A DNA stretch of 36,974 nt from Gemmatimonadota bacterium (GTDB lineage Bacteria > Gemmatimonadota > Gemmatimonadetes > Gemmatimonadales > GWC2-71-9): contig JACQVB010000132.1 in the NCBI GenBank assembly GCA_016209985.1, positions 1 through 36,974 of the forward strand. Reading direction: 5' to 3'. The notes below the pieces were generated by a model. That model ran no database searches and had not been told where the DNA came from. It saw nothing but the letters and a program-made list of their open reading frames with translations. Below are positions 1 through 36,974 of this stretch, one piece after another (the first letter of the stretch is position 1; each line of letters begins with the position of its first letter). A program made the translations under genes and the position numbers.

Positions 1-2
1 GC

Positions 3-218
3 GGGCAGCTGTTCTCGAAGAGCCTGCGCGGACTCACCGTGTACAAGGTCGAGCTGCTCGGCATCGAGGGCCTCGGCGTCACGGTCGCCCTGATGGTGCT
101 CCCGTTCGTCATTCTCTGGGTCCTGGTGAAGCTGCTCCCGCCATGGCCGGAATCGGAAGCCCATCCGGAAGCAGCGGAGGAGTCCCATGTGAGGACCGCG
201 CCGGCCGCCGCCCGGTGA
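3..218 (+). CDS. C-terminal fragment of an unrecognised membrane protein
   Basis: An open frame enters from the left edge and stops with TGA at 216-218. The visible 71 residues hold one strongly hydrophobic segment (about residues 25-45, around VALMVLPFVILWVLVKLLPP), followed by a Glu-, Ala- and His-rich hydrophilic tail. It looks like the last transmembrane helix and cytoplasmic tail of an integral membrane protein. No heme motif or family signature is visible. Given the genes downstream, a membrane cytochrome or its partner is possible, but that is only inference from position. The next gene begins about 120 bp later on the same strand, so the two could be co-transcribed. Confidence 0.55.
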   Translation, partial: GQLFSKSLRGLTVYKVELLGIEGLGVTVALMVLPFVILWVLVKLLPPWPESEAHPEAAEESHVRTAPAAAR

Positions 219-341
219 CGCATGGCCCGACGTCCGAAGGAGGTACGTGGTTCCGCCGATGGTTGGTATTCGCTCGCTCCGTTTAGATGTAGCCGTTGGT
301 TGTCGAGCGTAAGTGTGCAGACGAGAACCTGGAGGATACCG

Positions 342-1265
342 ATGGTTGGACAAGTCCTGAATCGATTTTCCTGCGTGGGAACCGCCGTCATGCTTCTGGC
401 GGTCGTTGCGACCGGTGTCGCCGTGGCCCAGCAGCGGCCGGTTGACTGGGTGGCGCTGAATCCGGCGTTCGCGGGCGCCACTCGGGTGAACGACCGGGAG
501 CAGTGCACCCCGTGCCATACCGACGTCATGGAGACGTTCACGTCAACGCGACATGCCCGGGCGTTTCGGCATGCCAGCATGCCGGAGGGCGGCGAGTGCG
601 AGAGCTGCCATGGCCCCCGCAGCAAACACGTCGAAGAGCCCAACGATTCGTTGGCCTGGAGCCGGCTGACTGCCCGGCAGCAGTCCGCGGTGTGCCTCCA
701 GTGCCATGAAGGCGGGGCACGGCTGGCGTTCAAGAACGGACCGCACCTCTCTGCCGAGGTGAGCTGCACCTCCTGCCACTTCGTGATGGAGACACGCAGC
801 GAGCGCGCCCTCCTGGCCAAGGAATCGGCTCCGGCCACCTGCTACCAGTGCCACAGCGATGTGCGGGGGCAGATGTTCAAGGCCTCTCACCATCCAGTGC
901 GCGAAGGCCGGATGGATTGCGCGAGCTGCCATAACTCGCACGGCTCGACTCGGGCGCTCCTGACCAGGACTACCGTCAACGACACCTGCGTGAGCTGCCA
1001 CGCCGAGAAGCGGGGGCCGTTCGTCTGGGAGCATGCACCGGTTCGCGAGAGCTGCCTGAATTGCCACGATTCCCACGGCTCGAACAACAGCAATCTGCTG
1101 ACCAGCAAGGGCGCCTTCCTGTGCATGCAGTGTCACTCCTATGGAGGGCACGTGAACCTGCCGCGCTACAATCGGGTGAGCAGTCCATTGGCTAGCGGCT
1201 GTGTCAACTGTCACTTGGCGCCGCACGGGTCCAACCACCCGTCGGGCGCCAAGCTGACTCGCTAA
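342..1265 (+). CDS. Decaheme c-type cytochrome, MtrA/DmsE/PioA type
   Basis: The predicted protein has 307 residues with a Sec signal peptide (hydrophobic core near residues 13-26, cleavage near AVAQQ) and ten CXXCH motifs: CTPCH, CESCH, CLQCH, CTSCH, CYQCH, CASCH, CVSCH, CLNCH, CMQCH and CVNCH. Ten hemes in about 300 residues, and the closing GSNHPSG stretch, match the decaheme family that plugs an MtrB/PioB barrel and carries electrons across the outer membrane. The start at 342 is preferred because GGAGG lies six bases upstream and the signal peptide begins there; an upstream in-frame ATG at 222 adds 40 non-signal residues. The barrel gene follows after 13 bp, so the pair forms one unit. 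The direction of electron flow cannot be told from sequence. Confidence 0.93.
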   Translation: MVGQVLNRFSCVGTAVMLLAVVATGVAVAQQRPVDWVALNPAFAGATRVNDREQCTPCHTDVMETFTSTRHARAFRHASMPEGGECESCHGPRSKHVEEPNDSLAWSRLTARQQSAVCLQCHEGGARLAFKNGPHLSAEVSCTSCHFVMETRSERALLAKESAPATCYQCHSDVRGQMFKASHHPVREGRMDCASCHNSHGSTRALLTRTTVNDTCVSCHAEKRGPFVWEHAPVRESCLNCHDSHGSNNSNLLTSKGAFLCMQCHSYGGHVNLPRYNRVSSPLASGCVNCHLAPHGSNHPSGAKLTR

Positions 1266-1278
1266 GTGGAGGTGTGAC

Positions 1279-3705
1279 GTGAAACGAGTATCGCTCCTCG
1301 GTGCATTGCTGCTTCTGGCTCCCGCCGCCGCCTCGGCCCAGAACGGGCAGGGGGTGGAGGTCTCCGGTCGCGTTTCCGCGGGCGTGCAGCAGTTCGACAA
1401 TGACACCAGGTCGAGCAAGTTCACCGAATACCAGGACGTCGAGGACAACGTTTTTCTCCGGGAGATCAGACTCAACCTTTTGGACACTCGCTCCGGTCGT
1501 TACGTCGATCTCTCTGGTGCCCGGGTCATCCGGGACGACCAGAGAATCCGGCTCGAGGCCGGGCAGTTTACGCGCTGGCGCATGGGCATCGACTGGAACG
1601 CCATCCCGCACAATCTGAGCTTCAAGGCCCAGACGCCCTACACCGAACCGAGCGCGGGCCAATTCGTGGTACCCGCGACGGTGCCGATCACGTTCAAGAA
1701 GCTCAACACGGTCGCCGCCGATGCCGCCCAGGTGGTGGCGATGGATTCCCTGGTCGGGGCGTATGCCCTGGCGAATGTCCGGCCGGTGGATCTCGGGACG
1801 CAGAGGAACCAGGGGGCGGTGTCGGTGCGCTACAGCCCGGCGCAATCCTTCGCATTCGGAGCCGGATACTCGCTGACGCGGAAAACCGGTTCCAAGCTCT
1901 CCTACGGACCGATCGGGGACCGGCCTCCGCGGACCCTCAACATTCAGCTTGCCGAGCCAGTGGATTACCGGACCGGCGATCTGACGTTTTCGGCCGAGCA
2001 TCTCGGCCGCGGCTACCAGGCGCGGGCGGAGTACCTCTTCTCGGCCTTCACCAACAACGTCCCGACGCTCCTCTGGCAGAACGTCTACACCACGGCGGCG
2101 CCCGGCGCCCTGTTCGATACCTGGGATCGGGCCGTCTCGACATTCGGCCGGAGGCCCTTGCCCCCCGATAACCGTTACCACCAAGCCACCGTCTCGTTGG
2201 GCGGTGATCTTCCGCGCAACAGCCGGCTCACGGGATCGGCGTCATACGGCCGGATGAGCCAGGATGAGACCCTGGTGCCCTACAGCTTCGACTCCCAGTT
2301 TCTCGTGAATCCTACGTTGCCGCGGGGAACCGCCCAGGCGCGGATGGATGTCACGCAACTCGCGGCCGATTACAGCATCGTACCGGTGGCCCCGCTCAAT
2401 CTGCGCGCCTTCTACCGGCGGCACGATCTGGACAACAAGACCCCGGAAAGCCAGTGGCAGTACGTCACCCAGGACACCCGGAACCTGAACGGCACCGTCA
2501 GCTACAAGAACAAGCGCGTGAGTCTGGCCTATGCGTACACCCGCCAGAATCTCGGCCTCGATGCCGACTACCGGCTGCCTTTCTTGCGGAGCAGTCTGCA
2601 GGGATCCTTCGAGCGCGAGAACATCGACCGGGTGCACCGCGAAGCTGCCACCACGGAAAACATCATCCGGGTGACCTGGCGTTCCCGGCCGGTGCGTGGC
2701 CTGTCGCTCCGGGCCCGTTACCTCCGTGGCCAGCGCGACGGCGGGATCTACGACTGGACGGTCACCAAGGCGGGCTACTGGTACCTGCAGAGTGAGGCGA
2801 ACGACAACGACAACCCGGTGCTGTCGTTCAACGATCATCCGGACATGCGGCGCTTCGACGTGTCCGACCGAAAACGGGACCAGGTCGACGTGACCGCCGG
2901 ACTCACGCTGCGTGACAATCTCTCGCTGTCGGCGACGATGCGGATTCAGAAGGACGACTACGACTCAGGTGTCCTGTCGATACAGCCCATGTCCGACCTC
3001 AATGAGTTCACGCCCGGCGACCAGCTCGGTCTCCTGACCGACAAGCGGCGCCGCTACTCCATCGATGCCTTCTATGCGCCGGTCGAAGCGCTGGCATTGA
3101 ATGCCTTCTACGGCTGGGAATCCCGAGCCAGGCTCCAGCGGTCGATCGAGTTCAATGAGAACAACAAGCGGAACCCGGCGACCGTGGCCACGGCCGATCT
3201 GGGCCCATGGACCCGCGCCAGCAGTGAATGGATGGCCGACACGGATGACCGCGTCCGTAACGCGGGTGCCGGCGCGAGCTACACTTTCAAGAACGGACTC
3301 TCGGTCTCGGCCAGCTACTCGGTATCGCTGGGTCGCATCGACATCGATTACAGCGGCTACGGCGTCACCAACTTCAACGGGGCGCCGTTCGCCGACAATT
3401 TCCAGTTTGGGTTCCGCACTCCGCCCACCACCCAGCACGACCTCCACGCTCTCGACGCCCGGGTGGAAATCCCCGTCCGTGGCAATCTTGGACTGGCCCT
3501 GAGTTACACGTATGAGCGCTACACCGTGGCTGACTGGCAGCAGGAGCAGGTCGAACCCTGGTTCGAGCCGGTGTCCAGCGAGTACCTGCTGCGCGATACG
3601 TCCCGCTCGCACCAGTGGGGCAATCGCCTGTTCAACCTCGGAAGCCTCCTCGCGCCGTCGTATCGGGCCCACGCCGGCCACGCGGCATTCACCTATCACT
3701 TTTAG
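1279..3705 (+). CDS. MtrB/PioB-family outer-membrane beta-barrel
   Basis: An 808-residue protein with a signal peptide (cleavage near AAASAQ), no heme motifs, and alternating hydrophobic/polar strands rich in Tyr, Arg and Asp. It ends in phenylalanine (FTYHF), typical of outer-membrane barrels. Length and position directly after a decaheme cytochrome match MtrB/PioB, the porin that sheathes the decaheme protein and lets electrons cross the outer membrane. The start is a GTG at 1279 with a good Shine-Dalgarno (GTGGAGG, seven to eleven bases upstream). The barrel encoded at 12310-14619 belongs to the same family but is clearly divergent in sequence. No extracellular MtrC/OmcA-type decaheme lipoprotein follows, so the pair may act as a two-part conduit as in PioAB or MtoAB. 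Confidence 0.9.
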   Translation: MKRVSLLGALLLLAPAAASAQNGQGVEVSGRVSAGVQQFDNDTRSSKFTEYQDVEDNVFLREIRLNLLDTRSGRYVDLSGARVIRDDQRIRLEAGQFTRWRMGIDWNAIPHNLSFKAQTPYTEPSAGQFVVPATVPITFKKLNTVAADAAQVVAMDSLVGAYALANVRPVDLGTQRNQGAVSVRYSPAQSFAFGAGYSLTRKTGSKLSYGPIGDRPPRTLNIQLAEPVDYRTGDLTFSAEHLGRGYQARAEYLFSAFTNNVPTLLWQNVYTTAAPGALFDTWDRAVSTFGRRPLPPDNRYHQATVSLGGDLPRNSRLTGSASYGRMSQDETLVPYSFDSQFLVNPTLPRGTAQARMDVTQLAADYSIVPVAPLNLRAFYRRHDLDNKTPESQWQYVTQDTRNLNGTVSYKNKRVSLAYAYTRQNLGLDADYRLPFLRSSLQGSFERENIDRVHREAATTENIIRVTWRSRPVRGLSLRARYLRGQRDGGIYDWTVTKAGYWYLQSEANDNDNPVLSFNDHPDMRRFDVSDRKRDQVDVTAGLTLRDNLSLSATMRIQKDDYDSGVLSIQPMSDLNEFTPGDQLGLLTDKRRRYSIDAFYAPVEALALNAFYGWESRARLQRSIEFNENNKRNPATVATADLGPWTRASSEWMADTDDRVRNAGAGASYTFKNGLSVSASYSVSLGRIDIDYSGYGVTNFNGAPFADNFQFGFRTPPTTQHDLHALDARVEIPVRGNLGLALSYTYERYTVADWQQEQVEPWFEPVSSEYLLRDTSRSHQWGNRLFNLGSLLAPSYRAHAGHAAFTYHF

Positions 3706-3811
3706 AGGGCGAGCGGGGCGAGGCCCCATTCCGATAATTCTCATGTTCTCTTCATGCACCACCGGCTTCCATACAGGGCGAATAGGGCTTGATTGCCCTG
3801 GCATTTCCACG

Positions 3812-3832
3812 GGGCGCGCAGCGTGCGCGCCC
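3812..3832 (+). promoter_or_regulatory. GC-rich leader hairpin before the first small cytochrome
   Basis: A perfect nine-base inverted repeat (GGGCGCGCA / TGCGCGCCC, three-base loop) ends 20 bases before the ATG of the small cytochrome gene, just ahead of its Shine-Dalgarno (GGAGGAGAG). No T-tract follows, so it is not an intrinsic terminator. It may protect or modulate the 5' end of the mRNA. A smaller hairpin with similar bases (4670-4684) precedes the third small cytochrome gene. Confidence 0.45.
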
Positions 3833-3852
3833 TCGAGGAGAGAAGGACCGAC

Positions 3853-4191
3853 ATGAAAACATCCGCCGTTGTGCTCGGATTGATGGTGGGCCTGGCGGCC
3901 GGCACGCCACGGCTCGCCGCGCAGGCCGCTCCCGACGGGAAGGCCCTCTACGACAAGAATTGCAAGGCCTGCCACGGGTCGAAGGGGGTTCCGCCGGCAG
4001 CCCTGGCAAAGAGGATGAAAACACCTACTATCGACGAGGCCTACCTTGCCAAGGTCTCCGACGATTCGATGGCAAGAGTGATGGAGAACGGCACCAAGAA
4101 CATGAAACCGATGAAGGGCAAGGCGACTCCGGAAGACCTGGCCGCCATCGCCAAGTACACGAGAGAAGTTGCTGGTGGTTCGAAACAATAA
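3853..4191 (+). CDS. Periplasmic monoheme cytochrome c (copy 1 of 3)
   Basis: A 112-residue class I cytochrome c: signal peptide, one CXXCH (CKACH) shortly after the mature N-terminus, and a Met-rich segment (KNMKPMKGK) holding the likely axial Met ligand. It should be a soluble periplasmic electron shuttle. The start at 3853 is chosen because AGAGAAGG precedes it and the signal peptide begins there; the in-frame upstream ATG at 3793 would add 20 residues read through the leader hairpin. Two close relatives follow at 4213 and 4711. The shared mature N-terminus (DGKALYDKNCK, CHG, PPAALAK) points to tandem duplication. Likely role: carrying electrons between inner-membrane complexes and the decaheme/porin conduits. 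Confidence 0.9.
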   Translation: MKTSAVVLGLMVGLAAGTPRLAAQAAPDGKALYDKNCKACHGSKGVPPAALAKRMKTPTIDEAYLAKVSDDSMARVMENGTKNMKPMKGKATPEDLAAIAKYTREVAGGSKQ

Positions 4192-4212
4192 CCCTTCGCT
4201 GGGGGAGAACGA

Positions 4213-4536
4213 ATGAAGGCGTCACTGATACTGATGGGACTGGCTGCCGCGCTCACGCTGGGCGCCCCGCGCCTCGCGGCACAGGGTGCGGACGGCAAGG
4301 CAGCGTACGACAAGAACTGCAAGTCGTGCCACGGGGTGAAGGGTACTCCGCCCGCGGCGCTGGCGAAGCAGCTCAAGATCGTGAAGTGGGATGCCGCCTA
4401 CATCAGCGCGCGCTCGGAGGATTCTCTGGTTGCCGTCATGAAGCACGGTGGGAAGAACATGAAGGGCTTCGACGGCAAGATGACGCCGGTGGAGATGGCA
4501 GCCGTGGCCAAGTACGTGAAAGGAATGGTGAAGTAA
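4213..4536 (+). CDS. Periplasmic monoheme cytochrome c (copy 2 of 3)
   Basis: A 107-residue paralogue of the preceding gene, with a signal peptide, CKSCH heme motif and the KNMK segment for the Met ligand. It lies 21 bp after copy 1 with GGGGGAG upstream of its ATG, and an intrinsic terminator follows within 30 bp, so copies 1 and 2 form one transcription unit. It diverges most of the three in the middle (KIVKWDAAYISAR where the others read KxPTIDxAYLAKV) and around the Met loop (KGFDGK where the others read KPMKxK), so its potential or partner may differ. Confidence 0.9.
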   Translation: MKASLILMGLAAALTLGAPRLAAQGADGKAAYDKNCKSCHGVKGTPPAALAKQLKIVKWDAAYISARSEDSLVAVMKHGGKNMKGFDGKMTPVEMAAVAKYVKGMVK

Positions 4537-4561
4537 ACGACCACAAGCCCCTAACACACTC

Positions 4562-4596
4562 AAAGGCGGAAAGGCATGTTCCTTTCCGCCTTTTTT
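4562..4596 (+). terminator. Intrinsic terminator after small cytochromes 1-2
   Basis: A textbook rho-independent terminator: GGCGGAAAGG pairs with CCTTTCCGCC around a six-base loop, followed by six T residues; flanking A's extend the stem into the T-tract. It sits 26 bp after the second cytochrome stop and separates copies 1-2 from copy 3. Confidence 0.92.
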
Positions 4597-4669
4597 CAGG
4601 TCCGCTTCATGGCCCGTCCCCTTCCGTGGTAGCGGCAAACTGAAGATGGGGCGCCGTGCAGTTCAACCT

Positions 4670-4684
4670 GGCGCGCAGAGCGCC
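4670..4684 (+). promoter_or_regulatory. Small leader hairpin before cytochrome copy 3
   Basis: GGCGC and GCGCC pair around a five-base loop (GCAGA), about 26 bases before the ATG of the third small cytochrome. The sequence GGCGCGCAG recurs in the leader hairpin of copy 1 (3812-3832), which suggests the leader was duplicated with the gene. Function unproven. Confidence 0.3.
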
Positions 4685-4710
4685 ACCCGCTAAACAAGAG
4701 GAAGCGAAAC

Positions 4711-5058
4711 ATGAGACGGTCCACGCTGGTGATTGGATTGGTGCTGGCCTTCGTCGCGGTGGCACCGCGGCTGCAGGCGCAGGGTCCCGACGGAAAAGCG
4801 CTGTACGACAAGAACTGCAAGACCTGCCACGGCGCGCAGGGTGCGCCGCCGGCGGCGCTGGCGAAGAAAATGAAAATCCCCACCATCGACGCGGCTTATC
4901 TGGCGAAGGTGTCCGACGATTCGATACTGAAGGTGATGACCAACGGCAGCAAGAACATGAAGCCGATGAAGGACAAGCTGACGGAGCCCGAGTTGGCCGC
5001 CATAGGGAAGCACGTCAGAGAGGTGGTCGGTGCCGGGGCGGCGAAGCCCGGCTCCTGA
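4711..5058 (+). CDS. Periplasmic monoheme cytochrome c (copy 3 of 3)
   Basis: A 115-residue class I cytochrome c with a signal peptide, CKTCH heme motif and KNMKPMKDK Met loop. It is closer to copy 1 than to copy 2: both share the PTIDxAYLAKVSDDS stretch. It has its own leader and lies beyond a strong terminator, so it can be expressed apart from copies 1-2. AAGAGGAAG lies upstream of the ATG. The C-terminus carries a short extra Gly/Ala tail. Likely an electron shuttle for the multiheme complexes on either side. Confidence 0.9.
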   Translation: MRRSTLVIGLVLAFVAVAPRLQAQGPDGKALYDKNCKTCHGAQGAPPAALAKKMKIPTIDAAYLAKVSDDSILKVMTNGSKNMKPMKDKLTEPELAAIGKHVREVVGAGAAKPGS

Positions 5059-5092
5059 AACATGATCGAAAGAACATGAAAAGTTGTTACCG

Positions 5093-5124
5093 ACGCGCTC
5101 CACTTGGTAAACTGTGGAGCGCGT
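5093..5124 (+). terminator. Perfect 11-bp hairpin, probable terminator
   Basis: ACGCGCTCCAC pairs perfectly with GTGGAGCGCGT around a ten-base loop, 35 bp after the stop of the third small cytochrome. The following bases (TGGTGTTTCG) form only a weak T-tract, so termination strength is uncertain. It separates the small cytochromes from the six-gene operon that begins at 5265. Confidence 0.6.
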
Positions 5125-5264
5125 TGGTGTTTCGTAAGTGATCCTTACATGGGTATTCAAGTCCCCTTTTGCCGCCACGCGCGAATGTACCCCCACTGAG
5201 CGACGTGAGTCAGCCCGCCGCGCGTGAAGCATTTCAGACAACGTGAAACTCGAAGGTGAGATTC

Positions 5265-5717
5265 ATGAACGGCATCGTTGAGCGGGTCAGACCGGGCTTC
5301 ACCGAGCTGCTGCTCTTCGGTGTGATTCTGCTCATACTGACAGGAACGGGAATCGGGATTGCCCTATACCTGGTTCCTTCCGAGCGCCTTCAGATTCCCG
5401 AGCTACAGCCCAGCGTGCGTGTCATCCGCGAGGCCGATCTCCCGGTCGGGGGGAGCCGGGTGGTGAACTGGGGCGATCGGATCATTCTGCTGGTCCGGGG
5501 CGGGGAACGGCGGTACTTCGCGCTGAACGGCGTCTCGCCGGTCGACGGGTGCATCCTGCGCTGGGACCCGGATGCGCTCCGTGTCGTTTCACCCTGCGGG
5601 TATCTGGTCTACGACTCCCGCGGCAACGTGGTTGCGGGTCTCACCACCACGCCGCTCTCCAGTTACGCGGTCGTGGTACGTGACGGCACGATCTACGTCA
5701 CGGAACCCCACCGATGA
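5265..5717 (+). CDS. Rieske-fold membrane protein without cluster ligands
   Basis: A 150-residue protein with one N-terminal membrane anchor (about residues 14-37) and a periplasmic domain that aligns with Rieske proteins. The first Rieske box is S91-P-V-D-G-C96 where a canonical one reads C-T-H-L-G-C; the second is S109-P-C111-G112 where a canonical one reads C-P-C-H. Both ligand Cys and both ligand His are thus replaced (by Ser, Val, Ser, Gly), while the two Cys that form the structural disulfide (C96, C111) remain. Their spacing of 15 residues equals that in the intact Rieske at 25639-26142 (C102, C117). The family ending (GxVxxG, PLxxYxV, DGxIYV) is present. It should hold no [2Fe-2S] cluster. 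ATG at 5265 follows GAAGGTGAG; a GTG at 5256 is less likely. The stop overlaps the cytochrome b start (ATGA). Confidence 0.85.
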   Translation: MNGIVERVRPGFTELLLFGVILLILTGTGIGIALYLVPSERLQIPELQPSVRVIREADLPVGGSRVVNWGDRIILLVRGGERRYFALNGVSPVDGCILRWDPDALRVVSPCGYLVYDSRGNVVAGLTTTPLSSYAVVVRDGTIYVTEPHR

Positions 5718-6991
5718 TAGCGATGCGGAAGTGGATCGCGCGGTGGCTGTCCCAGTTCTGGAACGACCTCAAGGCCAGCACCGACACCGGGGTACTCGCC
5801 GTCGCACGGTTTGTCGGGCTGCTCTACGGACCCATTGACGGCCAACTGCGCATCGATGAGGCGCTCCGGAAAGCGTTGCGGTACCGCCTGCCGGGCCACG
5901 TGTCGTGGCGTCACGCGCTCGGCGGCATCACCTACTTGCTGTTCATCGTGCTGATCGTGACGGGAGTGCTGCTCTCGTTCTACTACCGGCCATCGGCGCA
6001 GGAAGCCTATCCCAGCATCCGGTTCATCGTTTCCCAGGTCTCACTCGGCTGGCTGATGCGCGACCTGCACGTGTGGGCCGCCAGCCTGATCGTGATCGCG
6101 GTGCTGGCACACATGGCGCGCGTCTTCGTCGACGCCGCCTACAAGCCGCCCCGCGAGACCAACTGGCTGGTGGGTCTTCTCCTGCTGTTCCTGGTTCTCG
6201 CGTTCGGAGCCAGCGGCTACCTGTTGCCCTGGGACCAGTGGTCCTACTGGACCGTGACGCAGGTGCTCGATACGCTGTCCCGTCTGCCGCTCCTCGGGCC
6301 GATCGTGGTGGGCGTGCTCCGGGGCGACAGCATCGTTTCGGGGGCCACCCTGAGCCGCTTCTTCGCGATCCACGTCATCATTTTGCCCTGGGTGGCCCTG
6401 GCACTCCTCGGTTTCCATTTCACCCTGGTTCGAAAACACGGGATCGCGCCGCCCAAGCACGAGGTTGCCGGCACTGCGCCCTCGGTGCCGTTCTTCCCGC
6501 ATCATCTGCTCCGATCGTTGCGCGTGGCACTGGTGGTGCTGGCGATTGTCATCAGCGCGGCCGCGCTGTTTCCCCGGCCCGTCGCCCACGTCGCCAATCC
6601 GTATGAGCCGCCCGATCAGCTGGTATCGACCTGGGTGCCGGTAGACGTCTCGCTAGCCCTGATTCGCTACCTGGGGCCGTGGGGCCTGGCGCTGTTCACC
6701 TTGCTCGGCGTGGCGCTGGCACTCATTCCCCTGTTCGATCGGCGTCCGGAGCGCGATCTGCGCCACCGGCCGCTGGTGGCGGCGCTGGGGCTGGTATTCC
6801 TGCTCGGCTTCGCGGGTGCCTGGCTGGTGGGACGGCAGGTTCGCTCGGTGCTTCCCAGCGCTCGCTCCGGAGAGCCGGCGCTCGAAGCAGGCAGCGTGCC
6901 CGCAGAACCGGGCGTGGTACTGCCGGACCTGGGGCCTACCCCGCCGCGTCCAGCCGATCCGGCTCCCGCCGCATTACGGGGAGCCCAGTGA
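5714..6991 (+). CDS. Cytochrome b of bc/b6f type, PEWY motif lost
   Basis: A 425-residue integral membrane cytochrome b. The N-terminal four-helix part carries the four heme-b ligands: H119 and H133 (13 residues between) and H220 and H235 (14 between, the b6f/Bacillus spacing). The C-terminal helices are present, but where the paralogue at 24179-25636 has PKPEWYFLPLY this protein reads STWVPVDVSLAL, so the Qo-site Glu is missing. A Pro/Ala-rich hydrophilic tail of about 50 residues ends the protein. It is translationally coupled to the ligand-less Rieske (ATGA) and to the nonaheme cytochrome (GTGA). It probably binds quinone and two b hemes but should not bifurcate electrons; these would pass instead to the multiheme partners. 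A second ATG at 5723 is an alternative start. Confidence 0.88.
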   Translation: MIAMRKWIARWLSQFWNDLKASTDTGVLAVARFVGLLYGPIDGQLRIDEALRKALRYRLPGHVSWRHALGGITYLLFIVLIVTGVLLSFYYRPSAQEAYPSIRFIVSQVSLGWLMRDLHVWAASLIVIAVLAHMARVFVDAAYKPPRETNWLVGLLLLFLVLAFGASGYLLPWDQWSYWTVTQVLDTLSRLPLLGPIVVGVLRGDSIVSGATLSRFFAIHVIILPWVALALLGFHFTLVRKHGIAPPKHEVAGTAPSVPFFPHHLLRSLRVALVVLAIVISAAALFPRPVAHVANPYEPPDQLVSTWVPVDVSLALIRYLGPWGLALFTLLGVALALIPLFDRRPERDLRHRPLVAALGLVFLLGFAGAWLVGRQVRSVLPSARSGEPALEAGSVPAEPGVVLPDLGPTPPRPADPAPAALRGAQ

Positions 6992-8232
6992 TCCGCCGGG
7001 TGGTTCGCGCGCTGCTCATCGGGGGCGCTTTGGCTACCTGGCGGCCGGTCCCGCTGCAGGCGGCCGCGCCTCCCGCTTCCGCCGTGGTCCAGGATACGGT
7101 TGGATACGGCTGCGTCATTTGTCACGCCGACAAACGCCGGGCGTTCCAGCTCGGCGTGCATGCCGATCGCGGGATTCGGTGCGACCGGTGCCACGGCGGC
7201 AATCCGAAAGCCTTCGCGCTACCGGCCGCGCACACCGGCCGCTTCCTCGGGAAGCCGAGCAAGGTAGGAACGGCATTGCTATGTGGGTCCTGTCACTCGG
7301 ACCCGGACCAGATGCGGCAGTATGGCCTGCCGGCGGGACAACTCGCCGAGCTCAAGACCAGCCGTCATGGGCAACTGCTGTTCCGCGGCAACACGGATGT
7401 CCCGACCTGCACCAATTGCCACGACGCGCATACGGTACTGCCGCCGGTCGACGCCCGCAGCAGCGTGTATCCCACCAATATCCCGGGCACCTGCGCCGGA
7501 TGTCACCAGAACAAGACGCTGATGGCCAGGTACGGACTGCCGACGGGCCAGCTGGTGGACTATGAGAAGGGAGCGCATGGCACCGCACTCTTCGAGCGCC
7601 AGAATTTTGCGGCCCCCACCTGCATCGGTTGCCACGGGTCGCACGCGGCCCTGCCGCCGCGCGTCACCGAGATCGTGCACGTGTGCGACCGCTGCCACGC
7701 CGAGCTGGGACGGGCGTTGTATCGCGGGCCCCATGGGCAGCCGGCGCTTTCCGGTAAGCTGCCGGGATGCCTCGGGTGTCACACGAATCACTCCACCGAG
7801 CGGGTCCCGCCCGAGCGTATCGCGGCGGTCTGCACCCGCTGTCACACCCCCGATAGTCCAGCGGCGCTGCGGGGGGTGGAGATTCAACGGCGAGTGGTCC
7901 AGGCGATGGCCGACAAGCAGGCCGCGGAGCAGGCGATCGAGGACCTCGTCCGCTCGGGCCGCCAGGTGACCGATGAGCGGTTCCGCTACCAGACCCTGAT
8001 CACCGACTACCAGCAGATCGCGGAGGTCCAGCACAGCCTCGACCTGGACCAGCTCGACGACCTGCGTCTCCGGGTCGGATCGGTCTCCGCCAGCATTCGC
8101 ACGACCGCGGAGCGCGCGGCCGAGCAGCGATGGGAGCACAAGCTCATCCTGATCCCGGTGTGGTTCTTAGCCCTGGCGGCGGTGGCGCTGGTCCGCTTCA
8201 AGTTCAGCGAGCTGGGGCGCCGGGGGGAATGA
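6988..8232 (+). CDS. Membrane-anchored nonaheme cytochrome c
   Basis: 414 residues starting with GTG that overlaps the cytochrome b stop. An N-terminal signal sequence (near residues 6-26) is followed by nine CXXCH motifs (CVICH, CDRCH, CGSCH, CTNCH, CAGCH, CIGCH, CDRCH, CLGCH, CTRCH) in the first 290 residues, then a heme-free helical stretch and a C-terminal transmembrane helix (around LILIPVWFLALAAVALV). It is therefore a periplasmic nonaheme domain anchored at its C-terminus to the inner membrane. Internal repetition is visible: the phrase YGLPxGQL occurs twice, about 65 residues apart, each time after a heme motif. The gene overlaps both neighbours by four bases. Likely it takes electrons from the b-type subunits. 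The exact family is not recognised. Confidence 0.88.
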   Translation: MIRRVVRALLIGGALATWRPVPLQAAAPPASAVVQDTVGYGCVICHADKRRAFQLGVHADRGIRCDRCHGGNPKAFALPAAHTGRFLGKPSKVGTALLCGSCHSDPDQMRQYGLPAGQLAELKTSRHGQLLFRGNTDVPTCTNCHDAHTVLPPVDARSSVYPTNIPGTCAGCHQNKTLMARYGLPTGQLVDYEKGAHGTALFERQNFAAPTCIGCHGSHAALPPRVTEIVHVCDRCHAELGRALYRGPHGQPALSGKLPGCLGCHTNHSTERVPPERIAAVCTRCHTPDSPAALRGVEIQRRVVQAMADKQAAEQAIEDLVRSGRQVTDERFRYQTLITDYQQIAEVQHSLDLDQLDDLRLRVGSVSASIRTTAERAAEQRWEHKLILIPVWFLALAAVALVRFKFSELGRRGE

Positions 8233-10031
8233 CACCGGTGGAAACGTCGCCCTTCCGCCAACGCTTCGGCCGCGCGCTCACGATTGCGATCCAGGCCGGG
8301 ATTCTGGTGATCATCCTCCTGTCGATCGGGACGGTCGGATTCATCGAGTACAGCGGGCAGCCCGGCTTCTGCAACCAGTGCCACATCATGCGGCCCTATT
8401 ACGAATCGTGGGCCAGCTCTTCGCACAACCAGGTGCCGTGCATCAAGTGCCACTACGCCCCGGGAATCAAGGCCGAGGCGATGGGGAAGTTCCAGGCCGC
8501 CAATCAGCTCGTGAAGTACGTCACGGGAGCGTACGGAGCGAAGCCATGGGCCGAGATCGAGGACGCCGCCTGCACCCGTTCCGGGTGTCATTCCACCCGG
8601 AAGCTCGAGGGCCCGACCGTCTTCAGGGGCGTCCTGTTCGACCACTCCCGGCACCTGAGCGAGCTGCGCCGGGGCAAGCAGCTGCGCTGTACCAGTTGTC
8701 ACTCACAGATCGTGCAGGGCCAGCACCTGACCGTGACCGAGTCCACCTGCTTCCTGTGCCATTTCAAGGATCGGCCGGTGGGCCAGCCGGTGGGCGGCTG
8801 CATCGGATGCCATCCGGCGCCGCCGCGGCTGGTCCAGCCCGCCGGGTTCGTGGTGGATCACGCGCAATACGTGAAGGACGCGGTTTCCTGTGTGTCCTGC
8901 CACCGGCACGTCACCAGCGGCGAGGGCGCGGCGCAGCAGCAGCGGTGCTTCAGTTGCCACAACGAGCCCGCGCGCCTCAAGGAGTTCGAGAATACCACGC
9001 TGGTGCACCGCGTGCACATCGCCGAGCACAATATCGAGTGCCTCCAGTGCCACACCCAGATCGAGCACCGGGTGGTGGAGCTGGCATCCACGTTCCAACT
9101 CGACTGCGCCGCGTGCCACCAGCGGGTGCACGACGCGCAGCAACGTCTGTATGCGGGGCTGGGCGGAAACGGCGTGAAGGAGCGGCCGAGTACCATGTTC
9201 CAGGCGAACGTGTCCTGCCAGGCCTGCCACGGGCTGCCCGCCGAGATCCGCGGACACGAGCAAGTGAACCGCGCCGGAGAGGCGTCCTGCATGTCGTGTC
9301 ACGGCATCCGCTACGCCAACATCCTGCCCGCGTGGCAGCGGGAGATGCAACGGAAGGCGGATCTGGTGTCTTCGGTGATCGCTGATGCGCGTTCCAGCGT
9401 GAGCGCCGCGCCCGCCCGGACCCGGTCCGCCGCCGACAGCGTCCTGCGCCTCGCGACCGAGAATCTGGAGCTGGTGAAGGTGGGCCGGAGCGCGCACAAC
9501 GTGGCGTTTGCGGACGAGCTGCTCCGCGCGTCGGTGAATTTCGTCGAGCGGGCGGTGCGGATCGGCACCCTCTCCTACCGCGTGCCGCAAGTGAATCTGG
9601 GACCGCCCATCGGGGAAGGTAGCTGCCTCCAATGCCACGTGGGCGTCGAGCGGAAGACCGTGCGGGCCGGCACCGAGGAGTTCCCCCATGAGCGTCACGT
9701 GGTGAGCGGCGGTCTGGCCTGTACCACATGCCATACGCCGCTCTCCGATCATGGGAAAACCGTGGTTTCGCGGACCGGGTGCGCCAGTTGCCATCACCGG
9801 CAAACCGAGCCTGCGTCCTGTACCCGTTGCCATACCGGCGCCGCCGGCGGCGCTCCCGACACGACGATCGCCTTCCCGGTGGCGGCCTTCCCCCACCCAC
9901 CTCACATCGAGTTGGAGCTCGAGTGCAATACCTGCCATAACCCGCCCGCCATGAAAGTTGCGGCGGGCGCGTGCTCCGACTGTCACGAGTTTCCCGCCCC
10001 GGCGGACACCGCAAAGGCCGGCGGCGGTTAG
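8229..10031 (+). CDS. 18-heme membrane cytochrome with NapC/NrfH-like N-terminus
   Basis: 600 residues. One N-terminal transmembrane helix (about 18-40) is followed by CNQCHIM and SSHNQVPCIKCH, the signature of NapC/NirT/NrfH quinol dehydrogenases, in which the Met two residues after the heme His can ligate heme 1. In all there are 17 CXXCH motifs plus one CX4CH (CTRSGCH, residues 115-121, bases 8571-8591), giving up to 18 hemes. A heme-free helical domain (about residues 360-450) splits the protein into a 12-heme and a 6-heme part. It has no signal cleavage site and no C-terminal anchor. ATGA overlap with the upstream gene shows coupling. The N-terminal NapC-like unit could itself take electrons from quinol. 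The size is far above NapC or NrfH (4 hemes). Confidence 0.88.
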   Translation: MTPVETSPFRQRFGRALTIAIQAGILVIILLSIGTVGFIEYSGQPGFCNQCHIMRPYYESWASSSHNQVPCIKCHYAPGIKAEAMGKFQAANQLVKYVTGAYGAKPWAEIEDAACTRSGCHSTRKLEGPTVFRGVLFDHSRHLSELRRGKQLRCTSCHSQIVQGQHLTVTESTCFLCHFKDRPVGQPVGGCIGCHPAPPRLVQPAGFVVDHAQYVKDAVSCVSCHRHVTSGEGAAQQQRCFSCHNEPARLKEFENTTLVHRVHIAEHNIECLQCHTQIEHRVVELASTFQLDCAACHQRVHDAQQRLYAGLGGNGVKERPSTMFQANVSCQACHGLPAEIRGHEQVNRAGEASCMSCHGIRYANILPAWQREMQRKADLVSSVIADARSSVSAAPARTRSAADSVLRLATENLELVKVGRSAHNVAFADELLRASVNFVERAVRIGTLSYRVPQVNLGPPIGEGSCLQCHVGVERKTVRAGTEEFPHERHVVSGGLACTTCHTPLSDHGKTVVSRTGCASCHHRQTEPASCTRCHTGAAGGAPDTTIAFPVAAFPHPPHIELELECNTCHNPPAMKVAAGACSDCHEFPAPADTAKAGGG

Positions 10032-10036
10032 GAGGA

Positions 10037-11353
10037 ATGGTGCGACCTAACTTGCGCCCGTGGCTCAAGGGTCCCGCGACCGCATGGCGCGTCGCGGGGA
10101 GCCCCGTCTGCCGGCTGCTGCTCCTTGCGGTCCTGTGGGCGGTACTGCCGGGCGTCGCGGCGGCTCAGGGACCCGACGCCGTCGACTGCCAGCAATGCCA
10201 CGGGGACCGGGAGATGTTCGCGGCAGATGACTCCGCGACCGCGAGAATGTTCGTTCCCGATTCGCTACTCCGCGAGACGCGGCACCAGAAACTGCGCTGC
10301 GCCGATTGTCACCCGGAGCACGCGAGCGGTTTCCCCCACGAGGCATCCGCCAAGGCGGTGCAGTGCCAGTCGTGCCATAAGCAGGAGGGAGCCGAGTGGG
10401 CACCATCGATTCACGCGGCGAATGCGCGCACCGCCGGGGACGCGCCCAACTGTGTGAGCTGCCACGGCAACCATACGGTGCTGGGCGCGGCGGACCGCCG
10501 CTCGCCGACGCATCCGCTGAACCTGGCGGCCATGTGCGGCCGCTGCCACTCCGACCCGCGCATCATCGGCACCTACTTCATGGCGCCCAGCGGCGCGCAG
10601 GCCCGCGTGGCGGTGGCACAGTACTACGAGACGGTGCACGGCAACGCCCTCACGCGCGACGGGCTGGTCGTGTCGGCCACCTGCAACGATTGTCACGGCG
10701 CTCACAAGATCCTCCCAGCCAAGTCGCCCGAGTCGTCCGTCAACCACGCCAACATCCCGAAGACCTGCGGTACCTGTCATGTGGGGATCCTGGAGAGCTA
10801 CGAGCAGTCGGCGCACGGCAAGGCGATCGGGAACGGCGCCGCAGGCGCGAAGCCGGCCCCGGTGTGCACCGATTGCCATTCGGGACACCAGATCGTACGG
10901 GCCGACCAGCCGAAATGGTTCATGGGCGTGGTGGAGGAGTGCGGAACCTGCCACCGGCGGCTCTACGAGACCTACTTCACCACCTACCATGGACAGGTGA
11001 CCAAGCTGGGCTTCGGCCTGACAGCCAAGTGCAGCGATTGCCACACGGCCCATGAGATCCGGCCCCGGACTGATCCGCAGTCGTCGGTGTACCCGGCGAA
11101 TCTCCAGCGCACCTGCCAGCGCTGCCACCCCGCGGCCAATGCCAACTTCGTCAAGTACTACTCGCACGGCGATTCCCACGAGCGAACCAGGTATCCGGCG
11201 CTGTATTGGGCGTCTATGGGCATGAACCTGCTCCTCGCCGGTGTGTTCGGCTTTTTCGGCATTCACACCCTGCTGTGGATGAACCGGCTCGCCATCAACC
11301 ACGTGCGATCCCGCCGGGCGGCCAAGGCGCCGTCCGAGGAGAAGGCGCCATGA
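10037..11353 (+). CDS. Membrane-anchored undecaheme (11-heme) cytochrome c
   Basis: 438 residues with a signal peptide (hydrophobic core near residues 27-43, cleavage near AAAQ), eleven CXXCH motifs (CQQCH, CADCH, CQSCH, CVSCH, CGRCH, CNDCH, CGTCH, CTDCH, CGTCH, CSDCH, CQRCH) and a C-terminal transmembrane helix near MNLLLAGVFGFFGIHTLLWM. Several motifs carry GH, AH or GNH just after, typical of cytochrome c3-like and NrfB-like multihemes. AGGAGG ends one base before the ATG at 10037, so the GTG at 10040 is a possible real start and would remove only one residue. It is the only junction in this operon with a short gap rather than an overlap. It resembles the nonaheme protein in layout (heme domain plus C-terminal anchor). 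Confidence 0.87.
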   Translation: MVRPNLRPWLKGPATAWRVAGSPVCRLLLLAVLWAVLPGVAAAQGPDAVDCQQCHGDREMFAADDSATARMFVPDSLLRETRHQKLRCADCHPEHASGFPHEASAKAVQCQSCHKQEGAEWAPSIHAANARTAGDAPNCVSCHGNHTVLGAADRRSPTHPLNLAAMCGRCHSDPRIIGTYFMAPSGAQARVAVAQYYETVHGNALTRDGLVVSATCNDCHGAHKILPAKSPESSVNHANIPKTCGTCHVGILESYEQSAHGKAIGNGAAGAKPAPVCTDCHSGHQIVRADQPKWFMGVVEECGTCHRRLYETYFTTYHGQVTKLGFGLTAKCSDCHTAHEIRPRTDPQSSVYPANLQRTCQRCHPAANANFVKYYSHGDSHERTRYPALYWASMGMNLLLAGVFGFFGIHTLLWMNRLAINHVRSRRAAKAPSEEKAP

Positions 11354-12198
11354 GTGAGCTCCTGAGCGTTTCGAACCGGGGTGAGGGACCCTACCTCCGC
11401 CGGTTCACCGTTCTCGACCGGACGCTGCACGCGCTGGTCATCGTGTCTTTCCTTGGCCTGGTGATGACCGGCGCACCGCTCCGCTTTCCCTTCAGCGGCT
11501 GGGCCCATACGCTGTCCCGGCTCCTGGGCGGCTTCCAGACGGCCGGATTCGTCCACCGCGTGTGCGCCATCATCACGTTCGGCTATTTCGCGGCCCACCT
11601 AGCGAAGGTGACCGTGCTCCTGTTCCGCACCACGGACAAGAAGTCGATCTTCTGGGGGCCCAACTCGATGGTCCCTCAGCCTAAGGACCTGCGGGACGTC
11701 ATCCAGATGTTCAAGTGGTTTTTCGGGCGGGGTCCGCAGCCGCGCTTCGACCGGTTCAGCTACATGGAGAAATTCGACTACCTGGGAGTGTTCTGGGGCG
11801 TGGCCATCATCGGCGCCTCCGGATTGATGCTCTGGTTTCCCGAGTTCTTCGCGCGGGTGCTTCCCGGCTGGGCGTTCAACGTGGCCACCATCGTGCACGG
11901 GGAAGAAGCGCTGCTCGCGCTGGGATTCATTTTTACCATCCACTTTTTCAACGTGCACCTGCGGCCGGGAAAATTCCCCATCGATCTGGTGATCTTCACC
12001 GGCTCCGCCACCGCGGACTACATGAAGGAAGAGCATCCGCTGGAATACGAACGGCTGCAACAGGCCGGGCGGCTGGCCGAGCTGGAGACTCCGGCCCCTT
12101 CGCGCCAGTTCTACGTGTGGTCACTCATACTCGGGTTCACCTCCCTTGCCCTGGGCATCACCATGATCGTTCTCGTCCTCTGGGGGGCGCTGCGGTAG
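11350..12198 (+). CDS. Five-helix b-type cytochrome (FdnI/HydC/CbcL-like)
   Basis: 282 residues with five predicted transmembrane helices and conserved His in them (TLHAL, FVHRV, FAAHLAK, IVHGEE, IHFFNVHLRP). The layout fits the cytochrome b561-type gamma subunits of formate dehydrogenase and hydrogenase and the b-type domain of Geobacter CbcL, which pass electrons between quinone and periplasmic multihemes. The loop HLRPGKFPID and the following IFTG are typical of the variant found with multiheme cytochromes. ATGA overlap with the 11-heme gene shows coupling, and a terminator follows, so this is the last gene of the operon. It gives the operon a second possible quinone site beside the bc-like core. 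Confidence 0.85.
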   Translation: MSELLSVSNRGEGPYLRRFTVLDRTLHALVIVSFLGLVMTGAPLRFPFSGWAHTLSRLLGGFQTAGFVHRVCAIITFGYFAAHLAKVTVLLFRTTDKKSIFWGPNSMVPQPKDLRDVIQMFKWFFGRGPQPRFDRFSYMEKFDYLGVFWGVAIIGASGLMLWFPEFFARVLPGWAFNVATIVHGEEALLALGFIFTIHFFNVHLRPGKFPIDLVIFTGSATADYMKEEHPLEYERLQQAGRLAELETPAPSRQFYVWSLILGFTSLALGITMIVLVLWGALR

Positions 12199-12263
12199 GC
12201 TGGTAACGAAGCGCCCGGGCTTGCCCGGTCGTGTGGTCACGACGGAACACCTGCAAAACAAAA

Positions 12264-12285
12264 CGGCGCTCCGATTGGAGCGCCG
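12264..12285. terminator. Bidirectional terminator between convergent arms
   Basis: CGGCGCTCC pairs perfectly with GGAGCGCCG around a four-base loop. On the minus strand it is followed by TTTTGTTTTG, a strong T-tract, ending the transcript of the barrel gene at 12310. On the plus strand it is followed by AGTTGTTTG, a weaker tract, ending the six-gene operon. Confidence 0.88.
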
Positions 12286-12309
12286 AGTTGTTTGATTCTG
12301 TTTCTGGTG

Positions 12310-14619
12310 CTACCGGAATCTCAGCGCATGGGGTGTCATCCCGATGTTGTAACCCAGCGTGACGATGATGTAGTTCGCCCGGTAGGGCTGCAGTCCGCCG
12401 CCGAGAGAAAGGTCACCGTTCCAGTTGGTCGCGGGGTAGGTGGAGGTCCCGGTGAAGATGTATGCCGGAACCAGGCCGTCGGTCCTCCAATCCGAATTGT
12501 TCAGCTTCTGGAACCCGTAGGTAACGGTGGCCGACCAGTTGGACGCGACGCGGTAGCGCAGCGATCCGTTGATCCGGTGCATCTTGCGGGTAACCGGCTG
12601 CCAGGCATCGCCGGCAACGGCAGAGAGGTTCTGCGCCGCATTGTTGCCGCCGGTGGGCGTGGTGGGGTTGGTCGTGCTCACCTGTGTCTTGGCATTGGTA
12701 TAGACCCACAGGCCACCGAGCTCCAGCTTGTCGGGCACCAGGGTGATTTCGAGACCCGCGTTCGCCGTATGGATGTTGTCCTCGGTGTTCGACACCCAGT
12801 CATACGACGTGTTGTCCAGCTGCGGGATCGGGTTCGTCCCCGAAGCGGCCTGCCGGAAGCGCGACCGTTGAATCCAGGTCACTCGCTCGCGCTGGTACCC
12901 GGCGAACAGCGACCCGCGGTCGGTGAGGGCATAGGAAACGTCTCCGCCGATGCCCCAGTTCTGATCGTCAGAGACGCCGTACACCGGATTGGGGTTCTGG
13001 CCGACCTGATAATTGTTCTTGGCCAGGTTGTAGGTGAGGGTGAAACCCAGCGGCCCAGGCGGGGTGATCTGGCTCACTACATCGAGACGATTCTGATCCC
13101 GGTCGGACTGGTCGAAGCGGCGCAACGCCGGGTTCTCGACCGTCATGACAGGGGTGTACTCGCTGTAGCGCCGCCACGAGCGCGAGAAGGAGGTGCGCAG
13201 AACCGCATACTGCGTCACTTCCAGGTCCATCGCCGCGCGGGGCTGATGCTCGTTGGTGATCGGCGCCTCGCGCGTCTCGGTCCGGTTCCAGCGCTCCCAG
13301 TTCCAGCCCAGCTTGAAGCTGACCGGGCTTCCCGTCGGGTGCAGGCCGACATCGAACCGGCCCAGCTGCCGCCCGTAAGGATGGGTCTCGCGCTCGAAGA
13401 ACGTACCGGCGGGCGCGTTGGCAATACTGCGGTCGCTGACGACCTCCAGCGGAAACTCTTTCATCGGCGTCTCGTCCATGGTCTTATAGCGGCGGTACTT
13501 GGCGCTGACATTCACGCCTTTCACCGGCCGGGACGTCGCCGCGAGTTGCAGGTTCAAGGTGCGCTGATCGCCCTCGAGGCTCCGCGCATCGGCCGGCAGC
13601 TGCGCTACGTCGTTGAGCGGCAGGCCCCCTGAGAGAAGCAGCGGGTTCATGGTGTAGGGCAGAAACGCCTGGTCCTGCTTCCACAGGCTGTACGCGACCG
13701 TACCAACCAACCGCGTCTTCAGCGGCAGCTGGGCCGCGGTTCCGGTCAAGTTGAACATGTGGGCGAGGTTCTCCGGCGCGAGCGCGGAGTGGCCTGCCGT
13801 CGGAGCCGTCCCAGTCACCGCCTGCGGGTTATCCGCCATCACGCCGTCAACCGCGTTGCTGAAGATGGACAGGTCATAGCCCATCAGCAACTGATAGCGC
13901 GACTTCCCGCCGATACTCTGCGAAATCTTGAAGCTCTGGGTGATCTGGTCGATCGGCTCCAGGATCTCCCGGTAGTTGCTTCCCGGGCTGCCCATCGACA
14001 TCCCCATGGGGCGGTTGCCCTGCTTCTTGGTGCGGTTGTACTCCGCGCGAACATCCCACCCGTCCTTGGGACTGACCTTCAACGCCACCCGTCCGGCATC
14101 CCACCGATTCGCGACCGGATTCACCAAATAGGGCGAATTGGAGTTGTAAATCGTGGGGTCCGTGGTCGGCCGGACGGCGGGAAGCCCGAACGTGCCGATC
14201 TGTGCGTCGCCGCCATAAAGTTGGCTGGTCGTCGAGTATAGGTGTGGCGTCTGATTCCAGGAGACGTCGAAGGTGAACTTGTTCGGCTGATACGCCGTGA
14301 AGGAGAACTGCTGGTCGCTCCGGCCGATATCGAAGGCGCGCACCTCGGCGAAGATCTTGTCCGCCGAGTTGAAGCGAAGGTGCGCGTTCGGCAAGTAGCC
14401 GCCGTCGTACATGTTGGTGTACTCACCGAACCGGGCCCACGCGCGGTCGCCGGGCTTGTTGCTGGTGCCGAGGAAAGCCCGGCCCCCCACGTCGATGACG
14501 CCGCTCAGCGTGCCACCGGCAAAGGGTACCTGGGCCGAAAGCGGTCTACTGACGCCCATCAGCGTGAATACGCCGATCCAGGCGAGCAGCCCCGCAATGG
14601 TGCGTATTTGTCGGGTCAT
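12310..14619 (-). CDS. MtrB/PioB-family outer-membrane beta-barrel, second copy
   Basis: 769 residues with a signal peptide (hydrophobic core, cleavage near SRPLSAQ), no heme motifs and the Tyr/Arg/Asn-rich alternating strands of an outer-membrane barrel. It lies directly after a decaheme gene in the same order as the pair at 342-3705. The last residues are ALRFR, so a terminal Arg follows the usual closing Phe. ATG at 14619 with CGGAG upstream is chosen. An in-frame ATG at 14649 overlaps the decaheme stop (ATGA) and would add ten residues to the signal peptide; given how often this genome uses such overlaps, it is a real alternative. The two barrels are diverged family members rather than a recent duplication. 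Confidence 0.88.
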   Translation of the reverse strand: MTRQIRTIAGLLAWIGVFTLMGVSRPLSAQVPFAGGTLSGVIDVGGRAFLGTSNKPGDRAWARFGEYTNMYDGGYLPNAHLRFNSADKIFAEVRAFDIGRSDQQFSFTAYQPNKFTFDVSWNQTPHLYSTTSQLYGGDAQIGTFGLPAVRPTTDPTIYNSNSPYLVNPVANRWDAGRVALKVSPKDGWDVRAEYNRTKKQGNRPMGMSMGSPGSNYREILEPIDQITQSFKISQSIGGKSRYQLLMGYDLSIFSNAVDGVMADNPQAVTGTAPTAGHSALAPENLAHMFNLTGTAAQLPLKTRLVGTVAYSLWKQDQAFLPYTMNPLLLSGGLPLNDVAQLPADARSLEGDQRTLNLQLAATSRPVKGVNVSAKYRRYKTMDETPMKEFPLEVVSDRSIANAPAGTFFERETHPYGRQLGRFDVGLHPTGSPVSFKLGWNWERWNRTETREAPITNEHQPRAAMDLEVTQYAVLRTSFSRSWRRYSEYTPVMTVENPALRRFDQSDRDQNRLDVVSQITPPGPLGFTLTYNLAKNNYQVGQNPNPVYGVSDDQNWGIGGDVSYALTDRGSLFAGYQRERVTWIQRSRFRQAASGTNPIPQLDNTSYDWVSNTEDNIHTANAGLEITLVPDKLELGGLWVYTNAKTQVSTTNPTTPTGGNNAAQNLSAVAGDAWQPVTRKMHRINGSLRYRVASNWSATVTYGFQKLNNSDWRTDGLVPAYIFTGTSTYPATNWNGDLSLGGGLQPYRANYIIVTLGYNIGMTPHALRFR

Positions 14620-14645
14620 ATGTCTCAACTCCGCTGGATGGCTGT

Positions 14646-15578
14646 TCATCGGGTGAAGGTGACGCCCGACGGATGGTTCGAGCCGTGAATGTTGAAATGG
14701 CAATTGGAGCACTGTCTGCTGAACAGGAAGCGGCTGTTGGTCCCACCCATGTTGTTGGTCGCGTCGGCGACGTAAGGCCGGGTGGGGTGCTGGGTCTCAT
14801 CGTGGCAGCGCTGGCAGAGCCGCGGCCGTGGAACGACGAGCTGCTTCTCATTGTTCGTGCCATGCGGGTCGTGACAATTGCTGCAGCTCTCGGCCACGGG
14901 AGCGTGCTCCCAGAGGTACGGGCCACGTTTTTCGGTGTGGCAGGAGTAGCAGGTCTCGTTGACGTTGTTGGCGACCAGTAGCTTGTCGGTCGCCGTCCCA
15001 TGGGGCTGATGGCAGCTGTTGCAATCCATCTTGCCCTCGCGTACCGGCATGTGCGCGAACCGCTGCATCTGGTTCTTCTTCTGGGCGTGACACTGGCCGC
15101 AGGTCTCCATGGCCGTCGCGTACTTGAGCATGTTGCGCTCGGAGACCTGCTTCATCAGCGTGTGGCAGTTGGTGCAGGCCACGTCGCGGGATTCGTGTGC
15201 CGCGCCCGCCCACATGGTGCGGTTGCCGCCGCTGTGACACTCGAGGCAGGTCTGGTTCCGCTCCTCGACCGGCGTGGGATCGTCCTTCTTGAACGTGATC
15301 AGACCGGTCTTGACCTCACCGCCCGACTCGGCATGAAGTTTCGCCTGGCCGTGACACCCCTCGCAGCCCCGTTGTTCCCTTGCGTTCTCGGGATGCTTGA
15401 GGAAGAGCGATCCCATCTTCGTCTGGCTGAAGGACTCTATCTGGTTTTGATGACACTGGGCGCAGGCCTCCTGCCCTGCGTACCCGTTCTGCTCTTGCGC
15501 CGCGAGCCGGCGGCCCGGCGCCAAGATCAGAAGTGCGGCGAGCGCCGCAATGGTGTAGTGAATACTTCGATCTGTCAT
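14646..15578 (-). CDS. Decaheme c-type cytochrome, MtrA/DmsE type, second copy
   Basis: 310 residues with a signal peptide (cleavage near RLAAQ) and ten CXXCH motifs: CAQCH, CEGCH, CLECH, CTNCH, CGQCH, CNSCH, CYSCH, CSNCH, CQRCH and CSNCH. The spacing follows the decaheme protein at 342-1265, and the phrases CHTEKRGPYLWEHAPV here and CHAEKRGPFVWEHAPV there, with GSNHPSG at both ends, show homology. AAGGAGG lies upstream of the chosen ATG at 15578. It should occupy the second barrel and form an independent outer-membrane conduit. The 160 bp upstream separates it from the diheme lipoprotein gene and probably carries a promoter, though none is clear by eye. Confidence 0.93.
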   Translation of the reverse strand: MTDRSIHYTIAALAALLILAPGRRLAAQEQNGYAGQEACAQCHQNQIESFSQTKMGSLFLKHPENAREQRGCEGCHGQAKLHAESGGEVKTGLITFKKDDPTPVEERNQTCLECHSGGNRTMWAGAAHESRDVACTNCHTLMKQVSERNMLKYATAMETCGQCHAQKKNQMQRFAHMPVREGKMDCNSCHQPHGTATDKLLVANNVNETCYSCHTEKRGPYLWEHAPVAESCSNCHDPHGTNNEKQLVVPRPRLCQRCHDETQHPTRPYVADATNNMGGTNSRFLFSRQCSNCHFNIHGSNHPSGVTFTR

Positions 15579-15738
15579 TCGGAATTCCTCCTTACAGCCG
15601 GCCGACACGTGAGCAGCGCGCCGACTGCTCTAGACTTCGCTGGTCCGCCCAAGACTGCTTCATGAGTGAGGTGACAATGATCCTGCCGTCATTAAGTGTG
15701 GCAAAAGCGATCCTGAAGACTCCCTTAACCGCCCGGGT

Positions 15739-16623
15739 TCAGGGCCTCGCCACCGGCTCGTCATGCTTGACGCCAAACACCACCCCCGTCTTCGCGTCGA
15801 TATCCACCTGGTCGGTCCCGGGCCGGCCGGGAACCCGAAGGAAAAAGGAATAGATCACCCGCCCGTCTTCCTGCCGGAAATGCTGCTCCACGATCTTGCC
15901 GTTGGGCACTTTCGCCAGCGCGAGTTTCCGGGCCGAATCGGCACGGAACCGAGTGGTGGTTACCTCGTCGAGGTAGGCCCGGATCTCCTGCACCGCGGCC
16001 TTCGGGGGCTGATCCACCTTCATCTGATCCATCCGCTGCTGCATGCGCGCAATCACCATGGGCCAGTCGACCGGCGAATGCTGGCGGGGATCCGGAAGCG
16101 CGTGACACTGGCTGCACGCCTTCGAGAAGGTGCTCCGTCCCGCCCCCGCCGGCAGTGCCTGGCCGCTCACCACCAGCGCGTCCTTGATGAGATAGTTGAG
16201 GATCGCCTGCCGCTGCTGGACGGTCGGAAGTGGGACGCCGAATTCCGGGGGAAGCCGGTCCATCCGGAGCCACATGCGCCGCACGACCGCGGGCCAATCG
16301 GTGGCAGAGTGGATGGTAGGCGGGGCGAGGTTGTGACAGGCGGTGCAGAACGTCACGAGAGCTTGGGCACCCTCGGACGCGGGTTCCGGGAGATTCTCGG
16401 GTCGTACCCCCGGGGGAGGAAGCGCGATCTTGGCCGAGGCCAGCACCAGCTGCTGATTGACTCCGGTGCTGTCAACCGCCGGGCTGCGGGATGAGTCTTG
16501 CCGGGCGGCGCGGGTTTCGCCGCCCCGCTGAACGCTACAGGCTCCGAGGGCCAGGACCAATCCGAAGGCGAGCGCCCGAGCGCCCTCGAGTGCCAACCCG
16601 TGGGACAACGGCTTCGTCATCAT
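15739..16623 (-). CDS. Diheme cytochrome c lipoprotein with PepSY-like C-terminal domain
   Basis: 294 residues. The N-terminus has a lipobox (LALGACS, lipidated Cys about residue 29), so the protein is probably membrane-tethered. Two similar c-type segments follow, with CTACH and CSQCH, each with a W-P-x-V-x-x-R-M phrase 15-20 residues downstream (DWPAVVRRM, DWPMVIARM); this Met may be the axial ligand. The last 60 residues (VPNGKIVEQHF, DGRVIYSF, VDIDAKTGVVFG) look like a PepSY-type domain. MM at the start gives two candidate ATGs (16623, 16620) after GGAGGG. It lies 79 bp after the tetraheme cytochrome gene and may be in the same transcript. Function unknown; an electron carrier tethered to a membrane is inferred. 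Confidence 0.8.
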   Translation of the reverse strand: MMTKPLSHGLALEGARALAFGLVLALGACSVQRGGETRAARQDSSRSPAVDSTGVNQQLVLASAKIALPPPGVRPENLPEPASEGAQALVTFCTACHNLAPPTIHSATDWPAVVRRMWLRMDRLPPEFGVPLPTVQQRQAILNYLIKDALVVSGQALPAGAGRSTFSKACSQCHALPDPRQHSPVDWPMVIARMQQRMDQMKVDQPPKAAVQEIRAYLDEVTTTRFRADSARKLALAKVPNGKIVEQHFRQEDGRVIYSFFLRVPGRPGTDQVDIDAKTGVVFGVKHDEPVARP

Positions 16624-16702
16624 GTGACCCTCCTGGTAGGCCGCCGGGCCTACCCGTGGACTGGTCGGAGGACAACCATCTACAACGTCAGGGCGGACCG
16701 TT

Positions 16703-17941
16703 TCACCGGTCGCCTCTGGAGGTGTCGGGCGCGGTCCGGGTGGGGACGGGGAGGGCGCGACTGGTGCGAGGGAGCGCCTGGAGATAAGCCGAGAGGTCCC
16801 GCATCTCGTCTCCTTCAAAACGGGGCCACTCCACGTTCTGGGACTGGGTGATCGTGAACATGGCGGGGGCGTGGTTCCACATGGCCGTGGCCAGCCCCAG
16901 AGGAGTCTGAATCGCTTTGGAGCTCGACAGGTCCGGTCCAATGGGCGACGTAGTCCAGGGCGCGTGGCAGCTCGAGCATCCCTTTCGCAGCAGCACGCGT
17001 TCTCCGGCCTTGGGGTCGCCCCCCGCTTCCATGAAGCGCAGGTAGTAGAGGAACGCGATCACGTCCGCCATCTCGGTGCCCAGGAACTGCGGAAAGGTCA
17101 CCCCTTGGGCCTGCATCGCGGCCGACATCTGGAAGGAGTGGTTCCACAGGACACCGGCGATTTCCGACACTCTGAGCCGCAGCGTGGCGGAGCGGAGATC
17201 CGGTGCCACCGAGGTGCCGCGGCCGCCGGATCCGTGGCAGCGCCCGCACCCTTTCGCGGTAAAGAGCCGCTCTCCGCTGGCGGGATTGGGCGCTTGGAGG
17301 AAGACGATATCCCTCCCGCGGAGGCTCGAGGCGCGGCGGATGAACGCCTGAATGTCCGCCATCTCCCGGCCCTGGAATGTGGGAATCGGGACGCCCGTGG
17401 CCTGCTGCCTGGCTTGCATGGCCGGCCCATGGTTCCACATTCCTTCGGCCAACATGATCGGCGCCACGTACCGGGCGTACTTGTCCAGCGCGGGACCGAT
17501 TCGCCCGCCGCTGCCACCGACGGAATGGCATTCCACGCAACGCTTCGAGCGGAACCACTGCTCGCCCAGATCGGGATCCCCGGGCTCGTCGAACAGCTTC
17601 ACATAGTAGATGTAGCTGATGATGTCGGCGAGCTCGGCTTCGGTGAACGTGGCCCATTGAAAGCCGCGGCGCCGCACGGTCTCACTCATCCGGGGCGTAT
17701 GGTTCCAGAACAGGCCGGCGAGCTGCTGCATGCTGCGGCCGGCGCCCACGATGGCAAAGTCGGGTCCCAGCGTGCCGCCGTTGCCCCAGATGGAATGGCA
17801 CCGCACACAGCCCCGTTCCAGGAAAATCCGCCGGCCATTGGCCGGATTGCCGGCGAAGGACGAGGCGGATTGCGCCTGGGCGAGAGGACCCGCGACCAGC
17901 TGCAGCGCCGCGAACGTGGCAAGAAGCAGGTGACTGTTCAT
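16703..17941 (-). CDS. Tetraheme cytochrome c built of four class I domains
   Basis: 412 residues with a signal peptide (cleavage near AQAQ) and four tandem monoheme domains (CVRCH, CVECH, CGRCH, CSSCH). Each domain carries a WNH phrase with a Met three or four residues on (WNHTPRM, WNHGPAM, WNHSFQM, WNHAPAM), the likely axial ligand, and a ...FxGxEMADI...FxYY.. helix. This is a four-fold tandem repeat of a class I fold rather than a compact multiheme protein. The start ATG at 17941 overlaps the stop of the NrfD-type gene (TGATG). In this cluster it probably replaces the monoheme exit cytochrome of alternative complex III and hands electrons to soluble carriers. The C-terminal tail is Pro/Thr/Arg-rich. 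Confidence 0.88.
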   Translation of the reverse strand: MNSHLLLATFAALQLVAGPLAQAQSASSFAGNPANGRRIFLERGCVRCHSIWGNGGTLGPDFAIVGAGRSMQQLAGLFWNHTPRMSETVRRRGFQWATFTEAELADIISYIYYVKLFDEPGDPDLGEQWFRSKRCVECHSVGGSGGRIGPALDKYARYVAPIMLAEGMWNHGPAMQARQQATGVPIPTFQGREMADIQAFIRRASSLRGRDIVFLQAPNPASGERLFTAKGCGRCHGSGGRGTSVAPDLRSATLRLRVSEIAGVLWNHSFQMSAAMQAQGVTFPQFLGTEMADVIAFLYYLRFMEAGGDPKAGERVLLRKGCSSCHAPWTTSPIGPDLSSSKAIQTPLGLATAMWNHAPAMFTITQSQNVEWPRFEGDEMRDLSAYLQALPRTSRALPVPTRTAPDTSRGDR

Positions 17942-19305
17942 CAGTCCGCCGCCTCCAGCGAGGGCTCGCTGGGCAGATACCCCGCGACCCGGTCCGCCAC
18001 CTCGCGCACCGATTGCTCCTTCCCCTCCTTGATCTCCCAGATCGAGACGATGGGGAAGAACTTGGTGGCGACCATGTACACCAGGACGAACCCGGCAAAG
18101 GTGGCGGCCATGATGGACAGCTCGACCCAGGACGGGAAGTAATGCGCCACCGACTCCATGTCCCAGCGCGGGTTCACCGAAGTCGGGACCACGATGTTGA
18201 ACCGTTCCAGCCACATGCCGATGACGACGGCGATGCCTGCGATCAGGGTCCCCTTGGGGGTGCGGGTGCTGCCCCGGCACATCAAGCTCAGGGGTATCAC
18301 GAAGCATCCCAGCACCATGGCCCAGAAGGGCACGGCAAACGGCCCGCTGAGCTTGGCCCAGAAGGTGCGCATTTCCGAGGGCTCGCCGCCGTAGAAGGCG
18401 GTCAGGTACTCGGCGAAGGTGAAGTAGAACCACAGCAGGCTGAACAGCAGCAGGAGACGTCCCATATAGTCGAAATGGATCGGCTTGAAGTACTCCTCCA
18501 GGCGATAGACCCGTCGCAGGATCACCATGGCGATCAGGATCGCGGCGATGCCGGAGTAGATCGCCCCCATGACGAAGTAGGGCCCGAAGATGGTGCTGTG
18601 CCACATCGGTCGCAGCGTCATGGCGAAGATCCACCCGATAATCGTGTGGACCGAGACGGCGATGGGGATGACCACGATGGCCAGCACGCCGATGATGCGC
18701 TCGAGGGTTGCCCGCTGCTGCGGGGTGTCCCGATACCCGGCCGCGAGGAAACGATAAAAGCGCGGTGCCTTGATCCCCGCATCCCGGATGATGGCCAGGT
18801 CCGGGATCATGGGGATGTACAGATAGATGGTGCTGGCGGTCATGTAGAGCCCGATGCTCATCACGTCCCACAGGAGCGGCGAGCGAAACTGGGCGTTGAA
18901 GATGACATTCAACAGCCGGTCCGGACGGCCCAGATCGATGATCGGTTGTATCGCCCCGAAACCGAGCACCAGGACCGTGATGAACTCCGCGGACCGGGTG
19001 ATCGCCCGGCGCCATTCGGCTTTGCTGACCCGCAGAATCGCGGAAATCAACGTGCCGGCGTGACTGATTCCGATGAAGAAAACGAAATCGATGATATAGA
19101 TGCCCCAGTACTCCGGGCGGTTGAGGCCGGTGCGACCCAGGCCGTACACCACCTGGAGGACGTAAGCAGTGATGCCCCAGAGCACGATGAGCCCCATCGT
19201 TCCGGCAATGAGGTAGAACGTGCGCGAGGTGTCGACCAGCGGGCGGAGGAGCCGCCGCTCGTCCACCGGCAGGGCCGCGAGCTTGGTGGCGACTTCCGGT
19301 CTCAT
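17941..19305 (-). CDS. NrfD/PsrC-type membrane quinone subunit (ActC/QrcD-like)
   Basis: 454 residues with about ten transmembrane helices and no heme motif. The N-terminal region (RPEYWGIYIIDFVFFIGISHAG, split over two helices) and the Asp/Arg-containing segment DLGRPDR are typical of NrfD-family subunits that bind quinone, as in polysulfide reductase, alternative complex III (ActC) and Qrc (QrcD). The length fits ActC/QrcD better than the roughly 250-320 residues of classical PsrC/NrfD. It overlaps the ferredoxin gene (ATGA) upstream and the tetraheme gene (TGATG) downstream, so the three are translationally coupled. Confidence 0.9.
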   Translation of the reverse strand: MRPEVATKLAALPVDERRLLRPLVDTSRTFYLIAGTMGLIVLWGITAYVLQVVYGLGRTGLNRPEYWGIYIIDFVFFIGISHAGTLISAILRVSKAEWRRAITRSAEFITVLVLGFGAIQPIIDLGRPDRLLNVIFNAQFRSPLLWDVMSIGLYMTASTIYLYIPMIPDLAIIRDAGIKAPRFYRFLAAGYRDTPQQRATLERIIGVLAIVVIPIAVSVHTIIGWIFAMTLRPMWHSTIFGPYFVMGAIYSGIAAILIAMVILRRVYRLEEYFKPIHFDYMGRLLLLFSLLWFYFTFAEYLTAFYGGEPSEMRTFWAKLSGPFAVPFWAMVLGCFVIPLSLMCRGSTRTPKGTLIAGIAVVIGMWLERFNIVVPTSVNPRWDMESVAHYFPSWVELSIMAATFAGFVLVYMVATKFFPIVSIWEIKEGKEQSVREVADRVAGYLPSEPSLEAAD

Positions 19306-19991
19306 GTTCCGGCCCTCGGCGTGAGGTAGTAGACCTTGGGCTCCGTGCCCAGGTCTTCCATCAGGCGCATGGCGCGGGCGTCGTGCTTCAGCTCGGCCAC
19401 CCGGTGTTGGGGATCGTCGAGATCACCGAAGACGATCGCGCCGGTGGGACACGCATCCACGCAGGCGGGTTGATAGTCGGCCTCCCGCAACTCTCGTCCC
19501 TCGGCGCGCGCGTCTTCGCGAGCTTTTTGCAAGCGGTGATGGCAGAAGGTGCACTTCTCGATCACACCCTTGGGCCGGACCGACACGTCCGGATTCAGGT
19601 GGGCCCGTTCCGACTCCGGCCACTCAGGCGCAAACCAGTTGAAGTACTTCACGGTGTAGGGGCAGGCGTTGGCGCAATACCGGCACCCGATGCAGCGCGG
19701 GTAGATCTGACCGACGATGCCTTCATCGTTGATGTACGTCGCCGCCACGGGACACACCTTCACGCACGGCGGATTGTCGCAATGCATGCAGGGGCGAGGC
19801 ATGAATCGCATGGTGGTGTTGGGGAATTCACCTTCCACTTCGGTCATCACCCGCATCCAGGCCGTGGCCCGTCCCAGGTCGGCCTGATCGGAGGAGACCG
19901 TCGCGACGTTGTTCTCACTCTTGCAGGCGGTCTCGCATGCTCCACACCCCGTGCAGCGGTCGAGATCGATCACCATTCCCCAGCGCGGCAT
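19302..19991 (-). CDS. Four-cluster ferredoxin subunit (PsrB/QrcC-like)
   Basis: 229 residues with sixteen Cys in four groups: CTGCGACETAC, CMHCDNPPCVKVC, CIGCRYCANAC, and CTFC with a later ACVDACP. This matches the DmsB/PsrB/QrcC family that wires the molybdopterin-type subunit to the membrane subunit with four [4Fe-4S] clusters (one may be [3Fe-4S]). No signal peptide is present; such subunits are usually exported as a complex with the Tat-bearing catalytic subunit. It starts 16 bp after the molybdopterin subunit stop, with GAGGAG touching the ATG, and its end overlaps the NrfD-type gene. Confidence 0.93.
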   Translation of the reverse strand: MPRWGMVIDLDRCTGCGACETACKSENNVATVSSDQADLGRATAWMRVMTEVEGEFPNTTMRFMPRPCMHCDNPPCVKVCPVAATYINDEGIVGQIYPRCIGCRYCANACPYTVKYFNWFAPEWPESERAHLNPDVSVRPKGVIEKCTFCHHRLQKAREDARAEGRELREADYQPACVDACPTGAIVFGDLDDPQHRVAELKHDARAMRLMEDLGTEPKVYYLTPRAGT

Positions 19992-20007
19992 CTCCTCGCC
20001 CCCCGCC

Positions 20008-22380
20008 TCAGGCCCGCTCGAGTCGCACGAAGGTGCCGGACCACGACGGCATGCCGGTCAACGGGTCGGTCAAGCCCTGCAGCAGTTGCAGCGGATTGGC
20101 GAGCTCACCGTCCGGATGCCGGAGCCCGTAAGGCGCGGCCACGGTTTCCGGCGCGATTCCAGGAAAGATCTTGACTCTGGCCCGGTAAGCCCCCCGTGCC
20201 GAGCGCACCCGGACCAAGGTGCCGTCGCCCAATCCCAGGTCGACCGCGGTTTGGGGATGCACTTCCACCCAGGGAACCCAGTAGCGGCCGGCGAAGATGG
20301 TGGGTTGCTCGGCCACCCACGCCTGCAGCGCAACCGTGCCCGAAGCCAGGGTGGAAATGCGGTAAGGGAGCAGCCGCAAGGGGAATTCGGCCGCCGGTTG
20401 GGTTTCGGACTGCGAGACGCGCACGTAGGCTTTTCGGCCTCGTCCCTCGCGCTCCAGCGCGCGTTGCAGCCGGAGCGGAAGGAGGTCGATGCGACCGTCG
20501 GGCGTCCGAGCCAGACCGGCGGGATCGGTGTCGTCACGGAACAGGTCGGTCCAGCCGCCGCGCTCAACCAGACCATCCCAGAACTGATCGAAATCGACGT
20601 GCTCGGCGAGCCACCAGCCGCGCTCTTCCATCTGGCCATAGTGGGTGCGGTCGAACTGGTCGCCGAAATTCATCCCCCGGCGAGCCGCAAACAGCCCCCG
20701 CGCTCTCGCCTTGAGCACCGCTTCCATGTCAGCATACGGCAGGCTGCGCGCGATGCTGCCGCCGAGACGTTGCGCGACGGTCATCAGCGCGTCGCCGGTG
20801 TGGGTCCCACCCGAATGAGGCTCCACCAGCGGCCGTACCACACTCCACACCGGATAGGGATAGGAGGCGGGCGAGGGGGCGTCCTGCCAACGCTCGTAGG
20901 GGAGTAGATCGGGCACGACCAGGTCGGCCTGGCGCGTCGTCTCGTCGAGGAACGGAGAGAAACTCACGATGAACGGAACTCGTCCCAGCGCCGTCCGCCA
21001 GGCATCGGCGTAGGGGGATGAGGCCAGGGGGTTGGCGTAGTACAGGAGCAGGGTATCGACCGCCGCGCCCTGATTCCCAGCCACGGCTTCGGCGAAGCGG
21101 CGGGGTTGGTCGCCGGTGCCGAATGGCGGCGGGTCCCCGACCAGCGGCTTGCGCGCCAGGCCGGCCCGGGCTACCTGGTCGATCGCCGGGGCGGCCAGCG
21201 GCTCGAGGGGGGCCTCGTTGGCGAACATCACGCCGCCCGCCCGATTGATGTTCCCCATGAGCACGTTCAGGCTGTGCACCGCGAGGCCGTCGAGCAGACC
21301 GTCAGCGCCGAGCATAACGTCGGAGCCGCACAGCGCCAGCGCCGGCCGTTTCTCGGCGAAGGTCTTGGCCAGACCCACGATCCGTTCGACCGGGACGCCG
21401 GTGGAGGCCGAGACCTCTTCGGTGCGATAGCCCCGCAACACCAACGACCGATACCCTTCCTGGAGCCGGCCCGCACCGTCGAGCCGATCTTCGAAGCCCG
21501 AGACGTGCCGGGCGAGGAAGTCGGCGTCCACCAGCTGTTCCCGGATAAGCACATACGCGATGCCCAAGGCCAGGACGCCGAAGGTCCCCGGCTTGATGCC
21601 GACCCACTCGTGGGCCCACGCGGCGGTGCGCGAGAACCGGGTATCGACTTGAATGACCCGAGGGCGCTGCGCCGGGGCCGGCATGCCGGGAGCGCCGCCG
21701 AAGGCCACATACGCCTGCAGCGGAGACCACCACGCCTCGAACAGGGGCGCGCCGAAGCTCAAGACCAGACCCGCCCGCTCGAGATCGTACGCGGGCCGTT
21801 GCGGGATTCCGTGCATCACGGCCATCAACGCATCGGTACCGTCGTTGTAGTCGTCGGCCACGTAGTTGGGCGAGCCGAAGGCGCGGAAAAACTGGTGCCA
21901 AAGCGCCTGCATCGTTCCCTCGCAATAGCCGGCCACCACCGCCAGCTTCTCCGGCTGGCGCGCGGCGCGGAGCCCGCGCAGGCGATCGACCATCAGGCCG
22001 ATCGCATCCGCCCGCTCGATCTTGCGCCAGCTCCCCTCACCCCGCGCGCCCACCCGCTGCAAGGGCGATGCGATTCGCTCCGGATGGTAGAGCGTCTGCA
22101 CGCCGGCGATTCCGCGCGGGCAGATTCCCCCTCGACTCACCGGGTGGAGGGGATTGCCCGAGATTCGTACCAACCGGCCATCCACCATGCGACCGTGAAT
22201 GCCGCAATGCCCGGGACAGACCAGGCAGGCCGAGCGGAGTTGGGTTTCGATGCCGGGTTGCCAGCCGGTGTCCGCAGCCGGTTCGCCCGCCCAGTACACT
22301 CCCTTGACTTGTTGCAACGCGGCAACCGCGGCGGTGGTCGCGCCCGCGGTCCACAGGAAGTCCCGGCGAGTTTGGTTCAC
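20008..22380 (-). CDS. Molybdopterin-oxidoreductase-like subunit (QrcB/ActB-like)
   Basis: 790 residues starting at a GTG that overlaps the preceding small ORF stop (GTGA). A twin-arginine signal (TRRDFLWTAGAT) shows Tat export. A [4Fe-4S] site follows (C52, C55, C59, C87 in CLVCPGHC and GGICPRG). The body has the DMSO-reductase-family domains, including a C-terminal beta-barrel domain (WVEVHPQTAVDLGLGDG). At the place where Cys, Ser or Sec normally binds Mo, the sequence reads DDYND (176-180), so no usual ligand is visible; an Asp ligand as in NarG is possible. QrcB and ActB of known quinone complexes also lack Mo. With the ferredoxin, NrfD and cytochrome neighbours it probably forms a quinone oxidoreductase rather than a substrate-reducing enzyme. 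Confidence 0.88.
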   Translation of the reverse strand: MNQTRRDFLWTAGATTAAVAALQQVKGVYWAGEPAADTGWQPGIETQLRSACLVCPGHCGIHGRMVDGRLVRISGNPLHPVSRGGICPRGIAGVQTLYHPERIASPLQRVGARGEGSWRKIERADAIGLMVDRLRGLRAARQPEKLAVVAGYCEGTMQALWHQFFRAFGSPNYVADDYNDGTDALMAVMHGIPQRPAYDLERAGLVLSFGAPLFEAWWSPLQAYVAFGGAPGMPAPAQRPRVIQVDTRFSRTAAWAHEWVGIKPGTFGVLALGIAYVLIREQLVDADFLARHVSGFEDRLDGAGRLQEGYRSLVLRGYRTEEVSASTGVPVERIVGLAKTFAEKRPALALCGSDVMLGADGLLDGLAVHSLNVLMGNINRAGGVMFANEAPLEPLAAPAIDQVARAGLARKPLVGDPPPFGTGDQPRRFAEAVAGNQGAAVDTLLLYYANPLASSPYADAWRTALGRVPFIVSFSPFLDETTRQADLVVPDLLPYERWQDAPSPASYPYPVWSVVRPLVEPHSGGTHTGDALMTVAQRLGGSIARSLPYADMEAVLKARARGLFAARRGMNFGDQFDRTHYGQMEERGWWLAEHVDFDQFWDGLVERGGWTDLFRDDTDPAGLARTPDGRIDLLPLRLQRALEREGRGRKAYVRVSQSETQPAAEFPLRLLPYRISTLASGTVALQAWVAEQPTIFAGRYWVPWVEVHPQTAVDLGLGDGTLVRVRSARGAYRARVKIFPGIAPETVAAPYGLRHPDGELANPLQLLQGLTDPLTGMPSWSGTFVRLERA

Positions 22381-22586
22381 TGGCTTACCTTGCTGATGCG
22401 GATCGGAGCCGGCCAGAGCTCTGCCAGCGATTTCTCACGCGGCATTGGTACCGGGGTCACCCCTGCGCGTTCGCAATCGTTGACCGAGCCGGCTGCGCCG
22501 GTCGGGTGCTCCCCGCCGGCCACCGCCTCGCCCGACCAATGGCGCAACCAGCCGCCCCAGTCCCTCAGCCACTCACGTCTGGACAT
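22377..22586 (-). CDS. Small conserved-position protein, unknown function
   Basis: A 69-residue frame between the pentaheme cytochrome and the molybdopterin-type subunit. It starts at ATG 22586 (GAGAGG four bases upstream) and its stop overlaps the GTG of the next gene, so it is likely translated and couples expression. The N-terminus is Arg/Trp-rich (SRREWLRDWGGWLRHW), resembling a twin-arginine motif without a hydrophobic segment; the rest is Pro/Ala-rich with a single Cys. Longer forms from in-frame ATGs at 22598 or 22643 are possible; the longest overlaps the cytochrome gene. It may be a small structural or maturation subunit of the complex, but nothing proves this. Confidence 0.6.
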   Translation of the reverse strand: MSRREWLRDWGGWLRHWSGEAVAGGEHPTGAAGSVNDCERAGVTPVPMPREKSLAELWPAPIRISKVSQ

Positions 22587-22617
22587 CGCGCCTCTCATGA
22601 GCTGATCCCCACGTCGG

Positions 22618-23187
22618 CTAGCGGTGGCAGGCGACGCAATCAACCGATTGCTTCTTCGCCTGATGGCAGGAGAGACAGAACTTCATGTTGACTCGAGTCA
22701 GAGGACGGCTGGGAGGTCGTCGGGTGGTTGCGATGGCGCCGTGGCACTGACTGCATTCGAGTTTGGCGATTTCGACGTGCCGCCGGTGGGCGAAGTAGAC
22801 GTGATCGGCCAACCGGAACAGCTTGTTGAACCGCAGCGGGTCGCCCTTGGCCAGCAGCGTGGTTACCCGCACGGCTTCGGCCGAATTGCCTTGTTGCTCC
22901 TGATGGCAGGCGGAACAGGTCTCGGCGTTCGGCAGACCGGCCCGGGCGCCGGTATTCACATTCTGGTGACAGAACTCGCAGCCGAGTTCCAGGTCCTGCG
23001 TGTGCTTGACATGATTGAAGGCGACCGGCTGAGCTACCGGCCGGGAGCGACTCGCCAGCACCACCACGACCAGCGCCACGAGAGCGAGGAGGCCGAGGAG
23101 CGTGGGCCCTCGCAGCCAGCCGGCCCCGCGGAGACCGGTGAACGCTCCCACGGCTCTGGACCGGAGCGCTGACCAGCGGACCGTCAT
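22618..23187 (-). CDS. Pentaheme cytochrome c, ActA/QrcA-like
   Basis: 189 residues with one N-terminal transmembrane helix (about residues 28-46) and five CXXCH motifs (CEFCH, CSACH, CSQCH, CLSCH, CVACH). FNHVKH and FAHRRH provide extra His ligands, typical of the cytochrome c3-like family. Five hemes with a single anchor fit ActA of alternative complex III; QrcA of the Qrc complex is a six-heme relative. It is first of the complex genes after the monoheme cytochrome (10 bp gap) and is followed by the small ORF and the molybdopterin-type subunit, the same order as actA-actB or qrcA-qrcB. It should link the catalytic-like subunit to periplasmic carriers. Confidence 0.88.
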   Translation of the reverse strand: MTVRWSALRSRAVGAFTGLRGAGWLRGPTLLGLLALVALVVVVLASRSRPVAQPVAFNHVKHTQDLELGCEFCHQNVNTGARAGLPNAETCSACHQEQQGNSAEAVRVTTLLAKGDPLRFNKLFRLADHVYFAHRRHVEIAKLECSQCHGAIATTRRPPSRPLTRVNMKFCLSCHQAKKQSVDCVACHR

Positions 23188-23197
23188 GCCGGCGCCC

Positions 23198-23554
23198 CTA
23201 CGATTTCTTTGGTGGCTGACCGAGCTGCCGAATGTAGGTCACCACAGCGGTGAGCTGCGCGGGAGTGAGCTTGGCGAAGCCCGGCATCGGTGGCTTGCCC
23301 TTGGTGATAAACGTCTTGAGCGAGTCGTCGGTGACCCCTGCCTGGAACTTCGAATCTCGGAAACTGATGGGCTTCGTTTTCAGTCCGGCGGCCGCGGGCC
23401 CGTTGCCCGCGCCCGTCTTGCCGTGGCACGCTGCGCACATCTTGTCGAAGGTGACTTTTCCTTCATCGGCTTGTTGGGCGGACGCAGCCTGCGGTCGCAA
23501 GGCGCCGAGGCCGAAGATGAGTGCGATGGAGCAGAACCAGAAAGCGTGCTTCAT
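23198..23554 (-). CDS. Periplasmic monoheme cytochrome c
   Basis: 118 residues with a signal peptide (cleavage near AASAQ), CAACH heme motif and PPMPGF, which carries the likely Met ligand. It is a class I cytochrome c of the cytochrome c-551/cbb3-III type. AGAGAGG lies six bases upstream of the ATG at 23554. It begins the seven-gene cluster that runs to 16703 and differs in sequence from the three small cytochromes on the left arm. It may be the soluble partner of the Act/Qrc-like complex. Confidence 0.9.
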   Translation of the reverse strand: MKHAFWFCSIALIFGLGALRPQAASAQQADEGKVTFDKMCAACHGKTGAGNGPAAAGLKTKPISFRDSKFQAGVTDDSLKTFITKGKPPMPGFAKLTPAQLTAVVTYIRQLGQPPKKS

Positions 23555-23783
23555 GGCCAGCCTCTCTTTTCGCGTGAAACCGCTGCCAGTCAAACCAGGG
23601 CCAGCGAAAACCGACTGCCGATGTCCGCAATAAGGGGTGGGGCAGTGAAGCATTCAGTAAGTCTTCATGAGGCGTTCTTCAGCGGAGAGGGCGCCAGCGT
23701 TGGACCGATTGTGGCGCGCGGGAAAAACGTTCAGAGAAAACTCACTGCTATTTCATGATCGTTTCCTTATGCAGAGGCGGGAC

Positions 23784-24113
23784 ATGCCTCGAGGGTTTAT
23801 GAATCAGGTACTGGTCCTGCTCGTCGGTGGAGTGGCGTTGGTGGTGCTCGTATTGCTGGCTGTTACCTCTCTTGCCGGGGTGGGTCCCCACCTAGCTGGA
23901 CCCCGACTGCGGGGCTTTTTCGCCAGAGTTGTATGTCCGGAGACCGATACCTTGCAGCGGGTCGGGATCGGCGTGGTCACCGAGAATGAACGCGCGGTGC
24001 CGCAGGTCTTGAGCTGCGAGCGCTTCGCCTCGGGACCAGTGACCTGCGACCGGGCCTGTCTCCAGCAAGTCGACGCACCGGAGTTGTCCCACTCGTCGGC
24101 GGCGCTGGCCTGA
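23784..24113 (+). CDS. Small Cys-rich membrane-anchored protein, unknown function
   Basis: A 109-residue frame on the plus strand in an otherwise empty 624-bp gap. One N-terminal transmembrane helix (about residues 9-30) is followed by a short domain with four Cys: C51-P, C78, and C88-D-R-A-C92. The regular Cys spacing, a single clean membrane helix and AGAGG six bases before ATG 23784 argue that it is real. The Cys pattern suggests a small metal site or disulfides; I do not recognise the family. It is divergent from the cytochrome cluster at 23554 and convergent with the cytochrome b-c gene, with a hairpin between. ATGs at 23769 and 23799 are alternatives. Confidence 0.55.
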   Translation: MPRGFMNQVLVLLVGGVALVVLVLLAVTSLAGVGPHLAGPRLRGFFARVVCPETDTLQRVGIGVVTENERAVPQVLSCERFASGPVTCDRACLQQVDAPELSHSSAALA

Positions 24114-24123
24114 ACCGGTAGAC

Positions 24124-24171
24124 GCGCCCACCGGTGCTTTGGGTGTTGCTGGACCAAGCACCGGCGGGCGC
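24124..24171. terminator. Long hairpin between convergent genes
   Basis: A 16-bp stem with one mismatch (GCGCCCACCGGTGCTT against AAGCACCGGCGGGCGC) and a 16-base loop, between the stops at 24113 (plus) and 24179 (minus). No T-tract is seen on either side, so termination may be weak or Rho-assisted. It could also protect the 3' ends. Confidence 0.55.
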
Positions 24172-24178
24172 CTGCGCG

Positions 24179-25636
24179 TTAGGGGAACGTGTCGTGGAAT
24201 TCCGGCTGGATTTCCGGGCCCACACCGCCGCGCAGCGAGCTGAGATACTGCGCGATTTCCTCGATCTCCTGGTGTGACAGGGCGGGCGGTCCGTACGCCG
24301 GCATGCGGGTATCGGCCCCATGGAACCGGCTGGGTGATTCGATGAAGCTGTGCATCCAGCCGGAAGATTTTCGTAGGCCGACCGCAGTCAGATCGGGACC
24401 ATTATCGCCGCCTTCTCCCCGAACCTTGTGGCAACCGCCGCACTGCTGCGACTGGAACAGAGCGCGGCCCGCGCGCTCCTTGCTGGTCAACGGCCGCCCG
24501 ACTTCCGGCGGCACCTCGGGACCGGCTTCCCGCATGGCCGAGCCCAGAAGAAACCCTGAACCGCCCAGTATCAGCGTGAGAGAGACCAGCGCCATCGGCC
24601 GGCGAACCAGCGACCGCGTGCTGTTGCGGTCGAAGAACGGCAATCCCACCAGCGCGAGTATCAACGCCGTGGGGATTCCGACCGCCACCAGGGCTTCCAT
24701 CGATCCCGGGACCAGCTTCAACAGCTGGTAGAGGGGTAGGAAATACCATTCTGGTTTCGGGATGTAGCTCGTGTCCGTGGGGTCCGCCGGTGGCTCGAGT
24801 GCGGCGCCGAACACGGCGCCGAGGATCACGATCACCACCACGGCACCCGCCGCCACGATCGCGTCCTTTCCCATGACGTCCGGCCAGAAACGGTGTTGCC
24901 CCGACTTGGCGGCGGTGTAGGTCTCCTGGTAGAAGCCGGCGTAGCGCTCGTCGTCGGTCCGCTGCGGCGCCTTGAAGTTGTCGAGCAGACCGGGCATCGG
25001 TGCGATCCCCTGCCGGACCACCAGCGCGAGATGCAGCCCCACCAGCGCGGCCAGGGACACCGGAAGCCAGAGTACGTGGAACGCGTAGAAGCGGGTCAGA
25101 GTCGCGGCACCCAGTTCGCTGCCGCCCCGGAGCAGTGCTACCATGCGCCCGCCAACTCCTGGTGTCGTGCCGGCGATGTTGGTGCCGACCGCGGTGGCCC
25201 AATAGGCTTTCTGATCCCAGGGCAGCAGGTAGCCGGTGAAGCTGAAGCCGAGCACGATCGCGAACAGCCCGACCCCGATCAGCCAGTTCACCTCGCGCGG
25301 GTATTTGTAGGCGCCCATCGAGAAGACCCGGATCAGGTGGGCCAGGATCAGGATGAACATCGCGGAGGAGCCCCAGCGGTGAATGCCGCGCAGCAGGCTG
25401 CCGCTCGCGACTTCGCGCTGGAGATACTGGATGCTGTCGTAGGCATGGTCGGGCGAGGGCGAGTAGTACGTGGCGAGCACGATGCCGGTGACCAGTTGCA
25501 CCACGAAGACTGCGAGTGTCGCGCTCCCCAGCGTATGCCACCAGGTCAGCCGGTCCGGGACCGCACGGTCCAGCAGACCGGCTTTGAGGGACTTGAGATC
25601 GAGTCGTTCGTCGAGCCAACGAAATAGTTTCCCCAT
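24179..25636 (-). CDS. Cytochrome b with fused C-terminal cytochrome c domain
   Basis: 485 residues. The N-terminal cytochrome b part has the four heme ligands H86/H100 and H187/H202 (13 and 14 residues between), the b6f/Bacillus spacing. The C-terminal b part keeps PEWY (295-298), so the Qo site is intact. A class I cytochrome c domain follows, with CGGCH at 399-403 and a later RMPAYG for the Met ligand. This one-chain b-c fusion resembles menaquinol:cytochrome c reductase QcrC of Firmicutes merged with the b subunit. It starts two bases after the canonical Rieske gene and should form with it a working Q-cycle complex. It is the intact counterpart of the degenerate pair at 5265-6991. Confidence 0.92.
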   Translation of the reverse strand: MGKLFRWLDERLDLKSLKAGLLDRAVPDRLTWWHTLGSATLAVFVVQLVTGIVLATYYSPSPDHAYDSIQYLQREVASGSLLRGIHRWGSSAMFILILAHLIRVFSMGAYKYPREVNWLIGVGLFAIVLGFSFTGYLLPWDQKAYWATAVGTNIAGTTPGVGGRMVALLRGGSELGAATLTRFYAFHVLWLPVSLAALVGLHLALVVRQGIAPMPGLLDNFKAPQRTDDERYAGFYQETYTAAKSGQHRFWPDVMGKDAIVAAGAVVVIVILGAVFGAALEPPADPTDTSYIPKPEWYFLPLYQLLKLVPGSMEALVAVGIPTALILALVGLPFFDRNSTRSLVRRPMALVSLTLILGGSGFLLGSAMREAGPEVPPEVGRPLTSKERAGRALFQSQQCGGCHKVRGEGGDNGPDLTAVGLRKSSGWMHSFIESPSRFHGADTRMPAYGPPALSHQEIEEIAQYLSSLRGGVGPEIQPEFHDTFP

Positions 25637-25638
25637 GG

Positions 25639-26142
25639 TCAGACTGCCACCTGATCGGGAATGCCCAGCCGGAAGTTGCGAAAGGCGGCGTAAAGAATTC
25701 CGTCGTCGATCTTCACGTTGAGCTTGTCGAGCGGGCGGGGCGGCGGGCCCCCGAGCACCTTGCCGGTCTTCAGGTCGAACTCGCCGTCATGACAGGGACA
25801 GACGAATTTTCCGGATTCCTGGTCGAACCCGTAGGAGCAACCGAGATGGGTACACCGTCCGCTATAGACGGTGAAGTTCTCGCCATCTTCGGTGTACAGC
25901 CACACGTTTCTCAATACCCTGGTTTCGACCCAGGCATCGCTTTCAGTATCGACGAAGTCCACTTTGACGGGGACTCCGGTCTCGAAGTTGCTCACGTCCC
26001 CCAGCTTGATCCATTTTTCCGCGGTCTTGCGCCGGAAGGCGGGCGACACAAAGGCTCGGAGCGCCGGAATGCCCGCGAGTGCGGCGACCACCGCAGCTCC
26101 CACCGCGCTCGCGAGTCGTAAGAAGGAACGGCGGTCCTGCAT
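25639..26142 (-). CDS. Canonical Rieske [2Fe-2S] protein
   Basis: 167 residues with a Tat-type N-terminus (DRRSFLRL followed by a hydrophobic stretch) that serves as membrane anchor. Both Rieske boxes are complete: CTHLGC (97-102) and CPCHDG (115-120), giving ligands C97, H99, C115 and H118 and the disulfide C102-C117. It is the iron-sulfur subunit of the bc-type complex with the cytochrome b-c gene that starts two bases downstream. It is first in its operon; a possible promoter lies at 26233-26261. Confidence 0.95.
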   Translation of the reverse strand: MQDRRSFLRLASAVGAAVVAALAGIPALRAFVSPAFRRKTAEKWIKLGDVSNFETGVPVKVDFVDTESDAWVETRVLRNVWLYTEDGENFTVYSGRCTHLGCSYGFDQESGKFVCPCHDGEFDLKTGKVLGGPPPRPLDKLNVKIDDGILYAAFRNFRLGIPDQVAV

Positions 26143-26232
26143 GGTTCGCTCACTCCTGTCATGAAGGGGCTATTCATTAACGCCACGAACCCTACAAGAT
26201 TTGAATGCAGGTCCAGTAAAACCCTCGTGAAG

Positions 26233-26261
26233 ATAATCTTAATGTTGCGACCTGCGTTCAA
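26233..26261 (-). promoter_or_regulatory. Possible sigma-70-like promoter for the Rieske/cytochrome b-c operon
   Basis: On the minus strand TTGAAC (26261-26256) and GATTAT (26238-26233) are separated by 17 bases, a fair match to -35/-10 boxes. It would give a leader of roughly 85 bases before the Rieske ATG. The 163-bp divergent region also has to carry the promoter of the plus-strand lipoprotein gene. Judged by eye only. Confidence 0.35.
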
Positions 26262-26305
26262 CGCCGGCTAACTTGCGTGCCCAACAGGGCTTCCAGGAGA
26301 TGTCC

Positions 26306-26812
26306 ATGAGGCGGTTCGGACTCCTTTCCTTATTATTCGTGTTGTCGGTCGGGGGAATGCTGGCCTGTGACCGGGAGCGGGCAGCGGAAACCGCGACAGC
26401 TACCCCTCCGGCCGCACCGGCACCCGCGGCGGTCACCGTGGCCGACACCGGCGCCACCTTGAATCCGCCCGCCGAGCTCGACATGGAGCAACAGCACCAC
26501 GCCATGATGATGATCGGCCGGGACTATGACCGTCTGGTGCGCGCGGTTTCCGACGGCGACAAGGCCAACGCCACCAAGTACGTGAAGGAAATGACCGCCT
26601 ACGTGGATCGGGTGCCGCGGTTCATGATCCATGTGCCGGACGTGGCGCCCGACAGCCTGGAGATTTGGGCGCGAAAGCTCAAAGGCCAGTTGCTGCGGGT
26701 GGACGAGCTGGTCAAGGCTGACAGCATGGCCGAAGCGAAGAAGCTGGCGATCATGACGGTGCAGACCTGTAGCCAGTGCCATGCCAAGTACCAGGCACCG
26801 ATGCCGGGATAA
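26306..26812 (+). CDS. Cytochrome c'-like lipoprotein
   Basis: 168 residues. The N-terminus ends in a lipobox (GGMLAC, lipidated Cys at 21), followed by an Ala/Pro/Thr linker to about residue 55. The rest is predicted all-helical and ends with a single CXXCH (CSQCH, 155-159) close to the C-terminus, the arrangement of cytochrome c' and other class II four-helix cytochromes. The ATG at 26306 is six bases after AGGAG; an ATG at 26300 touches the same site and is less likely. It diverges from the Rieske operon. Possible roles are NO or CO binding, or electron transfer; the sequence does not decide. Confidence 0.8.
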   Translation: MRRFGLLSLLFVLSVGGMLACDRERAAETATATPPAAPAPAAVTVADTGATLNPPAELDMEQQHHAMMMIGRDYDRLVRAVSDGDKANATKYVKEMTAYVDRVPRFMIHVPDVAPDSLEIWARKLKGQLLRVDELVKADSMAEAKKLAIMTVQTCSQCHAKYQAPMPG

Positions 26813-26832
26813 CAACAATGCGGAGTGCGGAA

Positions 26833-26880
26833 CGCGGAGTGCGGAGTTCTGCTTCCCTACTACCCGCTCCGCACTCCGCG
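26833..26880 (+). repeat. Inverted repeat with 14-bp perfect stem
   Basis: CGCGGAGTGCGGAG and CTCCGCACTCCGCG pair perfectly around a 20-base loop. Extra copies of the same word flank it (CGGAGTGCGG at 26821-26830; CTCCGCACTC at 26888-26897), so the whole 26819-26897 stretch is a small nested repeat. It fills the space between the lipoprotein stop and the response regulator start and could act as a terminator or be an intergenic repeat family member. Confidence 0.7.
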
Positions 26881-26899
26881 CTCCAAGCTCCGCACTCGA

Positions 26900-27508
26900 A
26901 TGAGGATTCTCCTCGCCGATGACGACGCCGCCATGCGGCTCCTGCTCGAGACGCTGGTGCGCCAATGGGGATACGAGCCTCTCTCTTGTGCCGACGGCGC
27001 CGCCGCCTGGGCAACCCTGTCCGGCCCCGATGCGCCATCTCTGGCCATTCTCGATTGGCAGATGCCCGATCTCGACGGGATCGAAGTGGTGCGCCGCGCG
27101 CGCGAGCTGATTCACGACCGCGACGTCTACCTGATCCTGCTGACCTCAAAGGCGGAGACCGAAGACGTGGTCGAGGGGTTCGGGGCGGGGGCGGACGATT
27201 ACCTCACCAAGCCCTTTCACCCGCCGGAGCTGCGCGCCCGCGTCCGCGCCGGGTTCCGGGTCCTCGAGCTGGAGCAGAGGCTGCGGGCCCGGGTGCAGGA
27301 ATTGGAAGCCGCCCTCGCGAACGTCAAACAGCTCCAGGGCCTGCTGCCGATATGCTCCTATTGCAAGAAAATCCGCGACGACCAGGCGTACTGGCACAAC
27401 GTGGATTCGTATTTCGCGAAGCACGCAGGCGCTCAATTCAGCCACGGCGTGTGCCCGGACTGCTACCAGAAGTACGTCCAGCCCCAGGTGGATGCGCTGA
27501 AAAAGTAA
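26900..27508 (+). CDS. Response regulator with C-terminal Cys-pair domain
   Basis: 202 residues. Residues 1-120 form a receiver domain with acidic DDD near the N-terminus, phospho-acceptor Asp in [11 protein letters not shown], and conserved Thr and Lys in LLTSK and LTKPF. A short coiled segment (about 120-150) leads to a C-terminal module with CSYCKK, a Trp, and SHGVCPDC, so two Cys pairs are placed to bind a metal such as zinc. This Cys module is a recurrent tail of sensor-type proteins and is not a DNA-binding domain, so the output is unknown. The start at 26900 lies just after the inverted repeat; no strong Shine-Dalgarno is visible. No histidine kinase is encoded nearby. Confidence 0.85.
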
Positions 27509-27567
27509 ACCTCGCTACGCAATTGCCCCACTTTTCGGCTATTTTGGCGCCACGTAGCGTTCATCGT

Positions 27568-29184
27568 ATGACTACTCTCTCTCCTGCCAGGAGACCCGTA
27601 ACCGCCATGTCGCCGGTGCCAGGCGTGCGGATACTGGGCGCGGCTACCGCCGCGGCCCGCCAGGTCCTGACCGACGAGGCCCTGGGCTTCGTCGCGAGAC
27701 TGCACCGCCAGTTCAACCCCACCAGGCTCGAGTTGCTGGCGGCTCGGCAAGCCAGGGCTGCCGAGCTGGACCGCGGCGTCCTCCCGGACTTCCTGGCCCC
27801 AACGGCTGAAATCCGCCGAAACCAGGAGTGGCGGGTGGCTCCGGCTCCGAAGGATCTCGAGGATCGCCGGGTGGAGATCACCGGGCCGGTCGAGCGGAAG
27901 ATGATGATCAACGCGCTCAACTCGGGCGCCCGGGTCTTCATGGCCGACTTCGAGGATGCGCTCTCCCCGACCTGGGAGAACGTGGTCGAGGGCCAGGCAA
28001 ATCTGATCGCCGCGGTGCGGCGCTCGCTCGAGTTTACCAGCCCCGAGGGCAAGGCCTACCGGCTGAATCCGCAGATCGCCACACTGCTGGTGCGGCCCCG
28101 TGGCTGGCATCTGGTCGAGCGACACCTCACGGTGGACGGCGAGCCGCTCTCCGCCAGTCTCTGCGATTTCGGTCTGTACTTCTTTCACAACGCCGCCGAG
28201 CTGCTGCGGCGAGGCAGCGGACCGTACTTCTACCTTCCCAAGCTCGAGAGCCACCGCGAGGCGCGCCTCTGGAACGACGTGTTCCACGCCGCCCAAGGCG
28301 CGCTCGGCATCCCCCGGGGCTCGATTCGCGCCACGGTGCTGGTGGAGACCGTGCTGGCGGCATTCGAAATGGAAGAGATCCTCTATGAGCTGCGGGATCA
28401 TGGTGCGGCGCTCAACGCGGGACGCTGGGACTACCTCTTCAGCCTGATCAAGAAGTTCCGCTCTCGGCGCGATCTGGTGTTGCCCGACCGCTCGCAGCTC
28501 ACCATGACGGTGCCGTTCATGCGTGCCTATACCGAACTGCTCGTGCGTACCTGCCACCGGCGCGGTGCCCACGCGATTGGCGGGATGGCGGCATTCGTGC
28601 CCAGCCGGAAGGACCCCAACGTCAACCAAGTGGCCCTGGCCAAGGTCCGAGAAGATAAGGAAAGGGAAGCGGGAGACGGCTTCGATGGCACGTGGGTTGC
28701 CCATCCCGACCTGGTCCCCGTCGCCACGGAGGTATTCGACCGGGTGCTCGGCGGCAAGCCGCATCAGAAACATCGGACCCGCGACGACGCGCGGGTCGAG
28801 GCCCGCCAGTTGATCGAGCTGACGGTACCCGGCGGCAAACTGACCGAGCCCGGCGTCCGGAACAACGTGAGCGTGGCGCTGCAGTACCTGGAGAGCTGGC
28901 TGCGGGGAGTGGGAGCGGCGGCGATCTATAATCTGATGGAAGACGCGGCCACCGCCGAGATTGCCCGCTCGCAGCTCTGGCAATGGCGCCGGAATGCGGC
29001 GCGGCTCACCGACGGCCGCACGTTTAGCGGCGATGTTTACCAAGAGATCCGCGACCAGGAATTGAAGGACCTCACCCGTTCGGGTGTTTCCCGTTTCCCG
29101 GAGGCAGCCCAGATTCTGGACCGGTTGGTGTTGAGTGAGGAGTTGGAGGATTTTCTGACTACAGTGGCCTACGAGAGGCTTTAG
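27568..29184 (+). CDS. aceB: Malate synthase A
   Basis: 538 residues, close to the roughly 530 of AceB. It condenses glyoxylate with acetyl-CoA to malate, the second step of the glyoxylate shunt. Family phrases are clear: [29 protein letters not shown], and [17 protein letters not shown]. The ATG at 27568 gives a complete N-terminus but lacks a good ribosome site; ATG 27607 is an alternative after GGAG. A longer in-frame extension upstream overlaps the response regulator and is rejected. Isocitrate lyase follows after a 369-bp gap filled by a repeat element, so the pair is functionally but perhaps not transcriptionally linked. Confidence 0.95.
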
Positions 29185-29191
29185 CCTCTCG
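29172..29191 (+). terminator. Hairpin overlapping the malate synthase stop codon
   Basis: CGAGAGGC and GCCTCTCG pair around a four-base loop, and the TAG stop lies in the hairpin. A second small hairpin (CCTC AAAAA GAGG) follows at once. There is no T-tract, so termination is only a possibility. Confidence 0.35.
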
Positions 29192-29211
29192 CCTCAAAAA
29201 GAGGAGCGGCT

Positions 29212-29485
29212 GTCATCCTGAGCCCGACCCGAACGCAGTGAGGGGAGGGCGAAGGATCTGCGGGAGCTCGCGAGACGCCGTGTGCAGGGGAGGGACGAAG
29301 ACCTGTTGGACGACGACCACGTGTGCAGGGGAGGGACGAAGACCTGTTGGACGAGGACCACGTGTGCAGGGGAGGGGACGAAGACCAGTGGGACGACGAG
29401 GCGTCGTAGTTAAGGCACCGCATCGCACGGGGCGGGACAGCCTGAAGGGCAGCAGGCCCCTCGCCGCTCCGCGGCTCGGGATGAC
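29212..29485. repeat. Intergenic repeat element with imperfect terminal inverted repeats
   Basis: The element is bounded by GTCATCCTGAGC (29212-29223) and GCTCGGGATGAC (29474-29485), which are inverted copies with one mismatch. It is 274 bp long, has no coding capacity I can support, and sits in the gap between malate synthase and isocitrate lyase. The left end continues with GAAGGATCT, a phrase I recall from dispersed intergenic repeats in many soil bacteria. It holds an internal tandem repeat (29280-29401). It behaves like a MITE-type or REP-like element, although no target-site duplication is evident. Confidence 0.65.
29280..29401. repeat. Three tandem 41-bp repeats
   Basis: Unit 1 (29280-29320) and unit 2 (29321-29361) are 41 bp each and differ at one base; unit 3 (29362-29401) is diverged at its right part. 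Each begins GTGTGCAGGGGAGGG and continues with ACGAAGACC. There are no spacers, so this is not a CRISPR array. All copies lie inside the element at 29212-29485. Confidence 0.88.
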
Positions 29486-29553
29486 GGGGGCCCGCTGTTT
29501 GGGAAGACAGGAATGAGTATGAGGAACCAGGGACCAGGACCCGGAGGAAGGGA

Positions 29554-30888
<1,335 letters not shown>

Positions 30889-30925
30889 GATGCTAGGGTG
30901 AGTCTCGAACCCCCATTCAATGGTT

Positions 30926-31285
30926 TCACCCTTTCAGCCAGTAAACGCCGTACCGGACTACCTCCCGTTGCGTGTCTGCCCACCGTGCCAATGCATGCGC
31001 CACGCGTGAGGCCTGATGGCGAGTGCCATGGGCGGTGACAAGTAGGAGACCCGCATGTGGCTTCCGTTCGTGATAGGCATCCAGAGTCAGCTCTAGGAAA
31101 TCGTCGCGGTTTCTCGTGACTAGCACGCGACCTTCGCCAGCAGCGTGGGCCAGTTGATCGTTATCCTCTGCGTCCCTCATGCCGGCTTCGTGGGCGCTGA
31201 CGACATCGAGCCCGAGGCCGCGCGCGATCACGGCGATCCTCGGGCTCAGGTCGGCATCCAGGTAGAACCGAATTGGCTGGCTCAC
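30926..31285 (-). CDS. PIN-like toxin, DUF5615 family
   Basis: 119 residues with the DUF5615/PIN-like pattern: FYLDADLSPRIA near the N-terminus, SAHEAGMRDAEDNDQL, then VLVTRNRDDF. The Asp residues D11, D39 and others form the acidic nuclease centre expected of PIN-type RNases. The gene starts four bases inside the end of the upstream DUF433 antitoxin gene (ATGA overlap), the usual order for this toxin-antitoxin type. It probably cleaves RNA when free and is held inactive by the partner. It ends close to the end of the aceA repeat. Confidence 0.85.
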   Translation of the reverse strand: MSQPIRFYLDADLSPRIAVIARGLGLDVVSAHEAGMRDAEDNDQLAHAAGEGRVLVTRNRDDFLELTLDAYHERKPHAGLLLVTAHGTRHQASRVAHALARWADTQREVVRYGVYWLKG

Positions 31286-31719
31286 CGCCTCCGCGATCGG
31301 GTCGCCGGGACCGACCAGGGCAGGGCCTCACGTGCCGACTCCTCGGTCCAGGCCTGTTCCCGCTCCAGTCGTTCTTTGATCTCCTCGGGATGCGCCGCCG
31401 CGTAGGCGAGCGCCTCCTCCAGCTTGTCGCGGGGCACCCAATGAAGTTGGCGGACGAGGCGAGGCAACGACTCGCCGGCCGCACGGTAGTCCCGCACTAC
31501 TTCCCAGACATCGATTCCGGCTCCGGCGATGCAGGCCCGGCGCCGCCCCGGCGGGCCGGTGAACACAATGTGGCGGAAGCGCCGGGTCCGGGCGGCTTCC
31601 TCCAGCATCTCGGTGGCGACGGCGGTGAAGGACCGTCCGCTTCGCCGGGCCTCGAGCTCGATGGCGCGAGCTAGCCTCACGGGAAGACGCAATGACTTGG
31701 GCGCGGCGGTCTTGGGCAT
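31282..31719 (-). CDS. DUF433-type antitoxin with N-terminal ribbon-helix-helix-like region
   Basis: 145 residues. The first 50 (SLRLPVRLARAIELEARRSG) look like a ribbon-helix-helix DNA-binding segment. The C-terminal part carries the DUF433 pattern: CIAGAGIDVWEVV, LPRLVRQLHWVPRDKLEEAL and AYAAAHPEEI. It overlaps the DUF5615 toxin gene by four bases. It should neutralise the toxin and repress its own promoter through the N-terminal part. The last 25 residues are extra to the domain. Confidence 0.82.
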   Translation of the reverse strand: MPKTAAPKSLRLPVRLARAIELEARRSGRSFTAVATEMLEEAARTRRFRHIVFTGPPGRRRACIAGAGIDVWEVVRDYRAAGESLPRLVRQLHWVPRDKLEEALAYAAAHPEEIKERLEREQAWTEESAREALPWSVPATRSRRR

Positions 31720-31787
31720 AGCCGAAGACTACTTGTCATACGTGTATGCGTCAACCGACCACCCAGAACAGCCTCGCGTGAACGGCC

Positions 31788-32228
31788 TCAGGGTCCCGGA
31801 CTCTCGCCCTGGGGTCCGCCGGATGGTGCAGAGTAATGTTGCGCGAGTTCGTGGACCCAGCGGGGCGGCGGCAACTGACGACGCCGGTACGCGTCGAGAA
31901 GCAATCGGCTCAATTCGAGCCCGACCACAGCGGCATCGGGTGACGGCAAATCTCGAGTCAGGTCACCGACTGCTTCCAGAAAGCGGCCCAGGGCGGGAGC
32001 GGCCTGCTCCGGCGGGAGCCCGGTCAGCCAGCGCTCGAGCTTAAGACGAGTGGGCCATCGGGGCGTCGCTCCCGCAACGAAGCTCTTTAACGCATTGGGA
32101 CTGATTCCGATTTCGCGAGCCGCCTGACGCAAGGAGATACGAGATAACTCGCGTTCCACTCGTGCCCGCACGAGCGGTACCGGCAACAACGGCGTGCCGG
32201 GCGCGCGACTGCTCCGCCTCACCACCAC
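31788..32228 (-). CDS. Small helix-turn-helix-like protein
   Basis: 146 residues starting at the first of three consecutive GTG codons. The segment SLRQAAREIGISPNALKSFV resembles a helix-turn-helix (XRE-like), with a Trp-rich stretch after it and a helical C-terminal half. I cannot assign a family. It is on the same strand as the toxin-antitoxin pair, 68 bp upstream, so it may be a regulator linked to that unit or to the NarL-type regulator on the other side. The start codon choice is uncertain. Confidence 0.6.
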   Translation of the reverse strand: MVVRRSSRAPGTPLLPVPLVRARVERELSRISLRQAAREIGISPNALKSFVAGATPRWPTRLKLERWLTGLPPEQAAPALGRFLEAVGDLTRDLPSPDAAVVGLELSRLLLDAYRRRQLPPPRWVHELAQHYSAPSGGPQGESPGP

Positions 32229-32533
32229 CCAGCCACCCGTGCAGTTTGTGCAGTTGTGGTCGCGTTACACGCGCAATCGTAGAACCCGAACCGCCGGGCG
32301 GCAAGCCTTCGATCGACCGAAGCGGCGTCCTTCAGGAAGTGCTGTTCTAGAGTTCTTCCTGTATGGCGCGAATGGGTTCTGTATCAGATACTAGGCCTGC
32401 ATGAACAAGAAATCGGTTCCGAGCGCTCGATCGAGCCAAAGCCACCTCTGCACGCAGAGCGACCCCCGGCCTATCGGCGAGGTCGAGGCACGGCTGGCGA
32501 TCGGCCAATGAGCACCGGTCTTCTCAGGTGGGT
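32229..32533. other. Gene-free divergent intergenic region
   Basis: About 305 bp between the helix-turn-helix-like gene (minus) and the NarL-type regulator (plus). I see no credible frame. The one structure is an inverted repeat CAGGAAG / CTTCCTG (32333-32339 and 32355-32361, 15-base loop) which could be an operator or part of a terminator. Promoters for both flanking genes must lie here but none is clear by eye. Confidence 0.5.
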
Positions 32534-33196
32534 ATGCCCAAGATTCGAATCCTGATCGGCGATCACCGGGGTGTAGTCCGCGCCGGCCTCAAGCTCCTCA
32601 TTGACAACGAGCCGGATATGGAGGTCGTGGCCGAAGCGGAGGACGGTATCGCAGCGGTGAAGCTGGCCGGCCGCCTCAAGCCGGATATCGCGCTGGTGGA
32701 TCTGAGCATGCCACGCATGCGCGGCCTCCAGGTAATCGACCAGATCCTGCAACTGAGTCCCCATAGCCGAGTCGTGATCTTCACGGCTTATGAGGATCCC
32801 GTCTACGTGGCCCCCGCCCTCGCGGCCGGTGCGGTGGCGTACCTGGTGAAGAGCATAGCCGCGAGCGATTTCTTGTCGGCCATTCGCGCGGTACATACCG
32901 GCGCGACCCTGATCTATCTCGATGCGGCCCACGGAGGGGTGCGCCGGGTGGTCGAAGCGGCGCAGTCCAGCAGGACCGCGAACCCAGCGGGGCGGGCACG
33001 TTTGAGTAGTCGTGAACGCGAAGTGCTGGCCATGGTTGCGCGCGGGTTTACCCACCGCGAAATCGCACGCAAGCTCGGGATCGAGCCCAAGACGGTGGAG
33101 ACCTATCGGTCCCGTCTGGGCCAGAAGCTCAGAATCCACACCCGGGCCGAGCTGGTTCGGTTCGCCATCGATATGGGACTTCTGGCCACCGGGTAG
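32534..33196 (+). CDS. NarL/LuxR-type response regulator with altered acidic pocket
   Basis: 220 residues. The N-terminal receiver domain has the phospho-acceptor Asp in DIALVDLSMP, the conserved Thr in IFTAY and Lys in LVKS. The acidic pair near the N-terminus, usually DD or ED before the His, is here G-D-H (ILIGDHRG), so one Mg-binding residue is missing. The C-terminal LuxR helix-turn-helix is intact (LSSREREVLAMVARGFTHREIA, split as LSSREREVL and THREIARKLGI, KTVETYRSRL). ATG at 32534 follows AGGTGGG; a GTG at 32528 is also possible. No kinase is adjacent. It sits upstream of the chemosensory genes but is separated by 223 bp. Confidence 0.87.
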   Translation: MPKIRILIGDHRGVVRAGLKLLIDNEPDMEVVAEAEDGIAAVKLAGRLKPDIALVDLSMPRMRGLQVIDQILQLSPHSRVVIFTAYEDPVYVAPALAAGAVAYLVKSIAASDFLSAIRAVHTGATLIYLDAAHGGVRRVVEAAQSSRTANPAGRARLSSREREVLAMVARGFTHREIARKLGIEPKTVETYRSRLGQKLRIHTRAELVRFAIDMGLLATG

Positions 33197-33419
33197 TCGC
33201 GGTTCACCGGGCCGTGAAACCGCAGGTTCGGCAAGGCCCGGAATGGGGCAACCCGGTTCATGTAGCGCTTTTCCCTACAAGTACCCGCTTTTGTCGGGGA
33301 CTTCCCGACTAGCCCGAATATCTCACGAACCCATAGTTGGGTCCTGTCTCACGAGAATAGCACGGTAAGTCGGTCGCTCTCTCGCCCGGCTGTCCCTTCA
33401 GCGCCTGACCAATACGAAA

Positions 33420-33926
33420 ATGACACCTGTCGAAGCCGTGGACGCACCGCTGTCCCTGCTGGTCTTTCTTCTGGAGAGTGAGCGCTTCGGGTTGAAGGCC
33501 GAAGTCGTCCGCGAGGTCGTCCGGGCGGTAGCCGTGGCACCGCTCCCCAAAGCCCCAGCAATCGTCGAGGGCGTCATCAACTTCCGCGGCTCCGTCGTAC
33601 CGGTGCTGGACATTCGGCGACGGTTCGGATTGCCGCCCAAGGCCGTCGCACCGAACCAGCACCTGCTGATCGCACGGGCGGGGCCTCGAGTCGTCGCCTT
33701 GCGGGTCGATCGCGCGATCGACCTGGTGAGCGTGCCTCAGGACGCGATCGAGTCGGCATCGGCGGCTCCGGGTGCCGAGTACGTCAAAGGGATTGCAAAG
33801 CTGCCCGACGGCTTGCTGGTGATTCACGACCTGGAGCGGTTCCTCAGCCTGGATGAAGCCGAAAAGCTGGATGCGGCCGGAGCGTCGCGGGGCGGTCGCG
33901 CACCCGGGGGGAGAAAGCAGCGATGA
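33420..33926 (+). CDS. CheW-like coupling protein (WspB-like position)
   Basis: 168 residues with a full CheW domain: ERFGLKAEVVREVV, INFRGSVVPVLDIRRRFG and a closing IHDLERFLSL. It links a chemoreceptor to its CheA kinase. A basic Gly/Arg-rich tail ends the protein. It is first of four coupled genes (ATGA overlap with the CheR gene). The order CheW, CheR-TPR, CheW, MCP matches the content of Wsp-type surface-sensing clusters. No Shine-Dalgarno is obvious before the ATG. Confidence 0.9.
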   Translation: MTPVEAVDAPLSLLVFLLESERFGLKAEVVREVVRAVAVAPLPKAPAIVEGVINFRGSVVPVLDIRRRFGLPPKAVAPNQHLLIARAGPRVVALRVDRAIDLVSVPQDAIESASAAPGAEYVKGIAKLPDGLLVIHDLERFLSLDEAEKLDAAGASRGGRAPGGRKQR

Positions 33927-35377
33927 GCTCGGGCGCGGTGCTTCCGGGCGAACTGCTGCAAGCGGCGGCGACGTATGTCCGCCGGCGCACGGGGCTGGTC
34001 TTCAAGGATAGTCGACGGTCCGCCTTGGAGCGCGCCCTGGTCAGAGGAATGCGCGGTGCCAAGGCAGGCGGTCCGGAGGTCTACCTCGCTCGCCTCGATG
34101 GGGAGCCGGGCTTGCTCGACGAGCTGGTGGCGGAGATCACCGTTGGAGAGACCTACTTCTTTCGTGAGCCCCAGCAGCTGGAGGTGATCGAGAGGGAGAT
34201 TCTTCCGGCCCTGCTGGAGCAGCGGCCTCAAACCCGTCGCCTGCGCATATGGTGTGCCGGGTGTGCCAGCGGCGAAGAACCTTACACTCTGGCGATCCTC
34301 TTGCGGCAGATGGGACTGGACCGTGAGGCAACCATCGTGGGCACCGATCTCTCCCGGGTGGCGTTGGCCAAGGCCAGGCGGGCGCGCTACACCCGCTGGT
34401 CCCTCCGCGCAGCGCGCGACGAGATGGTCGCGCGCTATTTCGAGCGGATGGGCGACCAGTTCGAGCTCGCGCCGGCAGTGCGTGCGGCGGTTGAGTTCCG
34501 CTATCTGAACCTCGCGGAAGACACCTACCCCTCTCTCCCAACGGGGGTCTGGGGGATGGACCTGATCCTGTGTCGCAACGTGCTGATCTACTTCGACGCC
34601 GACACGGTGGCGCGCGTGGCGCGGCGGCTGGTGGATTCCCTTTCCGACGGCGGCTGGCTCCTCCTCGGTGCCTCCGATCCCTTGATTGCCGACCTCGTTC
34701 CCTGCGAGGTCGTGGTCACCGGTGCTGGACTAACGTACCGGCGACGGGGGGCACCGGTGCCTTCCCCCGCGCCTCTGCCGTGGGCGCACCGGCCCGCACC
34801 GGCCGAAGTTCCCGGACCCGAGCAGCCGCGTGCGGTCCCGTCACCCTCCGAATTGCGCGTTCCGCCGAAGCCGGATGTGGCTGAGGAGGCGGTCCGAAGC
34901 TACGCGGCCCGTGACTACGTTCGGGCGGCCGAGTTGGCGGGCCGGATGCTGGCCCAGGACGGCAGCGATTCCACGCTGTGGGTAGTGCTGGTGCGGGCGC
35001 ACGCCAATCGCGGGGAGCTCTCCGAGGCAGGGCGGGCCTGCGCCGCGGCGCTTGACCGCCACCCGACGATGGCAGAGCTCGTCTATCTCCACGCGGTGCT
35101 CTTGAGCGAGGCGGGGCGCCATGCCGAAGCGGCCGTGGCGGCTCGCCGGGCGCTCTACCTGGACCGGCAGCTCGTGGTGGCGCACCTGGCCCTCGGGCGC
35201 GCGCTGACGCGCATGGGCGACAGCGAGGGATCGCGTCGGGCATACGGCAACGCAGAGCGGCTCCTGGCTGCGATGCCGTCCGGTGCGTTGGTGCCCGCCG
35301 CGGACGGGGAGCCTGCCGGGCGTCTGGCCGAGATTGTGCGGGTCCAGCTCCAACTCTTGGGTGAGGTGCCGGCCTGA
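33923..35377 (+). CDS. CheR methyltransferase with C-terminal TPR domain (WspC-like)
   Basis: 484 residues. Residues 1-270 are a CheR methyltransferase: an N-terminal helical part, TYFFRE, the SAM-binding CAGCASGEEPYTLAI, and NVLIYFD. It should methylate receptor glutamates. A Pro-rich linker (about 275-315) leads to a helical C-terminal region with tetratricopeptide-like repeats (for example AEAAVAARRALYLDRQLVVA and LGRALTRMGDSEGSRRAYG). CheR with a TPR tail is typical of WspC and similar alternative systems. It overlaps both CheW genes (ATGA and TGATG). Confidence 0.92.
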   Translation: MSSGAVLPGELLQAAATYVRRRTGLVFKDSRRSALERALVRGMRGAKAGGPEVYLARLDGEPGLLDELVAEITVGETYFFREPQQLEVIEREILPALLEQRPQTRRLRIWCAGCASGEEPYTLAILLRQMGLDREATIVGTDLSRVALAKARRARYTRWSLRAARDEMVARYFERMGDQFELAPAVRAAVEFRYLNLAEDTYPSLPTGVWGMDLILCRNVLIYFDADTVARVARRLVDSLSDGGWLLLGASDPLIADLVPCEVVVTGAGLTYRRRGAPVPSPAPLPWAHRPAPAEVPGPEQPRAVPSPSELRVPPKPDVAEEAVRSYAARDYVRAAELAGRMLAQDGSDSTLWVVLVRAHANRGELSEAGRACAAALDRHPTMAELVYLHAVLLSEAGRHAEAAVAARRALYLDRQLVVAHLALGRALTRMGDSEGSRRAYGNAERLLAAMPSGALVPAADGEPAGRLAEIVRVQLQLLGEVPA

Positions 35378-35970
35378 TGGCTAAGCCAGCCTCTCCAACG
35401 CGCGGTTCGGTGGACTGGGCCGAGATTCGGCGGCGCGTCGAAGCAGCGGGTGAGGCAATCGCCGGAGGGGTCGAGTCCTCTCCGGAGCGTGTTCGAGAAG
35501 TGCTGGAGGAACGCGCCCGGAGATTGGCGCGGCCGGCCACGCCACCGCCGGCAGGAGGCACGCTCGAGGTCATCACCTTCGCGCTGGCGAATGAGGTCTA
35601 CGCAATCGAGTCGAGATACGTCGTTGAAGTGTTCCGCCTGACAGAGCTGTCTCCGCTCCCCGGGGCCGTGCCGCCGGTGTTTGGCGTCACGGCATGGCGG
35701 GGCGAGCTGTTGGTGATCCTCGACCTCCGCCGGGTGTTGGGGATTTCCGCGGCGACCCTCAACGATCTGGGCCGCGTGATCGTGCTGGGCGAGGAGCGGC
35801 CGGCCTTCGGGATCCTGGCCGATGCCGTGCGGGAGGTGGCCACCTTGCCGGCGTCGGAGGTGCACCCCGCGCCGGAAGGCGTCGCCGCGAACCGGGAGTA
35901 CCTGTGGGGTGTCACCCGTTCCGCGACTCTCGTTCTGAACGCTACGAAACTGCTGCAACTCCACGGTTGA
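35377..35970 (+). CDS. CheW-like protein with N-terminal extension (WspD-like)
   Basis: 197 residues. About 60 N-terminal residues are helical (WAEIRRRVEAAGEAI, SPERVREVLEERARRLA), a feature of WspD-type coupling proteins. A CheW domain follows (VITFALANEVYAIE, VFGVTAWRGELLVILDLRRVLG, LNATKLLQLHG). It starts inside the CheR stop (TGATG) and is followed by the receptor gene after 12 bp with GGGGGAGG upstream. Two different CheW proteins in one cluster suggest a structural role in the receptor array. Confidence 0.9.
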   Translation: MAKPASPTRGSVDWAEIRRRVEAAGEAIAGGVESSPERVREVLEERARRLARPATPPPAGGTLEVITFALANEVYAIESRYVVEVFRLTELSPLPGAVPPVFGVTAWRGELLVILDLRRVLGISAATLNDLGRVIVLGEERPAFGILADAVREVATLPASEVHPAPEGVAANREYLWGVTRSATLVLNATKLLQLHG

Positions 35971-35982
35971 CGGGGGAGGAAC

Positions 35983-36974
35983 ATGCACTGGACAGTGAGT
36001 CGGCGGATCGCGGCGGGGTTCGCCCTGGGCCTCGGCTTGGTCGTGGTGGTCGCTGTAGTGGGGGTGATTGCGCTGAGCGGTTCCTCCAAGGCCTACCGAG
36101 CTGCCGTGGATTACCAGCGCTCCGTGTTACTGCCCGGGGTTCGGGCAGAGTCCGATTTTCGCCGTGCCACCCGTGACCTCCTGGAGTACCTGGTGCTGTC
36201 GCAGGACGACGATCTCCGGAGCATGGACAGCGTCCTCGGCGCTACTCGCGGCTACCTGGCGCAGGCGCGGAGCGCCGCTCGAGATGACGCGGGCCGGGCA
36301 GATTGGGCCCAGGCGGAAGGAGACCTCGCCGCATGGGAGCGCGTGGCGCGGGAAGCCGTCGGCGCGGCACGCGCCAACCGCCGGGCGGAAGCGATACGCA
36401 TTCGAGACACCCGCGCTGCTGCCGCGCGAGCGACGACCCGGCAAACGATGGAACGTGGAGTGGCGCGGGCGCAGGACGCAACCGACACCGCTGTGAACGC
36501 CGCGGCGCGCACCACCGAGTGGATGCGAGCGGTGCTGCTCCTCGGAGGCCTGTTCGCGCTGGCCGCGGGTGCCGTCTCGGCCGTATTCCTGAACCGCGCG
36601 GTCAGTGGCCCGTTGCGGGAGAGCACGGGCGTGCTCGCTTCGAGTGCGGCCGAGATTCTGGCGGCGACGACGCAGCAGGCGTCAGGGGCGAGCGAGTCGG
36701 CGGCGGCGGTGACGGAAACGGTCACCACAGTGGATGAGGTGGCGCAGACGGCGGAGCAAGCGGCGCAGCGGGCCAACTCGGTTGCGGAATCGGCCCAGCG
36801 GGCCGCGGAGATCGGCATGGCGGGCCGCAAGGCGGTGGAAGACTCCACCGCGGCGACGGCGGCGGTGAAGGAGCAGGTGGAGTCGATTTCGGAGAGCAAT
36901 CTGGCGTTGGCCGAGCAAGCGCCGGCGATCGGGGAGATAATCGCGACGGTGAACGACATTGCGGAGCAGACTAA
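35983..36974 (+). CDS. Methyl-accepting chemotaxis protein, truncated by window end
   Basis: 330 residues are visible and the frame runs off the right edge without a stop. TM1 lies near residues 9-34, a roughly 140-residue helical periplasmic domain (four-helix-bundle type) follows, then TM2 near residues 177-199 and a short HAMP-like stretch (NRAVSGPLRES). The cytoplasmic part has the Ala/Gln/Glu heptads of a signalling domain with likely methylation sites (AATTQQASGASESAAAVTET) and reaches NDIAEQT, just before the conserved hairpin tip. GGGGGAGG precedes the ATG. It is WspA-like by context. A CheA and CheB are expected beyond the window. Confidence 0.92.
   Translation, partial: MHWTVSRRIAAGFALGLGLVVVVAVVGVIALSGSSKAYRAAVDYQRSVLLPGVRAESDFRRATRDLLEYLVLSQDDDLRSMDSVLGATRGYLAQARSAARDDAGRADWAQAEGDLAAWERVAREAVGAARANRRAEAIRIRDTRAAAARATTRQTMERGVARAQDATDTAVNAAARTTEWMRAVLLLGGLFALAAGAVSAVFLNRAVSGPLRESTGVLASSAAEILAATTQQASGASESAAAVTETVTTVDEVAQTAEQAAQRANSVAESAQRAAEIGMAGRKAVEDSTAATAAVKEQVESISESNLALAEQAPAIGEIIATVNDIAEQT

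Follow-up and report, generated by a model that had tools for sequence, protein, structure and literature searches.

A cluster-free Rieske-fold subunit beside a PEWY-less cytochrome b suggests a de-bifurcated bc complex in Gemmatimonadota

Respiration and photosynthesis both depend centrally on electron bifurcation at the Qo site, a step for which the Rieske cluster is held to be indispensable. A gene at positions 5265-5717 (+ strand) of a 36,974-nucleotide stretch of Gemmatimonadota DNA (contig JACQVB010000132.1, hereafter the window) raises the question of what a Rieske subunit is kept for once the residues that hold its cluster are gone. The reading frame opens with an ATG at 5265 and closes with a stop at 5715-5717, and an ORF check ruled out a frame or coordinate error. 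The predicted 150-residue product has a short cytoplasmic tail, a single N-terminal transmembrane helix (residues 12-36), a C-terminal domain of about 100 residues and no Tat motif.

The first-pass annotation, made from the letters alone, had claimed that all four cluster ligands are lost and the two cysteines of the structural disulfide kept, and both the alignment and 33 homologues bear this out. The C-T-H-L-G-C box of intact Rieske proteins aligns to S91-P-V93-D-G-C96 (5535-5552, + strand), where the ligand Cys is now Ser and the ligand His is Val, and C-P-C-H aligns to S109-P-C111-G112 (5589-5600, + strand), where Ser and Gly stand in the ligand Cys and His positions; each box retains its disulfide-position Cys. 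C96 and C111 are 15 residues apart, exactly as in the intact Rieske protein of the same window (25639-26142, - strand; CTHLGC, CPCH, Tat RR), which served as an internal control. The further statement that the rest of the motif is kept fails for the proline loop over the cluster (5637-5657, + strand), where GLTTTPL replaces GPPPxPL; this loop has G-L/I in 32/32 family members vs G-P in 19/19 intact Rieske proteins.

Is the domain a Rieske fold at all? A phmmer search against the PDB matched Rieske proteins of b6f/bc complexes (best E 3.4e-9), and AlphaFold2 run with 22 family members returned a confident Rieske fold (pLDDT 90.4), whose best Foldseek match is the soluble Rieske domain of Chlorobaculum tepidum (8hn2_A, E 2.5e-8), superposed with an rmsd of 1.3 Å and a TM score of 0.80 by target length. 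The proposed fold prediction and structure comparison thus came out in favour of the annotated fold, and a chance resemblance was ruled out by the same three results. Pfam gives the window protein a sub-threshold Rieske_2 match only; across the family Rieske_2 is found in 18/22 sequences (E up to 0.01) and the main Rieske family in 1/22, so annotation pipelines may leave the gene unnamed. The product is thus a homologue with the Rieske fold but does not count as a Rieske iron-sulfur protein, since a check for the defining ligands showed them to be absent.

Homologues were collected from 61 relatives, from 395 genomes of the phylum and by a pattern scan of 84,980 species genomes, giving 33 distinct sequences that cover the motif. 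Wherever a source is named all 33 belong to Gemmatimonadota, with the ground outside the phylum covered by the degenerate-pattern scan only, which more divergent cluster-free homologues elsewhere would escape; the matches of that scan are titled Gemmatimonadota or its members, plus one titled only 'uncultured bacterium'. Within the phylum the gene is present in 27/395 genomes from six families, and the search separates cleanly, with the cluster-free family at E below 1e-20 and intact Rieske proteins above 1e-14.

At the four ligand columns Cys and His are absent from all 33 homologues. The first ligand Cys is replaced by Ser (26), Ala (6) or Gly (1) and the second by Ser in every sequence, while the two ligand His columns accommodate eleven and eight different residues, respectively, never His. 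Both disulfide-position cysteines are present in 33/33, as are D94, G95 and P110, and the homologue alignment upholds the identification of the aligned cysteines as the disulfide pair. R65, W69, D94, S109 and L126 hardly vary, if at all, within the family, unlike in intact Rieske proteins, which points to new constraints and not to decay. Close family pairs have dN/dS of 0.05-0.22, indicating purifying selection. The named sources are metagenome-assembled genomes, so that a decaying pseudogene or an assembly artefact in the bins comes to mind, but 33 distinct sequences free of internal stops, the dN/dS values and a conserved operon leave this explanation with hardly any probability, and a pseudogene or sequencing error was rejected on the homologues and dN/dS. 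The earlier suggestion of selection for the fold without the cluster is therefore supported by fold, homologues and dN/dS together, with the ligand loss recurring in all 33 distinct sequences.

Two alternatives would leave the subunit a redox function of its own. In the first, C96 and C111 would form a redox-active dithiol/disulfide and the subunit would act as a redox sensor or switch of the complex. Their invariance (33/33) beside the equally invariant D94 and S109 would suit such a role, but both positions are also Cys in 19/19 intact Rieske proteins, where the equivalent pair is a structural disulfide, and there is no CXXC-type reactive geometry; we consider a switch quite improbable. The second alternative is that another metal, presumably mononuclear and held by Asp, Ser or backbone atoms, still carries electrons. 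D94 and S109 do sit in the former cluster loops. Against this, the family has no conserved His, most members have no Cys beyond the disulfide pair, the two loops hold no second conserved acidic residue and the former His positions vary freely, which makes a replacement metal, if anything, slightly less credible still than a switch. A docking or structural role fits these data, though the family-specific R65, W69, D94 and S109 could serve something other than docking.

Rieske proteins are exported by the Tat pathway because their cluster is inserted before export, and loss of the signal is thus what a cluster-free protein would be expected to show. A Tat-like motif (RR-x-F/I/L/V/A before the membrane helix) is found in 2/34 family members vs 16/17 intact membrane-targeted Rieske proteins, and the membrane helix of the cluster-free family tends to be more hydrophobic than that of intact Rieske proteins. 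This rarity is consistent with export without a cytoplasmically inserted cluster.

The coupling to a cytochrome b remarked on at first reading is literal: the 425-residue partner (5714-6991, + strand) starts with an ATG at 5714 that overlaps the TGA stop of the Rieske-like gene (ATGA), and reading frames in several relatives allow the same type of overlap. All four heme-ligand histidines (H119, H133, H220, H235) are kept in 30/30 partner cytochromes b. The cd1 helix motif GYLLPWDQWxYW is kept as well. The Qo-site motif PEWY, whose Glu takes part in quinol oxidation, is absent from 30/30 partners, KPEWYF being replaced by VSTWVV or similar (STWV at 6626-6637, + strand, in the window), and PEWY or PDWY is present in 12/12 cytochromes b beside intact Rieske genes. 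The control cytochrome b of the intact complex (24179-25636, - strand) likewise has PEWY; at this locus (24179-26142) the cytochrome b that accompanies the intact Rieske gene has a monoheme cytochrome c domain fused to its C-terminus. The first-pass annotation had overlooked the absence of PEWY from every partner, which makes this a change of the whole complex and not of a single aberrant subunit.

All PEWY-less cytochromes b fall into a single clade (support 100/99). In a profile search of the 395 genomes they had E values of about 1e-88 or lower and other cytochromes b of 5e-86 or higher, and they occur in 25 genomes, each of which belongs to the 27 that carry the Rieske-like gene; for the other two carriers the contig breaks off just after or inside that gene. 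Judged by sequence, the Rieske/cytochrome b complex of this family is descended from bc complexes, yet lacks the motif by which quinol oxidation at Qo is recognised.

By alignment, changes extend to the predicted cytoplasmic side as well. The column that aligns with the canonical Qi-site Asp (D in 12/12 canonical cytochromes b) is not kept in the partners, 18/30 of which have S; this counts against the reading favoured below, whose quinone site on that side would have needed rebuilding too. The family has two typical histidines predicted to lie on the cytoplasmic side, H67 (window 5912-5914; 29/30 partners) and H264 (window 6503-6505; 28/30), which together with the altered column suggest such a rebuilding. 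The AlphaFold model of the partner (mean pLDDT 63) is too poor to show a quinone site.

Around these two genes the conserved order is an 8-heme cytochrome c, the Rieske-like gene, the cytochrome b, a 9-heme and a 21-heme cytochrome c, and usually another multiheme cytochrome c. The window departs from it in having a 17-heme in place of the 21-heme protein and monoheme cytochromes in the upstream 8-heme place. Its nine-heme cytochrome has a C-terminal membrane anchor (6679-8232 as called, + strand; the true start is probably near the end of the cytochrome b gene) and is followed by the 17-heme cytochrome with an NrfH/NapC-like N-terminus (8130-10031, + strand; 21 hemes in most relatives), an eleven-heme cytochrome with a C-terminal membrane anchor (9971-11353, + strand) and a b561-type membrane cytochrome resembling formate dehydrogenase gamma (11206-12198, + strand). 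In locus L045 one open frame of the NrfH-headed cytochrome holds 27 CXXCH motifs (5024-7798).

A second type of operon in the phylum combines an intact Rieske protein (CTHLGC/CACH), a PEWY cytochrome b and a nine-heme cytochrome, often a few kilobases from the cluster-free operon (L033 4994-8778 and L035 4522-7392, in reverse-complement coordinates). Among themselves the 9-heme cytochromes of cluster-free operons share 51-54% identity, and with those of the intact operon in L033 and L035 they share 30-39% (E down to 1e-68). On this homology the cluster-free complex resembles a paralogous copy of a functional Rieske/cytochrome b/9-heme complex that was stripped of its parts for bifurcation, and the two operons are probably paralogous.

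Could bifurcation nevertheless persist, with a heme of the nine-heme cytochrome standing in for the Rieske cluster at an altered Qo site, held in place by the apo-Rieske domain? Both b hemes and the cd1 motif are retained and the nine-heme cytochrome is an invariant neighbour, as this reading would have it. But 30/30 partners have lost PEWY and with it the catalytic Glu, and bifurcation requires a strictly one-electron, high-potential acceptor beside the site, whereas the c hemes of multiheme chains are usually of low potential. We regard persisting bifurcation as unlikely, although it deserves more weight than a switch or a replacement metal.

The explanation we favour, and consider probable, is a derived Rieske/cytochrome b complex whose Rieske subunit, the product of this gene, has no cluster: bifurcation of quinol electrons has been dismantled, the subunit has a structural or docking role and the b hemes serve as a wire. 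At the level of primary structure the cluster ligands and PEWY are gone and the fold, the disulfide-position cysteines and the b-heme ligands are kept; the electron route and its direction are what we infer from this. With neither a high-potential one-electron acceptor nor the Qo motif the Q cycle presumably cannot run, and Qo electron bifurcation would have been lost. The two b hemes would then form a transmembrane wire between a quinone site, for which the cytoplasmic side is the simplest location, and the nine-heme cytochrome, which would occupy the position of cytochrome c1/f and hand electrons to the 17/21-heme cytochrome. The Rieske domain would be an immobile structural cap or docking surface joining the P side of cytochrome b to the nine-heme cytochrome. 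Either direction is conceivable, quinol oxidation with electrons going out or quinone reduction with electrons coming in: quinol oxidation on the cytoplasmic side would have the wire spend membrane potential and push electrons to low-potential acceptors, and membrane potential would be generated in the reverse run.

In the window the electrons would probably go onward to an MtrAB-type conduit. A DmsE/MtrA-like decaheme cytochrome and an MtrB/PioB porin, forming an outer-membrane conduit, lie upstream (222-3705, + strand) and are a probable part of the wider electron-transfer context of the complex. A second such pair is found at 12310-15608, so that the pairs, one per strand, flank the multiheme operon on both sides, which points to outer-membrane electron exchange. 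Further along, a minus-strand operon (16703-22380) encodes a QrcB/PhsA-like protein of the molybdopterin family, a QrcC-like ferredoxin, a membrane subunit of the NrfD type and a protein containing several cytochrome c domains, and resembles menaquinone reductase (Qrc) or alternative complex III modules. Near this respiratory island, translations at 26965-30888 include malate synthase-like and isocitrate lyase-like ORFs side by side.

Taken as a whole, we lean towards a naturally de-bifurcated bc complex, in which cluster and Qo motif would have been lost together and a redox-silent, structural Rieske subunit retained alongside a linear wire from quinone to multiheme cytochromes for extracellular or multiheme electron transfer. 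The data suggest that the enzyme which splits electrons in respiration has become, in the course of evolution, a simple wire serving multiheme cytochromes. By shedding the cluster and the Qo motif together while the subunit and the b hemes stayed under selection, such a lineage provides a natural experiment on the purpose of each component, and in Gemmatimonadota, where this step is poorly known, the complex is a candidate for the quinone gate of multiheme electron transfer. Before a Q cycle is assigned to a cytochrome b with a neighbouring Rieske-fold gene, ligands and PEWY need to be checked.

Known systems resemble the complex in part. With the bc1/b6f Rieske proteins (nearest solved: Chlorobaculum tepidum, 8hn2) the window protein shares the fold, the single N-terminal anchor, the disulfide Cys positions and a cytochrome b neighbour; unlike them it has no cluster ligand, its proline loop is changed, the family has mostly lost Tat and the partner is without PEWY. 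NirD, the small subunit of NAD(P)H nitrite reductase (3c0d, 4aiv; Pfam Rieske_2), also has a Rieske fold and is known to lack the cluster. It is, however, a soluble cytoplasmic enzyme subunit and a weaker structural match by Foldseek than true Rieske domains, whereas the window protein is membrane-anchored, lies beside a cytochrome b and not nirB, and so is not a NirD-type soluble subunit of a siroheme nitrite reductase. A NirD-type origin was rejected, since the best sequence matches are Rieske domains of the bc/b6f type, Foldseek places NirD structures far behind its top match and the adjacent cytochrome b never varies.

Searches of the open-access literature, which lacks most subscription journals, turned up no published case of a cytochrome b complex with a cluster-free Rieske subunit. 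The Geobacter ExtMNOPQS cluster (GSU2930-2935), with 12-heme and 10-heme cytochromes, the Rieske protein ExtO and the cytochrome b ExtP, likewise brings cytochrome b, Rieske and multiheme cytochromes together (PMC5877670, PMC2825233). The partner cytochrome b shows some likeness to ExtP, scoring 213.5 bits against the ExtP model, below its 290-bit cut-off. ExtO differs from the window protein in being described as a Rieske Fe-S protein (PMC5877670, PMC2825233). Mco of anaerobic methanotrophic archaea pairs a cytochrome b with a 7-11-heme cytochrome (PMC9012536); its cytochrome b is VhtC-type, unrelated to bc complexes, and it has no Rieske domain, yet it is the system most alike in proposed working, a membrane cytochrome b that would feed electrons from a quinol-like pool into a multiheme cytochrome with no Rieske cluster involved.
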